Shown here piece by piece: positions 1 through 64,000 of a DNA stretch of 64,000 nucleotides; position 1 is the stretch's first letter, and each line of letters opens with the position of its first letter. The translations under genes and the position numbers were made by a program. Location: contig NZ_JAKLWS010000007.1 of the NCBI RefSeq assembly GCF_022012475.1, positions 62,001-126,000 on the forward strand. The letters run 5' to 3'. The DNA comes from Rhodohalobacter sulfatireducens. Its GTDB lineage: Bacteria; Bacteroidota; Rhodothermia; Balneolales; Balneolaceae. The notes beneath the pieces were generated by a model. The model did not search any database and was not told the origin of the DNA. It saw only the letters and a program-made list of their open reading frames with translations.

Positions 1-1025
1 ATTTCGAGGAGAATGAAACGGTTCATATCCAGGAAGCTCAAAACCGAATAAACGGAGAAAAACAGCCATATCCCGTTATAAGAAAGTCTTATCTCAGTGA
101 ACAGGAAAACGATCGGTTTGCAACTGCAAGTATCCTGAAAATACTTGAAAACACTCCAACATCTGAGCCAGAATTTGTATCAAATACGGGTGGGTTGAGT
201 TATCTCACATATCCATTGAACTCAGAGACAATTGACCTGTTTGTTTTTGCAGCTGATACCTCGGAAAATGATCGTTTGGTTAACATTCAATCCGGCCCGC
301 TGAATGAAAACGAAATATTTCTCCGGGCCAATCAAAATATTGGGTTTTCAAGGTTCAGAATAGAAAATAATTCATGGGTACAGGATTCTGATTTTACGGT
401 TAACATGCGTTCCAGTACAGCACCTGATATCCCCAATAATCTCACCGTATCAATTGAAGATGGTACTTCAGGACCCGCAGCTGTCTTGATGTGGGATGAA
501 CCCGGGGGGGATATCTCTTTTTATGAAATCTGGAAACAGTTGCGAGAACGAACCGATCAGTCCGAACAACCCGCTGAAATAGTCGGCAGATCTGAAACAA
601 ATAGTTTTTCGGATACCTCCATTAACAATCTGCCGCTCGGCGAGTTTGAACAACGATGGTTTGTAAAAGCTGTGAACTCAGATTCACTGGTATCATTACC
701 CTCTGATTACACGGATTGGATCTATATCGATCCCTCGGCTCCACCCGAGGAGTTCAAACTGTTTAATCCCTTTCCGAATCCCATGCAGGAAACAGGAAAT
801 ATCAGATATCAGCTTGCTGAACAGGCCGATGTAAAACTTCAACTTTTTGATCTTTTAGGGCGCGAAATCAAATTATTGTTTCGTGATTCTCAAACCGAAG
901 GAAGCTATATAAAAGAGTGGGATACAGGTGGAATCTCATCGGGTATTTACATTCTTCGGCTGTCCGCAACCTCCGGATCTGGTTCAACCTTTCAAAAAAG
1001 TGTGATGGTGAGTGTGATTAAGTAA
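1..1025 (+). CDS. C-terminal part of a T9SS-secreted protein with FnIII-like and sorting domains (5' truncated)
   Basis: The reading frame is open from the window edge (first full codon at base 3), so this is the 3' end of a longer gene; the first possible internal start (TTG at 195) is not needed. Around bases 420-750 the protein resembles a fibronectin type III module, with a PDIPNNLTVS entry strand and MWDEPGGDISFYEIW. The last 85 or so residues have the form of a T9SS type A sorting domain: FNPFPNPMQ at its start, then QLFDLLGREIK, then SSGIYILRL. By family knowledge this domain directs export across the outer membrane through the Por machinery and is then cleaved. The catalytic or binding part lies outside the window, so the function of the whole protein is unknown. 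Confidence 0.85.
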   Translation, partial: FEENETVHIQEAQNRINGEKQPYPVIRKSYLSEQENDRFATASILKILENTPTSEPEFVSNTGGLSYLTYPLNSETIDLFVFAADTSENDRLVNIQSGPLNENEIFLRANQNIGFSRFRIENNSWVQDSDFTVNMRSSTAPDIPNNLTVSIEDGTSGPAAVLMWDEPGGDISFYEIWKQLRERTDQSEQPAEIVGRSETNSFSDTSINNLPLGEFEQRWFVKAVNSDSLVSLPSDYTDWIYIDPSAPPEEFKLFNPFPNPMQETGNIRYQLAEQADVKLQLFDLLGREIKLLFRDSQTEGSYIKEWDTGGISSGIYILRLSATSGSGSTFQKSVMVSVIK

Positions 1026-1220
1026 TGAACTTTGATCCCCCGGCTGCTCGATGCTTTTTGGGGCTGGAGAGTCCCTAAAGGGTACTCCAAGAATTCGGCA
1101 GCTTAAGTGCATTCAGCAGCCGCTCGTTAATCAACAGCCAAACAATTCCCGGCTTCAAAGCATTGATTTTTTGCTTATTATCATATCTTCAAAGAATTCC
1201 CGACTGATCGTTTCGAATTT

Positions 1221-3737
1221 ATGATTCTCACATTTTCATACCCTAAAAAGGTAACTCCAAATCTGCTCATGGCAGCTATGGTGATTCTGCTTGTTGCGTT
1301 CGGCTGCCGTTCCAGCAAACCCATTGTGGAACCGGTTGAAGAGACTATTCCGAGTAGCAAAGAAACTATATCAAAAATACCGGATTCATCAACTTTAGAC
1401 GCCGAATCTCTCAAACCAAACCGGGAATTCCGGGCTGTTTGGGTGGCCACTGTTGCAAACATCGACTGGCCTTCGGAACCCGGCTTAACAGTACATGATC
1501 AGAAAGAGGAGATGATTGACATCCTGGATCGTGCTGCTGCACTGAATTTCAATGCCCTCATTTTCCAGGTTCGGCCTGCGGCGGATGCACTCTATCCCTC
1601 ACCCCTTGAACCCTGGTCGTATTACCTGACGGGTAAAATGGGCCAGCCGCCTTTGCCGGCTTATGACCCTCTTGAGTTCGCCGTTACTGAAGCCCATAAG
1701 CGGGGACTTGAACTTCATGCATGGTTTAATCCATACCGGGCGGGACATCCTTCTGATAAATCTAAAATTTCCCCTGATCACATCAGTAACATTCAGCCCG
1801 ACTGGGTTCATCAGTATGGCGATTATCTCTGGCTCGATCCCGGTATTCCTGAAGTCCGCCAACATACCATTGATGTAATTTTAGATGTGGTCAAGCGATA
1901 TGACATTGACGGAGTTCATTTTGATGATTATTTCTATCCATATCCGTCCTACGCCGATGGAGCCGATTTTCCCGATGACAAGAGCTGGCAGAAAGCGCTT
2001 GAAAATGGAACCAAACTTTCGCGAAAGGATTGGAGAAGAAGCAATGTAGATACGCTGATGAAGGAATTGTCGGAAGAGATCAAACAAGTAAAAAAGCATG
2101 TGAAATTTGGAATCAGTCCGTTTGGAATCTGGCGGCCCGGATATCCCGAAAAAACAACCGGGTTTGATGCCTATAATGAACTATATGCAGATGCCCGTCT
2201 CTGGCTAAAGGAGGGTTGGGTGGATTATTTCACACCTCAGATCTATTACAGGATGGACCAGGTTGGGCAGCCGTTTCCCATCATGCTGGATTGGTGGGTA
2301 GAGCAAAATGATCATAACCGCCACATTTGGCCGGGTCTTTATACGAGTCGAATCCGCACCTCATGGCCTGCAAACGAAATCACCGGTCAGCTTTACACCT
2401 CTCGAGCTTTCCCGAATGTTACCGGTGCCGTTCACTTCAGTATGAAAGCGTTTATGGAAAACCCTGATGATTTCAACCAAATAATTGCTGCCGGGCCAAA
2501 TGCATATCCATCTCTTGTCCCCGCCTCCACCTGGATATCTGACCAAGAACCGGCTGCGCCCTCCGTTTCTTTTTATGATTACAACTCCTACTGGTCCATT
2601 AAGCTTGAGCCCCAAAATGGGGACGATATTCGATGGTGGGTTGTTCGAACGAAATTTAACGATCAATGGGAAGTTGAATACTATTCAGCATCGCACAGCG
2701 AGATTGAATTTTTTGGATGGGAAGGAATGAAACGACCATCAGAAATTATCGTTTCCGGTGTAAATCGTACCGGAGTTGAAGGAGAGCTATCAGAACCGAT
2801 AAAAACAGCTACTTATGAAGCAGCTCGGCTGGATTCTATAGAGCTACCCAAAAATTTCATAAAGCGAGAGGATTGGGCTGATAAAGAGCCTTTGGGATAC
2901 GATGCAAACGCTATTAGAAGAAACCTGACGCATGGAGACACTCTTCAATTTCGAGACTTCAGCCTTATTCTCTCTCGGATGTTGAAATCCACTCCCTACC
3001 CGGGACACTTTATGGGAATCTCTTCCGAGGAGGAAACAGACAGCACTGATATTCACGAAAGTGTTACGGTTCAACTCTATCGAAATGGTGTTAGCGAGCA
3101 GTTTTTACTTCAACCCGGTGAAGCGATGAACTGGTACGGATATCACATCGGGCTGATTGAAACAAATTTTGACAGTGGAATAGCTCAATTTGAAGTTGCA
3201 ACGGTAACATCGCTGCCGGTTGACAGGGCGTCGGCTCTGAGCACCGGGTCAGCTGAATACAGACTTCGTGTGCCCCACGCTATCAATAAAATTACATTGC
3301 ATCATTCTGGCAGTGCCGAACCCCTCGATCCTGAAGACGATCCGGTTCAAATATTGAACAATTTGTTTGAATGGGGTGCAGAAGACCGTAACTGGTGGGA
3401 TCTGCCTTATCATTACCTGATCGATCTGAGTGGTAATATTTATGAGGGCCGTGATGCTAACTATGCAGGCGAAACGAATACAACTTATGATCCACGCGGA
3501 CATTTGCTAATCAGCGTGATGGGCAATTACAATCAACAGGAACCTACAGAAGCTCAGATCGATGCTATTGCACAAATGATGGCACATGCTATTCAACAAT
3601 ATGGTTTGTCTGTTGATGATATCTATGGGCACGGAGACTGGGCTGAAACTTCTTGTCCCGGAGATCATCTTCAGGAATACCTGAATAACGGAGTCATAAA
3701 AGATAAGGTGAAAACGTTAATAAGTTCTGGAAATTAA
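1221..3737 (+). CDS. Lipoprotein with GHL10/DigH-like glycosidase domain and C-terminal Amidase_2 domain
   Basis: Residues 14-29 form a lipoprotein signal with lipobox VAFGC (Cys29). Residues about 65-420 match the GHL10 (DUF187) glycosidase family: REFRAVWVATVANIDWP at the first strand and DGVHFDDYFYP at 230-240, where acidic catalytic residues are expected. A beta-rich linker follows. Residues about 685-835 are an N-acetylmuramoyl-L-alanine amidase of the Amidase_2/PGRP fold, with ligand candidates His694/His695, His804 (YGHGDW) and Cys812 (SCPGD). E. coli DigH (YddW), of the same GHL10 class, cuts glycan strands stripped of stem peptides. Joined to an amidase that strips those peptides, this protein could do both steps of septal peptidoglycan clearance. 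That coupling is inference. The ATG at 1221 is kept because the signal peptide follows directly. The sequence of the amidase half is intact. Confidence 0.88.
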   Translation: MILTFSYPKKVTPNLLMAAMVILLVAFGCRSSKPIVEPVEETIPSSKETISKIPDSSTLDAESLKPNREFRAVWVATVANIDWPSEPGLTVHDQKEEMIDILDRAAALNFNALIFQVRPAADALYPSPLEPWSYYLTGKMGQPPLPAYDPLEFAVTEAHKRGLELHAWFNPYRAGHPSDKSKISPDHISNIQPDWVHQYGDYLWLDPGIPEVRQHTIDVILDVVKRYDIDGVHFDDYFYPYPSYADGADFPDDKSWQKALENGTKLSRKDWRRSNVDTLMKELSEEIKQVKKHVKFGISPFGIWRPGYPEKTTGFDAYNELYADARLWLKEGWVDYFTPQIYYRMDQVGQPFPIMLDWWVEQNDHNRHIWPGLYTSRIRTSWPANEITGQLYTSRAFPNVTGAVHFSMKAFMENPDDFNQIIAAGPNAYPSLVPASTWISDQEPAAPSVSFYDYNSYWSIKLEPQNGDDIRWWVVRTKFNDQWEVEYYSASHSEIEFFGWEGMKRPSEIIVSGVNRTGVEGELSEPIKTATYEAARLDSIELPKNFIKREDWADKEPLGYDANAIRRNLTHGDTLQFRDFSLILSRMLKSTPYPGHFMGISSEEETDSTDIHESVTVQLYRNGVSEQFLLQPGEAMNWYGYHIGLIETNFDSGIAQFEVATVTSLPVDRASALSTGSAEYRLRVPHAINKITLHHSGSAEPLDPEDDPVQILNNLFEWGAEDRNWWDLPYHYLIDLSGNIYEGRDANYAGETNTTYDPRGHLLISVMGNYNQQEPTEAQIDAIAQMMAHAIQQYGLSVDDIYGHGDWAETSCPGDHLQEYLNNGVIKDKVKTLISSGN

Positions 3738-3741
3738 AAAA

Positions 3742-3763
3742 GGAACCACTTTCTAGTGGTTCC
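3742..3763 (-). terminator. Intrinsic terminator for the minus-strand lipoprotein gene
   Basis: A perfect 9-bp stem (GGAACCACT / AGTGGTTCC) encloses a 4-base loop, and the A-run at 3735-3741 becomes a U-run on the minus-strand transcript. It lies 23 bp beyond the stop of the gene at 3786-5018 and also sits just after the plus-strand stop at 3737, so it may separate the two convergent units. Confidence 0.75.
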
Positions 3764-3785
3764 CCAAAATCTGAAATTTCTAAAC

Positions 3786-5018
3786 TTAATTAATGCTGAA
3801 AATCAGTACACCGTCTTGCCCCTTCGCGACGTAAAGGTGATCATCAGTTGCAATAACATGATTAATAGGAGCATCAGTGAGCTCACTAAAATCATTTAGG
3901 TTCAAACTCTCAATTAAGTCAGGCCCCTTACCTTGAAAACCATTTGGCAAATCATAAATATCGATAAACTGGCCATCATCGGATGAATTTGCGGCATAAA
4001 CGTAAAGCTTTTTATTCTTTCCGTTTTCACCGTTATTATAGCCTGTCAAGCTCACATAATACTTTCCATTATCTTCTACCCATTCAGTTTGCCCGGCTGG
4101 ATTAAGTGCCGCCCATCCATATTCATTTAATGCAACGAGGACAATATTGGGATCATTATTATTGAAATAATTCAATCGCGCGATTCCTAAATCAGTATCA
4201 AATTCATCATTATTTGTCAGGTCTAAAGTCCACTGAAATCCATTATAACTTGGATTTACTCGTCTTACATTCCCTTTAAGGTCAAGAGTAAATACCTGAT
4301 TCTGGAATCTTGCACCAACAGAGCGAAATTCAATTCCACCCCCGGCTGGAAGAACTTCTTCTGATTCTAAATTCTTATCAAAACGATAGAGATCATCAAA
4401 ATCAGAAACTGCATATACATATTCTCCATTCGCAAAATTTGATACATCTATGCTTTTTGCCACGTTGCCGGAAAGTCCAACATTCTCTTCAATTTCCGCA
4501 TCATCCGGATCCATTTTAATTACCCAAGATTTTGGAGCGCCTTCACTTTTTCTGGGTTGGGCTCCAGCTACATAAAGAGCATCCTCTTCGGGATCATAGA
4601 CAACTTCCTGAACATCAAAAACATCACTTTGGAAAGAGTAAGCCGATTCTAATACATTGCCATTGCTTGCATTTACAATATCAATGCCACCGCCAAAATC
4701 TCCCTGATAAACTTTGTAGCCTATATAAACCGTGTTGTTATGCAGGTATAAATGACTGGCCCTTGTTTTATTTCCACCAACAACAGGAGACTCAATGGTA
4801 TAGTCTAACGTAAGATAGTCCGTTGCATCTTTGCCTGCTGATACTTCTGATGATTTTGCAGCAGTATTGTGATCAACTATACGATTTACAACATCATCAG
4901 TAACTGTAAAGACTTGCTCTTGGTCCTGAACCTCAGTAGAGTCAACAGAAAACTCACAGCCTGCCACTACAACAATCACTAAGATCAGAAGTATTTTAAA
5001 AAGATTTTGCGCACTCAT
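3786..5018 (-). CDS. Lipoprotein with predicted beta-propeller fold, function unknown
   Basis: The 410-residue product starts with a lipoprotein signal ending in VVAGC (Cys21). The remainder contains recurring blade-like strands separated by Asp/Asn-Gly turns, such as HLYLHNNTVYIGY, DALYVAGAQ, YVYAVSDFDDLYRF and HLYVAKGQDGVLIF. This pattern is typical of LVIVD/NHL-type beta-propellers anchored to the envelope. I do not recognise a named family and see no catalytic motif. It follows the exopolysaccharide operon on the same strand after a 121-bp gap, so co-transcription is possible but unproven. Its own terminator lies downstream. Confidence 0.75.
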   Translation of the reverse strand: MSAQNLFKILLILVIVVVAGCEFSVDSTEVQDQEQVFTVTDDVVNRIVDHNTAAKSSEVSAGKDATDYLTLDYTIESPVVGGNKTRASHLYLHNNTVYIGYKVYQGDFGGGIDIVNASNGNVLESAYSFQSDVFDVQEVVYDPEEDALYVAGAQPRKSEGAPKSWVIKMDPDDAEIEENVGLSGNVAKSIDVSNFANGEYVYAVSDFDDLYRFDKNLESEEVLPAGGGIEFRSVGARFQNQVFTLDLKGNVRRVNPSYNGFQWTLDLTNNDEFDTDLGIARLNYFNNNDPNIVLVALNEYGWAALNPAGQTEWVEDNGKYYVSLTGYNNGENGKNKKLYVYAANSSDDGQFIDIYDLPNGFQGKGPDLIESLNLNDFSELTDAPINHVIATDDHLYVAKGQDGVLIFSIN

Positions 5019-5139
5019 TTTGATATATGTTTATGTATTCCCGTTAACTCTCGCATCTATACCAAAATAAGTAAGTGTACTTGATTAATCATCAATCTTA
5101 AAAAGATCTAATGATCACACTGGATAGAATTCAATCTGC

Positions 5140-6462
5140 CTATCTGTTACTAAATATTGTATTTATTCTGTCCTCGACTTCTCTTGCTGCTTTTGATGTT
5201 TTTTCAGGATTCCACTCATCCTTATAAGAATCATGAAAGAATAATTCTTTGATATACGCATATGTTCTGACAAATCGAATATAAAAACCGGTATAGAATG
5301 TCATCCCGGGAATGTATGCCAGCAGCCTAACTTTATCAGATTTGTTGGATGAAAGAATTGGTACAACACCAAATTCAATAAATTTAGAAACTGTATAAAG
5401 TATCGATCCAGCTACAAAAACATATAATATTTGAGGTGTATAATGGATCAAGATATCAAAAAGATAGATCCACCATAAAAAGTTGAGTACAAAATTATAA
5501 AATACATTATCAACCACGGCCAAAAAGTCGATCAGTCTGAACTGGCTGGAAGGGAAGAGAAAATCCCTGTGTTTTCTGAAGCGAAATCGTACCAGGGACC
5601 GGCTCCAACGAATTCTCTGTTTTGTCAATTTCCTAAAGGTTTCGGGTACATTTGTTAAGCAAACGGCTTTAGGAGTGTATTCTACTTTATAACCAATTTT
5701 CCGGATCTTTAATGTTATATCGCCATCCATTCCCGGCCCTACATCCCAACCCCCAATCTCTTTGAGCACATCAGTTCTAAACACCCCAAAGGCTCCGGAT
5801 ATGACCCGTAATATTCGAAGTGAACTGGCCACCATTCTTCCAACAGTAAAATTCAATAAATACTCTACACTTTGAAAATTGGTAGCAAGGCTATCGCTGC
5901 TATTCCTAACCTCCAATGTACCACCAACAGCGCCAACATTTTCTTCTTGATAAAATGGTATCAATACCTCTTCAATTGCATCACGATAAAATGAACTGTC
6001 AGCGTCTAAATGCACTGCAAATTTCCCCTTGGCATATCTTAACCCCAAATTTGCGGCTGATGCCTTTCCGCCGCGCTCATCATTTCTCAAGAAAAGATCA
6101 ATTAATCCTTCTTTTTGCATTTTGCGCCCAATGATTGCAGATTCATCATCTGAGCCATCATCAACGATAATTAACTGAAAATTTTGGTAGGTTTGTTCTT
6201 CTAAGGAGCGAACCAATCGATAATAATTGGCTCCTTCATCCTTGCCGGGTATGATAATTGTGATTAAAGGATGGTCAGCCCAAAGTTTCTCTCTTGCATC
6301 TTCATAGCTCTCTTTATTAAAAAAACTGTTTAGCTTAAATATGAGTAGAAAAACATAATCGAGTAAAATGTATCGCGGAAATTCAAAAAGAAAATAGAAC
6401 CAAAAAATACGGATAAATCCACTTACCCCTTGTTGATTCCAAAATTCTAAGAATTCCACCAT
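5140..6462 (-). CDS. Membrane-bound family 2 glycosyltransferase, probable exopolysaccharide synthase
   Basis: This 440-residue protein has an N-terminal membrane segment (about 14-42), a GT-A catalytic domain and several membrane helices after residue 310. The motifs of processive GT2 polymerases are in order: VDDGSDD (100-106), the metal-binding DAD (153-155), MDGD (245-248) as the acceptor-site acid, and QRIRW (282-286). This arrangement is shared by PgaC/IcaA, hyaluronan and cellulose synthases. It has no PilZ domain of its own. It is the last gene of the operon, starting 3 bp after the regulator gene, and the adaptor and outer-membrane genes upstream suggest its product is exported by a dedicated channel. 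The sugar polymer cannot be told from sequence alone. Confidence 0.88.
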   Translation of the reverse strand: MVEFLEFWNQQGVSGFIRIFWFYFLFEFPRYILLDYVFLLIFKLNSFFNKESYEDAREKLWADHPLITIIIPGKDEGANYYRLVRSLEEQTYQNFQLIIVDDGSDDESAIIGRKMQKEGLIDLFLRNDERGGKASAANLGLRYAKGKFAVHLDADSSFYRDAIEEVLIPFYQEENVGAVGGTLEVRNSSDSLATNFQSVEYLLNFTVGRMVASSLRILRVISGAFGVFRTDVLKEIGGWDVGPGMDGDITLKIRKIGYKVEYTPKAVCLTNVPETFRKLTKQRIRWSRSLVRFRFRKHRDFLFPSSQFRLIDFLAVVDNVFYNFVLNFLWWIYLFDILIHYTPQILYVFVAGSILYTVSKFIEFGVVPILSSNKSDKVRLLAYIPGMTFYTGFYIRFVRTYAYIKELFFHDSYKDEWNPEKTSKAAREVEDRINTIFSNR

Positions 6463-6465
6463 AGC

Positions 6466-7914
6466 TCAGGATATATCCCGAAGTGTTGCGTTTAACTCTT
6501 GCAATTGTTCGGAAGCGGTTTTGGTTGTTACAACCGGTTTTATATTCTTAGAGATTGAGAGTGAAAAATTTGAGTAGTTGTCATCCACTAAATCTTTAAT
6601 TCTTTGCTCAATTCTCTTGATCACCGGAGTGGCTTCACTCACACCTTTTTCTGTAACTAATAACCATATAGTTACCATACTTTGAAATACTACTTCATCC
6701 GAACGGTTTATTTCACTATTCACTAATTCAAAAATTTCCCGCACCAGTTTTTTACTGTTTTGATTCCCGATCTGCTCATATATTTCGGAAATATTCTCTA
6801 ACTGGAAGGATGCAATTGTGCTGTCGAATGTAGCCTCTTTTTTGCGTTCAATCTCTTTAGAAAGCAACCGCTGAAAATATTCTTTATCGATCACATCGAC
6901 CATATCATCAAATTCATTTAAATCAATGATCACTTTTCCAAGTGCAGCATCTCTTCCCAAACTTGTTAACTGATACGACTTCAAATTCTTTTTCAACAAG
7001 CTCTCTACATTCATATCTGAACTACAGACATTGCACTTGGCTTTTACAACCGGATCCTGGAATATGTGATCGCACCGGTTACAGGTAAATACAATAGAGG
7101 GTTTATCGTAGTCTACTCCAATATGCTTGAGTATTCGTTCACATTTTGGACATTCAAGTGCATTTGGATTAGAGCTGCTTTGAAAATCTGATATTGGCCC
7201 CACATAAGCACATGGAAAATGGTGTATTTGCTCTTCAGATTCTACATCAGCAGACTGACAACTGGGACAGGTTTCCCGAAAAAGCAGGTAACTGTTGTAG
7301 CAATTATTGCAGGTGTAAAAACTATCAATGTATGTTGATGTTAAAAAGCCTTCTTGTTCTGCCATGTCGAGAATATCAAGTGCTTTCTCCTCGCGTCTGA
7401 AATCCAGGTTTGATGTCAGCATGGGATAGAGATATCCAAGCTTTGATTCTCGAGACGGAATAGGACGGAAATCCTGAAAATCACGAGTGTGAATATAGAG
7501 TAGTACTTTTCCTAAGATCTGATTGATTAAAGTGGTTGTATACTGATTTCTCTCAGCATTTCGCAAAACCCGATTTATAGCTTCTTCAAACCTTTCCTGT
7601 GTAAATGGTTTCACAAGATAATCGGTGATTCCATAATCAAATGCTTTGATACCATGAGCACTGCTTCCGCTTGTAATAATTACCTGCGTTGGGTCAATAT
7701 TTTTTACGGCATCCAATACATCAAAACCAGACATGTCTGGCATTTGAACATCTAAAAAAACAAGATCAATATTTTTTGAATTCAACATTTCCATAGCCTG
7801 TTCACCATTCTCGGCCATACCGCCAATAGTAAGTGAATCATGTTTTTCTACCATTTTTCGCAGCAATACCCGGAAGGAAGCATCGTCGTCAATAATTAAA
7901 CTGTTCAGTTTCAT
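6466..7914 (-). CDS. Response regulator: REC, zinc-ribbon TackOD1-like domain, degenerate GGDEF domain
   Basis: Residues 1-118 are a receiver domain with the phospho-acceptor Asp55 (LVFLDVQMPD) and conserved Lys102 (VKPF). Residues about 150-330 hold three or four zinc-ribbon knuckles (Cys202/205, 216/219, 255/258, 278/281, 294/297) and the sequence LKHIGVDYD, which I associate with the TackOD1 output domain first described in thaumarchaeal regulators. Residues about 335-460 align in pattern with a GGDEF domain, but the catalytic loop reads SDEVVFQSMVTIWL, so the active-site signature is gone. It may bind a nucleotide or a partner rather than make c-di-GMP. Its place between the adaptor and the glycosyltransferase points to control of polymer synthesis. 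Confidence 0.82.
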   Translation of the reverse strand: MKLNSLIIDDDASFRVLLRKMVEKHDSLTIGGMAENGEQAMEMLNSKNIDLVFLDVQMPDMSGFDVLDAVKNIDPTQVIITSGSSAHGIKAFDYGITDYLVKPFTQERFEEAINRVLRNAERNQYTTTLINQILGKVLLYIHTRDFQDFRPIPSRESKLGYLYPMLTSNLDFRREEKALDILDMAEQEGFLTSTYIDSFYTCNNCYNSYLLFRETCPSCQSADVESEEQIHHFPCAYVGPISDFQSSSNPNALECPKCERILKHIGVDYDKPSIVFTCNRCDHIFQDPVVKAKCNVCSSDMNVESLLKKNLKSYQLTSLGRDAALGKVIIDLNEFDDMVDVIDKEYFQRLLSKEIERKKEATFDSTIASFQLENISEIYEQIGNQNSKKLVREIFELVNSEINRSDEVVFQSMVTIWLLVTEKGVSEATPVIKRIEQRIKDLVDDNYSNFSLSISKNIKPVVTTKTASEQLQELNATLRDIS

Positions 7915-7945
7915 TCTTTTTATGCTTTAATTGATCTTCAGGCTT

Positions 7946-8275
7946 TTACAGTCGGCTAGTAATTTTTCGCGTTGTGGCAGCGGCATAATCGAGATTCATT
8001 ATGTTTGGAATTACTCCATCAACCATCTCAATAATTGAGTCTTTCATATACCCACCCTCATTTAATAGAAATATTGGAGTGATGTACACAAGCTTTTCGT
8101 TGTGTGATCGAATTTTATGAATGGCTTCCAAGACATTATGGCTGTCCAAATATTCCATAATCACTGCATCGTAATCTTCCAAAATATCTGGATTGAAAGA
8201 AGGTGATGGCCTAAATCGTAAAAATTTCAGGTCATCAAACTCAATTTTTTCTTGTACTTCAATTTCCTCGCTCAT
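7946..8275 (-). CDS. Small receiver-like protein of the exopolysaccharide operon
   Basis: A 109-residue protein with the alternating strand/helix pattern of part of a receiver fold: DAVIMEYLD in the place of the phospho-acceptor strand, then VLEAIHKIRSHNEKLVYITP and DGVIPNIM. The usual acidic pocket and the Lys motif are not clear, so it is probably a pseudo-receiver or partner-binding module. Spacing of 16 bp to the adaptor gene upstream and 31 bp to the regulator downstream places it inside the operon. In the regulator next door the receiver is fused; here a similar module stands alone. The assignment rests on pattern only. Confidence 0.6.
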   Translation of the reverse strand: MSEEIEVQEKIEFDDLKFLRFRPSPSFNPDILEDYDAVIMEYLDSHNVLEAIHKIRSHNEKLVYITPIFLLNEGGYMKDSIIEMVDGVIPNIMNLDYAAATTRKITSRL

Positions 8276-8291
8276 AAAAATCTAACCTGTT

Positions 8292-9833
8292 TTATTGTAT
8301 GCGATGTATAAAATATTCATCTGCAATTGATGCCGGAATTGTTTCGGCAGCTTTCATTGCTTCATCGACAGTTCTGAACTGACCTACAGCTACTCGCCAC
8401 AAGTTTCTTTGATCGATTGTAACAGAATTCACATCAACCCTAAATCCCTCAGCCCTGATATTATCTGAAATCTCAGAAGCTTTTTCCTGGTCTTCCAGTG
8501 AATACAGGTTTATAGTATATCCATCCAGTTGATTGTTAAATGAATCACCCATTAACCCGTATAGCTCATCGGTTCCATCTAACTTATCCATTGCCGTTTC
8601 CTCATCGGCGCTGCTATTTAGCGTATCAACCGGCTCAGTACCGGAATTGGCGGGAGGTTGAGAGACAGTGTCCTCCTCCGACTGAGTTGAGATTGAATCC
8701 TGTTCAGATTGAAATTGTTGGTCTTCAGCTCCGTCATTTGTTCGTATTTGAGCAGAGTATGATGTCTCCGAAATGCCAACCTCTCCTTTACCGATTTTTC
8801 GTCTGAATACACTGAGTCCCGACCTGTCTAACTGAACCCATTGAGCCCGAGTAACAGAATCAACGGGTGCTAATTCTACTACCACATATTCTGTGGTTAA
8901 CGTACCGGTCTGTTCAAAATGTTCAATCAAATTTTCCCGTGCGTCATAACTGCTTCGAATAACTCCAACGCTCTCAGCCCCGTTATCAAATTCAATATTC
9001 ATGACTGTTCCCGGTTGGGCAAATTCGGCATCTTCACGATCGAAGACTGAAAAAATGTACACATCAGCATTTCTTGGTTTTATACTCATGATTTGATCCG
9101 ACCGAAACGCCTGCTGATTATCCCGTACAGATATATTATTAACAATTCCGGTTACAGGAGAATAATATGTTTGAATCAAATTCTCGCCGGATTGTAATTC
9201 CTGGATTTCGGCTGACAAACTTTCTCTTGCTTGAATTTGCCGGCTTCTTTTATTCATCAATACGTTTAATTCAGACTGTTCCTGGCGCAGATTAGAACGG
9301 GCTGTAAAAAGCGAACTTTCAACTTCAGTTAATTCATATGAAGTTGCTGCATTCAGTCGAACTTTTTCCAGGAAGTCCTCTCTCTGTTGTTCCAGATAGG
9401 TAATTCGATCTTGAATCTCCTGTATGGACTGCCGCTTTATAGTAATTTCATCTTCAAGGTCCTGGATTTCTTCGCTGGCATCTGCAATATCTTCTTCAAT
9501 GTCTTCAATCTCATCAACAGTACCGGTCCAGTTCAAAAAACTGTATCGAAATATAGGATCGCCTCTCTCAACAAAACTTTCGTTTGATACAAGCTGTTCT
9601 CGAATCTCAATATCACTTGGAGCCCGAACCTTCAAATTTTCTGTTACAACCAACCCCTCACCTGATACATAAAAAGTGCTTATGAAGATGTAATAAAACA
9701 GGATTCCCAAACCAACGATCAGTAAAACAAAATAGACGATTCGGTCCCAGTTTATCTGCTTTGGTTTTGGCTTTTCCCGTCGCCCCCGAAGTTGTGAACT
9801 CTGAGACCGTTTAGTAAAGTATTCACTTTTCAT
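8292..9833 (-). CDS. HlyD-like membrane fusion protein with a C-terminal SPOR domain
   Basis: The order is: basic N-terminus, one membrane helix (about 31-52), a barrel-sandwich half (VSGEGLVVTENLKVRAPSD), a long coiled coil (about 105-215), the second sandwich half (YYSPVTGIVNNISVRDNQ), a beta domain to about 355, an acidic Ser/Thr-rich linker (365-420) and a SPOR domain (about 438-513). Adaptors of this class connect an inner-membrane machine to a TolC-like channel. Its start overlaps the stop of the channel gene by four bases (ATGA), which indicates translational coupling. SPOR domains bind peptidoglycan glycans lacking stem peptides, so this adaptor may be held at the cell wall or septum. 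I know no standard adaptor with this extra domain. Confidence 0.87.
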   Translation of the reverse strand: MKSEYFTKRSQSSQLRGRREKPKPKQINWDRIVYFVLLIVGLGILFYYIFISTFYVSGEGLVVTENLKVRAPSDIEIREQLVSNESFVERGDPIFRYSFLNWTGTVDEIEDIEEDIADASEEIQDLEDEITIKRQSIQEIQDRITYLEQQREDFLEKVRLNAATSYELTEVESSLFTARSNLRQEQSELNVLMNKRSRQIQARESLSAEIQELQSGENLIQTYYSPVTGIVNNISVRDNQQAFRSDQIMSIKPRNADVYIFSVFDREDAEFAQPGTVMNIEFDNGAESVGVIRSSYDARENLIEHFEQTGTLTTEYVVVELAPVDSVTRAQWVQLDRSGLSVFRRKIGKGEVGISETSYSAQIRTNDGAEDQQFQSEQDSISTQSEEDTVSQPPANSGTEPVDTLNSSADEETAMDKLDGTDELYGLMGDSFNNQLDGYTINLYSLEDQEKASEISDNIRAEGFRVDVNSVTIDQRNLWRVAVGQFRTVDEAMKAAETIPASIADEYFIHRIQ

Positions 9834-11953
9834 CTGCTACTCCTCCCGGAATTTAGTATTGCACCTGCATCATGGAGAACCACTTCCTGAACCATCGTTT
9901 GATTTTTAATTTCCTGTACAAACGTATTCAGATCATCATAATTCGCAAAATCTGAAGGTCGTACAGCTATATGTAGTTTATCCCCAAATATCTCAGATTC
10001 ACTTTCAATTCTCTTTTTCAAAACCTCTATATCTGTTGTTTCATATACCATTACATTAATATAATCTGCATTTTGGTAAATATTAGATAGAATTGGTTCA
10101 TAAAAATGTGGGATAGAGACGGATAGCGAAAGCTGACTTCCCGAAAGCACTTCATTCGCGTTTTCCAACATCTCGACATATTTTTGCTCATAAGTATTAC
10201 GCTCAGCATCCCAATCAGCAAACGTATGAGGTTCTACATCTAAATGGATGCCTGAAAATCCCAACTCATCAGCAAGATCTGCAAGATCCTGTAATTCTGC
10301 CATCTGATTTTCAGTCTGTATCAACTCATTATCACCGGAAAGCAATTGGAATCTAATATTAAACTCTCGGGCTGCTTTAATCAGTTCACTAGCTTTTTCA
10401 TAAAGAGTGCGATCAGATCCCAACGATAAATAGACATTTTTAACATTTAGTCTATTCAGAAATTCAAGAAGAACTTCGTTACGATTATTTGCAAAAGTTT
10501 CTGACCAGATATAGATCCCATCAGCTTTAACAGACTGGTATGGAAAGAGATTGGAAATATCCAGGGGCGATGCATACTCCATTATCGAATGATCTGTCAA
10601 ATATTTATCGATATCAATTAATTGCAGATACATCTGCTGTTTAAGGTCAATCATTTGTAAAACTACAGCATATCTCTGTAACAGAAGATGTACCATCCTT
10701 TGAGTACTGTAGCCTGAATCCTGCAACTTTTTCAAAGTCTGATAATTTTCTATCGTCTCCCGGCGCGATTGGTAGTCTTTGTACAGTTGTATGAATTGCT
10801 GAGTTTTATACTTGTATTCGTAGTAAATATTGTAAATCTCTTTATTCTCAGAATATTGCTCTCTTTTTTGAGAGTTTATATATCGTAATTTTCTCTGCTG
10901 AACCATCTCCTTTTTTTCACTCGAATTAAAAGGAATAGGAATGGAAAAGTTAACACCCACAGAAAAATATTCTCTGCCGCCTAGATTTTCCGGATCCAGG
11001 GCCGTTCCGGTACCATCGTAGATATTATAATCGGCATAAGCTGCTAAGGAGACATCCCTAAAAACATTGTAATTTAAATTTTCAAGATCCTCATTTTTCA
11101 GGGATTCCTGAACAAAAGCTGAGTCATTTGCAACAGCTGCGGCATCGATATTTAGTTCAATAACAGGAAATTTACTTGCATCCAATGCCTGAATTTGTGG
11201 AAGTAAACTATCAGGAACCGTTATTTCAACCTGCCGATTATATTCTTGATAGGAGGATAGGTCATTTTGTAGTCTTGCTTTCTGTTCACTTAACTCCAAA
11301 ACACGTTCCCACGGTTCATAATCCAGGTAATGTAAACGCTGAAACAGTTCCAGGTTTGTATTCAGTAGGATTAGATACTCATTGATGACCTCAATCTTTT
11401 GAAGATTAAATAGATAAATAAGCCGGTTATACAAACGTTCATACTCCTCATTTGCACGCTGGCGGTTGATCTCTCTTTCCACCATTTTTTCACGGACTTC
11501 TAACTCTTCTGACCGTTTATGGCTATCGAACCATCCATCACTCAGCAGATCCCACTGAAAACCGGCATTAAAACGCCGAAGGTAGAAGATATCTCCACCT
11601 GAAAAGATTCCCTCTTCAATATTTTCCCGGTATCCGGTTCTAAACCTCAGACCGATATCGTCGGCTGCTGCTTTTTTCTCCGCTGTTACTTCTGCAAGTA
11701 GTGGGCCATAATAGGTTAAGGTATCAAAAGAAAGAGCATGAAGAGTGTTATAAACAGATGTGATTGGAGATTCGGAAAGTTTCTCGGGATAAATATTCTG
11801 CTTGGCTTTGTTTGCAGCGAGGGAATCAACCTCATTTACCAACTGTTTTAAGTAGGCGTCTTGCTGCATTGACTCAGAAAGGCTTTGAGCATACAATACG
11901 GCAGGTGAACAAAGTATGATCCCGGCCATTAATAATCTTGAAATAATCGTCAT
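9830..11953 (-). CDS. TolC-like outer-membrane channel protein fused to a TIM-barrel glycosidase-like domain
   Basis: I start at the ATG at 11953 because it gives a clean signal peptide (MTIISRLLMAGIILCS, cleavage after LYA, residue 22); an ATG at 12025 would add 24 residues before it. Residues about 30-450 have the long helices, internal duplication and short beta segments (REYFSVGVNFSIPIPF) of outer-membrane efflux proteins. Residues about 475-707 form a second domain with GIYIWSE, VKNVYLSLG, FSGIHLDVEPH (about 567-576), LSLSVSIPH and YINVMVYE. This order of strands and the acidic DVEP strand end resemble GH18-type and related TIM barrels. A glycosidase attached to the export channel could trim or release the exported polymer. 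Catalysis is unproven. Confidence 0.8.
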   Translation of the reverse strand: MTIISRLLMAGIILCSPAVLYAQSLSESMQQDAYLKQLVNEVDSLAANKAKQNIYPEKLSESPITSVYNTLHALSFDTLTYYGPLLAEVTAEKKAAADDIGLRFRTGYRENIEEGIFSGGDIFYLRRFNAGFQWDLLSDGWFDSHKRSEELEVREKMVEREINRQRANEEYERLYNRLIYLFNLQKIEVINEYLILLNTNLELFQRLHYLDYEPWERVLELSEQKARLQNDLSSYQEYNRQVEITVPDSLLPQIQALDASKFPVIELNIDAAAVANDSAFVQESLKNEDLENLNYNVFRDVSLAAYADYNIYDGTGTALDPENLGGREYFSVGVNFSIPIPFNSSEKKEMVQQRKLRYINSQKREQYSENKEIYNIYYEYKYKTQQFIQLYKDYQSRRETIENYQTLKKLQDSGYSTQRMVHLLLQRYAVVLQMIDLKQQMYLQLIDIDKYLTDHSIMEYASPLDISNLFPYQSVKADGIYIWSETFANNRNEVLLEFLNRLNVKNVYLSLGSDRTLYEKASELIKAAREFNIRFQLLSGDNELIQTENQMAELQDLADLADELGFSGIHLDVEPHTFADWDAERNTYEQKYVEMLENANEVLSGSQLSLSVSIPHFYEPILSNIYQNADYINVMVYETTDIEVLKKRIESESEIFGDKLHIAVRPSDFANYDDLNTFVQEIKNQTMVQEVVLHDAGAILNSGRSSR

Positions 11954-12067
11954 AGAAAATTCGAGATTGCTCTGTACAGTTATTTTACTCTTTCCTCCTA
12001 TGATAAGAGTTTTATAGCTCAACATTTGAAAATTAAGAAAAGATTAATCAATCTTATTAATCTCCAC

Positions 12068-12436
12068 TCATTTTTTTAAGCGTTCAATAGAGTTTTTTAG
12101 ATGTGAAAATGTGATTGGCTTACCGAGGTAATCATGATAGCCAATATTATTTGCTTTCTCTTTATTTCGCGGATCGGTATTTCCCGTGATGTAGATTACC
12201 GGAATTTCTTTTTCTTTTTTGATTTCTCTGTATGCCTCAATTCCATCAATATCATCCTGTAGCATAATATCCATCAAAATTAAGTCGTAAGAATCTTCTT
12301 TAGCTTTTTGGATAGCTGTTGAACCTTTTGTTGCAGTACCAAATTGTTCGAATCCCATTTTTTTCAGCATGTGCTCAAGCATCAACTGCAATACCAACTC
12401 ATCCTCTACAATTAAAATTTTTGAGTTCGACCTCAT
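12068..12436 (-). CDS. Single-domain response regulator (receiver only)
   Basis: The ATG at 12436 starts MRSNSKILIVEDE, a standard receiver N-terminus; the frame extends 20 codons upstream but that stretch does not fit the family. The 122-residue product has the acidic pair VEDE, the phospho-acceptor strand LILMDIM, the Thr switch strand VIYITGN and the Lys motif LGKPI. No output domain is present, so it works through protein contact, in CheY style. It lies 114 bp upstream of the channel gene on the same strand and is probably the first gene of the exopolysaccharide operon. No histidine kinase lies nearby. Confidence 0.88.
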   Translation of the reverse strand: MRSNSKILIVEDELVLQLMLEHMLKKMGFEQFGTATKGSTAIQKAKEDSYDLILMDIMLQDDIDGIEAYREIKKEKEIPVIYITGNTDPRNKEKANNIGYHDYLGKPITFSHLKNSIERLKK

Positions 12437-12858
12437 ATGCTTGTTATCATAATTACTTCCACAGCCAACGAAAAAAATCCGGCTGAAATCCTTCATGAAG
12501 AGCTGATCTGCGATTTTTACATATACAAGATCACTCTGGATTTATAGCCTGTAGTATTTCTAAAATATTTAAATTTTTTTAATGTTTGGATAGTATATAC
12601 TACTGATACAAGACTTTTGCAATAGCCTTTGGGCATTATATTTTTTTACTCTTTTCTGTATAGCATGCAAAAGGTCACTAAATTTTAAAATTGATCCTCA
12701 GCCGGATTCATAATCAATTTTTTAATAAAGCGTTCTTCGTCTGCAGGTGGGCAGTAGATTGTTTACTCAAAAAGTCAATCTTACTCAACAGTTGTAATTG
12801 AAAAAAAAAGGGAGCACACAGAATATGTACCCCCTTTTTGTTTAATAGAATTTGGTTA
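12437..12858. other. Intergenic region upstream of the receiver gene
   Basis: About 420 bp with no credible coding frame. The left part is A+T rich and should carry the promoter of the minus-strand receiver gene; I cannot place the -35/-10 elements with confidence. The right end holds the SusD terminator described separately. Confidence 0.6.
12801..12841 (-). terminator. Terminator of the SusC/SusD operon
   Basis: On the minus strand the sequence reads an A-run plus GGGGG, a 19-base region with GTAC/GTGC partial pairing, then CTCCC and a run of ten U. It begins 18 bp past the SusD stop at 12859, the expected place for an intrinsic terminator. Confidence 0.65.
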
Positions 12859-14772
12859 TTAGTAACCGGTATTCTGTTGTAATGCCGGAGTTCCGCCCAC
12901 AGTACTTAAGTCAATTTGCCGCTGTGGAATCGGGAAATACTCATTTTTATTTGGTGTAAATTGCCCCTCATTTATATATGATGCAGGAAAGAAATCACCT
13001 TCATAGTCCATATACTCGTTGATTTCTTCCTCGGCAACTCCCCAACGAACTAAGTCGAAGTACCTGTGTCCTTCAAGTGCCAGCTCAAGCTTACGCTCAA
13101 ATCGTACAATTTCCCTGGCTTGCTGTTGATTGCCAAGATCATCATACAGAGCAATATTATAATTGGGTTCTGAATATTCATTCCAATTATTGATATCGGC
13201 TGCACCGCCGCCCAGGTACACAAAGGTGGTTCCTGTATCTTCACGTACGACCCAACTTCCGGAAGTGGGTTCGAGTGCCAGCATCTCTGCTTCGCTGTTT
13301 ACGATTTCAAAAGCATATCCCCTGTTGAATTCGTTTTTAACCCATGCACTCTCATCTGCAGCCCTTTCACGTACACGGTTTATATACTGCAAAGCCTGGG
13401 AAAGGCTACCCGTTTCTATTTCAGCTTCTGCAGCCATCAACAACACATCGGCAAAGCGAATAATCGGGATGTTGTACGATGTACCGGGTGCCCATTGGCT
13501 CGGATTGTTTACGTCCTGATCATCTTTTTGCCACCAGATATGTTTTTTGGAAGCATATGGACCGGAATAAGCCTGGTCACGCACCCATCGCTGACCGGGA
13601 TGTGGACCCCAATCGTGGAATGGAACACCACGGCGGCCAACAGTCCAGTCAAGCCGTGGATCCAATGTACCGCTGTGTGGTTCAAAGTTTTCACTTGAAA
13701 GAACACCCAGGTCATTTTTCACAGGAGTTGAAAGGAAGTCGTTAATCAATGGTTTTCCGTCAACTGTCTGAAAAGAGTTAACCAGGTAAAGTGTAGGCTG
13801 GTAAAACCCGCAGCAGCGAAACGGACTGTTATACGGATAATTGAGCATCATTCCGGGGTTGGCATTCTGAATGGTGCCTGTTCCGTCATCGGCAGAAGCC
13901 TGAATGGCAAAAACCGATTCCGCATTATTTTTATTTACAGGATTATGCACCTGGTCGAGAGGTACAAGATCATATGCCAGTCCGTTTGAGGTATTGCCAT
14001 TCGGTATAATCTGGTCATACAAAGCTTTGGCCTCAGAAAATTTCTGCTGGTACATATATGTTTTGGCAAGGTATGATGCGGCTGCCCAGCTATTAGGTCG
14101 TCCTGCCTGGCCTTGAACTGCCGGCAGGTTGTTATAAGCAAACTGGAAATCCGCTTCAATATTTGGCCAAATATCCTGATCATTCGGCTGTGGTGTTAGG
14201 GCATCCACAGTTTCATCAATCCATGGAACATTATTGTAGAAACGTTTCAGCTCAAAGTAAAAGTGACCGCGTAAGAAACGCGCTTCCGCTTCTATCCTGG
14301 CTTTATCTGCTTCAGAGAAAACACCTTCGGAAATTGGTACATCCGGCAACACACTCAATACAGAGTTTGCGCGGGCAATTCCTTCGTAAAGGCCTCTCCA
14401 TTTCAGGTTTATGAAGCCGGTGGAAGGTGAAACGTTCATCCCTCCGAGGGTATTCATTTGTGGCTGGTCACCCGCATCACTTCCTTTGTGAGCTTCAGTT
14501 CCCAACACACTTCCGTACAACCAGTTGGAAGGGCAGACTGCCCAGGCTCCGTCACCCGGAAGGCCATCCCCCCAACCTTGACTACCGGTTTGACTAAGAG
14601 CCCCGTAAGCTCCCATCAAAAGTGTTTCAACGCCGTTTCGATCGGCTACTACATCTTCACTCAGCGATCCCATAGCAGGGCGCGTAAGAAATTCGTCTCC
14701 GCATGCTTTTGTGAACATACCTGTAATAAAAATCACTGCAAGTATGAATATTAGATTTCTTGAGTTCTTCAT
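12859..14772 (-). CDS. SusD/RagB-family nutrient-binding outer-membrane lipoprotein
   Basis: The 637-residue product has a signal peptide leading to Cys24 (FTKACGDEF), a slightly off-consensus lipobox. The typical SusD features follow: TRPAMGSLSEDVV near the mature N-terminus, tetratricopeptide-like helices (ARFLRGHFYFELKRFYNN), the loop-rich binding region and the C-terminal RELALEGHRYFDLVRWG-like motif (here RKLELALEGHRYFDLVRWG). SusD proteins cap the SusC channel and capture glycans or other large substrates. It follows its SusC partner by 26 bp. No glycosidase, regulator or sulfatase sits beside the pair, so the substrate cannot be named. Confidence 0.95.
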   Translation of the reverse strand: MKNSRNLIFILAVIFITGMFTKACGDEFLTRPAMGSLSEDVVADRNGVETLLMGAYGALSQTGSQGWGDGLPGDGAWAVCPSNWLYGSVLGTEAHKGSDAGDQPQMNTLGGMNVSPSTGFINLKWRGLYEGIARANSVLSVLPDVPISEGVFSEADKARIEAEARFLRGHFYFELKRFYNNVPWIDETVDALTPQPNDQDIWPNIEADFQFAYNNLPAVQGQAGRPNSWAAASYLAKTYMYQQKFSEAKALYDQIIPNGNTSNGLAYDLVPLDQVHNPVNKNNAESVFAIQASADDGTGTIQNANPGMMLNYPYNSPFRCCGFYQPTLYLVNSFQTVDGKPLINDFLSTPVKNDLGVLSSENFEPHSGTLDPRLDWTVGRRGVPFHDWGPHPGQRWVRDQAYSGPYASKKHIWWQKDDQDVNNPSQWAPGTSYNIPIIRFADVLLMAAEAEIETGSLSQALQYINRVRERAADESAWVKNEFNRGYAFEIVNSEAEMLALEPTSGSWVVREDTGTTFVYLGGGAADINNWNEYSEPNYNIALYDDLGNQQQAREIVRFERKLELALEGHRYFDLVRWGVAEEEINEYMDYEGDFFPASYINEGQFTPNKNEYFPIPQRQIDLSTVGGTPALQQNTGY

Positions 14773-14798
14773 ATTAGACCTCTGTCTATTTTATTTCT

Positions 14799-17700
14799 TT
14801 AAAAACCGAGATTAAATCCAAAAAGGAATTGGCGGGAAGTCGGATAAGCACCTTCATCTACACCAAAACTTGTTGTACTGGCATTGGCTGACTGGGTGTT
14901 ACCCACTTCAGGATCAGGTCCGGAATAGTTGGTTATCGTAAACAAGTTCTGAGCTTGCACATAAACCCTCAGCCTGTTCAACCCAACATACGAGAGCATA
15001 TCGGGAGTGAATGAGTAACCAACCTGGATCGTTCTCAATCTCAGGTATGAACCGTCCTCAACATAGTAGGAGTTAGGCACGAGGTTCGTAGCCGTTGAAC
15101 CGGCATTTTCCTGAATCGGAGCCTTGGCATCGTGATTGTCCGGTGTCCAGGAGTTGTAAAGGGCCGTTTTACTTTTTGCACCCTGGAATGATGGATAGAA
15201 ATCGGTCCACCATTTTACCTGGTTCCAGATATCATTGCCTTCTGATCCATAGAAAAATGCGCTTACATCAAAGCTCTTGTAGTTTACGGTCAGATCCAGT
15301 CCGTATGTAAAATCTGGGTGTGGATCTCCCAATCTCGTTCTGTCATCTGCAGTAATGCGTCCGTCGCCATTTACATCTGCATATCGGAATCTTCCGAGAG
15401 CTGCTTCTTCCTGGTAAACGCCGCCCGCACTTGCATTGGCTTGGTCAATTTCCGACTGTTCGTTCCAAAATCCTTCAATTTTATAACCAAAGAATGTGGA
15501 TATTGGCCATCCAACCTGGTTTCTAACAATGGGATTACCGCTACCAAAGCGACGGCTTGTCCCATCGAAATTATCAACACCTTCGGCAATTTTCACCACT
15601 TCATTGCTGTATGTGGTAAAGTTTACCGTAGCATTGATGTTGAAATCCTGAGAAATATCCCTTCGTCCTGTAATGGACATATCAAGTCCCTTGTTCTCAA
15701 CATTACCCACATTTACATATGGTTGTGATGCGAGTCCGGCCTGACCGGGAAGTTCCGGGTTGAACAGCAGGTCTCTCACGTCGTTTTTATAGAAGTCCAT
15801 ATCAATTTCAAGGGCTCCGTCGAACAACATGGTGTTCACACCAATATTCATTGTGTGAGACTCTTCCCATCGTGCTGCGGGATTACCGATTCGTGTCTGT
15901 GCGAATCCCTGAAATATAGTTGGACCTCCCGTAATTGGGTAGAATGTAGAAAGCTGGTTTCCGCCAAATAGTGAGTATGCATTGTCTGATGCAACATTTA
16001 ACTGGTTCCCCATTACGCCATATCCTGCACGCAATTGAAGGTTTGTCAGCCAGTTTACATCACGCATAAATGCTTCCTCTGAAATCCGCCAGCCTATACT
16101 ACCGGATGGGAATAATCCGTATCGGTTGTCGAGAAATCGGGATGAACCGTCTCGCCGAACAGTTGCATTCAACAGGTAACGGTTATCGTAATTGTATTCA
16201 GCCCGGCCAAATACAGAAAACAGTGCATTTTCATACTGCCAGCTATAGTTGGTGGGATCTCCGGCACCATTACTCAGGTTCACATAGTTTGGATTAAATG
16301 AGAAATAGTCTGTCCGGGTACCCCCTCGTTCACGGCCGGTATCTTCGTTGGCTTCCGTTCCTAGTACAATATTAATGTTATGAACCTCGGCCAGGAGATC
16401 TGTGTATGTTACCGTGTTTGTCCAGGTCCAGTTTGTACCGTTCCAGGCACCGTCTCCGTATAAATTTACAACAGCGTTTTCTGCGTTTTCATATTCCGGA
16501 AACTGGAACCAACTCCAATTACTTGTTGCATAACTGCCTCCAAAATTAGAACGGAATGTTACACTTTCGAGAAAATCGATTTCTGCAAACACATTACCGA
16601 ATATTCGATTGTTCTCGCCCGTATTATTCCTTGTTCGTTCGCGCTGTGCTACCGGGTTACTTGCATTACCCAAAGGGGCGCCGAAGTTACCTGCAAAATT
16701 GCCGGCAATATCATACACAGGAATAATCGGCTGCTGCCGGTAAACCATACCTGTAGCCGTACCTTCATCAAGCGAGCCAGACTGTGGATTTTCCCACACG
16801 GCTATTGAGGCATTTTGGCCGATGCGAATATTTTCTTTCAGGTTAAACTGGGTGTTCACACGAAGCGTGTACCGCTCATTGTAGGTCCTCAGCAATGTAC
16901 CTTCCTGGTTGATATAGTTCAGTGAAAGCATATAGCTGGCGTCATCTGTACCACCGCTTATAGCCAGGTTAGAATTCACCGTGTATGCAGGTTTAAAAAT
17001 TTCCTGGAACCAGTTGGTACCCTGTTTATTGGCCCGGGTGATTCGGTAAAAATTTCCCAAATCGCCTGTATTCGTGTAGTAGGGATTTACATAGTAATCA
17101 TCGTGGTTTACTTCACCCTCCATTGCACCGGCCGGTGCAATATAATCCGGCAATTGCGGTGTTGTACCGTCTCCGTATAATGATGAAGAAGGTGTAAGTC
17201 CAGAGTTATTGTAGGCCAACCACTCCAGCTCGGCCATCTCCATAGGAGAAGCAATATTAAATGCATTGCCGTGATGTTTTGGAGTTTCATACCCCACATA
17301 AGAATCAAAAGAAACCCTTAAGCCGGGGCGTCCCTGTTTCGTGGTAATAATAATAACCCCGTTCGAAGCTCGTGCACCATAAATGGATGCTGCCGAAGCA
17401 TCTTTCAACACCTGCAATGATTCAACGTCTCTTGGGTTCAGGTCGCCAATAGTGCTTGTGGGAACACCATCAACAACATATAGCGGGCTAACATTACCAA
17501 AGTTACCTATACCCCGAATACGTACAGAGGGTTCATCCCCCGGCTGTCCCGATTGCGAAACGGTTACACCCGAAACCTGGCCTTGTAACTGGCGGCTTAC
17601 AGATGATTCAGCAATTTTTTGCATTTGAGGCACATCAGCCACACTAATAGATCCCGTAAGATCTATTCGGCGCTGAGCAGAATATCCTGTAACAACAATA

Positions 17701-18071
17701 TCTTCGCCAAGGATTGCAGAAATTTCCATCTCCACATCTATTGTTGATCGGCCTTCAACATTCACCACAACAGGTTGATATCCTATATACGAAAATCGTA
17801 ACTGGGAATCTGTCGATGGAACCGATAGGGTGTAGTTTCCTTCCATGTCTGTGGTTGTACCGGTGGTGGTACCCACTACCATAATATTAACCCCCAAGAG
17901 CGTTTCACCATCACTGGCATCCGTTACAGTTCCTGAAACTTCATGAACTGTCTGGATATCCTGGGCATTAACAACTGAGCACAAAAACAGAACAAGGTAC
18001 ATGCTCAACCCCACTTTGGTTAAAAAGCGGAGAGGCATTTCTAAAAATGAATTGTCTACTTTTATTTTCAT
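14799..18071 (-). CDS. SusC/RagA-family TonB-linked outer-membrane transporter
   Basis: The 1090-residue product has a signal peptide (cleavage near VVNAQ), a carboxypeptidase-like regulatory domain (about 43-118, VSGTVTDASDGETLLGVNI), the plug with VSRQLQGQVSGVTV and SIYGARASNGVIIITTK, and a 22-strand type barrel to the C-terminal NLGF. These are signatures of SusC proteins, which import SusD-captured substrate with TonB energy. No N-terminal STN signalling extension is present, so it is unlikely to signal to an anti-sigma factor. The start codon is placed before the basic signal-peptide region. The leader upstream is unusually long and carries two copies of an 8-base palindrome. Confidence 0.96.
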   Translation of the reverse strand: MKIKVDNSFLEMPLRFLTKVGLSMYLVLFLCSVVNAQDIQTVHEVSGTVTDASDGETLLGVNIMVVGTTTGTTTDMEGNYTLSVPSTDSQLRFSYIGYQPVVVNVEGRSTIDVEMEISAILGEDIVVTGYSAQRRIDLTGSISVADVPQMQKIAESSVSRQLQGQVSGVTVSQSGQPGDEPSVRIRGIGNFGNVSPLYVVDGVPTSTIGDLNPRDVESLQVLKDASAASIYGARASNGVIIITTKQGRPGLRVSFDSYVGYETPKHHGNAFNIASPMEMAELEWLAYNNSGLTPSSSLYGDGTTPQLPDYIAPAGAMEGEVNHDDYYVNPYYTNTGDLGNFYRITRANKQGTNWFQEIFKPAYTVNSNLAISGGTDDASYMLSLNYINQEGTLLRTYNERYTLRVNTQFNLKENIRIGQNASIAVWENPQSGSLDEGTATGMVYRQQPIIPVYDIAGNFAGNFGAPLGNASNPVAQRERTRNNTGENNRIFGNVFAEIDFLESVTFRSNFGGSYATSNWSWFQFPEYENAENAVVNLYGDGAWNGTNWTWTNTVTYTDLLAEVHNINIVLGTEANEDTGRERGGTRTDYFSFNPNYVNLSNGAGDPTNYSWQYENALFSVFGRAEYNYDNRYLLNATVRRDGSSRFLDNRYGLFPSGSIGWRISEEAFMRDVNWLTNLQLRAGYGVMGNQLNVASDNAYSLFGGNQLSTFYPITGGPTIFQGFAQTRIGNPAARWEESHTMNIGVNTMLFDGALEIDMDFYKNDVRDLLFNPELPGQAGLASQPYVNVGNVENKGLDMSITGRRDISQDFNINATVNFTTYSNEVVKIAEGVDNFDGTSRRFGSGNPIVRNQVGWPISTFFGYKIEGFWNEQSEIDQANASAGGVYQEEAALGRFRYADVNGDGRITADDRTRLGDPHPDFTYGLDLTVNYKSFDVSAFFYGSEGNDIWNQVKWWTDFYPSFQGAKSKTALYNSWTPDNHDAKAPIQENAGSTATNLVPNSYYVEDGSYLRLRTIQVGYSFTPDMLSYVGLNRLRVYVQAQNLFTITNYSGPDPEVGNTQSANASTTSFGVDEGAYPTSRQFLFGFNLGF

Positions 18072-18104
18072 GGTATACCTTTTTTATAGGTTATGTGGTA
18101 TACC
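18072..18104 (-). promoter_or_regulatory. Two GGTATACC palindromes in the susC leader
   Basis: The palindrome GGTATACC occurs at 18072-18079, directly against the susC start codon, and again at 18097-18104, exactly 25 bp away. Each is preceded by T on the plus strand. The spacing and the position at the translation start suggest an operator or a structured translational control site, but chance cannot be excluded. Confidence 0.35.
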
Positions 18105-18811
18105 CACTTTCAACGATCCTTTGCGTCCCTGAAAATTTTCACCAGTGTTTACACTATATCTCTTGTAACTTTATTCTTTTCAGACTTACGGACAGAGCAT
18201 ATTATTTTGAACACAATAGCCTGTAGATTTTTTTGTCAGAAAAGCGAATACTTTTTTCAGGTATTTTTGGGTTTTTGTAGATCATACTTGATTATGACAC
18301 ACTCTTGAAAATGAATAAACCACTAAAAATGAATTACCGGAGACATAGCCCTTGGTGTTTGAGTATCGCCTAACGTTCATGGTATTGCTTTTTTGAGTGA
18401 TTGAATCTAGGGGAAAACCTTAGGCCTGTGTGGGGTAGAATATTAAAACCAAAAGGTCTTTTTTTTAATCTCTTGATACTGTTGAAGATAGAATTTTCAT
18501 TCTAAATTGAAACTTAAAAATTTTTATTTGAATTGATTCACTGTTTAAAAAAAATGCTTAAAGAGGCCTTATTCGACTGTATTAGCACATTTTTAATTTT
18601 GAAAAATATTTAAGCAATACCCACAATTATTTAAATTACCGGTGATTTGAAAAAAAGAACGGAGCCTCTTTTTAATCAGGGTTTCCCCCATCTAAAAATC
18701 GACTATTTACATGTTTTTTAATCGTTTCGGCCAGGCTTTCAGAAGTAGTAAGGTTTACTTGAATAACACTTAATTAAATTAGTTTAATAAATCTTATCTA
18801 AGCTCCCCGCC
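18105..18811. other. Long non-coding region upstream of susC
   Basis: About 700 bp without a convincing gene. It is A+T rich, with several runs of A or T. The only longer frame (18093-18308, plus strand) has low-complexity content and no homology that I recognise. It should hold the susC promoter and perhaps a leader RNA. No riboswitch consensus is recognisable to me. Confidence 0.5.
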
Positions 18812-19822
18812 CTAATCTATCAACAGTTTACAAATGGCCTCTGTATAAGATTTTGTTGTTCCCCTGCCTCCCACATCAGGTGTACACTTTTCTTTATGAT
18901 CTTGCAATACTGTGTAAACGGCTGACCGAATTTTTTCCGCAGTGCGATATTCATCGAGGTACTCCAACATCATCAACGCTGAAAACAGCAAAGCTGTTGG
19001 GTTGGCTTTTCCCTGGCCGGCAATGTCGGGCGCCGAACCATGAACCGCTTCAAACATGGCTGCATCATCACCAATATTGGCAGCGCCGGTAACTCCAAGA
19101 CCGCCAACAAGTCCGGATGCCAGGTCAGATAGAATATCACCAAAAAGGTTGGTTGTAACGATAACATCAAACTGCTGGGGATTGAGAACCATCTGCATAG
19201 CCATATTATCTACAATCAGATCTTCGAAAATAATATCAGGATAGTTTTTGGATACCTCTTTCCCAATTTTCAGGAATAATCCGGTAGTCAGTTTTAAGAT
19301 ATTCGCTTTGTGAACTAACGTCACCTTCTTCCGATTGTAGCGTTTGGCATACTCAAATGCAGCTGTAATAATTTTCTCACTTGCCTGCCGGGTGACTACT
19401 GCAATGCTTTCAGCGTGTTCTTCATTTTCATCAACCCAGTGCTCTTTCCCGATATACAGCCCCTGCGTGTTTTCCCTGAACAGAACCAAATCTACTGCCC
19501 TGTACGGACTTTCAATATTTGGCAAAGACTTAGCCGGGCGAATATTACTGTATAGATCAAATTTTTGTCTCAGTGCTACATTAATTGATCTGAAACCGGC
19601 ACCAACAGGAGTCGTTAACGGCCCCTTAAGTGCAATTCGATGTTCTTCAATCGCCTCAAATGTCTCTTCAGGAAGTGGATTCCCCGTCTTTTTGTATGTT
19701 GCTTCACCTGCTTCGCACTCAATCCAGTTGATATCAGCTCCTGCTGCATCAAGAATAGCTGTAACCGATTCAGTAATTTCTGTTCCAATCCCATCCCCGG
19801 GTATTTTTACAATGTTGTACAT
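18812..19822 (-). CDS. Isocitrate/isopropylmalate dehydrogenase family protein, probably NAD-dependent isocitrate dehydrogenase
   Basis: The 336-residue product has IPGDGIGTEI at the N-terminus, the substrate-site strand FRENTQGLYIGKEHW, the catalytic Lys in VTLVHKANILKLTTG, metal-binding Asp residues in TTNLFGDILSDLASGLVGG and the nucleotide loop HGSAPDIAGQGKANP. The Asp after SAP, where NADP enzymes carry Lys, favours NAD. The FRENTQGLY strand is closer to isocitrate dehydrogenase than to LeuB, which normally reads RELTGGIYFG. It should convert isocitrate to 2-oxoglutarate in the TCA cycle. It is monocistronic by context. Homoisocitrate or tartrate dehydrogenase remains possible. Confidence 0.83.
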   Translation of the reverse strand: MYNIVKIPGDGIGTEITESVTAILDAAGADINWIECEAGEATYKKTGNPLPEETFEAIEEHRIALKGPLTTPVGAGFRSINVALRQKFDLYSNIRPAKSLPNIESPYRAVDLVLFRENTQGLYIGKEHWVDENEEHAESIAVVTRQASEKIITAAFEYAKRYNRKKVTLVHKANILKLTTGLFLKIGKEVSKNYPDIIFEDLIVDNMAMQMVLNPQQFDVIVTTNLFGDILSDLASGLVGGLGVTGAANIGDDAAMFEAVHGSAPDIAGQGKANPTALLFSALMMLEYLDEYRTAEKIRSAVYTVLQDHKEKCTPDVGGRGTTKSYTEAICKLLID

Positions 19823-20062
19823 ACTTTATTTTGTTTGATTTCTTTTTTCAAAAGATAAAGAATCTATCTCTATGTCACAGAACATTCAGTGGGTATTAGT
19901 AATTCAATCACTTAAGAATTCTGAGCAAGTAATGACTCATTGTGTGAACTTAATTCTATCTCTTGAGATCTCTTTTTAATACACGATATTCTATCACCTG
20001 CCCTTTTATTACATCACGAAAATTGTTATATCTGCTCTGAACTTGATTTTCAATACTCCTTC

Positions 20063-21421
20063 ATGAAACGACTTCGAAGCGACATTCCCCGTGCATCTAA
20101 AAAAGAGATTTTTGGATGGGCGATGTTCGATTTTGCCAATTCTACATATACACTGCTCATCATTACGGTAATTTTCCCTGTCTTGTTCACAACGGTTATT
20201 GTTGGAGATGCCGAACAAAACTACCGGCTTGGAAACTTGCTATGGAGCGTAGCCTTGGCAGTAAGTTATTTTCTCGTAGTACTTAGCGGACCGGTGTTCG
20301 GTGCTATTATGGACTATTCGGCCCTTAAAAAGAAATTCCTGTTTTATAGTTATGCACTTACTGTTGCAAGTACCGGTTTCCTTTACTTCGTGGAACCCGG
20401 GATGGTTGTTCTGGGTGTCACGTTACTGATCATCTCCAACTTTGCCTATGCCATCGGTGAAAACTTTATAGCAGCATTTTTGCCGAGTTTAGGCCCCCCG
20501 AAAGACCTTGGAAAAATTTCCGGTTTCGGATGGGCTTTGGGTTATGTTGGCGGACTCGTGGCGGCAGGCTTTGTTATTTATTTTCTGGGTGAACCAACAG
20601 CCGGTAATTTTGATCGCATTCGTTGGGTCGGGCCTTTTACCGCACTCTTTTTCATGATAACGGCCATTCCTACTTTTCTCTGGGTAAAAGAACCCGGTGC
20701 CAGAAAAGAGTTGCCAACTCAAGAAACATTTTTCTCTGTTGGGTTTAAACGTTTGGGTGAAACATTGCGAATGATCACTAAATTCAAGGACTTGGCTATC
20801 TACCTGGTCTCCGTTTTCTTTGCAATGGCCGGGGTCTACATCGTAGTTTCATTTGCATTTATTTACGGCGATCAGGTTGTAAACTGGGATGAATCCGTTC
20901 GAATCATGATGTTTGTCATCGTGCAGATCACAGCTGCAATCGGTGCTTTTTTATTTGGGTATATACAGGATAAGATCGGGGCTAAACTCACCTATAATTT
21001 TACACTTATACTCTGGTTTTTAGGGGTACTGGGTATTTGGGCAGTCACTGATATTACGACGTGGTTGAATACTTCATTTAACACAAACTTCGAAGCCCAA
21101 TACGTATTTCTTTGGATTGGAATTGTTGCAGGAATCAGTCTCGGGTCCAGCCAATCTGCCAGCCGCGCATTGGTTGGAATATTTACGCCGGAACAAAAAT
21201 CAGCCGAATTTTTTGGATTTTGGGGGCTCTCCAACAAAATTGCCGGTGTGTTTGGCATTATCGGGTTGGGACTTCTCCAGGCTGAGTTTGGCCTCCATCA
21301 ATCTGTTCTATTTTGCGCCTTTGTGTTTTTAGTAGCACTTCTGGTTTGCTTTTTTGTGAACGAGAAGCGAGGGGAGGCTGCCGCCGATGATTTCCAAGCT
21401 CAGCAAAAAGGCGATTATTGA
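20063..21421 (+). CDS. MFS transporter of the UMF1 (Atg22-like) family
   Basis: The 452-residue product has about 12 hydrophobic helices and the family opening KKEIFGWAMFDFANSTYTLLI, followed by the MFS loop FGAIMDYSALKKK and GISLGSSQSASRALVGIFTP in the second half. UMF1 proteins are inner-membrane members of the major facilitator superfamily; yeast Atg22 exports amino acids from the vacuole, but bacterial substrates are not settled. The start at 20063 is the first ATG before the conserved N-terminus. No linked catabolic genes hint at a substrate. Confidence 0.88.
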   Translation: MKRLRSDIPRASKKEIFGWAMFDFANSTYTLLIITVIFPVLFTTVIVGDAEQNYRLGNLLWSVALAVSYFLVVLSGPVFGAIMDYSALKKKFLFYSYALTVASTGFLYFVEPGMVVLGVTLLIISNFAYAIGENFIAAFLPSLGPPKDLGKISGFGWALGYVGGLVAAGFVIYFLGEPTAGNFDRIRWVGPFTALFFMITAIPTFLWVKEPGARKELPTQETFFSVGFKRLGETLRMITKFKDLAIYLVSVFFAMAGVYIVVSFAFIYGDQVVNWDESVRIMMFVIVQITAAIGAFLFGYIQDKIGAKLTYNFTLILWFLGVLGIWAVTDITTWLNTSFNTNFEAQYVFLWIGIVAGISLGSSQSASRALVGIFTPEQKSAEFFGFWGLSNKIAGVFGIIGLGLLQAEFGLHQSVLFCAFVFLVALLVCFFVNEKRGEAAADDFQAQQKGDY

Positions 21422-21753
21422 GTTAAAATCGAACTTTCTGTTCATCATGACAGAACCCACACAAGGCTCTTTCGATCAACTACATCAGTTACCAATAATA
21501 ACTGATCGATTGTATATTGAATATTATCAACTACTTAAATGGTATTTTATCATCATCCTCAATCTTAAAAAAAACTCTTCAATTCATTTATCACCGATCC
21601 AAAAAAATTATAGCCCAAATAGCTACATTTAATCCTCATATTCTTACCTTGGTGGATTATTATGTTTATGGGATCTATGTGAAATCATAACATGCGGAAG
21701 GGTGATAGACCGCTATCATCACGAATTAATAACCTAACTAAATGGAGAATTAA
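21422..21753. other. Leader region of the histone-like gene
   Basis: A 332-bp stretch with no credible gene. A 6-bp stem with a 4-base loop (TGATAG ACCG CTATCA) lies about 40 bp upstream of the Hc1-like start codon and would be in its 5' untranslated region. AATGGAGAATTAA just before the ATG gives a weak purine-rich ribosome site. Confidence 0.5.
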
Positions 21754-21930
21754 ATGAGCAGAATTGAAGAAGTACAGAACCTGGTAGCTGAGCTTTCGGA
21801 AGATCTTGATAAGTTTTACGAAAAAGGTAATAAGGCTGCTGGTACAAGAGCCAGAAAACAACTTCAGGAATTAAAAAAACTATCCCAGGATATTCGGGTT
21901 GAAATCCAAGACATCAAAAATAAAGAATAA
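21754..21930 (+). CDS. Small histone H1-like (Hc1 family) protein
   Basis: A 58-residue frame starting ATG at 21754 and ending TAA at 21928-21930. It encodes MSRIEEVQNLVAELSEDL, then KFYEKGNKAAGTRARKQLQE and KKLSQDIRVEIQDIK. The FYEKGNKAAGTRARK core is typical of the short Hc1-like proteins found across Bacteroidota, which are thought to bind DNA as small helical, basic nucleoid proteins. The leader hairpin and a strong terminator 23 bp downstream show that it is a monocistronic gene of its own. Too short for many gene callers. Confidence 0.9.
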   Translation: MSRIEEVQNLVAELSEDLDKFYEKGNKAAGTRARKQLQELKKLSQDIRVEIQDIKNKE

Positions 21931-21952
21931 ATCCTGACGATTTTCTTTAGAG

Positions 21953-21985
21953 AAAGCCGTTCCGAAGCTCGGGGTGGCTTTTTTT
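21953..21985 (+). terminator. Intrinsic terminator of the Hc1-like gene
   Basis: AAAGCC pairs with GGCTTT across an inner stem CCGA/TCGG, and seven T follow. It begins 23 bp after the stop codon. Confidence 0.85.
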
Positions 21986-22110
21986 ATTTCTGCCTGCTCC
22001 AACGTTTGCAAGATTGAATAATCAAAACTGAATTACAGTTTGGTAGAAAAACATCTATTTTTAGGGTCTATCGAATTCGCTAATACAACGTACTTAGTAC
22101 TCGTACCTAA

Positions 22111-22590
22111 ATGAAAGAACCTCCATTTCATAAATTAACTCCAAGAGCTATTCGTGTTTGGCAATGGAGCAACTCCATACGCTCCCTTTTCTTTTTCATT
22201 ATCCCGGTGGTTTATGCCGCAATCTTCGGGATGGATGGATTTCATAAGTGGATTGTCGTATCACTTGCTGTAATTGTGTTTATCGCCTGGCTTCTATCCA
22301 TTTTTTTAATGCCTTATTTGTCATGGAAAAACTGGCGTTATGCTATTGATGAAAACGAAATTGACCTGAAACGGGGTGTAATTTTTAAAACCCGAACGCT
22401 GATTCCCCTGAGCCGGGTTCAGCATGTGGATACGCGACAGGGTCCACTTTTGGGATCTTATGACCTGGCCAGCGTAACTATCTCGACCGCCGCTACTACT
22501 CATGAAATTCCGGCCCTCGATGAGGTGCTGGCCGACAGGGTTCGTCAACAAATTTCCACTTACGCAAGGCTTGCCGAAGAAGATGTCTGA
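22111..22590 (+). CDS. YdbS-like membrane protein with one bacterial PH (bPH2) domain
   Basis: The 159-residue product has two hydrophobic segments (about 28-65) followed by a bPH2 domain: YAIDENEIDLKRGVIFKTRTLIPLSRVQHVDTRQG and LASVTISTAATTHEIPALD. The VQHVDTRQGP element is the family signature. Its stop overlaps the start of the YdbT-like gene by 8 bp, and the pair is the common ydbS-ydbT arrangement. The pair acts in the cytoplasmic membrane; the role is not well defined, with reports of links to antimicrobial resistance in Gram-positives. Confidence 0.9.
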   Translation: MKEPPFHKLTPRAIRVWQWSNSIRSLFFFIIPVVYAAIFGMDGFHKWIVVSLAVIVFIAWLLSIFLMPYLSWKNWRYAIDENEIDLKRGVIFKTRTLIPLSRVQHVDTRQGPLLGSYDLASVTISTAATTHEIPALDEVLADRVRQQISTYARLAEEDV

Positions 22591-24088
22591 TTTTAAACGC
22601 CAACATCCCGTTGCAGCCCTGAGCCGGGCATTCGGTTTGATTCGCGGAAATATTGTTACCATTATCGTGTTTCTTTTCGTTGGTGCCCAAAGCGAAAGTT
22701 TTTCTTTCTTGTGGTGGACCCTCGGTGGTTTTGCTTTTTTGCTGATTGTGGGATTTGCCAATTGGTGGCGATTCTTATATAAAGTTGAAGATGGATTGAT
22801 TCATATCAAAAGCGGAATTTTTGTACGCAAAAACCTTTACCTCACCAAAGATCGCATCCAGGTAATTGATATAACAGCCGGTATCATACAGCGCATTTTT
22901 GGATTGGTTCAGCTGGATATTCAAACAGCCGGAGCCAGTTCACGAGCAGCCTCAATCGAAGCGATCACTAGAGACAGGGCTGAGGCAATCAATCGTTTAT
23001 TAAGGCGAAAGAGAGAAGATTCGGGTGAAGAAGATAATGATGGTGCCGAGTTCGAAATTGAAGATGATATCAAACAAACGATCTCTCTTCCCAATAAGGA
23101 GTTGTTGATTGCAGCTTCAACATCCGGGAGTTTCGGTATAGCTCTTTCTGTGATTGGTACCGTCTTTTCCCAGATCGAACCGCTGATTAGTGAGTCACAG
23201 TTTTACGATTACCTTTACAGTATCCTGCCGTCTCAAACAGATACGATGTTCTATATTGCGCTTATTGCAGGATTCATTGTTTTTGCCTGGCTACTCTCCT
23301 TTTTTGGAACACTGTTTAACTATGGAAATTTCTCGCTTGAGATCAAAGAGAAAGAGATTGTGATATCCCGCGGTATTTTTGAAAAGAAAAGAAGTACGGT
23401 TCCCTTTAACCGCATTCAGGCAATTCACATTTCCGAGGGAATTATTCGCCAACCATTGGGTTATGCTTCCATTCACCTGGAAAGTGCAGCCGGTTACGGA
23501 GATGACAGGGGGACCGGATCGATCTTGTTTTTCCCGCTCATTAAACGGAAACGGATTCTCTCGCTATTGGATGAAGTTCTACCGGATTATCAAAAAGAAC
23601 TGGCTGCATTGAAACCGCCGAATCGCTCCCTCAGACGTTATATTTTCAGATCCACATTCTTGGTTACGGCCGTCACAGCGGGGGTTTGGTGGTGGTTTGA
23701 CCTGAACGTATTGATGTGGATTTTTCCCATACTTGCAATCATTTGGGGATGGCTCAAGTATAATGATACTGCATTGGGCTGGGGTGATGACATTCTTGTT
23801 CTTCAAAGCCGAAATCTTTCCAAATCTACGGCCTACATTAAGAAAAAACGCGTTCAGGATGCATCCATCAGCCAAAGTCCTTTTCAGCGATACAGGAATC
23901 TTTGTTCGGTCCAGGTTTATGTTGCATCCGGTGATCGTGGAAAATCCTTCAACGTTCGGGATGTTGAACTGGAGGATGGCCTTACGGTTCTTGAGCAGAT
24001 CAGAATTGAAGGTGTAAATACGACGATTGACGAAAGTCTTGAATCAGAAACAGAACGACAGGTCATTCAGTTACCCGGATGGGCGTAA
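22583..24088 (+). CDS. YdbT-like membrane protein with three bPH2 domains
   Basis: The ATG at 22583 (MSDFKRQHPVAALSRAF) is chosen because the frame upstream lies inside the previous gene. The 501-residue product has paired membrane helices, each set followed by a bPH2 domain: first at about 75-150 (DGLIHIKSGIFVRKNLYLTKDRIQVIDI), second at about 265-345 (IVISRGIFEKKRSTVPFNRIQAIHISEG) and third in the C-terminal part (DDILVLQSRNLSKSTAYIKKKRVQDASIS). This three-repeat plan is that of YdbT. The 8-bp overlap with the YdbS-like gene indicates translational coupling. Confidence 0.9.
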   Translation: MSDFKRQHPVAALSRAFGLIRGNIVTIIVFLFVGAQSESFSFLWWTLGGFAFLLIVGFANWWRFLYKVEDGLIHIKSGIFVRKNLYLTKDRIQVIDITAGIIQRIFGLVQLDIQTAGASSRAASIEAITRDRAEAINRLLRRKREDSGEEDNDGAEFEIEDDIKQTISLPNKELLIAASTSGSFGIALSVIGTVFSQIEPLISESQFYDYLYSILPSQTDTMFYIALIAGFIVFAWLLSFFGTLFNYGNFSLEIKEKEIVISRGIFEKKRSTVPFNRIQAIHISEGIIRQPLGYASIHLESAAGYGDDRGTGSILFFPLIKRKRILSLLDEVLPDYQKELAALKPPNRSLRRYIFRSTFLVTAVTAGVWWWFDLNVLMWIFPILAIIWGWLKYNDTALGWGDDILVLQSRNLSKSTAYIKKKRVQDASISQSPFQRYRNLCSVQVYVASGDRGKSFNVRDVELEDGLTVLEQIRIEGVNTTIDESLESETERQVIQLPGWA

Positions 24089-24093
24089 ACATA

Positions 24094-24238
24094 GTTTAAG
24101 GTTTTAAGTTCAAGGTCTAAGGTTCAAGTAAGAATTTTGAAAACAATTGAAGAATTTGGAAAAAGCTTTTTTGCAATTTCACAGAATCATTTTAAAATGA
24201 AAAAACTTGGACTTTAAACCTTAAACTTTAGACCTCAA
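24094..24238. repeat. Inverted repeat built from degenerate AAGGTTTAAG units
   Basis: The left arm (24094-24128) and the right arm (24206-24238) are imperfect reverse complements over about 33 bases, each made of short AAGGTYTAAG-like units. The enclosed spacer is about 77 bp and A+T rich. The right arm ends directly at the ATG of the creatininase-family gene, so the repeat forms its 5' untranslated region. Confidence 0.6.
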
Positions 24239-25000
24239 ATGAAGCCCTATATCCTCGCCGAAAACAATTGGAAGAATATCAAAGAGATGAACGTGGAGCT
24301 TGCTGTTTTGCCCTGGGGTGCTACGGAGGCACACAACTACCACATGCCGTATGCCACGGATAATTACCAGGTTGATGCCGTTGCGGAGATGTCCGCTAAA
24401 ATTGCCTGGGAATCCGGGAAAAAAGTGATTGTTTTTCCCACCGTTCCGTTTGGCGTGAACACAGGCCAACCGGATATTAAACTGGACCTAAACCTGAACC
24501 CAAGTACTCAGCTCCACATTTTACGTGATATTATCACTGTCCTGGACCGCCAGGGAATTAAAAAGTTGCTGGTTTTAAACGGACACGGCGGCAATAATTT
24601 CAAACCTCTTCTTCGGGAACTTGGACTTGAGTTTCCTGATATGTTTCTATCCCTATGTAATTGGTTCCAGGTGGGTGACAAATCCAAAATATTTGAGGAA
24701 GAAGGGGATCACGCTGATGAGATGGAAACCAGTGTAATGCTTTACCTTCGGGAAGAACTCATTCGACCGCTGGAAGAAGCTGGTGATGGTGCAGAGAAAC
24801 CGTCAGTCATTCAAGGTATACGTGAAGGCTGGGCCTGGACAGAACGCCAATGGTCTCAGGTTACGGCTGATACAGGGATTGGTAATCCCAAAAAAGCCAC
24901 CAAAGATAAAGGAGAAGCTTTTCTGAAAGAAGTGACAGAAAAAATCGGGAGTTTGATGATTGAGTTAGCCGAGGTTGATACCGACCGGCTATATGAGTAG
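24239..25000 (+). CDS. Creatininase-family amidohydrolase
   Basis: The 253-residue product matches the creatininase (PF02633) fold with its metal ligands: PWGATEAHNYHMPYATDNYQ (Glu, His, Asp), VFPTVPFGVNTG, VLNGHGGNNFKPLLRE (His) and GDHADEMETSVML (Glu). Members include creatinine amidohydrolase, mycofactocin MftE and formamidopyrimidine hydrolase ArfB. No partner genes here allow a specific substrate to be chosen, and the typical GEHG is changed to TEAHNYH. The ATG at 24239 is directly after the inverted repeat, with no obvious ribosome site. Confidence 0.87.
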   Translation: MKPYILAENNWKNIKEMNVELAVLPWGATEAHNYHMPYATDNYQVDAVAEMSAKIAWESGKKVIVFPTVPFGVNTGQPDIKLDLNLNPSTQLHILRDIITVLDRQGIKKLLVLNGHGGNNFKPLLRELGLEFPDMFLSLCNWFQVGDKSKIFEEEGDHADEMETSVMLYLREELIRPLEEAGDGAEKPSVIQGIREGWAWTERQWSQVTADTGIGNPKKATKDKGEAFLKEVTEKIGSLMIELAEVDTDRLYE

Positions 25001-25004
25001 GATT

Positions 25005-25180
25005 TAAATCTCCCCTTGAGGGGAGTACTCCGAAACATCGGAGGGAGGGGTGTTCGGAAAGCACAGTGAACACCTCCCGCCTTAATTTCAAAAGAAAAAA
25101 TTAAGGCACCCTCCTCAAGGAGGGATTTCTTACGCCGGATACTTCTTACATTGATGGCGCAAGCGTCTCGCTTGTGACTC
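25005..25180. repeat. Cluster of short hairpins between the creatininase-family gene and gcvP
   Basis: Consecutive palindromes fill this convergent gap: CTCCCCTTGAGGGGAG, CTCCGAAACATCGGAG, GAGGGGTGTTC paired with GAACACCTCCC, CCTTAATTT paired with AAATTAAGG, and CTCCTCAAGGAGG. A further hairpin CAAGCG TCT CGCTTG is at 25160-25174. The layout looks like a composite REP-like element; it may also end transcription from both sides. Confidence 0.6.
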
Positions 25181-25223
25181 AACCTTCATATTTAGTCGGT
25201 CAATTCGCCAGCCGAAGAGATAT

Positions 25224-28151
25224 CTATGCCGGATACACCGACTCGCCCGCCGCAGGTTCTTGTCCTTCAGAATAGGCTTCAACGGGAAGGCAACTGCACA
25301 CGAGGTTTCGGTCGCCGTACGCATCGTCCACACGGCTAACAGCCGGCCAAAATTTGTTGTATCGCTGATGTGGAACCGGGAAGACCGCTTTTTCGCGTGA
25401 GTAAGGCCGATTCCACTCATCACTCAAAGCCACTCTCATAGAGTGTGGGGCATGTTTCAGAACATTCTCTTCAGGGTCAGCTTCTCCATCCTCCACTTCC
25501 CGGATCTCTTTTCGAATCTGAATCATCGCATCACAAAATCGATCCAACTCCTCTTTCGATTCACTTTCAGTCGGTTCAATCATAAGAGTTCCCGGAACCG
25601 GGAATGACATCGTAGGTGCGTGGAATCCATAGTCCATCAAACGTTTTGCAACGTCGGTAGCATCAATTCCAACATCCTGTTTGAAATCACGAAGATCTAC
25701 AATAAACTCGTGAGCAGATCTGCCTCCTCGCCCCGTGTATAAAATCGGGTAGTGATCTTTCAATCGATCTTTTAAGTAATTCGCATTCAGGATTGCTACT
25801 TCGGTAGCCTCTTTCAATCCGTCGGCACCCATCATCCGGATGTATGCATGCGAGATCGTTAAAATACTGGCACTCCCCCAGGGAGCCGAGGAGACGGCCG
25901 GGATCCCTTTACCACCGTTGATATTCACCACGTCATGATCAGGCAAATAGGGAACCAGTTTTTCAACCACTCCAATGGGCCCCATTCCGGGACCACCGCC
26001 GCCATGAGGAATACAAAATGTTTTATGGAGGTTCAGATGACAAACATCAGCCCCAATCTGTGCCGGTGAGGTCCACCCAATTTGTGCATTCATATTCGCA
26101 CCATCCATATAAACGAGGCCACCATGTTCGTGAATCATTTGGCAGATTTCTCGAATATCTTCTTCAAAAACTCCGTGCGTAGATGGGTAGGTAACCATCA
26201 ATGATGATAACCGATCACTGTACTTCTCTACTTTTTCACGCAGATCGTCCAGGTCGATGTTCCCGTTTTCATCGCACTTGGTTACCACTACGTCCATACC
26301 GGCCATCACAGCACTTGCCGGATTTGTTCCATGAGCGGAGGACGGTACAATAGTCACATCTCGTTGTGTATCACCATTGGCACGATGGTAAGCGCGGATT
26401 GTCATTAAGCCGGTGTACTCACCTTGTGCGCCTGAATTCGGCTGAAGTGAAATCTTCTCAAAGCCGGTGATCTCCGATAACCATTCATCCAACTCATCAA
26501 AGAGTTGGTGATATCCTTTGGCTTGATCTGTTGGAGCAAATGGATGAATACTGCCGAACTCCGGCCATGTCAGTGGAATCATCTCAGCCGTTGCATTTAG
26601 TTTCATTGTACACGATCCGAGAGAAATCATGGAATGCGTCAAACTCAAGTCTCGGTTTTCGAGCTCTTTCAAATAACGAAGCATCTCGTGCTCTGAATGG
26701 AACTGGTTGAATACCGGGTGCTCTAAATAGGACGTTGTTCGGGCCAACGATTCAGGAAAATCAACTCTCATGACCATGGATGCTTTTTGCACATCAAACG
26801 AATTCTCTTTGGTTGATGCCCCTGCAAAAATATTTAATACATCTTCAACATCACTCAAATCTTTTGTCTCATCAAAAGACAGGCCGACTCCTTCATCCAG
26901 ATACCGAAAATTCATACCACGGTCAATTGCTCTTGATCGTATCTCATCGATTTGATCGGCACCAAGGCCTTTAACCGTAATTGTGTCGAAAAACTGATCA
27001 CTGACGGTTTTAAATCCTAACTCCTGTAAACCGGCGGATGTCAATTTTGCAAGTCCGTGCACCTTTGAGGCGATCTTCTTAAGGCCCTGCGGCCCATGAT
27101 AAGCAGCGTACATTCCGGAAATAACAGCGAGGAGAACCTGGGCAGTACAAATATTGGATGTGGCCTTTTCACGACGAATATGCTGTTCCCTTGTTTGCAA
27201 AGCCATTCTATATGCAGGGTTGCCTTCAGCGTCTTTTGTCACCCCAATAATTCTACCGGGAATTTGTCGTTTAAATTCTTCTTTGGTGGCAAAATAAGCA
27301 GCATGCGGACCACCATAACCCATCGGCACACCAAATCGCTGGGTGGTTCCCACTACGACATCTGCTCCCATTTCGCCGGGAGGTGTGAGAAGTGTAAGGC
27401 TCAACAAATCGGCCGCAACCGTAACAAACAGTTGATTATCATGAGCTGTTTTGATGATCTCCGATAAGTCTTTTACTGTGCCGTATGTGTCTGGATACTG
27501 AAGCAGAATTCCAAAATAGTTCTCATCCGTCAGATCTACTTTCTCCGGATCGCCAAAAACCAACTCGATCTCCAAGGGTTCAATTCGGCCCTTGAGTACC
27601 GATTTTGTTTGAGGGTGACAATTTTCTGAGACAAAAAAGGTGTTTGCATTCTTTCGCTTCTTCCCTCTCCGACGTCCATGCAGCATTGAGATCGCTTCTG
27701 CAGCAGCTGTTCCCTCATCCAACAGAGAGGCGTTGGCGATCTCCATTCCGGTCAGATCAGTGACCATTGTCTGGAAATTGATCAGAGCCTCCAAACGTCC
27801 CTGCGAAATCTCAGCTTGATAGGGAGTATAGGCCGTGTACCAGCCTGGATTTTCGAGGATATTTCGCAAAATCACATTCGGGGTATGGGTATCGTAATAG
27901 CCCATCCCGATGAACGATTTGTAGATCTCGTTCCGGGATGCTGTTTTTTTGATGTGATCCAGGTACTCGTTTTCACTGAGTGCGGGAGGTAAATTAAGTG
28001 GCTTATCAAGCCGAATTTTGGCAGGTATTGTCTCCTTTAACAACTGCTCGATGGATCCAGCTTCACAAACTTCAAGCATCTCATTTTTCTGCTGTGCATC
28101 GGGGCCAATATGCCGTGTAGAAAAGCGTTCGTTCTCAAAATTTATCTGCAT
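25224..28151 (-). CDS. gcvP: Glycine dehydrogenase (aminomethyl-transferring), P-protein of the glycine cleavage system
   Basis: The 975-residue product spans both halves of the fused P-protein: [14 protein letters not shown] at the N-terminus, [21 protein letters not shown], the Gly-rich [13 protein letters not shown] and the pyridoxal phosphate Lys in NLHKTFC (near residue 710). It decarboxylates glycine and passes the aminomethyl group to the lipoylated H-protein. Length and motifs are complete. The gcvH and gcvT genes are not in the window, so the system is dispersed. The start follows an A+T-rich leader with no clear ribosome site. Confidence 0.97.
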
Positions 28152-28560
28152 AAAATAATCAAATCTCGGTGTATTATATCATTTTGATCTGAAACAACAA
28201 GCCGGCGCATTAGGTTCACTTCAGACTGGGATTTTTTGGCTTGATTTCATTGAGTATAACAGCAGATAAAGATATGTATTTTTTTGGGGTTTGGCATGTA
28301 TGAAAATTAAGATATCAATCTGCAAGAGTCTGTTCGGAGTGTAGGTCTATTAGAGTTGTGTAGGCTAAAATTTTTGTCGAAGAACCGAACGCTGACAGGT
28401 CTTGCAGACGCTGTCAGGTTCTTAATCAAGCAACCTGGCAGAGTGACCGTGCTTTTCGGTCTCCTGCAAGAGTTGCGTAACATTGGTTTAAGCTTTTATA
28501 AGGGAATGTAGAAAATACCCGAACTCTGGCAGTCCCGGATAGTCGGGATGCCAGGTTCTT
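28152..28560. repeat. 409-bp gap with hairpins of an ACCTGRCAG-type repeat
   Basis: No gene is visible. Two hairpins share a CCTGRCAG core: CTGACAG paired with CTGTCAG near 28395-28420, and a longer stem at 28520-28557 (GAAC, CTGGCA, CCCG pairing with CGGG, TGCCAG, GTTC). A third half site (ACCTGGCAG) lies near 28430. The second hairpin is 4 bp past the symporter stop and could act as its terminator. Confidence 0.55.
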
Positions 28561-30420
28561 CTATTGCCCGGCCTCCGAAGCATCACGCTTGTGATCGAAA
28601 TCTTCCACTTCGATGATGGTATCGAAGCCGCGTTTGCTCAGATCCCAGTAGAGGTAACCGAGGGCCAGCAAGCCTGCAACAAGACACATGGCAAAACTGC
28701 CGTAATTACCAAACAGGAAGTGTCCGAATCCAAACAGTGCCATATACACAAGTACTACACCCGCAACCCAATTGTAGAGAAGTGGCATCAGTTCACCGTC
28801 GTCTTCAATGTCTGGATTTTCTTCCTGGAGCGGTTTCCAGCCGGGGCCGCCGGGACGAACTTTACGGAAGAACAGGGTCAATTTTTTATGATCGGTTGGT
28901 TTCGTGAGGAATGTAACCAGCAGCCAGATAACGGTAGTGATGGCTACCACATAATAAAGATTCATTGGAAACGGATCCTGAATTCCGGGAACCGGGACGC
29001 CTAAAAGAACAAGTACCACTAAAAAAATCGGGGTCAGAGAGGCAGCCAGTTCACTCCAGGCATTAATTCTCCACCAGTACCATCGCAGAATCAGTACAAG
29101 ACCGAGTCCGCCGGAAGCTGTCAATACAAGTCCCCAAGCCTCGCGAATGGTACTGAGTTGAGTAGTGACGAAGAATGCGAGAATGGCCAACAAAAAGGTT
29201 ACAACCCGAGAAACAAATACATAATGCTTTTCATCTTCGTCTGGTTTGATGAATCGCCGCCAAAAGTCATTCACCAAATATGAAGTTCCCCAGTTAAGGT
29301 GGGCTGCAAACGTACTGGTAAATGCTGCCAAGAATGCCGCAAATAAAAGACCAAGCAATCCGGGAGGCAATACATCACGCATTACTAAAACAAAACCTTC
29401 ACGGGAATCAGCAAGATTAGGATAGAGTACAAGTGAAACCAGTGCAACAATAATCCATGGCCATGGACGCAGGCAGTAGTGAGCAATATTAAACCAAAGC
29501 GTTGCGAAGAGGGCATGCTTTTCATCTTTGGCACTCATAATTCGCTGGGCTACATAACCGCCACCGCCGGGTTCTGCCCCCGGATACCAACTCGACCACC
29601 ACTGAACACCAAAATAAGCTGCAAAAGCCCCGAAGCTAAGCGAGAGAACGGCTACCCCCTCTGCCGTCTGGCCAATGGTTGGTAAAAACTGAAAGGTTTC
29701 CGGCGGGAGTTTTTCCTGCAGTCCTGCAATTCCACCAATTTCAGGAATATTTACAGCGTAAACAGCCAATACAATTGTTCCACCCAGCGCAATAACAAAC
29801 TGGAATATATCTGTTACTGCCACTCCCCATAGTCCTGAAATCAAGGAGAAAAAGCCCACGAAAATGATCAAAAATCCAACCAATAAAAGTGGAGCACTTA
29901 TATGAATTCCGAGAAAATTAAACGCCTCCTGGCCAAAAAGTGTCATACCCGGAAACAACACATTAAAGATCGATTCCATCGCCAGGGATACCCAGCCGAG
30001 AATGATAATATTCATCAACAGTCCAAAATAGATCGCTTTAATTCCTCGTAACCATGCAGCCTGTTTTCCCGCATATCGAAGTTCTATAAACTCCACATCG
30101 GTTAACACTCCACTTCGGCGCCACAATCGTGCAAAGAAGAAAACAGTGAGCATCCCTCCCATCAGGAAGTTCCACCAGAGCCAGTTCCCTGCAATTCCAT
30201 CCAGTGCTACCATTTCGGTAACGGCAAGTGGAGTATCTGCCGCAAAAGTGGTTGCCACCATGCTCGTACCGATAATCCACCAGGGCATATTTCGGCCCGA
30301 CAAAAAGAACTCGGTTGTGTTTTTGCCGGCACGGCTGTAAAAGTAGAGAGCTATAGAGAGAGCAAAAACAAAGTAGGATGCTACAAGAATCCAGTCCAGT
30401 GTTGTAAGAGTTGAAACCAT
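28561..30420 (-). CDS. Sodium:solute symporter family transporter
   Basis: The ATG at 30420 (MVSTLTTLDWILVASYFVF) is preferred over a TTG four codons upstream. The 619-residue product has about 14 membrane helices and the SSS landmarks: FFLSGRNMPWWIIGTSMVATTFAADTP in the second helix, the ISGLWGVAVTDIFQF helix, and AAFLAAFTSTFAAHLNWGTSYLVNDFW. The substrate is unknown; members carry sugars, amino acids, sialic acids or vitamins. The gene stands alone with no catabolic partners. Confidence 0.93.
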   Translation of the reverse strand: MVSTLTTLDWILVASYFVFALSIALYFYSRAGKNTTEFFLSGRNMPWWIIGTSMVATTFAADTPLAVTEMVALDGIAGNWLWWNFLMGGMLTVFFFARLWRRSGVLTDVEFIELRYAGKQAAWLRGIKAIYFGLLMNIIILGWVSLAMESIFNVLFPGMTLFGQEAFNFLGIHISAPLLLVGFLIIFVGFFSLISGLWGVAVTDIFQFVIALGGTIVLAVYAVNIPEIGGIAGLQEKLPPETFQFLPTIGQTAEGVAVLSLSFGAFAAYFGVQWWSSWYPGAEPGGGGYVAQRIMSAKDEKHALFATLWFNIAHYCLRPWPWIIVALVSLVLYPNLADSREGFVLVMRDVLPPGLLGLLFAAFLAAFTSTFAAHLNWGTSYLVNDFWRRFIKPDEDEKHYVFVSRVVTFLLAILAFFVTTQLSTIREAWGLVLTASGGLGLVLILRWYWWRINAWSELAASLTPIFLVVLVLLGVPVPGIQDPFPMNLYYVVAITTVIWLLVTFLTKPTDHKKLTLFFRKVRPGGPGWKPLQEENPDIEDDGELMPLLYNWVAGVVLVYMALFGFGHFLFGNYGSFAMCLVAGLLALGYLYWDLSKRGFDTIIEVEDFDHKRDASEAGQ

Positions 30421-30751
30421 TTTCCTATACAAAATTGAGATTCATAGTCGCCAAATAGATCGCAATTTGCGATTCAGCATTGTACCTGAAAATTTCGTCT
30501 AATATGCTGGTATGATGATTAAAAAACAATTCGTGTTATCCCAAAAAAATTAGAGAGCAGGTTTGTTAGCGTACTAATTGTCAACCATCATCTCAGAATA
30601 TAGAAGTCAGTGAATGTAAAGCAAATCTGGAACCGCTTCCTAATTTTTAGCCGAATAAAGTTTGGCCGAAATCGTACTCTGCCCTGTTTTTTAATGATAT
30701 AATGTGAAAATTTCGTTTATTGAATAGATAGAATCCTGTTTAAATGAAGCT
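30421..30751. other. Divergent promoter region, no gene seen
   Basis: A 331-bp A+T-rich stretch between the diverging symporter and DUF72 genes. It should hold both promoters. I see no palindrome longer than chance. Confidence 0.5.
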
Positions 30752-31618
30752 ATGAGCATAAAAAAATACCATATTGGCCTTACCCAGTGGGGGTTTAAGG
30801 ATTGGATCGGTAATTTTTTTAGCAATGAAGCCAAGCCCGATCATTTCCTTAATGAATATGCTTCTGTGTTTAATTCAGTTGAAGGGAATACTACATTTTA
30901 CCGGGTTCCTACACCGGAAACGATTCAAAAATGGGGCGAACAGGTTCCCTCTGATTTTAAATTCTGTTTCAAGTTTCCCAGAGAAATCACCCATAAACGG
31001 CAGCTTAAAAATGTAACGGAAGAGGTTCTCTCCTTCCTGGATCTGTTTCAGCCTATTCGCACAAAATTGGGGCCTTTTCATATTCAGCTCAGTCCAACAT
31101 TTTCATACGAACAGGTGCAGAATCTCGAAGAGCTGGTTGAAGTTTTGCCGGCCCATCTCAGTTTTGCGGTGGAAGTTCGCCATCTCGATTTTTTTGACAA
31201 GGGAAAGAAGGAGCGCCATCTGAACGATCTTTTAAAGAGTTATGGTGTAAACCGTGTGGTGTTTGATACACGTCGACTGCATGAAATTAAAACAGATGAT
31301 CCCTCCATTTTAAAAGCCAAAAAAAAGAAACCAAAAACACCGGTTCGTTTTGATTCAACGGGAGCCAATCCGTTCATCCGCTATGTGGGTGGTAATGAAG
31401 TCGTCCAGAATGAATCTCACCTGAAGGAGTGGGCAATTATTATCGCCAATTGGATTCGCGACGGAAAGCATCCCTATATGTTCATTCACTCACCGGACAC
31501 ACTTCATGCTCCTGAATTAGCCAGGTACTTTCATCACGTGCTCGCTAACCTCACCGAGCTGGAACCGTTGCCTGAATGGCCTGTTGATCGGAAAGACAAA
31601 CAGCTAGGATTGTTTTAA
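30752..31618 (+). CDS. DUF72 (YecE-like) family protein
   Basis: The 288-residue product has the DUF72 pattern: YHIGLTQWGFKDWIGNFF at the first strand, FNSVEGNTTFYRVPTPETIQKW, FKFCFKFPREITHKRQL, LGPFHIQLSPTF and FAVEVRHLDFFD, ending in a region where FIHSPDTLHAPELARYFH is usual. The family adopts a TIM barrel; its activity is not established. It is transcribed alone. Confidence 0.9.
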   Translation: MSIKKYHIGLTQWGFKDWIGNFFSNEAKPDHFLNEYASVFNSVEGNTTFYRVPTPETIQKWGEQVPSDFKFCFKFPREITHKRQLKNVTEEVLSFLDLFQPIRTKLGPFHIQLSPTFSYEQVQNLEELVEVLPAHLSFAVEVRHLDFFDKGKKERHLNDLLKSYGVNRVVFDTRRLHEIKTDDPSILKAKKKKPKTPVRFDSTGANPFIRYVGGNEVVQNESHLKEWAIIIANWIRDGKHPYMFIHSPDTLHAPELARYFHHVLANLTELEPLPEWPVDRKDKQLGLF

Positions 31619-31639
31619 AATTGACCAACGTACTTTTAT

Positions 31640-31753
31640 AACCACAGGGACACAGAGAAACCACAGTGCACACAACGTTTTTTCTTGATCGATTTTAAAA
31701 ATCTGTTCATTACTCATAGTGTCCTTTGTAGATTCTTTGTGCCGCCGTGGTTT
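31640..31753. repeat. Imperfect inverted repeat with ACCACRGSGRCACARAG ends
   Basis: The left arm (31640-31671) starts AACCACAGGGACACAGAG, and the reverse complement of the right arm (31719-31753) starts AAACCACGGCGGCACAAAG. About 15 of the first 20 bases agree. The spacer is about 47 bp. The sequence is reminiscent of dispersed intergenic repeats in other genomes. Confidence 0.55.
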
Positions 31754-31800
31754 AACCTTCCCGGTTTTCATAAATATAACTTAAAACCTATTTTCTTTGT

Positions 31801-32952
31801 ATGAAGTGTCAAAAAGAGTTATTTCGACTTCCCGATAACCAACATTACCTGAACTGTTCCTACCTGTCTCCCCTCCTCCGGTCAGTAGAAAAAGCCGGGA
31901 TTGATGGTGTTCAAGGTAAACGACATCCTTGGAACATCAAGCCAAACGACTTTTTTGAGAATTCAGACATAGTACGCCGCGAATTTTCAAACTTGATTCA
32001 TGCAGGCAACCCGCAACAAATTGCTTTGATGCCCTCAGTCTCATACGGTATGGCTGCAGTTGCTAAGAATCTTCCTCACAAAAAAGGCGGTGAGATTGTC
32101 GTTGCCGGGGAGCAGTTTCCAAGCAACGTCTACCCCTGGATGCGATTTTGTAAGGATCATAATTGTACACTTAAGATCGTTGAGCCGCCATCTGACATTA
32201 AAAATCGTGGCGAAAGATGGAATCAGAGAATTCTTGAATCTATTTCTGATGATACCATTCTAGTGGCCCTCGGCGGTGTTCACTGGACCGACGGCACACA
32301 TTTTGACCTGGAACAGATCGGGTTTCTTGCACGCGAAAATAATGCACTTTTCGTGATCGACGGGACACAATCGGTAGGGGCGCTGCCTTTTGATGTCAAT
32401 AGCATTCAACCCGATGCCTTGATTTGCGCCGGCTATAAATGGCTGATGGGACCCTATGGAACTTCGCTTGGATACTTTGGTGAGCGACTGCTAGATGGAT
32501 CTCCATTGGAGGAGGGCTGGATCGTCCGCAAGAACAGTGAAAATTTCGGCGGCCTTGTAGATTACGAGGAGGAATATCAACCCGGAGCTCTACGGTTTGA
32601 TATGGGTGAGCGAAGTCAGTTTATCAATCTGCCGATGATGGCAGAGGCTTTAAAACAGGTGAACAGGTGGACTCCGGAAGCGATACAAAGCTATTGTAAA
32701 AATCTGTGCTCTGAAACTATCCGCGAATTACGAGAAAATGGATTCCGGATTGAGGATGAAAATTGGCGGGGTCATCACATGTTTGGAGTTCGGTTGCCGA
32801 ACCATATCAGCATGGAAAAACTAAATGATAAATTTTCTGAACACAACATCCATGTTTCTGTTCGCGGTTCATCTGTTCGGGTATCACCCCATTTATACAA
32901 TGATGAAAAAGACGTAGAAGTGTTTAGAGAAGCACTGCTTTCGCTAAGCTGA
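31801..32952 (+). CDS. Class V aminotransferase-fold, pyridoxal phosphate-dependent protein
   Basis: The 383-residue product has the class V pattern: FRLPDNQHYLNCSYLSPL at the start, IALMPSVSYGMAAVAKNLP for the cofactor phosphate site, ALGGVHWTDGTHFDLEQIG, VIDGTQSVGALPFDVNSI with the ring Asp, and the Schiff-base Lys in DALICAGYKWLMGPYG. Cysteine desulfurases, kynureninases and epimerases share this plan. The active-site Cys loop of NifS/SufS types is not evident, so I leave the substrate open. The start is 47 bp after the end of the inverted repeat. Confidence 0.88.
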   Translation: MKCQKELFRLPDNQHYLNCSYLSPLLRSVEKAGIDGVQGKRHPWNIKPNDFFENSDIVRREFSNLIHAGNPQQIALMPSVSYGMAAVAKNLPHKKGGEIVVAGEQFPSNVYPWMRFCKDHNCTLKIVEPPSDIKNRGERWNQRILESISDDTILVALGGVHWTDGTHFDLEQIGFLARENNALFVIDGTQSVGALPFDVNSIQPDALICAGYKWLMGPYGTSLGYFGERLLDGSPLEEGWIVRKNSENFGGLVDYEEEYQPGALRFDMGERSQFINLPMMAEALKQVNRWTPEAIQSYCKNLCSETIRELRENGFRIEDENWRGHHMFGVRLPNHISMEKLNDKFSEHNIHVSVRGSSVRVSPHLYNDEKDVEVFREALLSLS

Positions 32953-32976
32953 TTGAGAACTTCTTCTTCCATAAAA

Positions 32977-33011
32977 AAAGAGCCGCTCCTAATAGCGAGC
33001 AACGGCTCTTT
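32977..33011. terminator. Bidirectional terminator between the aminotransferase and FAS1 genes
   Basis: AAAGAGCCG at 32977-32985 pairs with CGGCTCTTT at 33003-33011, with an A-run on one side and T-rich sequence on the other. It lies between the two convergent stop codons (32952 and 33032). Confidence 0.85.
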
Positions 33012-33031
33012 ACATATTTACTTGTTTAAAC

Positions 33032-33451
33032 TTAATTCTCAATCACTTCATCAACAACATGCACCAAACCGTTCGATGCTTCTATTCCACCTTCTTGAAT
33101 TTCTATTCCAAGTGAAGCTTCAGCTTTTTGAGCAGCAACTTCTCCCTGGAACAGGTGGGAAATAACTACACTTTCCAAGCTGTCAGAGTTTGCCCGCAGA
33201 TCTTCAAGGTTTGCATCCATCTCCTCAAACGCTTTATCAGTAGGAGCCACCACGGTATATGGACCCGCTTGGGACACTACATCATTGAGACCTGTTTCAT
33301 CTAATAGGTCAGCGAACACCGTATGATTTTCACTGTTATTTATCACTTCAACTACATTACTATCCTGGGCATTTGAATTACTTAATCCGGCGACCAAAAA
33401 AATGGATAGGAATACCGACAATATTACGGATAATCTCTTCTTGTTAATCAT
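33032..33451 (-). CDS. Secreted fasciclin (FAS1) domain protein
   Basis: The 139-residue product has a signal peptide (cleavage near NAQ, residue 29) and one FAS1 domain: TVFADLLDETGLNDVVSQAG, the first conserved box YTVVAPTDKAFEEM, SLESVVISHLFQGEV and the last box SNGLVHVVDEVIEN. FAS1 domains serve in cell adhesion and matrix contacts. The protein is of minimal length with a single domain and no sorting tail, so it is probably periplasmic or released. Confidence 0.92.
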   Translation of the reverse strand: MINKKRLSVILSVFLSIFLVAGLSNSNAQDSNVVEVINNSENHTVFADLLDETGLNDVVSQAGPYTVVAPTDKAFEEMDANLEDLRANSDSLESVVISHLFQGEVAAQKAEASLGIEIQEGGIEASNGLVHVVDEVIEN

Positions 33452-33632
33452 AGCTCTAAATCTTGAATTAATATTAGATTATTTTTTATGATTTTATCGC
33501 TTTGCGTCAACATTCTAAACAAATTTTAAATACTCGTGTTCCGTTATTTATTTGTAAAAGGGGACAGATGAACACAACTTTAAAATTCCTTATCTTACGA
33601 GTCTTTGAATTTTTACTGATCAGAACCACGAA

Positions 33633-35252
33633 ATGCCAGAAACCGATACAACCGTCCAGGACAACCAGATTTTAGAAGAGGCGAAAAAGCGGCGAACGTT
33701 CGCCATTATTTCGCACCCGGATGCGGGGAAAACCACCCTCACGGAAAAACTGCTTCTCTATGGAGGTGCCATTCACGAAGCCGGGTCAATCCGTCAAAGA
33801 AAAGCGGCCCGATATGCCGCATCCGACTGGATGGCTATTGAAAAGGAACGTGGAATTTCAGTAACCTCATCGGTTCTTCGGTTTGAGAAAGACGGTATCA
33901 AATACAACCTTCTCGACACACCCGGCCACAAAGACTTTTCCGAAGACACCCTCCGAACACTTGTTGCCGCCGACTCCGGCTTGATGGTAATTGATGTTGC
34001 AAAAGGAGTTGAGGAGCAAACTGAGAAGCTGTTTGAAGTTTGCAAATTGCGGCAGGTTCCTGTCATTACATTTGTAAACAAGTGCGACCGCCCCGGTATG
34101 GATCCGCTTGAGGTTTTGAGTAATGTTGAAAATCGGCTTGGCATTGAGGCGATTCCTGCAAGCTGGCCTGTTGGATATGGACGTAAATTCCAGGGTATTT
34201 ATGATTTGATTGGTAAAGAACTGCACCTCTACCGAAAATCAAAACATGGGGCGCAAAAGGCGGAGACAGAAGTTTTTTCTTCGTTGGAAGAGGGGTTGGC
34301 AGAAAGCACGTTATCGGAACCTGAAAAGGAAGATCTGACTGAAGAGATCCTTTTGATTGAGGATATGTTTGAGAACATGGATCGTGAGGGATTCAAAAAG
34401 GGCGAAGTTTCCCCCGTTTTCTTTGGATCTGCATTGAACAATTTTGGGCTGGATGTTTTCCTGAAATATTTCCAGGATTTAGCACCAAGTCCACAGCCAT
34501 ACAATGATTCTGAGGAACATGAGCATAATCTAAATGAACCCTTTAGCGGATTTGTATTCAAGCTCCAGGCAAACATGAATCCGGATCACCGCGATTGTGC
34601 GGCATTTGTTCGAATCACCTCCGGTAAATTTGAGCGTGGATTAGAAGCAACACATGCCGGAACCGGGAAGAAAGTACGCATGTCTACCCCACATACATTG
34701 ATGGGCGATGAACGAAACATTATGGAAGAGGCCTATCCCGGGGATATTGTTTCGTTGTTTAGTCCCGGTTTTTTCCGAATCGGCTCAACTCTCTACTCTG
34801 ATAATCCGGTGAAATTTAATGTAATTCCTCTCTTTACACCGGAGCATTTTATGAAGGTTTCCACCAAAGATCCGTTCAAAAGGAAACAGCTTCGCGAAGG
34901 TTTAAAGCAGCTTTCGGAAGAGGGTGTGGTTCACGTTTTTGAGGTACCTCAGGGTGTTGGTAATGAACTTCTGCTTGGAACCGTAGGTGTACTTCAGTTT
35001 GATGTCGTAACTCACCGGATGTCTGCCGAATATGGTGTTGAACTACATCAGCAGCCGGTTTCGTACCATGCAGCCCGATGGTTACCGAATGAAAGTGAGG
35101 ATATCATCAAGAAGCTCGAAAACAACTATTCAACGCACATCACCAAAGATATGGAGGGGAACCCCATCGTTCTGTTTGAAAGTGGGTATGCCCTGAACCA
35201 GGCAGAAGAAAAAGTGGGAGCCGAGAACCTGTTTAAGTACAAACAAGACTGA
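33633..35252 (+). CDS. prfC: Peptide chain release factor 3
   Basis: The 539-residue product is a translational GTPase with SHPDAGKTTLTEKLL (P-loop), GISVTSSVLRF (switch I), DTPGHKDFSED (G3) and FVNKCDRP (G4). The AGSIRQRKAARYAASDWM insert after the P-loop is characteristic of RF3 and separates it from EF-G. RF3 removes RF1/RF2 from the ribosome after peptide release. Length is normal and the gene is monocistronic, with a 379-bp gap downstream. Confidence 0.97.
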   Translation: MPETDTTVQDNQILEEAKKRRTFAIISHPDAGKTTLTEKLLLYGGAIHEAGSIRQRKAARYAASDWMAIEKERGISVTSSVLRFEKDGIKYNLLDTPGHKDFSEDTLRTLVAADSGLMVIDVAKGVEEQTEKLFEVCKLRQVPVITFVNKCDRPGMDPLEVLSNVENRLGIEAIPASWPVGYGRKFQGIYDLIGKELHLYRKSKHGAQKAETEVFSSLEEGLAESTLSEPEKEDLTEEILLIEDMFENMDREGFKKGEVSPVFFGSALNNFGLDVFLKYFQDLAPSPQPYNDSEEHEHNLNEPFSGFVFKLQANMNPDHRDCAAFVRITSGKFERGLEATHAGTGKKVRMSTPHTLMGDERNIMEEAYPGDIVSLFSPGFFRIGSTLYSDNPVKFNVIPLFTPEHFMKVSTKDPFKRKQLREGLKQLSEEGVVHVFEVPQGVGNELLLGTVGVLQFDVVTHRMSAEYGVELHQQPVSYHAARWLPNESEDIIKKLENNYSTHITKDMEGNPIVLFESGYALNQAEEKVGAENLFKYKQD

Positions 35253-35631
35253 GGCAGTGGCCAGTTATCAGGGATCAGTAAGCAGTTGTGTAAGGAGACA
35301 TGGGATTTTTTCTTATTGTCAATGAATTTTGAATGATTAGAACACTTTGTGCCTGAATAGATACTCTGAATTAGCAATAAAAATACCCTGTCTTTCCAGA
35401 GTTTCAGCAGTCATCGAATGAGTGATCTAACTCGAATTATCTTCTCAATCATACACACTCATCCGATGATTTTTTTGAGCTAATCACAGGAATCAATTAT
35501 CAGTAGCGTTAGTAAGACATTGTATTTTTTCCTGCCAGCACTGAATGTTGAAATGCTAAAAATCTAAGTACTTGGATAAAAATTTTAAACTGTAAAAAAA
35601 TACAATGTCTAATACTTTCTTTTTTCAAAAA
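35253..35631. repeat. Gap with a perfect 16-bp inverted repeat, possible MITE-like element
   Basis: AGACATTGTATTTTTT at 35515-35530 is matched exactly in reverse complement at 35595-35610, and the bases outside also agree partly (AGTA on both ends). The element would span about 35508-35615, a size typical of a miniature inverted-repeat element. No transposase or clear target-site duplication is seen. The first 40 bp of the gap hold short CAGT direct repeats resembling those at 43630-43690. Confidence 0.55.
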
Positions 35632-36510
35632 TCAATAAACCCTCAGGTTGATATCCCCGTCGTCTGATCGAATATTAACGCTCGCAGTTCCTCCCGGAAG
35701 TCTGTAGATCGAATGTTCATCTTCATCCCGTACACTCTCAAATTGCGGGCTTGTTGATATATCAGAATCATCGTGGCGAATATTAATTTCTCCGCCTCCG
35801 GCTACTACAGTGAACATCAGGTCGGCATCATCCAGGTCAAACCGGTAATCTCCATCATCAAAAAGAGCTGTCGTTACTTCAATATCGCTGTCGTCCGATG
35901 AGGCTTCAATGAATGCAAAACTTCCATTCCTTATTTGGATATCGCCATCATCTGTATCGATTTTCAGCTGACCATTTCCTCCGTCCATCACCAGGCTTCC
36001 GTCATCCAATGAGAATGAATAATCTTCACCATTCACATCAGAAATTTCTGCATCGGAATCATCCGCATCAAGGTGGATAAATCCATCTATTCCTGCTATC
36101 TCGTACTTTTCGTCATCTCCCTCAATATCCAGGTTTACATCTCGGGGCGCTTCAATTTCAATGGTATATTCTTCACTGCTGACCCCAATCATTCCTGACG
36201 GACCAAAATCTCTGTCTTTTTCACGAATGGTTAGATTTCCGCCATCTTCCTCAACAATCATCTCAAAATCGTTGGATTCTCCAAACGTAATTCCTCGTAC
36301 TGTCAATTCATAGTTTACAATTACTCGAACATCCTCTCGATTGGAACCGGTGATTTGGACCTCGGCATCGTCACTTTGCAGATGGATTGTACCCCCAAAA
36401 TCTATGGAATATGTTTGATCCAAATTAAATTCATCCGTTGACTGAGAAAATAGAGTGGCAACGGCAAGTGTCATTGATATGATAAAACTCAGCGTAATTC
36501 TTTTTAACAT
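35632..36510 (-). CDS. Secreted Asp-rich DUF4097-like repeat protein
   Basis: The 292-residue product has a signal peptide (cleavage near LFSQS) and then short repeats in which strands alternate with Asp-rich turns: HLQSDDAEVQI, HLDADDSDAEI, FSLDDGSLVMDG, IDTDDGDIQIRNG, ASSDDSDIEV and FDLDDADLMF. This looks like a right-handed beta-helix of the DUF4097 (adhesin-like) type. The DDxD turns could bind calcium, but that is inference. Function is unknown. The product ends with a strand-forming NIRSDDGDINLRVY. The gap upstream is divergent from a CPBP-like gene. Confidence 0.75.
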   Translation of the reverse strand: MLKRITLSFIISMTLAVATLFSQSTDEFNLDQTYSIDFGGTIHLQSDDAEVQITGSNREDVRVIVNYELTVRGITFGESNDFEMIVEEDGGNLTIREKDRDFGPSGMIGVSSEEYTIEIEAPRDVNLDIEGDDEKYEIAGIDGFIHLDADDSDAEISDVNGEDYSFSLDDGSLVMDGGNGQLKIDTDDGDIQIRNGSFAFIEASSDDSDIEVTTALFDDGDYRFDLDDADLMFTVVAGGGEINIRHDDSDISTSPQFESVRDEDEHSIYRLPGGTASVNIRSDDGDINLRVY

Positions 36511-36625
36511 TTCTTATTGATGTGATTAGAATTGACTGTTTTTGGTACGAACAACAAATAATTTTGTTATACGGCTGAACCTCTCAAGTAAAGAATGCTT
36601 AAATTGAAGGTAGAATTAAGTAGAT

Positions 36626-37402
36626 ATGAATAAGCCTGTTCATCCATACTGGGGTATTGCAGAAATAGTCATTTTTACAGCACTATTTTTTACAGGGTTA
36701 TGGATTGCCGGTCCCCAAATCGGCTCATCCCCTTCACTGCAACTTATCTTTTGGGTTTTAGTCTTTCTTGGTGGGTACTATATCTTATGGTACTCACCGA
36801 AAAAACTACATTACTTTACATTCCGTGATTTGGGGTTTGTTCTGCCTTCGAGAAAAAAAAGAGTACAAACTTCTATAAATAAAGGCTGGCTTTCCTATTC
36901 TGTGTTTACAATTGTGGGAAGTATCACTCTGATTTCATACACAGCTATATTTAACCAGGAATCCTTGTTCCAGCTACAGTGGAACGCTTTACTCATTAAA
37001 TTCTCAGGATATCTTGTTTATGGCACCGTACAAGCTGTCATTTTTTTTGGTTTTATGATGCCTCGAATCCGTCAGGCTTTTCCAAAGACAACTCACCATA
37101 AAAGTAATCGCAGGGTCCAATTATCGGTGGTAGTGATAACAGCTGTAATCTTCTCGCTTTATCATATTCCAAACACCGAATTAATGGTTTGCACATTATT
37201 CGCCGGGTTGGGTTGGGCATGGATCTATTATTACCGCCCAAATATATTGTTGATGGGTTTAAGTCATGCCATTCTCGGTACGATTCTCCATCAAGTCGTA
37301 AAACTTCATATGCGTATCGGCCCCTTTTACAACAACCCTGATTTATATGTGATCAGGGAAGTTGTACCGGGATTGAAAAAGCTCATCGGTGATCTGTTCT
37401 AA
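36626..37402 (+). CDS. CPBP-like membrane protein with a degenerate catalytic motif
   Basis: The 258-residue product has about eight membrane helices and the layout of CPBP intramembrane proteases. The motif 2 and 3 His residues are visible in FSLYHIP (His180) and LMGLSHAILG (His214). The first motif, normally EExxFRG, reads TVQAVIFFGFMMPRI at 134-148, so the paired Glu residues are missing. It may be a non-catalytic relative. It converges with the lipoprotein gene at 37407 with a 4-bp gap. Confidence 0.68.
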   Translation: MNKPVHPYWGIAEIVIFTALFFTGLWIAGPQIGSSPSLQLIFWVLVFLGGYYILWYSPKKLHYFTFRDLGFVLPSRKKRVQTSINKGWLSYSVFTIVGSITLISYTAIFNQESLFQLQWNALLIKFSGYLVYGTVQAVIFFGFMMPRIRQAFPKTTHHKSNRRVQLSVVVITAVIFSLYHIPNTELMVCTLFAGLGWAWIYYYRPNILLMGLSHAILGTILHQVVKLHMRIGPFYNNPDLYVIREVVPGLKKLIGDLF

Positions 37403-37406
37403 CCCT

Positions 37407-38063
37407 TTACTCGTTGTAAAGGTCACTAAAGATCGTGAATGTTTTTTGTGATCCATCCTCAAAATGGATTTCATACCCAACAAGGCCAAAACGGTGGTTC
37501 GCAATATATTTTATTTTAGAAATATCGGGCATGGTTTGGCCTGTCTCCTCTACCTGAACAGTTTTGATCATAAAAAATGCCCACGAATAATCATCATCAG
37601 TTGACTTGTGAGTGACTTTCCGGACCAGGTCTGAACTGCTTCTTTTGAGTGTATAGGTATCCCCTTTTTTAGCTCCATAGTCTACCATGGTAAATGGTTT
37701 GCCATCTTTGGTATAACTTTGGATTCCATTACTTGTAATTCGGAATTTTTTAGAACCACTGACTTGATTCCCATTTACTTCAAGAAAGCTTAATTGTTCA
37801 GCCATATCCAGCAATACGGGATCAGTTATGGTCGCTGTAAGTTCTATAGTTGAAACTGATCCGTCACTTTGTGTGACCTCAATAACCTCATCCGACATTC
37901 CGGGAATGCTAAATGTATTGCCAACAGATCCCATGGGTGTGGGATCTCCCCCTATGGGTTCGGTAGCAGACTTAGAATCATCCCCGAAAATATCACAGGA
38001 TGTTAACCCGGCCATCAATAAAACTGCCAGTACAAATAGAAAATTACTCCTTGTTTTCATCAT
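37407..38063 (-). CDS. Lipoprotein of an IGGDPTPMG family, paralogue 1
   Basis: The 218-residue product has a lipobox LTSC (Cys23), then the shared signature IGGDPTPMGSVGNTFSIPG, and ends FEDGSQKTFTIFSDLYNE. It is a full-length paralogue of the protein at 39434-40102, with matched blocks AKKGDTYTL, FFMIKTVQVEETG and ANHRFGLVGYEIHFEDGS. I do not recognise the family. The start overlaps the upstream small gene as TAATG (38061-38065), suggesting translational coupling. A short hairpin (CCTTTAC/GTAAAGG) covers its stop codon. Confidence 0.82.
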   Translation of the reverse strand: MMKTRSNFLFVLAVLLMAGLTSCDIFGDDSKSATEPIGGDPTPMGSVGNTFSIPGMSDEVIEVTQSDGSVSTIELTATITDPVLLDMAEQLSFLEVNGNQVSGSKKFRITSNGIQSYTKDGKPFTMVDYGAKKGDTYTLKRSSSDLVRKVTHKSTDDDYSWAFFMIKTVQVEETGQTMPDISKIKYIANHRFGLVGYEIHFEDGSQKTFTIFSDLYNE

Positions 38064-38395
38064 TACTCCGATTTATGAATATTAATATTCAACTTTTTAC
38101 TTGATAAGACATCTACAATTTTTCCGCGTAGTTGAACGAGAAGAGCACTTATTGAAAGAGCAAGATTGGGTTTAATAAGATTGAAAGGTACTATTTTATA
38201 GTCTCTATCAACCGATCGAAATCTTGTCGTTGTAAACAGTTTGGCAGGATTAGTAACGTTTGATTGGATGCTTCTTACCTCAAAAATTTTAAGATGAGAT
38301 ACTCCAAAAACGCGAAAAAATAGAGAGGCAAAAACAAATCCCGCTAGATTTGACAAGAGAAACAATTCATAGTATGAATCAACATTTTGCAGCAT
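38063..38395 (-). CDS. Small protein upstream of lipoprotein paralogue 1, one or two membrane segments
   Basis: A 110-residue frame whose stop overlaps the lipoprotein start (TAATG). It has a hydrophobic segment LFLLSNLAGFVFASLFFRVF near residues 11-30 and a more polar rest. Its counterpart before the second lipoprotein (40115-40600) is a larger four-helix protein; similar placement suggests a duplicated gene pair, with this copy shortened or diverged. I have only the overlap and hydrophobicity as support. Confidence 0.45.
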   Translation of the reverse strand: MLQNVDSYYELFLLSNLAGFVFASLFFRVFGVSHLKIFEVRSIQSNVTNPAKLFTTTRFRSVDRDYKIVPFNLIKPNLALSISALLVQLRGKIVDVLSSKKLNINIHKSE

Positions 38396-38590
38396 CTCTT
38401 CTCACCACATTTCTTTACTAAAAATACGTAAATGCTATTTTAACTGCTTGTACATTTAATCATTCTGCAAAAAAAAGGTCTTAGTTTATTATTGGAGTGT
38501 TAAGTAAATTTAAATAGATCAGCTCCTTCAATTGTTGATCAAAGTTTTATCACAGAAAGGCGTGATTTTAAAAAAGAGAGAGATTTATTC

Positions 38591-39208
38591 ATGGATAAAT
38601 TAGGTCAGGAGTCATTCAATCTACGAGTAAAGAATTTAGATATATTTTGGAGCTTAAATCTATTCCTCTTCCTTTGGATGTGTCAGTTTGCTTATGTTGG
38701 CAGGTTTGTTGAATACCGTGGTGAAGGTAATCTACACGAATTTTTCGTATATGCACTTCTGATAATCATTGCATTGGGATTTGGCTGGAAATATTTCAGG
38801 CAGTTTCAAGTGCCTTCCTATATTCTGGTCCTGGTGCAAGTTGGTATTCTTATTCATTTTTCAGGCGGCCTCTTAGAAGCGGGAGGAGAGCGCTTGTACG
38901 ACAATACAATATTTGGTATTCGCTTTGACAAATATGTGCACTTGGTTAATGCCTTTATCGCTGCAATCATTATTAATTACATCCTGTTTCTGTTTGATGT
39001 TCAAGTTCCCCGCTTCAAATATCTTTTTGTGATATTTATTGTCTTGGGTCTCGGGGCCATCATAGAAATCATAGAGTACCTTGTGATGCTAACGGTACCC
39101 GGAAATGGAGTAGGAGACTATCACAACAACATGCAGGATCTGCTTGCCAACCTGGTTGGTTGCTTACTCTTCTTTGTCCTACTTAAATTTAAAAATAGAA
39201 GCTCTTGA
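38591..39208 (+). CDS. VanZ/DUF2238-like membrane protein
   Basis: The 205-residue product has about six membrane helices and the polar in-membrane positions of this group: FDKYVHLVNAF, IIEIIEYLVM and DLLANLVGCLLF. These Asp/His/Glu/Asn residues are conserved in VanZ-like and YjdF (DUF2238) proteins; the activity is unknown. The gene lies on the opposite strand between the two lipoprotein units. A strong terminator follows. Confidence 0.72.
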   Translation: MDKLGQESFNLRVKNLDIFWSLNLFLFLWMCQFAYVGRFVEYRGEGNLHEFFVYALLIIIALGFGWKYFRQFQVPSYILVLVQVGILIHFSGGLLEAGGERLYDNTIFGIRFDKYVHLVNAFIAAIIINYILFLFDVQVPRFKYLFVIFIVLGLGAIIEIIEYLVMLTVPGNGVGDYHNNMQDLLANLVGCLLFFVLLKFKNRSS

Positions 39209-39388
39209 TAAGTAATAATTGCAAATATCTCTAGTTTTTTCGGTTGGGCAAAAGAGTAAATTAACCTAGGAAACATCCTTCATGTTATAAGTAATATTAT
39301 GACATTACTATGCATTCAATTTTATTTGGATTACCCTGAATGCTTTCGAATTGGAGAATGGAGCAGATGTTTGGAACTACTAAAAAAT

Positions 39389-39416
39389 AAAGGAGGCTTT
39401 TAAAAAAGCCTCCTTT
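39389..39416. terminator. Bidirectional terminator
   Basis: AAAGGAGGCTTTT pairs with AAAAGCCTCCTTT around a very short loop. The A-run before and T-run after make it usable by both the plus-strand gene ending at 39208 and the minus-strand lipoprotein ending at 39434. Confidence 0.85.
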
Positions 39417-39433
39417 AAATTGAACTTATTATT

Positions 39434-40102
39434 TTACTCGTTGTACTGATCACTGTACACGTATGCATATTTAACAGATCCATCTTCGAAGTGTACGTCG
39501 AAGCCCACGATTCCAAACCTGTGATTCGCATAATAAACGATTTTTGAAACACCGGGAATACCTCTGCCTGTTTCTTCAATCTGGATGGTTTTGATCATCA
39601 TAAAGCCCCACATAAAATCATCCTCATTAGAAACATTCATCACTTTCCTGGTAATCGTTTGACCATACTTATTCGCTTTATATGTATCTCCTTTTTTAGC
39701 ATCATAGTTAACAACTGTATGAAGGTCTCCATCTTCATAAACCTGTTGAATGCCTTTCGATGTAATTCTTGCCTGCTTGGTAACGGAAACAACATCTCCA
39801 TTTACCTCCAGATATGGCACAGCTTCTGCCATCGTTAAATATGTTTCATCAGTAACTTTTGCCGAGGCACGGATTGTTGAAATTCCATCTTCACTTGCGG
39901 TAATTTCAACCTCACGATTTTCTACTCCCGGAAAAGCCGGTACATCAAATGAGTTTCCCACCGCTCCCATAGGAGTTGGATCTCCTCCAATTGCTTTTTT
40001 ATCTGATGATCCGGAATCACTATCAAGTATTCCGCATGAACTTATCAAACTTACTGCCAGCAAGACTCCAATGATTCGTTGAATATATTTTCTGACTTTC
40101 AT
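39434..40102 (-). CDS. Lipoprotein of an IGGDPTPMG family, paralogue 2
   Basis: The 222-residue product has a lipobox ISSC (Cys23), the signature IGGDPTPMGAVGNSFDVPA and the ending FEDGSVKYAYVYSDQYNE. Conserved blocks with paralogue 1 include DAKKGDTYKA, FMMIKTIQIEETG and ANHRFGIVGFDVHFEDGS. Only the mature part is conserved; the first 20 residues after the Cys vary, as expected for a tether. A small membrane protein gene lies 12 bp upstream, paralleling the first copy. Confidence 0.85.
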   Translation of the reverse strand: MKVRKYIQRIIGVLLAVSLISSCGILDSDSGSSDKKAIGGDPTPMGAVGNSFDVPAFPGVENREVEITASEDGISTIRASAKVTDETYLTMAEAVPYLEVNGDVVSVTKQARITSKGIQQVYEDGDLHTVVNYDAKKGDTYKANKYGQTITRKVMNVSNEDDFMWGFMMIKTIQIEETGRGIPGVSKIVYYANHRFGIVGFDVHFEDGSVKYAYVYSDQYNE

Positions 40103-40114
40103 AATAACCCTCCT

Positions 40115-40600
40115 TCATTGACTTGATTTTATTTTTGAGTATCTGATTAAATAGATTTTAAAACTGATAATGGAGATCAGTAGAAATAGAATGAAGGAGA
40201 GTGAGATGAGAATAAAAACCGGCCATCCAAATACAGTTATATAAAAAATGATGATGAATGCAGATGTTAAATAAACGGACAGAAATAAAGATTTGATCCG
40301 CAAAATTAGTGTCTCCTCATTTTCCTCTTTTTCTCTTGAAAAAAGAATGAATAACAACCCCAATACAGCAAAAATTACAGCAATTTCATCGAGTGCATTT
40401 GTTTGGGCTAGTACAAACCAGCGTGTTTCAGCATATGATGTAAGGATGGCAAAAACGGGAACTTCAAACAGTGCCGGCCGACCTCCCCAAAAATAGAGAT
40501 ATGCGGCTCCGAAACTACATAAAATCATAATATAACCGGCAAGCCTGAATCGAAAAGGCAGGAGAGGTAAAGAGCTATATGATCCTAGGCCCCGAGCCAT
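40115..40600 (-). CDS. Four-helix membrane protein upstream of lipoprotein paralogue 2
   Basis: I start at the ATG at 40600 (MARGLGSYSSLPLLPFRFR); the frame continues 12 codons to a TTG that is less likely. The 161-residue product has hydrophobic segments GYIMILCSFGAAYLYFWG, DEIAVIFAVLGLLFILF, VYLTSAFIIIFYITVFG and ILISLSFILFLLISII. No family is recognised. The 12-bp spacing to the lipoprotein gene implies an operon; the two may form an envelope complex. Confidence 0.62.
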   Translation of the reverse strand: MARGLGSYSSLPLLPFRFRLAGYIMILCSFGAAYLYFWGGRPALFEVPVFAILTSYAETRWFVLAQTNALDEIAVIFAVLGLLFILFSREKEENEETLILRIKSLFLSVYLTSAFIIIFYITVFGWPVFILISLSFILFLLISIISFKIYLIRYSKIKSSQ

Positions 40601-40911
40601 AATTCTCACCACTTTCTTACCTATAAAAGTAAACAAGATAGAAGTGAAATGCTCGTATCAATAAGGAATTCTTGTAGGAATTTTCGGCACATCAACCCGT
40701 CAAGAGTTTCAAAACCTGGATGGGTTGAGGAAAAATTTTCGGCAGAAAACACAGCGTTATAACGATAAGATTTTTAGCTGCGCTCAGTAGTTACCTGGAT
40801 ACCGTTCTTTAAACACTGCATTTTCCTTGCAGGTTATGCATTCTTGCCAACCGCATCTTTTTATCTCATGTTTTTTGAGTCTCTCGTCAACAAAAAAAGT
40901 GCAATGTTTCT
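40601..40911. repeat. Intergenic region with an imperfect hairpin
   Basis: No gene is seen in this 311-bp gap. AACCCGTCAAGAGTTT at 40694-40709 pairs with AAACCTGGATGGGTT at 40712-40726 with three mismatches, a hairpin with a short loop. It may be another REP-like unit. Confidence 0.45.
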
Positions 40912-42291
40912 TTAATCTCCGTTCCTCTTCAAATACTGCCAGGCAATAGCAAGCAACATCAAGTATCCGATGAGGGCAAAAAGGACCATCCAGAAGCCTT
41001 CGGTGGGATCATCGAAATAGTGGACGGGTGCATTGATCAGCAGTAGCAGAGGAAAGCCGAAAACCAAAGCCAGGCCGCTTCCATACACAAGGTTGTAACT
41101 GGCGGGAGATTTCATTCCGGAATCCACAATTCGTAACAGAACCAGTGCCGATTGAAGCGTTCCCGTCATATTCCCAAAGATGGTTGCAAAACGTTCGAAC
41201 TCAAACTGCTTAAAAGCATCACGCGTCATATATTGAATAACCCCCCACGTGGCGATAGTAACAAGAACTGAGATTGCTAATAACGGTAACCAGTACTGCA
41301 CGACAACAACCATACTTATAGCCGCTACCGACGCCACAATCATAAAGTCCATAAAAAGATTGGAGCAGCGTGTCATTGTGGTATCATCAATTACACGGCT
41401 GGCTTTTGTGGTATCCATAATTTTTCTCACAAAAAGCGCAACGATTGCCGCGATTATAAAATGGAATGACCAAAGCGTTGTAACCTCGTTCTCAGCCCCA
41501 ACAGAGATCAGGCCCCACTCCATCAGGGTTACCACCAGGTAAGTTAGGATAAACGTAAACCCAATCAACCCTATATGAAATGAGAACGACTCAATGTTTT
41601 CCGGCGAGGTGGTGATTTTCTCATCCTCATTTGCTTTCGGTTCGTCCAGAATTCCTTTTTTTACTTCATCGGGCAACTCATCGTCTGTCTTGATGTAGGT
41701 TGCCCACCCTTTTTTAATGCCTCTCCGAACCAGCCAAATTCCGAAGGTATAAGCAACAAGAAATCCAAAGGCTGAAAAAGTAAGTCCAACAATTCCCCCG
41801 CTTTCAAAACCAAACTGTTCCCAATTTGTGCCGATGGTATAAGCGATACCCGGGTTCATGCCAAATGCCAATGGTGGCAGAAGACCTATTCCGGCAAACA
41901 GATCGGGGATAAAGGTATAGATCAACAAAAAGGCAATTAATAAACCGATAATTGCCTGAACAAGGTACACCGAGATAAAGATCAGTCCGAATCGTACAGA
42001 AGAAAGTCCCATTTTACTTTTTGGTGCCCGCAAACTTAACGCAATAAACAGAAGTGCCAAAAGGTGATAGACATATGTCCCCAACCGATCGGATGTGAGA
42101 TCGATCCATCCAAGCACGTTAGCCCCCAAAATCAATCCAAGAGTTCCCGCTAAAAGGTTGGCAGGAATGAGGTATTTCTGGAGGATGCTCACCCTGCTTC
42201 TGAGGTAGGTAGCAATAACCAGGAGAACGCCCATCCAGGCAAAATCGAGGAAAAAATTACCGGCAGTTATGTCGAGTGTCCACGAGCTCAT
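40912..42291 (-). CDS. Sodium/glutamate symporter (GltS)-like transporter
   Basis: The 459-residue product has two sets of helices and the GltS-like motifs LIPANLLAGTLGLILG and FGMNPGIAYTIGTNWEQFGFESGGIVGLTFSAFGF, with a cytoplasmic acidic linker (about 200-235) between the halves. The family takes up glutamate with sodium. The sequence is longer and more divergent than E. coli GltS, so the substrate is not certain. It begins 1 bp after the stop of the acyltransferase gene and is the second gene of that unit. Confidence 0.85.
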   Translation of the reverse strand: MSSWTLDITAGNFFLDFAWMGVLLVIATYLRSRVSILQKYLIPANLLAGTLGLILGANVLGWIDLTSDRLGTYVYHLLALLFIALSLRAPKSKMGLSSVRFGLIFISVYLVQAIIGLLIAFLLIYTFIPDLFAGIGLLPPLAFGMNPGIAYTIGTNWEQFGFESGGIVGLTFSAFGFLVAYTFGIWLVRRGIKKGWATYIKTDDELPDEVKKGILDEPKANEDEKITTSPENIESFSFHIGLIGFTFILTYLVVTLMEWGLISVGAENEVTTLWSFHFIIAAIVALFVRKIMDTTKASRVIDDTTMTRCSNLFMDFMIVASVAAISMVVVVQYWLPLLAISVLVTIATWGVIQYMTRDAFKQFEFERFATIFGNMTGTLQSALVLLRIVDSGMKSPASYNLVYGSGLALVFGFPLLLLINAPVHYFDDPTEGFWMVLFALIGYLMLLAIAWQYLKRNGD

Positions 42292-42292
42292 G

Positions 42293-43492
42293 TCAGAGCG
42301 AATTTACAGGATTTTCTCCATCTTTCAACCTGTTTATGTAGAGCTGCCATTGAAGTGCGCTCTGCCCTTCCAAATTAATCTGTATAATCTGATCGGAACT
42401 AGTGACTGTCAATTTGTGGTTTTGCTCAACAGAAGTGTAGTTTATTTGGTCCAGTGTCAGGTCAAATTTTTGTGAACCAACTGAGGCCTTTAATCCATCA
42501 ACATTCAGCTGAACCAACCCCCGGTCAATAGGTTGAAGGCGTTGTAATTCATCTACTTTATTCACCTGGCTGCCATTTTTTTGAAGAAGAATTTTTTCGG
42601 CCGGTTCATCATATACCATCGGCATCGCGTTTATTTTATCGTACAGATCGATGATGGAAACCACTGAACCGTCAGGGGCAATTAACCTGGATGCCGTGTT
42701 CATTCGATAATGAAAATCAGATGTTCGGCTGAATACTTGCTCTCCGTCGGGAGAAAATACGGCTCCACTTACTCCTGTATCCGGGCAACGATAGAGAAAA
42801 CGGTAAATACCCGAGGCGGGTTTACTGCATTTTTTCGGCATCGCCTCTTGGGGAGGATTATACTCGTCAAACGTGATTAGTTCACGGCAGTGATCAGCAA
42901 ACGTCTCGTAATCATCAAAATCGGAGGCGTGTACGGGATCGAGGTACCGCATCTCAACACTTCCTCTTCGTAACTTATCTGCCCAGCGCGGCCATCCCAA
43001 ATAGGATCCGTGAATTTGTACCGGGTGAACCGGAATACGCATTTTCCAAAAAAGCTTAAGTGTGGTTTCTATCAGCGGTTTCGGTTTCCCATCCCATCGA
43101 CGGCCGCCTTCCGGAAAAATGACGATCATCCGCCTTTGATCGATCATCTTCATCACTTTGCGAATGATCCCCGGCTCAGGTACATACTTACTGGTCGGCA
43201 CTATGCCAATCCCATCCATAAAAATTCTGGGAATGGTTTTGTGAAACTGGTCGCGTGTCATCACCCCTGCTGTGGGTTCCTGTGTCATCCCAACATTGAT
43301 CATAAACGGATCAAAGTAGTTGGCGTGATTTCCGTAGACGAAACACGGACCGGTCATCGGCATATTTTCCGGATTGGTTATTCGCGGACTGAACACGAGC
43401 CGGGTAGCCGGTATCAATGTCTTCCTGAGAAATGAGAATGCTTTATCTGAGAAGCCCCGTTCATTTTTTTCGAAAGTAAAATCGTCGAGCAT
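42293..43492 (-). CDS. PlsC-like acyltransferase with a C-terminal extension
   Basis: The 399-residue product has the glycerophosphate acyltransferase boxes YGNHANYFDPFM (HxxxxD), GIGIVPTSKY and VIFPEGGRRWDG (FPEGxR). The domain ends near residue 215. The remaining 180 residues, including SPDGEQVFSRTSDFHYR and VQLNVDGLKASVGSQKFDLTL, form a beta-rich extension that I do not recognise. The catalytic part should make phosphatidic acid or acylate a related lipid at the inner membrane. Pairing with a transporter gene is unusual. Confidence 0.85.
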   Translation of the reverse strand: MLDDFTFEKNERGFSDKAFSFLRKTLIPATRLVFSPRITNPENMPMTGPCFVYGNHANYFDPFMINVGMTQEPTAGVMTRDQFHKTIPRIFMDGIGIVPTSKYVPEPGIIRKVMKMIDQRRMIVIFPEGGRRWDGKPKPLIETTLKLFWKMRIPVHPVQIHGSYLGWPRWADKLRRGSVEMRYLDPVHASDFDDYETFADHCRELITFDEYNPPQEAMPKKCSKPASGIYRFLYRCPDTGVSGAVFSPDGEQVFSRTSDFHYRMNTASRLIAPDGSVVSIIDLYDKINAMPMVYDEPAEKILLQKNGSQVNKVDELQRLQPIDRGLVQLNVDGLKASVGSQKFDLTLDQINYTSVEQNHKLTVTSSDQIIQINLEGQSALQWQLYINRLKDGENPVNSL

Positions 43493-43643
43493 TCGCTATA
43501 GCAGAGTTTTTCTGAGATTAATCCTGTTGCAGATGATTCATGCGATGAAAGGTAGTGAAAAAGTTGGAGAGAAGTGGCACAGGACTAATTCAAAGCACCA
43601 AATTGCATCTACCAAACTCTTACCAAATTCTTGGGTAGTAGGC

Positions 43644-43690
43644 AGTTGACAGTAGGCAAAGCGACTTTTGCCTATTGCCTACTGTCAACT
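43644..43690. repeat. 16-bp perfect inverted repeat
   Basis: AGTTGACAGTAGGCAA (43644-43659) is matched exactly by TTGCCTACTGTCAACT (43675-43690), with a 15-base loop and a T-run after the plus-strand arm. An extra AGTAGGCA copy at 43637-43644 precedes the left arm. There is no plus-strand gene to terminate, so it is better read as an intergenic repeat. Confidence 0.7.
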
Positions 43691-43735
43691 TTTTAAACAA
43701 AAGTACGGCATTTGCCGTCTCCCGTTTCACACTTT

Positions 43736-44866
43736 CTACTCCATATCCGGATATGGATCGATCGTCTCAATACTTCCATCCGGGTTGTGAGTCATCTCTG
43801 CCATTTTGATGTTTCGGAGGTGTGTTTGACCGCCGGAGAGTTCGGTATCATGGTAGAAGAGATACCACTGGCCTTCGAATTCAGCAATAGAGTGATGATT
43901 TGTCCAACCAATGACCGGTTCCAGAATCACGCCTTGATAGGTGAAAGGGCCATACGGACTATCACCGGTTGCATACACGATTTTGTGTGTATCGCCAGTA
44001 GAGTATGAAAAGTAGTAGGTGTCATTATATTTATGCACCCAGGCAGCCTCAAAGAATCGGCGGTCATTATCTCCGGCTGTGATAGGATCTCCGTTTTGAT
44101 CCAAAAGCATCACCTCTCTGGGCTCTTCAGCGAAACTCAGCATATCGTCGCTCATGCGGGCAATTCTTGGCATAATGGCGGGTTCATCATCCGCTGGATA
44201 AACATCTTCTTCAACATACTCGCCGGTTTCCCAACGCTGAAGCTGACCTCCCCAGATACCACCAAAATACATGTAATACTCTCCATCTGTGTCTTTGTAT
44301 ACAGCCGGATCCATGCTGTAGCTTCCTTCAATAGGCTCGGGCTGTGGATCAAACGGACCTGTTGGCGAATCTGATGTAGCAGCCCCGATATAAAATACTC
44401 CATTTTCGTCCTTTGCCGGGAAATAAAAGTAATACGTATCTCCTTTTCGATTGGCGTCGGGAGCCCACATCTGGCGATCTGCCCACGGCACATCATCCAC
44501 GTGTAGTGCCAATCCATGATCGGTCACTTCACCGCCCACGGTTTCCATCGAGAACACATGATAATCTTGCATATCAAAATGGCTGCCCAGGTCATCCTGT
44601 GGAATTCCGGATTCATAATCATGGGATGGATAGATATAAAGTGTTCCATCGAACACATGGGCAGATGGATCAGCTGTATACATATGATTAACCAACGGTT
44701 CGGAAATAGCATTTAAGGTATCACTCATGACCGATGTCAGAACGGTATCTTGTTCAGCAGATGAATCTGACATTCCATTTTCATTACCAGACTCTGCCTG
44801 GCAGCCGCTGAGCAAAATCCCAGCAACTACAAATAATAATGACTTTGTTTTTAAATAATTACACAT
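43736..44866 (-). CDS. Glycoside hydrolase family 43-like lipoprotein
   Basis: The 376-residue product has a lipobox LSGC (Cys22), an acidic linker and a five-bladed propeller: YTADPSAHVFDGTLYIYPSHD holds the base Asp, SYSMDPAVYKDTDGEYYMYFGG the pKa-modulating Asp, and RRFFEAAWVHKYNDTYYFSYS the acid Glu. GH43 enzymes act on arabinan, xylan and related glycans. The lack of a second domain suggests a small oligosaccharide substrate. The gene is 19 bp downstream of the metalloprotease gene. Confidence 0.92.
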   Translation of the reverse strand: MCNYLKTKSLLFVVAGILLSGCQAESGNENGMSDSSAEQDTVLTSVMSDTLNAISEPLVNHMYTADPSAHVFDGTLYIYPSHDYESGIPQDDLGSHFDMQDYHVFSMETVGGEVTDHGLALHVDDVPWADRQMWAPDANRKGDTYYFYFPAKDENGVFYIGAATSDSPTGPFDPQPEPIEGSYSMDPAVYKDTDGEYYMYFGGIWGGQLQRWETGEYVEEDVYPADDEPAIMPRIARMSDDMLSFAEEPREVMLLDQNGDPITAGDNDRRFFEAAWVHKYNDTYYFSYSTGDTHKIVYATGDSPYGPFTYQGVILEPVIGWTNHHSIAEFEGQWYLFYHDTELSGGQTHLRNIKMAEMTHNPDGSIETIDPYPDME

Positions 44867-44885
44867 AGTATTTTCTATTATTTAT

Positions 44886-47378
44886 TTATCGAAGGTTTCC
44901 CAAAGGGATCCCTTCGGGGAAAATCCCGCACCCGTATTCAATAGTTTTTCCACTGCCAATCGGCGACCCCGGAGGCGTGTAGGGTGCCGGTGGAGTTGAG
45001 AAGGACTCCGGATCTTCCTTGTACTGCTCAATCAAATCAAGAATATAGTTGAAATGGGCGTTCCAAGTTGGATCGTCAATCTCAAATATTCTTTCAGTTA
45101 GTGAAACCTGTAGATTTTCCAGAACCATTTTCGTGATGGCTTTCGCATCCGGAGATGCATTTTCATGGGATGCCAGTCCAACCAGGTTTCGAAACACAGC
45201 CATATTGATACCTCTTTGAATTGACCCGTGGTACCCTTCATTCATCTCTCCTAAAATTGTGGCGTTTAATACTTCCTCAGCCACTTCCATCAATCCGGGA
45301 AGGTCAGGATTTCGGGCTGATTGAGTTGTAAGGCGAGCTCCTCTTTCGGGATTAAAAATCATAGTTGCGCTTTGATTTGCAGCGACTTCTGCCATCGCTA
45401 CCGGGTCGAGCATAGGATTTGAATATCCCCTGAAGTGTTCTCGTGAATACGGCGTTTGAGCCGGCTGAGGTGGAATAATATCCAGGATATTTTCCGGGAG
45501 TGCCAGAGTTTCAGCCCGGAGAGTTTGGATGAGAGACTGGACGGCATCTCGCTGGAGATCTCCATCAATAATTTGAGGGTTCGCCTGCCCATCACCCCGA
45601 AGATTATATGCATAATTCACACCACCAATCAGTTTGGAAACGGCTTCTATTTGATACCGGTGGTAGAGATAAATAGGAACTAGTGCGTTTTCCAGGTCTG
45701 CCATGGGTCGGCCCATCTGGATCACCTCTTCATCAAAATTATTGAGTGCCGTTTGTCGAATTTCTAAAATATGATTCATCTGGTCGATCACATCCGTGCC
45801 GTAATCCCATAAATGTGCTTTCGGGTGGATCCCACTCTGCGGGCGAGCCGCCTCATCGGAAATGTAAAGCAGATCCATATCAAGTGTTTCCTGGATGATC
45901 TCTTCCAATGCCTCATCCTCATTCACATTATCCGGGAAGTCCTGGTAACCGTACGCAACAGTACGCTTATCCCATTCACCGATATCGGTATCATAAGCCT
46001 CTTCGAGGCTCAGTGATCCGTCCGGCAGAACAGTTGCGCGGGGATGGGGATAATCCATTACAGAAGACAGATCGTTCGTACTGGCCGCAAAATTATGAGC
46101 AATTCCGAGTGTGTGGCCAATCTCATGTGCAGAAAGCTGGCGAATTCGGGCAAGCGCCATCTCAAGCATCTTATCATCCGGTTCGATACCCTCCTCATAG
46201 GGTGCCAGTAATCCTTCGGCAATCAGGTAATCCTGGCGAACCCGAAGCGAGCCCAGTAGCACATTCCCTTTGATAATCTCCCCCGTTCGTGGGTCTACTA
46301 CCGATGAACCGTATGACCAGCCACGAGTTGATCGATGGACCCAATTAATCACATTGTACCGAACATCCAGCGGATGGGCATCATCCGGCAATATTCGAAC
46401 CTGGAATGCATTTTCATAACCAATCTCTTCAAAAGCCTGGTTCCACCAGCGTCCACCTTCAAGCAAAGCCGAACGAACAGGTTCGGGAGTCCCGTTATCG
46501 AGGTAGTAGATAATGGGCTCTACCGGCTCACTGACCTCTGCTTCCGGATTTTTCTTTTCCAGCCGATGGCGTACAATGTACTGCTTGTAAAATTCTCCGC
46601 CGATAGGAGCACTGTAATCCTGGTAGTCGACCGTAAAAAATCCTGACCTCGGATCGAATTCCCGTGGTTGGTAGTCATCATTCGGCAACTCTACAAATGA
46701 ATGGTGCTGACGGACGGTCACCGCATTTGGACTAGGTGTAACCGATCGCAGCCAACTGCCTGCACCACTTCCGGTGAATGTGAGTGTAACTTCAAACTCG
46801 GAATTCTTTGGAAAGTTGAACGTACCGGGCAAATGAATGGCAGACCTGGATGCATCCACAGAGTAATTTCCCTGGTCTGTATCACTCAGTCTTTCAGCCA
46901 CCCCATGTGCATCCTGCATCAAAAAATCAGTGATATCGATTAATATACGTTCATCCTGTTGAGCCGCCACTTCAAACCCGAACAATACCGATTGGGCAAA
47001 TGCTTCATTAATCGATTTTTCTTCCAGTGGATTATCTGAAGTTGCCCGATAATCGTAGTTGGGTTGAACCATCAGAACTTTTGGTCCCACCTTTTCAAAT
47101 TTTACGATCCTGGTATTCCCAAGCTGGCTGCGATCCAGGCCGATATCATTCGAACCGATTCCGGCAGCCAATGAATTCACGTAGATAAATTCCTGGTCTA
47201 ACTTATCGACCTCTAACCAAATTTTTCCGGTTGTATCATCCCACCAGTAATCAAAAAAACCTTCGTACTTTTGCATCCCCTCGGTTTTTTCTGAGATGGT
47301 GGATTGGGCCAGAGAATGTGAAGCAATTAAACTAAATAAAAGAGCACTTAAGAAAGAAAACAGAACAAATCGTCTCAT
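44886..47378 (-). CDS. Secreted zinc-dependent metalloprotease (DUF5117/DUF4953 type)
   Basis: The ATG at 47378 begins MRRFVLFSFLSALLFSL, a signal peptide ending near SLAQS; the 49 codons upstream in the frame have no such role. The 830-residue product has the N-terminal EGFFDYWWDDTTGKIWLEV strand, then FNFPKNSEFEVTLTFTG, then the zinc site LSAHEIGHTLGIAHNF (HExxHxxGxxH, near residue 418) with the Met-turn-like SSVMDYPHPRA. These match a family of large secreted metalloproteases common in Bacteroidota. The substrate is unknown. It is followed closely by the GH43 gene. Confidence 0.92.
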   Translation of the reverse strand: MRRFVLFSFLSALLFSLIASHSLAQSTISEKTEGMQKYEGFFDYWWDDTTGKIWLEVDKLDQEFIYVNSLAAGIGSNDIGLDRSQLGNTRIVKFEKVGPKVLMVQPNYDYRATSDNPLEEKSINEAFAQSVLFGFEVAAQQDERILIDITDFLMQDAHGVAERLSDTDQGNYSVDASRSAIHLPGTFNFPKNSEFEVTLTFTGSGAGSWLRSVTPSPNAVTVRQHHSFVELPNDDYQPREFDPRSGFFTVDYQDYSAPIGGEFYKQYIVRHRLEKKNPEAEVSEPVEPIIYYLDNGTPEPVRSALLEGGRWWNQAFEEIGYENAFQVRILPDDAHPLDVRYNVINWVHRSTRGWSYGSSVVDPRTGEIIKGNVLLGSLRVRQDYLIAEGLLAPYEEGIEPDDKMLEMALARIRQLSAHEIGHTLGIAHNFAASTNDLSSVMDYPHPRATVLPDGSLSLEEAYDTDIGEWDKRTVAYGYQDFPDNVNEDEALEEIIQETLDMDLLYISDEAARPQSGIHPKAHLWDYGTDVIDQMNHILEIRQTALNNFDEEVIQMGRPMADLENALVPIYLYHRYQIEAVSKLIGGVNYAYNLRGDGQANPQIIDGDLQRDAVQSLIQTLRAETLALPENILDIIPPQPAQTPYSREHFRGYSNPMLDPVAMAEVAANQSATMIFNPERGARLTTQSARNPDLPGLMEVAEEVLNATILGEMNEGYHGSIQRGINMAVFRNLVGLASHENASPDAKAITKMVLENLQVSLTERIFEIDDPTWNAHFNYILDLIEQYKEDPESFSTPPAPYTPPGSPIGSGKTIEYGCGIFPEGIPLGNLR

Positions 47379-47470
47379 TACAATAGATGTTTTGGGTTTC
47401 GTGATAATTGAAGAAACGAAATGTTGGTGGAATTTGGAAGTTCTTATTGCCAAACACTGTTGCAAAAAAT

Positions 47471-47513
47471 AAAGCCATTCAAACCGGTGCTCAAGTCGGT
47501 TGTGAATGGCTTT
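47471..47513 (-). terminator. Terminator of the Lon-like operon
   Basis: GCCATTCA pairs with TGAATGGC, with an inner ACCG/CGGT stem. On the minus strand it is followed by TTTATTTTTTG, a U-rich tract. It starts 84 bp past the stop codon of the third paralogue (47597). Confidence 0.75.
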
Positions 47514-47596
47514 AATAAATATCACCCTTGATGAGTAATTTCTTATAATAAGGTATTAGCATGTCGTAACAATTTTGATAGGTTGAAGAAAAAATC

Positions 47597-49909
47597 TTAA
47601 TTAGAGCGGTATTTAAACCTCTGCCCATCCCAATAAAGCAATGAATCTTTAAACGCCTCAAAGTATTCATGATCCGGTTCGAACGGAATCATGCCATCTT
47701 CATATAGATTTTTTGCCCAAAGATCGTAGTATGATTGTGTTCCTATCGATCTAACTCTAAAATTATAATCGATCATATATATTAGGGCTGCATAATTAAC
47801 CTGGAAAGGATCATTTTCAGGAAGTCTAAAGTCATTCACCCGGACACGAAATAGTTCCTCATCAGAGTTCACAAAAAAAGCTTCCGGTGTATTATTCACA
47901 ACACGCCTTTTAAATACCTGCCCGACAATCGATCGCGGAACCTGAACATAATATTCATGTTCCGCAGGTGTATAGCCAAGTACTGTATACTCATCCGTCG
48001 AGGGAGAATATCCGACAATTTTATCAGCTTCCAGTGCAAAGAAAACTGTAATCTCATCAAAGGCATTGTTTTGTCCCAAACCAATAACCTCCTGGTCTCC
48101 GTCATTGTCAATATCTACGACCTTAGTCTGTTTTATTCGGCCTGAATGAATATATCGGCTGCTTTCTTCTCCTGTTTCTGCATTTAATTTGAGAATGATA
48201 CTCGGAAAGAATCTTCCGTGCCCTATGTTTACTATCAGGTTATCTTTTGAACTGTTTATAATATTCAAACTATAAACTTTATAACCATTTTCCTGTATCT
48301 CCGGTTTATTTGGAAATTCTAAATCGAACGATAAATTCTTCTTCCATATGATTGAATCCCCTGACACCGAGTATGCAATCAGTTCTTCGGGGCTGTTAAA
48401 ATTCTGCTCGGACAACATTCTTGAAAAAAACAGTTCATTGATGCCATCATTATTTAAATCGTGCAATAATGCTTTGTATGGAAAAATAGGATTCTGAGAC
48501 TGTTGTATTGCTTCAACTATTACACTACCAACCTTCAGGCTTTGAATCTTTTGTCCATATTGATTCATCAATGTCATTTGCTCTCCTTCATATTGCAAAG
48601 TGTTCGGATTCTTGTCGACAGGACCAAAAATCAACCACATGATAAATCCCAACAGCACTGTAATAAGTGGTACCGTGATAAATCTGAATTCCTGGCTTTT
48701 TAATCTCTTGAAGTAATACTTGATCCGCCCCTCTTCTTCATGTTCGGTCAAACGGCGGTCGAAAAAGAGTTCTCGCAGATGACTGACACCATATAACACG
48801 ATATTTCGTGTTGGATATTTATCCAGAAGAGTGTTCAGCTCCTTCTCAAACAGGCCACGCTGTGATGCCGGAACGGCAAAAATCTTACCCCATGAGAAAA
48901 AAGCAGCTTTTACTTTTAAACCGATTGTTTCTCCATCAACGGGGAGTACGTTACCCTCTTTATCGATGTCACCCGTAATTATTGAATGGGAATTTATTTT
49001 ATATCGATTTCTTTGATTCGTTGCCTCTTGAAGATGTGTATACCAAAGGGCAGAAATGGCCAGGTTCGCTGAGTTACCGACATGAAATGCTTTCCGAAAA
49101 TCAAAATTTACACCTCCGCGGTAATAGTTATTATTTCGCTTTCCGGATTTAGATTCTAAGAGATTTCGGGCTGCAATATGAACATTCTTTTTTTCACTCA
49201 TTGAAGGATTTGCCGCACCATATACCTGCATATTCCAAACCAGCTCATCCTCATTGCCGGTTTCAGAATATCTTTCGACTGAAATTTTTCGCAAACGGCC
49301 ATAACCGATTCCTTCTGACTGATATTTCTCGGCTACAGGAATCAATAGTTTCCAATCTTCTGTACCCTGAATTTTTTTGACCTCTCGAAGCATTCGCTTC
49401 AAAGAATCATTCTGTTTTCTTGTAAGTTCTTTTCTGTTCTGAAGTGTTTTGGCAATCCAATCTTTTAGTAGATTAAGTACAGAAGTATCTCTTACATCAT
49501 TCGGATAGCTCATTCCGGACATACCCAGCGTTTTTTCAATATGAAGATTGACCCCCTTAAGATCATTCAAACAACCATAAAGGAGTATACATACCACTCT
49601 TAAGCGATTGTATACAGCAGTAAAATTTTCACTTTTATCGGAAAGATGAAGCTCTGATTCCAGTTTATCGAGCAATGCCAGGTCATACTCAATCTCACTC
49701 GGATCAATACCGGTCCAGGTTAATGGGCCTGTGAATACAGGAAGCTCATCTGCAATTTGAAGGATGTAAGACTCAAACTTGCTGTAGGATCCCTCAAGGA
49801 TGTCAATAAAACTTCTGAATAAATGATACCTGTGACGAATAGAAATTGTAGACTCTAATTGCTCCATTAATTCACGGAACAACTGCTCTACTTGAATTGG
49901 GTCTGGCAT
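47597..49909 (-). CDS. Membrane-anchored Lon-like (S16) protease with extracytoplasmic FG-GAP-like domain, paralogue 3 of the operon
   Basis: The 770-residue product has four parts. Residues 1-200 are helical and start MPDPIQVEQL. Residues about 203-390 resemble the Lon proteolytic domain: HVGNSANLAISALWY (Ser280 at the nucleophile position), ITGDIDKEGNVLPVDG (the MTGEI...GKVLPVGG strand) and GLKVKAAFFSWGK (Lys332 at the dyad position). Residues 411-429 are a membrane helix. The rest is predicted outside the cytoplasm and carries FG-GAP-like units DLNNDGINELFF (484-495) and DIDNDGDQEVIGLG (599-612). There is no AAA+ module, so it should cleave specific, unfolded or bound targets rather than process proteins. 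The Lon assignment rests on motif order and is not tool-tested. It ends 84 bp before the terminator. Confidence 0.78.
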   Translation of the reverse strand: MPDPIQVEQLFRELMEQLESTISIRHRYHLFRSFIDILEGSYSKFESYILQIADELPVFTGPLTWTGIDPSEIEYDLALLDKLESELHLSDKSENFTAVYNRLRVVCILLYGCLNDLKGVNLHIEKTLGMSGMSYPNDVRDTSVLNLLKDWIAKTLQNRKELTRKQNDSLKRMLREVKKIQGTEDWKLLIPVAEKYQSEGIGYGRLRKISVERYSETGNEDELVWNMQVYGAANPSMSEKKNVHIAARNLLESKSGKRNNNYYRGGVNFDFRKAFHVGNSANLAISALWYTHLQEATNQRNRYKINSHSIITGDIDKEGNVLPVDGETIGLKVKAAFFSWGKIFAVPASQRGLFEKELNTLLDKYPTRNIVLYGVSHLRELFFDRRLTEHEEEGRIKYYFKRLKSQEFRFITVPLITVLLGFIMWLIFGPVDKNPNTLQYEGEQMTLMNQYGQKIQSLKVGSVIVEAIQQSQNPIFPYKALLHDLNNDGINELFFSRMLSEQNFNSPEELIAYSVSGDSIIWKKNLSFDLEFPNKPEIQENGYKVYSLNIINSSKDNLIVNIGHGRFFPSIILKLNAETGEESSRYIHSGRIKQTKVVDIDNDGDQEVIGLGQNNAFDEITVFFALEADKIVGYSPSTDEYTVLGYTPAEHEYYVQVPRSIVGQVFKRRVVNNTPEAFFVNSDEELFRVRVNDFRLPENDPFQVNYAALIYMIDYNFRVRSIGTQSYYDLWAKNLYEDGMIPFEPDHEYFEAFKDSLLYWDGQRFKYRSN

Positions 49910-49945
49910 AGGTATACCCCCAAAAAATTAGCTCTTAATGTACTC

Positions 49946-50107
49946 TTAGTTTTCGTTAAAATACTCCTCAGCTAATAAAAACTCTTCGCCTGTCCAATAG
50001 AGGATGGAATCTTTGTAAGTCTGAAAGTAATCAAAATCTGGAATTTCCGGAATTTCCCCTTCTTCATAAAGTTGCCGGGCAACGATATCATACAAATCGC
50101 TTGTACC
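49946..50107. repeat. About 160-bp near-identical segment shared by the 3' ends of paralogues 1 and 2
   Basis: Bases 49946-50107 and 52315-52476 differ at only about six positions by my hand count (roughly 96% identity), while the rest of the two genes is far more diverged. The boundary at the stop codon is sharp. This suggests recent gene conversion or a recombination patch covering the last 54 codons. Confidence 0.75.
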
Positions 50108-52294
50108 AATACCGAGAACTTTCAAATTATAATCTAAATAGTAAAGTACTAATAGGTCATCGCTATACCCATGTAACTCACGTCTGCCTTCCTGAACTAC
50201 AAAAAGAAAACTATTATTCAATTCATCTACGTTTACGGCTTTTCCACGATTATATTTTAGCATTGAACTAAAGTACTCTCCAATTAACGTTTTTGGAATA
50301 AGTATATATCTATATTCGTCAGCTGGCTCAGTATCCGATGGAATGTAATCAATCGTTGCGGGAGCATAACCTTGCGCATTCCCATATTCTAAGACAGCTA
50401 TAGCTGCACTCCAATAAGCGTTATTAATGCCAGTTAAAATAATTTCATCATTATTATCGTCATTTATGTCTTCTACATACATATCGTCAAACCTTCCAGA
50501 ATGAACGTATTCTTGTTCAATCTCTCCGTTCAAAGCATTTATGGTAAAAACCACAGATTGAAAATATTGAATGACACTTGAATTCACAGCAATTTTTGGT
50601 CCTTTATTTGTATGCAAGATTCCTATTTCAACTGGACGAAGATTGAAGTTCATCATTGCCGATTGACGTGGATAGGAATAATTTGCGATAAATTTTTGAT
50701 CCCAAATCAAGGAATCACCACTTACAGACCTTGCCCTTATAAACGATTGATCTGAACTTTGTCGGGTCACCCTGTTTGCATAAATTAATTCATTAATACC
50801 ATCACCATTTAGATCTAATAAGGTGCTTAAAGGTCTTCGCTGAAACTCTCCCGTACCATTCTGAAGATCCACTGTTATTTCACCGATTTCTACTCGATCA
50901 ATCGTTGATCCGGATGAATTTTTTAAAACTATATCACTACCTTCATATTCGATAATAACTGGATTTTGGTCAATCGGTCCATACGCCATCCTTGCAATTA
51001 TTAAAAGCAGCACAATTATAACCGGAACTAAAACAAACTTCGAATATTCATTCTTTAAGTGATTAAAAAAGTATGATAATCTACCCTGAACTGTATAGAT
51101 AGCTACTCGTCTGTCATAGAAAATATCTTGTAGGTGATTCACTCCTATAAGGGAAAAGTTTCGATTAGGAAATCTCTCGTTTAATTTTTGAACCTCAAGC
51201 TCAAACTGATTTCTTTGTAATGCAGGTACAACTAATACTTTTGCCCATGAAAAAAAGACAGCCTTTACTTTCAATTCAATACTTTTTTCGTCAACAGTCT
51301 TAATGTTTCCATATTTGTCAATATCAGCCGTTATAGCAGAGTTTGAATGGATTGAATATCGTTCTCTTTGACCGGCTTTCTTTAGTAGAATAGTGTACCA
51401 AAGGGCAGCAATAGCAAGATTAGCTGAATTTCCATTGTGGATAGCTGTTACATTTTCAAACTGTATGGCACCCCGATAATAATTTCCAGATGCACTTCGT
51501 GGGATGAACATATTTAAAAGCTTTCTTGAAGCATTAATTGGATTTTCTGTCTTTTCAACTGAAGCTTTTTCAGCTCCGTAAATATTTGTTGCCCAAATCA
51601 ATTCATCTTTTGATTTTGATTCGGACTCCCCATAAAGTTCAATGGTCATATTTCGTAAGCGGCCATATTCCCTGTTATTTTGATAAACTCCAACGTATCG
51701 CTCCAAAACTGGTATGAGTATATTTCCCTCCTTCCTTTTAATGACACCCTTTACCTCTTTGTATAATCTCTGAAGTGATTCTTCCTGCTCAACCGGGCGC
51801 TTTTGATTTTTTTGCAGCTCGGTTAAAAGATGTTCATAAAGACTCATGATGGATTGATTCCAATCTGGTGTCAATTGTTCCGAAACTTTTGGTTCTGGCC
51901 AATAAACACCGGTTAGTTTATGAAGAACCTTACCTGTCTTTTTAATATTGCCAATGCAAACTTGCAGTAGTAACCATACTTCTTGGAGATTTGTTATCAA
52001 GTCAGATAATTGCTTTCCCTTATCCGACACATCTATTGTTGAATGGATTTTCTTAAACAGTACAAGCTTTTCTTCGATCTCTTCTGGATCTATACCACTC
52101 CAAGACAAATACCCCTTAAAGAACGGTAATTCATCCAGTAATTGTTGTATATACGATTCGTATTTCCTGTACTCACCCTCAAGTGATTCTAAAAATTCGA
52201 AGAAAAGCTCATGGCGGAATCGAATGGAAGGTGTGGAACCAAATGACCCAAACAAATCTTGGAAGTTCTCTTCAATTTGAATCGGGTCTGGCAT
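49946..52294 (-). CDS. Membrane-anchored Lon-like (S16) protease with extracytoplasmic FG-GAP-like domain, paralogue 2
   Basis: The 782-residue product has the same plan: helical N-terminus from MPDPIQIEEN, Lon-like domain with HNGNSANLAIAALWY (Ser290), ITADIDKYGN and ELKVKAVFFSWAK (Lys342), a membrane helix at about 420-437 ending GPIDQNP, and an outer domain with LLDLNGDGINELIYANR and DINDDNNDEIILTGINNAYW. The conserved YGRLRNMTIELYGESES just before the Lon-like core is shared with its neighbour. Its last 54 codons are almost identical in DNA to paralogue 1, unlike the rest of the gene. The gap to the next gene is 36 bp. Confidence 0.78.
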   Translation of the reverse strand: MPDPIQIEENFQDLFGSFGSTPSIRFRHELFFEFLESLEGEYRKYESYIQQLLDELPFFKGYLSWSGIDPEEIEEKLVLFKKIHSTIDVSDKGKQLSDLITNLQEVWLLLQVCIGNIKKTGKVLHKLTGVYWPEPKVSEQLTPDWNQSIMSLYEHLLTELQKNQKRPVEQEESLQRLYKEVKGVIKRKEGNILIPVLERYVGVYQNNREYGRLRNMTIELYGESESKSKDELIWATNIYGAEKASVEKTENPINASRKLLNMFIPRSASGNYYRGAIQFENVTAIHNGNSANLAIAALWYTILLKKAGQRERYSIHSNSAITADIDKYGNIKTVDEKSIELKVKAVFFSWAKVLVVPALQRNQFELEVQKLNERFPNRNFSLIGVNHLQDIFYDRRVAIYTVQGRLSYFFNHLKNEYSKFVLVPVIIVLLLIIARMAYGPIDQNPVIIEYEGSDIVLKNSSGSTIDRVEIGEITVDLQNGTGEFQRRPLSTLLDLNGDGINELIYANRVTRQSSDQSFIRARSVSGDSLIWDQKFIANYSYPRQSAMMNFNLRPVEIGILHTNKGPKIAVNSSVIQYFQSVVFTINALNGEIEQEYVHSGRFDDMYVEDINDDNNDEIILTGINNAYWSAAIAVLEYGNAQGYAPATIDYIPSDTEPADEYRYILIPKTLIGEYFSSMLKYNRGKAVNVDELNNSFLFVVQEGRRELHGYSDDLLVLYYLDYNLKVLGIGTSDLYDIVARQLYEEGEIPEIPDFDYFQTYKDSILYWTGEEFLLAEEYFNEN

Positions 52295-52314
52295 ATAATA
52301 TTTTTGGACTAATA

Positions 52315-54687
52315 TTAGTTTTCGTTAAAATACTCCTCAGCTAATAAAAACTCTTCTCCTGTCCAATAGAGGATGGAATCTTTGTAAGCCTGAAAGTAAT
52401 CAAAATCGGGAATTTCCGGAATTTCCCCCTCTTCATAAAGTTGCCGGGCAACGATATCGTACACATCGCTTGTACCTACGCCAATAGGTTTTAGATCATT
52501 TTCAAAACTTATTGAAACCATGACATCCCCAAACTCTTTTCTGAATGGAATTCGAGCTTCTTCAACGAGTGCTCTGATTGTTTTGTTCGCCGCATCGTAG
52601 TATAAATTTTTAGCTTCATTATATTTCATTAAAGGGCTTGTATACTCCGCTACGATTGTTTTTGGAATTAAAATGTAATGTAACTCACTTGCGGGTTCAA
52701 TCCCGGTAGGTCTGTAATCTTTGGTTAGTGGCGAGTGTCCATGAAAGGTATCAATATCCAAAACTCCCAGTGCAGCCAACCAGTAGGCATTGTTGATTCC
52801 TGAGAATAGGATTTCCGCTTGATTATCACCATTTATATCCTGCAAAATCATATCTCTCACATGGCCTATGTGCAGATATTCCGCATCTATTTCGCCGGTG
52901 ACAACATCTACCAGGTATAAAATAGTTTGGAAATAGTAAAATGAATTTGCATTTACAACTACCTTTGGCCCTTCTTTTGTATCCACCAGCCCCATTTCCC
53001 GAATCAACATCTCTTGTTGTGTAACTCCTGATTGTCTTGGAAAATCATAATTAAGTATCAATTCACGATTCCAGATTAAAGAATCTCCACTAACTGAATA
53101 TGCAGATATTTCAGAAATTTCCCTGTTTGACTGACTTAGACGATCTCTTCTTCCATATATAACCTCATTGAAACCATCGTTGGTAATATCGATAAGAATG
53201 GCAAGTGGATTTGCCGCAATTGTACCAGGATGGACTTCCCCATTGCTGCTTGTGTAATATGAAACCGTCTGTGCTCCAACTTCCAGTCTTTTTACCTCTA
53301 TACCATTTTGGTTTTGCAATATTAAAAAACTGTCCTCATACGTTATATTCTGTGGATTTTTGTCTATCGGACCATAAATCAACCGGGCAACAATCAACAA
53401 TAAAACGATTATTATTGGAATAAGTACAAAATTGGAATGTTCATTTTTTAAGCGGTTCATCATGTAGGGGATTCGCCCCTGGACTGTATGCTCAGCCACC
53501 CTGCGATCGTAAAAGATCTCCGCCAACCGACTTACACTTATCACCTCCAAAGTTCGTTGAGGATATCTCTCTTTTAACCTGTTTATTTCATCCTCAAATG
53601 GTGTCCTTTGCGAAGCCGGTATTACAACTATAGATGCCCAGGAAAAGAAAACGGCTTTTGCCTTCAGGTGTATACTGGTTTCATCAACAGATTGAACGAT
53701 CCCATTTTCATCAATATCACCTGTTATAGCGATATTGGAATGAATTCTGTAACGTTCTCTTTGTCCGCTTGCTTTCAACAAAATCGAGTACCACAAAGCC
53801 GCTATGGCAAGATTGGCTGATTTCCCATTGTGTATGGCGGCTGAAATTTCGAATCTTAACCCACCACGATAGTATCTCCCAGCTGTTCGCTCGAATCCTG
53901 AAAGTTCAAACAACTTCCTGGATGCGTTGACAGGAACTGTAGTCTGTCCTAAAGAGGGAACTTCTGCACCATAAATATGGGTCGCCCAAATCAGCTCATC
54001 ATTTGTTTTTGATTCCGACTCACCATAAAGCTCCATAGTCATACTTCGTAAACGGCCAAATCCATTGTTTTTGCCCTGGTCTTTATCATATTTCTCAGCA
54101 ACGGGCACGAGTATATTCCAGTCCTTGCATTCTATAAGGGCTGATGTCTCTTTAAATAATCTCTGAAGTGATTTTATTTGCTCAATGGACCGCTTTTGGT
54201 TCTGTTTCAGTACTGCTTCAAGCTTTTCATGGAGTCGGTTGATAGGTTGATTCCATTCTTTGTCTGCTTGCATAGAAGTGCTTGGCCCTGAGAATGAAAC
54301 ACCGGTTAATTTATGAAGATACGCATCTGCTTTTTCAATATTTCCAAGGCAAACTTGCAGCAGTAAAGATACCTCATGGAGATTTCTTTTGATGTTGGAA
54401 TAGTGATCACTCTTTTCTGATAATTCTATTTCTGATTGGATTCTTTCCAACATAGAAAGGTTGCCCTCAATATCAACCGGGTCGATCCCACTCCAGGACA
54501 AATGGCTAGAAAACTCAGGTAAGTCATCCAACAGCTGAAGGATATACGATTCATATTTTCTGAACTCTCCTTCAAGTGAGGATAAAAAATCAAAGAAAAG
54601 TTGGTGCCTGCGACGAATAGAAGGAACAGAATCAAAATACTCCATTAACTCTTGGAAATCCCTCTCTACTTGAATCGGATCTGGCAT
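52315..54687 (-). CDS. Membrane-anchored Lon-like (S16) protease with extracytoplasmic FG-GAP-like domain, paralogue 1
   Basis: The 790-residue product starts MPDPIQVERD and has Ser290 in HNGKSANLAIAALWY, ITGDIDENGIVQSVD and Lys342 in HLKAKAVFFSWAS. The residue before the Ser is Lys instead of Pro/Asn, but the Ser-Lys pair is kept in all three copies, unlike the RadA Lon-like domain, in which the Ser is lost. A membrane helix (about 420-437) ends GPIDKNP. The outer domain includes LIDITNDGFNEVIYG and DINGDNQAEILFSGINNAYW. It is the first of the three paralogues, 15 bp downstream of the anti-sigma-like gene. Confidence 0.78.
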   Translation of the reverse strand: MPDPIQVERDFQELMEYFDSVPSIRRRHQLFFDFLSSLEGEFRKYESYILQLLDDLPEFSSHLSWSGIDPVDIEGNLSMLERIQSEIELSEKSDHYSNIKRNLHEVSLLLQVCLGNIEKADAYLHKLTGVSFSGPSTSMQADKEWNQPINRLHEKLEAVLKQNQKRSIEQIKSLQRLFKETSALIECKDWNILVPVAEKYDKDQGKNNGFGRLRSMTMELYGESESKTNDELIWATHIYGAEVPSLGQTTVPVNASRKLFELSGFERTAGRYYRGGLRFEISAAIHNGKSANLAIAALWYSILLKASGQRERYRIHSNIAITGDIDENGIVQSVDETSIHLKAKAVFFSWASIVVIPASQRTPFEDEINRLKERYPQRTLEVISVSRLAEIFYDRRVAEHTVQGRIPYMMNRLKNEHSNFVLIPIIIVLLLIVARLIYGPIDKNPQNITYEDSFLILQNQNGIEVKRLEVGAQTVSYYTSSNGEVHPGTIAANPLAILIDITNDGFNEVIYGRRDRLSQSNREISEISAYSVSGDSLIWNRELILNYDFPRQSGVTQQEMLIREMGLVDTKEGPKVVVNANSFYYFQTILYLVDVVTGEIDAEYLHIGHVRDMILQDINGDNQAEILFSGINNAYWLAALGVLDIDTFHGHSPLTKDYRPTGIEPASELHYILIPKTIVAEYTSPLMKYNEAKNLYYDAANKTIRALVEEARIPFRKEFGDVMVSISFENDLKPIGVGTSDVYDIVARQLYEEGEIPEIPDFDYFQAYKDSILYWTGEEFLLAEEYFNEN

Positions 54688-54702
54688 GGTGGCGATAATA
54701 AA

Positions 54703-55524
54703 TCATTTATAGAAGAAAAGACTGGAAACAGGGCTTGATAAATTTTGAATCGCTATCGTGCATTTTCCATTTTCAACAGGCCACATTGAGGATTTTTCAC
54801 CAACGTAAATTACCATCTTGTCCGGGATTCTCTCTACTGAACAATTAAATGAGACCTGCAATTTATCCCCACTCTTTTGTAAGCTGAGTTCCTCTCTTTC
54901 AAAATGTGCTTCTGTTGTATCAAAGTTCAATGTACCCTGCTCACCATTACTAAAAACTCTGATTTTTGAGATTGGCAGGTGCAGCTCACACTTCTGCCAG
55001 TTTTTAATTGTATTCTCAGGAAAAACTTGATCCGGAATTACGAATGTTCCACCGGGATCACTAACAAGAGTTTTATTATTTTGATCCCCAACATCGATCA
55101 GTACGATATCATCATCCTGTAGAAACTCAGAAATTACATGCAGCTTGAATTGATTCTTAGAGCTGTTATGTAAAATCCTGATGAGAGTTTTATGTTCCTC
55201 TGAAACAAATGTACGAATTGTTTTCAGGGTCTTTTTCCTTCGATCTGCAACAGGAGTTTGAGCTGCAAGTACAAAGACGTTACCTGAGTATTTAGATTTT
55301 TGAGGAGCAGGTTCCAACTCTATAATTGATGTTAAAAGATCTGGCCTCTCTTGAACAGATTCAATATGGTCCATCTTTTTATAAAATACCCGGAACCATT
55401 CCGCAAGAAGGCGTACCTCTTCATCCTTCTGAATCCAATCCTGTATCCATTCTTGTTCTTTCTCGGTTAAAGCTGTCCGATTAAGAATGTATGTTTCGAT
55501 ATTTTTTTCGGTAGGAATATTCAA
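54703..55524 (-). CDS. Soluble anti-sigma-like protein of the Lon operon
   Basis: The 273-residue product appears to start at a TTG (55524); the next in-frame stop is four codons upstream and no ATG precedes. The N-terminal 50 residues (IPTEKNIETYILNRTALTEK and WIQKDEEVRLLAEWF) resemble the short helical domain of anti-sigma factors that lack the zinc-binding motif. A middle linker is basic, and a C-terminal region about 120-273 is beta-rich with DPGGTFVIPDQVFP. There is no membrane helix. The sigma-like gene lies 53 bp upstream and the Lon-like genes 15 bp downstream. Anti-sigma function is inference from position and N-terminal pattern. Confidence 0.55.
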   Translation of the reverse strand: MNIPTEKNIETYILNRTALTEKEQEWIQDWIQKDEEVRLLAEWFRVFYKKMDHIESVQERPDLLTSIIELEPAPQKSKYSGNVFVLAAQTPVADRRKKTLKTIRTFVSEEHKTLIRILHNSSKNQFKLHVISEFLQDDDIVLIDVGDQNNKTLVSDPGGTFVIPDQVFPENTIKNWQKCELHLPISKIRVFSNGEQGTLNFDTTEAHFEREELSLQKSGDKLQVSFNCSVERIPDKMVIYVGEKSSMWPVENGKCTIAIQNLSSPVSSLFFYK

Positions 55525-55577
55525 ATAGTCTTTAATTTATATAAAATTCCTCGCATATCTTTAACTCTGCAAAATAT

Positions 55578-56582
55578 TTAAGACCAGTCCTCCTTAAATG
55601 TTTCAATCAGGTCTTTTCTAATGAGCTTCACCAGATATTCCAAAACCTGGCGATTGTTAGATCTGAAATCATCATACTCTAGTTCAGGCATATAGTTTTT
55701 TAAATATTCGAATTGCGACGATTCAGATTTGCCGCTGTTAAAGTAGTCATTAACAATATCTTTTGCAGCGTTCATATACATATCCAATTGATCCTCGCTT
55801 ATCTTTCCTTTCCGTACATAAGAGAATCCCGTACTTGTTCGAACCATTTCAACACTTTCATCCAAAAATTCTTGAAATTCTGTGGTAATTATCGACTCAT
55901 CTGCATTAAGCTGTTTTTTTTCTGTTGTCGTTTCATGAAAATTCACAAAAGTCAACCGAATAACTGATGCCAAAGAAACGAGGGATATTTTCTTTTGATA
56001 TCTATCCTGTTTTAAAAGCACATCAATAGCATCGGCCAGTATATCAGGAATTTGCATTTTATCTTCCAACCGAGAGGATAACCTGATTTGCATAAACTCA
56101 GAAGGCATCACCGGTAAATTATCTCTATCGTGCTTATCAACAATGATAAATCCCTGCTCATAGCTAACCCTATGGTCGCTATCACAATCTCTGATGGCCA
56201 GTTTTAAATTTCGAATGATTTTACGAAGTGACGGATCTTTTTCCCCCACTGCCCTAAAAATATTATCCTCAACTTTTGTAAATACAAGTTTTCGAAGTTC
56301 TATAATCAGCTCGGAATGATTGAGATCTTCCAAACTTATATCATCAAAGTATTCCTGAAGTTTTACCAGGCAGTCGTTATCGTCTTTCTCGAATAGTTCT
56401 GCAATAAAATCCCAGGCTAAGTCTTCCAGCCTTTCGCCTCGAATCATGTATAATTTATTGGAAGCTGCCTTCATTCGAAGATATGCCAACGCCATGCTAT
56501 GGCATTTTTTAATCAACTTTTTTAAATCTTTTCTTGAAACTTCTTCGCCCAAACAATTAGAAATCGTCTCTTTAAGTCCCAT
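55578..56582 (-). CDS. Divergent sigma-factor-like protein, first gene of the Lon operon
   Basis: The ATG at 56582 (MGLKETISNCLGEE) is preferred over a GTG two codons upstream. The 334-residue product has an N-terminal helical part in which AYLRMKAASNKLYMIRGERL and EDLAWDFIAELFEKDDN sit where sigma region 2 would place the helix that binds RNA polymerase. This is followed by RKLVFTKVEDNIFRAVGEKDPS and RKIIRNLKLAIRD. The C-terminal 130 residues are also helical. A region 4 helix-turn-helix is not clear. I treat sigma-factor identity as tentative; it could equally be a regulator of unknown type that belongs to the operon. Confidence 0.45.
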   Translation of the reverse strand: MGLKETISNCLGEEVSRKDLKKLIKKCHSMALAYLRMKAASNKLYMIRGERLEDLAWDFIAELFEKDDNDCLVKLQEYFDDISLEDLNHSELIIELRKLVFTKVEDNIFRAVGEKDPSLRKIIRNLKLAIRDCDSDHRVSYEQGFIIVDKHDRDNLPVMPSEFMQIRLSSRLEDKMQIPDILADAIDVLLKQDRYQKKISLVSLASVIRLTFVNFHETTTEKKQLNADESIITTEFQEFLDESVEMVRTSTGFSYVRKGKISEDQLDMYMNAAKDIVNDYFNSGKSESSQFEYLKNYMPELEYDDFRSNNRQVLEYLVKLIRKDLIETFKEDWS

Positions 56583-56618
56583 AAACACAAACTGATATTG
56601 TTAACTACCCCTTTTGAA

Positions 56619-56645
56619 CAAAGTTATTAATACGAAAAAATGCAA
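56619..56645 (-). promoter_or_regulatory. Possible Bacteroidota-type promoter of the Lon operon
   Basis: On the minus strand TAACTTTG (56626-56619) matches the Bacteroidetes -7 consensus TAnnTTTG, with TTG 16 bp upstream (56645-56643) as the -33 element; that spacing is a little short. It lies about 36 bp before the first start codon of the operon. Confidence 0.35.
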
Positions 56646-56800
56646 TCATTCTAAAATAGAACATGCAAAAATAGAAGGAATACATCGTCTGTTTAAATAT
56701 CTAATATTATTTGGCTTATGATTCATTATTTTGACTATTCTATCTTAAATCTTTTAAAAAGTTGAGCGTAAAATTGAAATTCCATGATTAAATATCCTTC

Positions 56801-58099
56801 ATGCTAACTAGAATTTTCCAATTCAATTCTGAAACATCGTCTATCTCAAAAGAGATTGGAGCAGGTATTACCACCTTCCTTACGATGTCTTATATCCTGT
56901 TCGTGAATCCGATGATCTTATCAGATGCCGGGATGAATTTTAATGCCGTGGTTACTGCCACAGCATTAGCTGCAGCATTTGGAACTCTGCTCATGGCACT
57001 TTGGGTAAAAGTTCCATTGGCCATGGCGCCGGGTATGGGGCTGAATGCCTTCTTTGCCTACTCTCTTGTGGTTGGAGAGGGAATCAACTGGGAGACGGGC
57101 CTGGGGGTTGTTTTTATCTCAGGGGTTGCTTTTCTGATTTTAACTTTCGTTGGTTTTCGTGAAAAAATTGTCAATGCAATTCCACTTTCACTTCGATTAT
57201 CCATACCGGCCGGGATCGGTTTGTTTATTACTTTCATCGGGTTCCAAAATATGAACCTCATTGTACCTGATGATTCCACGATGCTTGCCCTTGGTGATTT
57301 TTCTACAGAAGCAGTAATGGGCCTGGTGGGATTGACAATCATTCTGATCCTGGAATCCAAAAAGGTGAAAGGCTCCATTCTTATCGGGATTCTTTCCACT
57401 ACGCTCCTGGCAATATTTTTCGGTGAAGCCTCTCTGCCCGAATCCTTTTACTCAATGCCTCCATCCATTCAACCGACTGCATTTCAACTCGACATTTCAG
57501 CCGCACTCTCATGGGGACTCATCGGAGCGATATTCTCATTCATGTTTGTGGACCTGTTTGATTCTGTTGGTACACTCGTCGCTTGCTCCTATGAATCGGA
57601 CCTTGTGGAGGAGGATGGAACCATTCAAAAAATTGATAAAATGCTTAGCGCTGATGCGATCGCAACAGTTTTTGGAGCAATGATGGGAACCAGTACAACA
57701 ACGACCTATATCGAATCGGCTTCGGGAATTGAGGATGGAGGGCGAACCGGCTTAACTGCATTCACAGTTGCTATGTTGTTCCTTGCTGCCCTTTTTCTCA
57801 CTCCAATTATCGGTATTGTACCTTCCTATGCAACAGCTCCCGCCTTGGTAGCGGTTGGAATATTTATGTTCAAAAATATCACCAAAATCCCGATGGAACA
57901 TTGGGCGGATACAGTGGCCGTATTTATGATCATCATCCTGATGCCGCTCACCTACAGCATCAGCATGGGGCTTACATTTGGCTTCTTGTTTTGGACTCTT
58001 TTGAAATCTGTTTCAGGCAATTTCGATGAAATTCATCCAGTGATGTGGGTTATTGCGATTTTATCAGCCGGGAATTTGTGGATTGAAAGTCTCTGTTAA
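56801..58099 (+). CDS. NCS2-family purine permease (AzgA/PbuG-like)
   Basis: The 432-residue product has about 13 helices and the AzgA-type motifs TFLTMSYILFVNPMILSDAGM, APGMGLNAFFAYSLV, DLFDSVGTLVACSYES and the GTSTTTTYIESASGIEDGGRTG substrate-binding region. These mark adenine, guanine or hypoxanthine uptake with a proton. The gene stands alone between the divergent Lon operon and a response regulator. The specific base is not determined from sequence. Confidence 0.95.
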   Translation: MLTRIFQFNSETSSISKEIGAGITTFLTMSYILFVNPMILSDAGMNFNAVVTATALAAAFGTLLMALWVKVPLAMAPGMGLNAFFAYSLVVGEGINWETGLGVVFISGVAFLILTFVGFREKIVNAIPLSLRLSIPAGIGLFITFIGFQNMNLIVPDDSTMLALGDFSTEAVMGLVGLTIILILESKKVKGSILIGILSTTLLAIFFGEASLPESFYSMPPSIQPTAFQLDISAALSWGLIGAIFSFMFVDLFDSVGTLVACSYESDLVEEDGTIQKIDKMLSADAIATVFGAMMGTSTTTTYIESASGIEDGGRTGLTAFTVAMLFLAALFLTPIIGIVPSYATAPALVAVGIFMFKNITKIPMEHWADTVAVFMIIILMPLTYSISMGLTFGFLFWTLLKSVSGNFDEIHPVMWVIAILSAGNLWIESLC

Positions 58100-58255
58100 A
58101 AATGAAAGATATTATTACTTTTTAAGATATTTCTACTTTGCTTTTACTTTTTGTGAAATTTTAAACGCTTTTATTACATTAGAATTAATATTTAAATACG
58201 TTGGTTTTTTGCATCAAGACAAAAAAATTCTACTGTCAGATTTAATAAATTTTCT

Positions 58256-58630
58256 ATGAAACGTGTATTAATAGTCGAAGACTGTCACATTCAGTCTACG
58301 GTTGTAAAAAAGATGCTTGAGAGTGAGGCATATACAGTTACTGGTGTTTGCCGGTCTGGTGAGGAAGTTTTTGAACAATTAAAAGTTGACGTGCCGGATA
58401 TTATTCTGATGGATATTTTTATCAATGGTGACATAAATGGCATTGAAACTATGAAAACGGTGAGACAAGTTCATTCAACGCCGGTTATTTTCATTACAGC
58501 TTTAACCAAATCTGAACTTCACGATGAAGCGCTGTCAATGAATCCTTCTGACCTTCTCACAAAACCAATTTCAAAAGCTGAATTATTGAATTCAATAGAT
58601 AAGCTTTTGGACCCTGTAGTTGAAGCTTAA
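58256..58630 (+). CDS. Single-domain response regulator
   Basis: The 124-residue product is a receiver with acidic residues in LIVEDCHIQS, phospho-acceptor Asp in IILMDIFINGDINGIE, Thr in VIFITAL and Lys in LLTKPIS. It has an insertion after the Asp that is similar to the one in the receiver gene at 12068-12436. No output domain or kinase is adjacent. The receiver fold is otherwise complete. Confidence 0.9.
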   Translation: MKRVLIVEDCHIQSTVVKKMLESEAYTVTGVCRSGEEVFEQLKVDVPDIILMDIFINGDINGIETMKTVRQVHSTPVIFITALTKSELHDEALSMNPSDLLTKPISKAELLNSIDKLLDPVVEA

Positions 58631-58693
58631 ATATCCGTCATCAAAATCGTCGCATTTTTTGAAACAAGGGGGGAAGTCAATAAATGGTCTCCG

Positions 58694-59152
58694 TTACCTC
58701 CGCCTCCCCTGTCTGTGTCGTTGCCGTTCCATTCGGCGTTGCTGTACTGAATCAGGATGAGCAAAACTGTTTAACTTCTCTATTTGATCGGCTGTCAGGA
58801 TCTCATCAATTTCATTAATAAAGTCTGAATGCATTTGGCGCAGAGTGTCTCTTTCATTCCTTCTGTTTTCTCTGAGCACGTCAAATACCTTCTGCATATG
58901 CTCAGACTGAACGGTAAAATATGGATCTATCTGATCGTCACGAAGGTCCAGTCGGTCAATGAAGAAGTCTTTAATTTTTTGTGGGATCTCCTCTTCTCCG
59001 GGAGAGGGTAAATCGTCATTCATTCCGGGCCCCCGCTCAAAACTTTCTGATGTAAATCCCGGACTTACAGCCTCATTTAAAAAATAGCCTGATGCTCCTC
59101 CTGCAAGAAAGATCACGACATAGGCCAACAATGCTTTACTTTTAATATTCAT
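58694..59152 (-). CDS. Spy/CpxP-like periplasmic protein, membrane-anchored
   Basis: The 152-residue product has one N-terminal membrane segment (LLAYVVIFLAGGASGYFL) and a helical Spy-like region with LDLRDDQIDPYFTVQSEHMQ, DTLRQMHSDFINEIDEIL and TADQIEKL, ending in an Arg-rich tail. Such proteins act as envelope stress chaperones or metal sensors. It is the last gene of the sigma operon, 11 bp after the anti-sigma gene. Confidence 0.82.
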   Translation of the reverse strand: MNIKSKALLAYVVIFLAGGASGYFLNEAVSPGFTSESFERGPGMNDDLPSPGEEEIPQKIKDFFIDRLDLRDDQIDPYFTVQSEHMQKVFDVLRENRRNERDTLRQMHSDFINEIDEILTADQIEKLNSFAHPDSVQQRRMERQRHRQGRRR

Positions 59153-59163
59153 ATCATTGAATT

Positions 59164-59616
59164 TTATTCTTCAGCCATTTCCTCCAGGTAGAGAACATAA
59201 CTGTCTGTTGTATTTTCATCTGCCGGGTAAAAATATTCTTCCGCGATTAATTCGGAATCGGTTTCTGTATCCTGCGATTGAACCATTGAGAATACCGATG
59301 TGATTGCAAAAATGGCGATTGAGGCAGCAAGTGCATAGCGCCTGAACCAATCCAGGGTAACCATCTCAAAGGATTCTCCGGGGCCGGATAGATCCCGAAT
59401 TCCCTGTTTGATTGACCGGATGGATGATTTGTGCTGACTTAGTTTTGAATCTATTTGATACAAGTTGGTTAAATCCGGCAAGTTCATGATTGCCCGGTAA
59501 TCTTCTAATAGGTCGGGATGATTTTGAAGTTCAACTTCCAGCTTTTGTATCTGCTTCGAACTTAACACGCCATCGGAGGCGTCTATAATCAACCGTTCCA
59601 GTTCTTCTCTTTTCAT
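59164..59616 (-). CDS. Membrane anti-sigma factor-like protein
   Basis: The 150-residue product has a cytoplasmic N-terminal helical domain (EELERLIIDASDGVLSSKQI) and LEVELQNHPDLLEDYRAI), a membrane segment at about 92-110 (YALAASIAIFAITSVFSMV) and a short acidic periplasmic tail. No zinc-finger motif is present. The start overlaps the end of the ECF sigma gene by ATGA (59613-59616), a standard sigma/anti-sigma arrangement. It should hold the sigma factor at the membrane. Confidence 0.82.
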   Translation of the reverse strand: MKREELERLIIDASDGVLSSKQIQKLEVELQNHPDLLEDYRAIMNLPDLTNLYQIDSKLSQHKSSIRSIKQGIRDLSGPGESFEMVTLDWFRRYALAASIAIFAITSVFSMVQSQDTETDSELIAEEYFYPADENTTDSYVLYLEEMAEE

Positions 59617-60128
59617 GATTGATTGACCCCCATCTTTTTTAAAATGTCTGCTAACTGCTTTCGAGCCCTGAACATTCTGTTTTTTAAAGTTTGCTCATTA
59701 ACTCCTGTTACATCCGAAATTTCAGGATATGTAAGTCCGTCTATCGATTTCATAACAACAATGCTTCGCAATAACTCCGGTAATTCGGAGATTGCTTCTT
59801 TCAGCAGTTCAGTATCTTCCTGCTGATCCTTTGATTTAAATTCGTCGGATTCAATGTTATACTCTTCAACAGGAATGGAGCTCCGATTTGATTCATATTT
59901 TCGCTTTCGAAACTCATCAATGCACTTATTCCTTGCAATTGAATAGAGCCAGGTATACATGTTGGCATTGCCTTCAAACTGGTCGATATTTTTATAAGCC
60001 TTCAAAAATGTTTCCTGCAAAATATCCTCCGCTTCAACACCTGAACCCGCAAGATACGCTTTCATGGATCGGTGGAGGCGGGGATAAAGCTCATCGATCT
60101 GTTTTTCAAACCAATCATCTCTGCCCAT
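59613..60128 (-). CDS. ECF-type RNA polymerase sigma factor
   Basis: The 171-residue product has sigma region 2 (EAEDILQETFLKAYKNIDQF and YTWLYSIARNKCIDEFRKRK) and region 4 (LPELLRSIVVMKSIDGLTYPEISDVTGVNEQTLKNRMFRARKQL). The size is that of a group 4 factor. It follows the Spy-like gene at 60184-60927 by 55 bp and overlaps the anti-sigma gene by 4 bp. Envelope stress control is likely by context. Confidence 0.95.
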   Translation of the reverse strand: MGRDDWFEKQIDELYPRLHRSMKAYLAGSGVEAEDILQETFLKAYKNIDQFEGNANMYTWLYSIARNKCIDEFRKRKYESNRSSIPVEEYNIESDEFKSKDQQEDTELLKEAISELPELLRSIVVMKSIDGLTYPEISDVTGVNEQTLKNRMFRARKQLADILKKMGVNQS

Positions 60129-60183
60129 CCCTTAACGCCTCCACGGTTTCCATTCCGTACCACACGGACAATTCCATACCGAA

Positions 60184-60927
60184 TTATTGGCTCCATCTGC
60201 GAAGCCCGCGGTTTCCGTTTTCACGTCTGCCAAATCCCATATGTTGACGTAATTCCTGATATTCATCGACCGTCAATATGCTTTGAAGTTGGTCATTGGT
60301 TTCTCTCATTTTCTCGAAATGATCTGTCCACAACTCTTGAGCAACCTCTGTTGGATTTTGAACTCTTTGCTTATCCAGTTCTAACCTGTTGGCGCTTTGG
60401 GCATTCAACAAATTTAAAACCTGATCAGCTTTCTCGCCTTCAATACCGGCTTCATCTACCATAGACTGATGTCGCAATGTACGAAATTCATGAGCTTTCT
60501 CAGCTTTTTCAATCATATTGGATTGAAGCAGATTTTGCTGTTCACCGGTTAGAATGTCCATCACTTCCTGCCTCATTTCCATCCGGGCTTCTGTTCGGGC
60601 TTGCATAAACTGAGGATCGGCATTTCTGAATCCCTGACCTCTCGGGCCTTGTCGTCCGTCACGTTTTCCTCTTCGAAAGTCACCTCTCCTGTTTTGAAAC
60701 ATTTCCCTGTTATCAGCTCTCCACTCATTTCTGTGTTCAAGTTGCAGAGCAATCAGTTCACTCTTTTGGTCGTCGGTCAATTCTAACTCATCACCATACT
60801 CTGTAATCAAATACTGAATTCCAGGAGCATTGAGCCCTGCCCGGTTCATCGGTTGGGCCACCACTTGTGAAAGTGTACTCATCAATACAAATAACGCTAA
60901 TAAAATTGCTTTTTTTATAGTTTTCAT
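60184..60927 (-). CDS. Spy/CpxP-like secreted protein, first gene of the ECF operon
   Basis: The 247-residue product has a signal peptide (cleavage near VVAQP) and LTxxQ-type helical repeats: ELTDDQKSELIALQLEHRNEW, MEMRQEVMDILTGEQQNLL and QLQSILTVDEYQELRQHM. An Arg/Gly-rich insert lies at about 80-105. It resembles Spy but is longer, with two domains. The operon order (Spy-like, sigma, anti-sigma, Spy-like) suggests that the sigma factor controls envelope chaperones. Confidence 0.85.
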   Translation of the reverse strand: MKTIKKAILLALFVLMSTLSQVVAQPMNRAGLNAPGIQYLITEYGDELELTDDQKSELIALQLEHRNEWRADNREMFQNRRGDFRRGKRDGRQGPRGQGFRNADPQFMQARTEARMEMRQEVMDILTGEQQNLLQSNMIEKAEKAHEFRTLRHQSMVDEAGIEGEKADQVLNLLNAQSANRLELDKQRVQNPTEVAQELWTDHFEKMRETNDQLQSILTVDEYQELRQHMGFGRRENGNRGLRRWSQ

Positions 60928-61159
60928 AATTCTCGCCTCTGTTGTTGGTGTTTTCTTGTTTCTCTTGTTTATTAGACGTAAAGATTTTGTAACCGTTTGA
61001 AATTAAGTTCAAAAAAATTTTCATATTCGGGCTTATTCGACCAATTCTTTCGCATTTAGATTACAGGGCCGTGATCAGACTTTATTTACTATATTTGCCG
61101 GCTCTTTTTTTACGCTCAATCAAAATCTTAACAACCCTTAATTAACCATAACTTTCAGC

Positions 61160-62170
61160 ATGAGTTTTGATTTTCACAAAACAGCTCAATCATTCGATAA
61201 ACTATCTTTCAAAAACCGGATGACCTCCGTTTTCCATCTCTTTAAAAATACCTTTGTTGTAATTGGCAGGGATGATGATATCATAAAGCCGTTTTACAGA
61301 ATGATGATTTATTCAGCACTGATGGTCACATTCTTTTTCTATTTCGTTTTTAGCTTTTGGTATGATCTTCCATTTGCCGGACTTCTCTTCTTCTTCGCTA
61401 TACTCCTGTTTCTCTACAAGTATTTCTATTTCAACAAACAGGAGATCCGAATGAGCTGGATTGTTTATGAAGCCATCACAGGCCACGATCCCTCTTATAA
61501 AGAAAGCGTTTCGATCTCAAAAGAGCTCAAGTCTCAAGTTCGTAAAATGGCCTGGATTGATATCGGGATGGCGATCGCAAATAAATCAAAATCAACGGGT
61601 AAACAGGGCCTAATGAGTGGTATCATTAATCTCATTATCTCCGGACTGGGAGAAGTTTGGGATTTAATCAATCACTACCTGCTCCCTTCGGTTGCAATCG
61701 ACAAGCTGGATATCAAACCGGCAGTTGAAAAAATGAAAAATTTAAAAGACCAGGTACCGGAAACTCTTGTCGGTGTATTTGGCATTGATTTCTTAGGTAA
61801 AGTGGTTCGAAGAGTTGTAGGGCCCGTGTATTTTATCTTAATACTTCTTTCTCTTGGAGCCGGTGTTTTATTTGGAGATGCTATGCCGTCTCAAGAGTTC
61901 AACTTCAATAATCCCGATTTTCCTTTAAACGGAATTGTTTTTTCCTGGATACCGCTGGTCGCTGCCATTTTCATAGGTAAACTGTTCAGTACCTTCTTCG
62001 AGCGGATGGTTACCTCCGTGAAAGTGATCTACTTTACCGTATTTTATACAAAAATAACTCATCCGGATTCTATCGCTGAAGATCTGCAAGAAGAGCTGAC
62101 CGATTACCTGAAACTGGATCAGGTTGATGAGGTAAAAAACCTGGATCAACAAGATTCTGATTCAGCCTGA
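61160..62170 (+). CDS. Four-helix membrane protein, DUF6159-like
   Basis: The 336-residue product has helices at about 49-84, 150-175, 222-242 and 262-282, with a polar acidic tail. The pattern of IINLIISGLGEVWDLINHYLLPSVAIDKLDIKPAVEKMK (segment around 150-190) resembles DUF6159-type proteins in which a membrane pair is followed by a helix. Function is unknown. It stands alone with a 230-bp gap upstream. Confidence 0.65.
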   Translation: MSFDFHKTAQSFDKLSFKNRMTSVFHLFKNTFVVIGRDDDIIKPFYRMMIYSALMVTFFFYFVFSFWYDLPFAGLLFFFAILLFLYKYFYFNKQEIRMSWIVYEAITGHDPSYKESVSISKELKSQVRKMAWIDIGMAIANKSKSTGKQGLMSGIINLIISGLGEVWDLINHYLLPSVAIDKLDIKPAVEKMKNLKDQVPETLVGVFGIDFLGKVVRRVVGPVYFILILLSLGAGVLFGDAMPSQEFNFNNPDFPLNGIVFSWIPLVAAIFIGKLFSTFFERMVTSVKVIYFTVFYTKITHPDSIAEDLQEELTDYLKLDQVDEVKNLDQQDSDSA

Positions 62171-62254
62171 AATTTCATCCAATCGTTACACTGTTTTGGT
62201 TATATAAATTATGAGAAACCTTTTCATATTACAGACTGACTGCTGAATATCGAT

Positions 62255-62340
62255 TTACGTGTGAGCGCGTCTCGGATGGCGCCCCGAATCCTAGGGGTGC
62301 CCCTATTGCAAGCACAAGCGGAACGCTCGCGCTATCCTGT
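62255..62340. repeat. REP-like hairpin element
   Basis: The stretch is G+C-rich compared with its neighbours. CAAGCG GAA CGCTCG at 62315-62329 and GGCGCC/CCTAGG palindromes are present, and GAGCG near 62267 is matched by CGCTC near 62324. The same core (CAAGCGnnnCGCTYG) appears at 25160-25174. Confidence 0.5.
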
Positions 62341-62459
62341 AAGTAAATAATGAATGTTTGATATTTGAAATTTTGTACTTGGAATTTCTCATCTCTGCAT
62401 TCGACACTCAAACTACATCTCCTTATCTTACACAGCAGAAATCAATCAACCCATTGCAT

Positions 62460-62819
62460 TTGGATACCATTACGCTAAAATCTCTTGAATTTTACGCTAA
62501 ACACGGCTACTACGATAAAGAACGCCGGGAAGGAAATCATTTTGAACTGGATGTAATCGCCAAAGGTAATTTTAAAGAGGCGATTAAAGATGATGACCTC
62601 AATCAAACCTTTAATTATGAAATTGTAAAAGAGGTAGCACAACGGGTATTTAAAGGGCCATCTGAGAAATTGATAGAAAGCCTATGCAGTCGAATTGGAA
62701 ATGAAATATTTGAACGATCAACGATCACAAAAGAACTGACAATCTCCCTTCGTAAACTAAATCCCCCTATCGGTGTGCCCGCTGAATATGCTGAAATTAC
62801 GATGAGATGGAACCGGTAA
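62460..62819 (+). CDS. folB: Dihydroneopterin aldolase
   Basis: I start at the TTG at 62460 (translated MDTITLKSLEFYAKHG), which gives the usual length of about 119 residues; the longer upstream frame includes repeat sequence. Motifs are LKSLEFYAKHGYYDKERREG, FELDVIAKGNF, NQTFNYEIVKEVAQRVF and SLRKLNPPIGVPAEYAEI. FolB makes 6-hydroxymethyl-dihydropterin for folate synthesis. The stop overlaps the folK start by 13 bp. Confidence 0.9.
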   Translation: MDTITLKSLEFYAKHGYYDKERREGNHFELDVIAKGNFKEAIKDDDLNQTFNYEIVKEVAQRVFKGPSEKLIESLCSRIGNEIFERSTITKELTISLRKLNPPIGVPAEYAEITMRWNR

Positions 62820-63295
62820 TCATTGCAGTTGGCAGTAATATGGGCGACCGGCTCTCATATATTCAGAAAGCGGGTGAATTTCTCGAATCACTTTCGGAGG
62901 GTGAAATTACAAAGTCGTCAATTTGGGAGTCAGAGCCGATAGGCGGTGCGAAGTATACGTTTTTAAATTGTGCAGCTAAAATTTTCACTTCTTTGGAGCC
63001 AAAAGTTTTATTGAAAAGTGTGAAGGATTTTGAACAGACTTGTGGGCGTGAGAAAAATCCGGTTCGATGGGGCCCGCGTGTAATAGACCTGGATTTGATA
63101 GCCTTTGGCAGCTTGGTGATTCAAGATGAAGGCCTTATTATTCCACATCCTGAATTTAAAAATCGGCTGTTTGTTCTGTTGCCCCTGCAAGAGATTGACA
63201 GCGATTGGAACGACCCGAAAGAACAGCAAAATATCGGTACTCTTGTCAATAAGGCACCTGAAATGGATCTACAAAAAACAAATTACGATTGGTAA
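62807..63295 (+). CDS. folK: 2-amino-4-hydroxy-6-hydroxymethyldihydropteridine pyrophosphokinase
   Basis: The 162-residue product has AVGSNMGDRLSYIQ, SIWESEPIGGAKYTFLNCAAKI, RWGPRVIDLDLIAFG (metal ligands Asp) and PHPEFKNRLFVLLPLQEI. It transfers pyrophosphate to the FolB product. The 13-bp overlap with folB points to a single transcript, followed 42 bp later by the nucleoside kinase gene. Confidence 0.96.
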   Translation: MEPVIIAVGSNMGDRLSYIQKAGEFLESLSEGEITKSSIWESEPIGGAKYTFLNCAAKIFTSLEPKVLLKSVKDFEQTCGREKNPVRWGPRVIDLDLIAFGSLVIQDEGLIIPHPEFKNRLFVLLPLQEIDSDWNDPKEQQNIGTLVNKAPEMDLQKTNYDW

Positions 63296-63337
63296 ATCAA
63301 ATAGGCTACAAACGGATCAACAAAGAACATAGCGAAG

Positions 63338-63985
63338 ATGCCCAACCAGTTTGATTTTATTGCAATAGAAGGTGTGATCGGCGCCGGTAAAACAACCTTG
63401 GCTCAGTTGTTGTCGGAAAGGAATAATGCCCGGCTTGTTTTGGAAAAGTTTGAGGAAAATCCATTTCTACCCAAATTTTATGAGGATCGAAAACGTTATG
63501 CCTTTCAGACACAGCTTGCTTTTTTAGCGAGCCGGTTCAAACAGCAGCAAAAAATGACCAATAAAGAGCTGTTTGATGAATTTATAATATCTGATTACAT
63601 CTTTGAAAAAGATCGTATCTTTGCAAGATTGAACCTGGATGAGGATGAATTGGCTTTATATGATAATATTTACGGAATAATGACCGGAATATCTGCAAAG
63701 CCCGATCTTGTTATTTATCTTCAGAGTTCGGTTGATCGATTGATGGAGAACATTGAAAATCGTGGAAGGGATTACGAGAAAAACATAACGCCCGATTATC
63801 TGCAAGAGTTGAGCGATGCCTATAATCATTTCTTTTATCACTATGAGAAGGCACCTTTAATTATTATCAATGCCACAAATGTCGATTTTCTCCACAATCC
63901 GGATCATCTTGTGTATTTAGAAGAGCAGATATTTGAACAACCGATAAGAAACAATACTCACATACAGATTATTCCCGATTCATAA
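63338..63985 (+). CDS. Deoxynucleoside kinase
   Basis: The 215-residue product has a P-loop AIEGVIGAGKTTLAQLL, EKFEENPFLPKFYEDRKRYAFQTQ, DYIFEKDRIFARLNLDEDELALYDNIY and LVIYLQSSVDRLMENIENRGRDYEKNI. These match the deoxyadenosine/deoxyguanosine kinase family. It salvages deoxynucleosides to monophosphates. It is complete in the window and probably co-transcribed with folB and folK. Confidence 0.94.
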   Translation: MPNQFDFIAIEGVIGAGKTTLAQLLSERNNARLVLEKFEENPFLPKFYEDRKRYAFQTQLAFLASRFKQQQKMTNKELFDEFIISDYIFEKDRIFARLNLDEDELALYDNIYGIMTGISAKPDLVIYLQSSVDRLMENIENRGRDYEKNITPDYLQELSDAYNHFFYHYEKAPLIIINATNVDFLHNPDHLVYLEEQIFEQPIRNNTHIQIIPDS

Positions 63986-64000
63986 TGATACGCTGGTTAC

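Follow-up and report, generated by a model that had tools for sequence, protein, structure and literature searches.

Three tandem membrane-anchored Lon-like proteins with FG-GAP-type propellers and a candidate sigma/anti-sigma pair in Rhodohalobacter sulfatireducens

Results and Discussion

Organisation of the locus

The window analysed here is a 64,000-nucleotide stretch of the Rhodohalobacter sulfatireducens genome (RefSeq assembly GCF_022012475.1, contig NZ_JAKLWS010000007.1, positions 62,001 to 126,000 of the forward strand), and all coordinates below are counted from its first letter. Three intact open reading frames (ORFs) of 770, 782 and 790 residues (P0001, P0002 and P0003) lie in tandem on its minus strand between 47597 and 54687, and the genes for a soluble protein of anti-sigma type (P0004) and for a sigma-like protein (P0005) are found upstream of this trio on the same strand. 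P0001 and P0002 share 38% and 55% sequence identity with P0003, respectively, and the next gene after the receptors encodes a metzincin (Pfam: DUF4953). The features of the locus are:

47597..49909, minus strand: P0001, putative receptor-type Lon-like protease, copy 1 (770 aa); N-domain, S16 Lon-like domain, transmembrane helix (TM, residues 410-428) and FG-GAP part
49070-49072, minus strand: codon of P0001 Ser280
48914-48916, minus strand: codon of P0001 Lys332
49946..52294, minus strand: P0002, putative receptor-type Lon-like protease, copy 2 (782 aa); Lon-like domain, TM (residues 420-438) and FG-GAP part
51425-51427, minus strand: codon of P0002 Ser290
51269-51271, minus strand: codon of P0002 Lys342
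52315..54687, minus strand: P0003, putative receptor-type Lon-like protease, copy 3 (790 aa), whose structure was modelled; TM (residues 420-438) and propeller (residues 438-770)
53818-53820, minus strand: codon of P0003 Ser290
53662-53664, minus strand: codon of P0003 Lys342
54703..55524, minus strand: P0004, putative soluble anti-sigma-type protein (273 aa), with a TTG start that matches the start of its homologues
55255..55272, minus strand: linker motif V-L-A-A-Q-T of P0004 (residues 85-90), candidate Lon cleavage or docking site
55578..56582, minus strand: P0005, sigma-like protein; the ORF opens at the GTG of 56588, and the start of its homologues corresponds to the ATG of 56582

A Lon-like domain with a conserved Ser-Lys dyad

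A preliminary description of this locus, made from the sequence alone, had recognised in all three proteins the Lon nucleophile serine, an MTGEI-like strand and the dyad lysine in the proper order. The serine, a threonine and the lysine are indeed found in this order, with Ser280, Ser290 and Ser290 as the serines and Lys332, Lys342 and Lys342 as the lysines of P0001, P0002 and P0003. When 394 genomes of the phylum were queried with P0003, 46 were hit at E ≤ 0.001, in some cases through the FG-GAP part alone, and 40 genomic stretches were retrieved around the homologues. Our conservation set comprises 42 homologous Lon-like regions, including the three of the window, and the alignment derived from it (A2) holds 39 of them, leaving out one truncated region (L039_17737), one incomplete region (L049) and one that lacks the dyad (L056_8519). 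Both the serine and the lysine are kept in 41 of the 42 regions, where they rank 20th and 9th in conservation among 696 scored columns, and the sole invariant columns across the 39 rows of A2 are G288, S290, T322 and K342; the additional copies L101-L104 have both residues too. Loss of the dyad, which the preliminary description had named as an observation that would speak against its reading if it affected most homologues, is thus confined to one region in 42. This pattern indicates that the Ser-Lys dyad of the receptor Lon family is under selection, as had been considered plausible, and the domain is probably proteolytically active.

The region without the dyad bears on a different reading, in which the Lon domain has no catalytic role and serves as a scaffold: it would hold the anti-sigma protein, or the complex, at the membrane and let it go uncut upon a signal. 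L056_8519 has lost both Ser and Lys and yet keeps its domain and membrane helix, and some relatives, described below, carry no protease domain at all; however, L056_8519 adjoins a copy that retains both residues, and the near-universal retention of the dyad, together with its invariance alongside the signature G and T across 39 diverged regions, makes such a scaffold quite improbable.

The fold of the domain agrees with a Lon-like protease. Searched against the PDB, the A2 profile matched the structure of AfLonB (1z0w) at E = 6.3e-11 and further Lon structures at E-values below 1e-3, and in the alignment to AfLonB the serine and lysine of the family fall in the dyad columns. An AlphaFold model of P0003, built from 11 sequences (pLDDT 81.8, pTM 0.52), displays an S16 Lon proteolytic fold at about residues 186-402. 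The best 50 Foldseek matches listed for this model are all Lon proteases, including 1rr9 (E 7.3e-7, TM 0.77 by target length), against which a comparison had been proposed, and structural comparison with VIA superimposed residues 186-400 on Lon chain 9cc3_B (Z 16.8, rmsd 2.8, 177 residues aligned) and the model on 1rr9_E (Z 16.1). Some VIA rows also pair the N-terminal helices of P0003 with the pre-protease part of Lon, at an rmsd of 5-7, and we draw nothing from them.

To single-sequence searches the Lon-like trio is nearly invisible, as Pfam Lon_C is absent at E ≤ 1 from P0001-P0003, FG-GAP falls below the cut-off in full-length P0001 and P0002 and gives no match in P0003, and the NCBIfam LonB model matches weakly, at E 0.003 for P0003 and 0.12 for P0001. 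Across the family, Lon_C is matched at E ≤ 1 by 14 of 39 members, with a best value of 0.00067. P0001-P0003 share the S16 fold, the Ser-Lys dyad and the TG signature with canonical LonA and LonB but differ from them in their further domains: Pfam found neither an AAA nor a LON substrate-binding domain in the three proteins, and they contain no Walker A pattern. Many weaker matches to A2 appeared in the genome scans, and all six that we sampled are canonical Lon proteases, given that they carry the LON, AAA, lid and Lon_C domains.

Membrane topology and the outer propeller

Each of the three proteins contains one 19-residue hydrophobic stretch, which follows the Lon domain and corresponds to the single membrane helix of the preliminary description. 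In all 43 Lon proteins with an FG-GAP part, lysines and arginines are more numerous in the 20 residues ahead of this helix than in the 20 that follow (means of 5.7 and 1.8), and a hydrophobic N-terminus occurs in 1 of the 43. This excess of positive charge before the helix is a statistical sign that assigns the Lon domain to the cytoplasm and the propeller to the exterior. The FG-GAP-like character that had been attributed to the outer domain is borne out by the C-terminal halves, 33 of the 42 of which were searched against Pfam at E ≤ 1, with matches to FG-GAP_3 in 28 and to FG-GAP in 22, as well as by the model of P0003, whose residues 438-770 resemble the propellers of DDB1 (VIA, Z about 15).

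The preliminary description had placed Lon domains mainly in AAA+ Lon, LonB/C and RadA-like proteins, and knew of none with a C-terminal outer propeller behind one helix. The second part of this statement stands in so far as we found no description of an FG-GAP-Lon protein in the literature available to us, but the first part is too narrow, as an ATPase-less membrane Lon is already known. According to the portion of the source accessible to us, Bacillus subtilis YlbL combines a TM, a Lon and a PDZ domain and is thought to lie outside the cell (PMC6051672). The proteins described here resemble YlbL in being membrane-anchored Lon proteins without an AAA+ ATPase, and differ from it in that PDZ is absent (Pfam found neither PDZ nor, at E ≤ 1, SAVED in P0001-P0003), charge bias puts their Lon domain inside, a propeller lies outside, and a sigma/anti-sigma pair is present. 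In a survey of 117 Lon-like proteins, as far as its accessible text goes, the partners of the Lon domain are LON/AAA, Sigma54_activat, Mg_chelatase, DnaB and PDZ, and the FG-GAP case is a trypsin (PMC2605481).

A soluble anti-sigma-type protein and its fused relatives

P0004 alone gave nothing of note in Pfam, and its profile retrieved no anti-sigma structure from the PDB, where the C-terminal domain weakly matched a designed Ig-like protein. Some of its relatives, on the other hand, carry an H-x3-C-x2-C finger near residue 30. In loci without Lon we found 16 sigma-linked or contig-end proteins that unite a finger-type domain, a TM and the same FG-GAP part in a single chain, and the finger is present in 15 of these 16 fused proteins, in 9 of 36 soluble ones (P0004 not being among the nine) and in 1 of 3318 other ORFs. 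The soluble proteins were collected by an iterated search that also caught fused forms and some Lon proteins, and the HMM was built from soluble sequences only; it matches just the N-terminal ~55-75 residues of 11 fused ASD-TM-FG-GAP proteins from newly fetched loci, at E-values between 6.5e-9 and 1.1e-3. The Pfam family zf-HC2 is matched below the cut-off only, in 8 of 10 fused proteins, 1 of 4 in another set and 2 of 22 soluble ones.

Due to the HMM homology to the fused proteins and the finger in its relatives, we read P0004 as a protein of anti-sigma type, whose N-domain is best read as a zinc-finger-type anti-sigma domain without its ligands, which this lineage has lost. The anti-sigma-like neighbour of the preliminary description is hence upheld by the finger of the relatives, although P0004 itself does not have it.

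Judged by these domain arrangements, the fused and the Lon versions represent a natural domain swap on the same sensor, which carries either an anti-sigma domain or a Lon domain accompanied by a soluble anti-sigma protein, and the swap is most simply explained if the Lon version sets sigma free through cleavage of the soluble anti-sigma protein. The relatives without Lon, with their N-terminal H-x3-C-x2-C domain followed by a TM and an outer domain, are built like zf-HC2 anti-sigma membrane proteins; in the Lon version, in contrast, the anti-sigma protein is separate and soluble and Lon replaces it on the sensor.

The best conserved spot of the P0004 family is its linker, where Ala88 is invariant in 22 proteins, as is Met1. 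An L-A-A-like pattern, which we drew up after inspecting the soluble proteins, occurs within residues 56-175 of 30 of the 34 soluble partners, in none of the 16 fused proteins and in 63 of 803 other ORFs. The soluble partners that it misses are that of G108, a genome of the same genus without Lon, and those of L042, L102 and L103, which do have a Lon gene. The G108 partner reads I-Q-A-L at this place and retains the conserved alanine, which makes the loss of the motif in a locus without Lon a weak idea. We regard the L-A-A-like motif as a candidate Lon cleavage or docking site; it could instead be structural.

The sigma-like protein P0005

With the model of P0005 (pLDDT 79, pTM 0.50) as query, Foldseek placed sigma-S first among 350,542 chains (E 0.37) and sigma-28 sixth (E 1.5). 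In structural comparison, the first 31 of the best 50 rows are sigma-70-family factors, including 9a7s and 9a50, which we take to be sigma-D and sigma-B, at Z-scores of 8.0-5.9, a range that for helical proteins can reflect a common arrangement and to which the abundance of sigma structures in the PDB may add. Most of these rows (27 of 31) align 80-94 residues of the P0005 segment 1-117 at an rmsd of 2.6-3.9, and the other 4 are longer and looser. By this modest structural match, the N-domain (residues 1-117) is helical and similar to sigma region 2, and the C-terminal helices (residues 231-335) gave weak TFIIB/cyclin-like rows.

At the sequence level, a sigma identity of P0005 was unsupported by three types of search: 1) Pfam, where 31 families came up for 32 members of the P0005 family, always through a single member, and the 25 of them that are listed include no sigma family, 2) hhalign, in which the P0005 profile scored 0.3% against the ECF sigma factor of the window and at most 4.4% against 10 ORFs from the sigma loci of this genome, a weak test, as these ORFs represent 10 out of 19 loci and L123, at least, seems to have been read in the wrong frame, and 3) an hmmsearch of the PDB with the P0005 family, which returned no sigma factor. 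This silence, together with the modest Z-scores and Foldseek E-values, is what would be expected if P0005 were another helical regulator and the triad a protease-inhibitor-effector module. Against this stand the rank of sigma factors at the head of both structural searches and the anti-sigma-type zinc finger in the relatives of the partner, and we consider such a regulator unlikely. Taking the structural match together with the anti-sigma partner, and not the sequence, as its basis, a sigma role for P0005 is quite likely.

Conservation of the operon and co-occurrence across genomes

The preliminary description had proposed that conservation of the operon be examined, and it holds beyond the window's own family. 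Both the soluble anti-sigma and the sigma-like gene adjoin Lon in 29 of the 39 loci where Lon is present: 24 are ordered sigma-like, anti-sigma, Lon, and 5 have Lon first with the pair adjoining (L039, L041, L042, L047 and L102, the last with a split sigma ORF). At two loci (L048, L101) the pair lies 6-7 kb from Lon, and at eight (L037, L040, L043, L044, L045, L046, L049, L069) no sigma-like gene occurs in the fetched stretch; three of these eight end at contig ends (L043, L046, L049), and for three others (L037, L040, L069) the same genome has another copy with a sigma-like gene. Conversely, the sigma-like gene has neither partner in L086 and L088, is accompanied by a 74-residue anti-sigma protein only in L090 and by a full anti-sigma protein without Lon in L085, and lies at a locus that ends at a contig end in L087.

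In the 394 genomes scanned, the Lon family is represented by 49 copies in 37 genomes (matches of 1.1e-24 or better, counted by hand), and the other 140 genomes that match the Lon profile do so weakly, at 1.3e-9 or worse among the matches listed. The P0005 family is found in 52 of the 394 genomes and in every one of the 37 with the Lon family, a co-occurrence with a Fisher p of 3e-40, which ignores relatedness and relies on a P0005 profile built from neighbours of Lon genes. G108 has kept the sigma-like and the anti-sigma genes and has no match to the Lon family. In nine genomes there are two or more Lon copies, and in seven of the nine P0005 is matched once only, so that several receptors seem to share one sigma-like protein, as in the window.

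Taxonomically, eight loci are assigned to the Balneolaceae, including Gracilimonas and Balneola, and the Lon family also occurs in other classes of the phylum; within the genus, 3 of 9 sampled genomes match P0003, making the family a patchy one. A tblastn search of a plasmid collection gave no match for P0003 or P0005, and PADLOC gave no convincing match (one at E 0.025).

These distributions also bear on whether the Lon domain may cut another target, such as the sigma-like factor, a misfolded membrane-linked protein or some other regulator, while its operon partners regulate expression of the receptor. A precedent exists in the Caulobacter-type general stress response, where a sigma factor is degraded by canonical Lon, according to the accessible part of the report (PMC10662116), and the eight Lon loci without a sigma-like gene in the fetched stretch would fit. 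Such a target is nevertheless unlikely in view of the constant presence of the sigma-like family in Lon-family genomes and the confinement of the linker motif to the soluble version, and the anti-sigma domain that takes Lon's place on fused sensors points to the anti-sigma protein as the receiver.

A candidate one-step transmembrane signalling route

The Lon fold, the conservation of its dyad, the topological sign, the co-occurrence in operons and genomes, the homology of the anti-sigma domain and the domain swap form the computed basis from which we infer the sigma and protease activities, the substrate and where it is cut, and the sensing of a ligand by the propeller. On balance, we favour the reading that the locus encodes a one-step transmembrane signalling route in which an outside signal leads the receptor Lon to cut the soluble anti-sigma protein, so freeing the sigma factor. 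The FG-GAP propeller would sense a ligand or the state of the envelope outside the cytoplasmic membrane, and the signal would pass through the one membrane helix and switch on the ATP-independent Lon domain inside, probably by oligomerisation. The activated Ser-Lys protease would then cut the linker of P0004, with L-A-A as the candidate site, and P0005, once freed, would start transcription. Three diverged receptors would feed the single sigma/anti-sigma pair.

DegS/RseA signalling crosses the membrane by way of several proteases that act one after another, and receptor and protease would here be one protein. As in DegS/RseA and in the type III-E system Csx29/Csx30/CASP-sigma, as far as the accessible text on the latter goes (PMC10028731), cleavage of an anti-sigma protein is proposed to free a sigma factor, and the protease folds of both systems differ from Lon. 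The closest logic is that of CalpL/T/S in type III CRISPR, where, by the available parts of two reports, the SAVED domain of CalpL binds cA4, CalpL oligomerises and cuts CalpT, and CalpS is released (PMC11417357, PMC12751052). A Lon domain, a soluble anti-sigma substrate, a sigma factor (both of these candidates here) and a sensor C-terminal to Lon are common to both. The differences are that 1) the sensor here is an FG-GAP propeller outside the cell, behind a TM, instead of a SAVED domain that binds cA4, 2) P0005 has no ECF sequence match, and 3) several receptors can share one sigma factor. Both the ATPase-less membrane Lon (YlbL) and the Lon/anti-sigma/sigma triad (CRISPR CalpL/T/S) are thus already known, while the open-licence literature, in the parts accessible to us, yielded no description of an FG-GAP/Lon/anti-sigma/sigma system.

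It is an evenly poised question whether the family amounts to a receptor class of Lon, in which an outer propeller directly gates an inner ATP-independent Lon domain for one-step anti-sigma cleavage with no chain of membrane proteases, in which the signal perhaps consists of type IX-secreted surface proteins, and in which several receptors share a member of an unrecognised sigma family. Were this the case, a Lon domain would provide a transmembrane receptor with its cytoplasmic part, a role unseen in the literature as far as we could search it, and the CalpL/T/S logic would also work as an envelope-sensing circuit, so that one could ask which came first. Where known envelope stress responses use a cascade of several proteases, one protein would then suffice, and a function would be found for gene families without a Pfam name in a whole phylum.

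Type IX cargo genes beside the receptors

Among the 31 loci with a same-strand neighbour within 400 bases, 14 have a type IX tail (Y-P-N-P-F near the C-terminus) in the product of the first or second gene that follows the receptor or fused sensor downstream. Among other genes the tail occurs in 20 of 580; the associated p of 2e-11 is too small, as it compares multi-gene loci with single genes and ignores relatedness. The window is one of the 17 loci without such a gene. We also noted the word AGGGGT in 7 of the 51 upstream regions of sigma-like genes, compared with 4 of 544 other regions (uncorrected p 6e-6, with thousands of words tried), and make no claim from it of a promoter shared by sigma-like and type IX cargo genes. 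Pfam confirms the tail at 4 of the 14 loci (L060, L062, L065 and L066, via the copies L078, L080, L081 and L083), L060 being counted as positive from Pfam alone. We take the tail genes to be in excess beside the receptors, as judged from this motif count. In Porphyromonas gingivalis, the type IX cargo PorA conveys a signal from the surface to SigP, a sigma factor, according to the accessible part of the report (PMC7712824), and by analogy with this relay, type IX cargo as the ligand or the regulon of the receptor system is a fair lead.

Genes flanking the receptors and sensors

In the window, the three tandem Lon-like receptors and their soluble anti-sigma-type and sigma-like partners are accompanied by the following genes:

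44886-47525, same strand as the receptors and directly downstream of them, metzincin-type protease (DUF4953/DUF5117)
59164-59616, likely membrane anti-sigma partner of the ECF sigma factor, assigned by eye
59613-60128, ordinary ECF sigma factor with a Sigma70_r2 match

The metzincin gene is possibly co-transcribed with the receptors. Some 3 kb separate the ECF sigma/likely anti-sigma pair (59164-60128) from the receptor and sigma-like genes. Across the loci of this kind in the phylum, the first or second gene behind a receptor, or behind a fused sensor (a Lon-less chain of anti-sigma domain, membrane helix and FG-GAP), carries a type IX secretion tail in 14 of 31 arrangements (among them L052, L060, L061, L062, L063, L065, L066, L068, L069, L072, L074, L091 and L099), and Pfam cohesin or dockerin domains are also present there in three of the five loci checked.

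Near the start of sigma-like genes, the word AGGGGT is found in 7/51 upstream regions, against 4/544 for other genes, a comparison uncorrected for the thousands of words tried; in the window it lies at about 56605, upstream of the sigma-like gene.

Variation among receptors

An 857-residue fused anti-sigma-membrane protein (L055:1549-4122) carries two FG-GAP domains in tandem. Locus L056 encodes a Lon-like receptor lacking the Ser and Lys (8519-10756), whose reading frame overlaps that of one with both (6654-9077); neither of these two proteins has an FG-GAP match, and together they may form a pseudo-protease pair.

Within the window, the last 150 bases of receptor copies 2 (49946-52294) and 3 (52315-54687) are 96% identical, the final 42 exactly so, whereas identity in the windows immediately upstream is only about 47-56%, a pattern that either a recent gene conversion event or an artefact of the assembly could explain.
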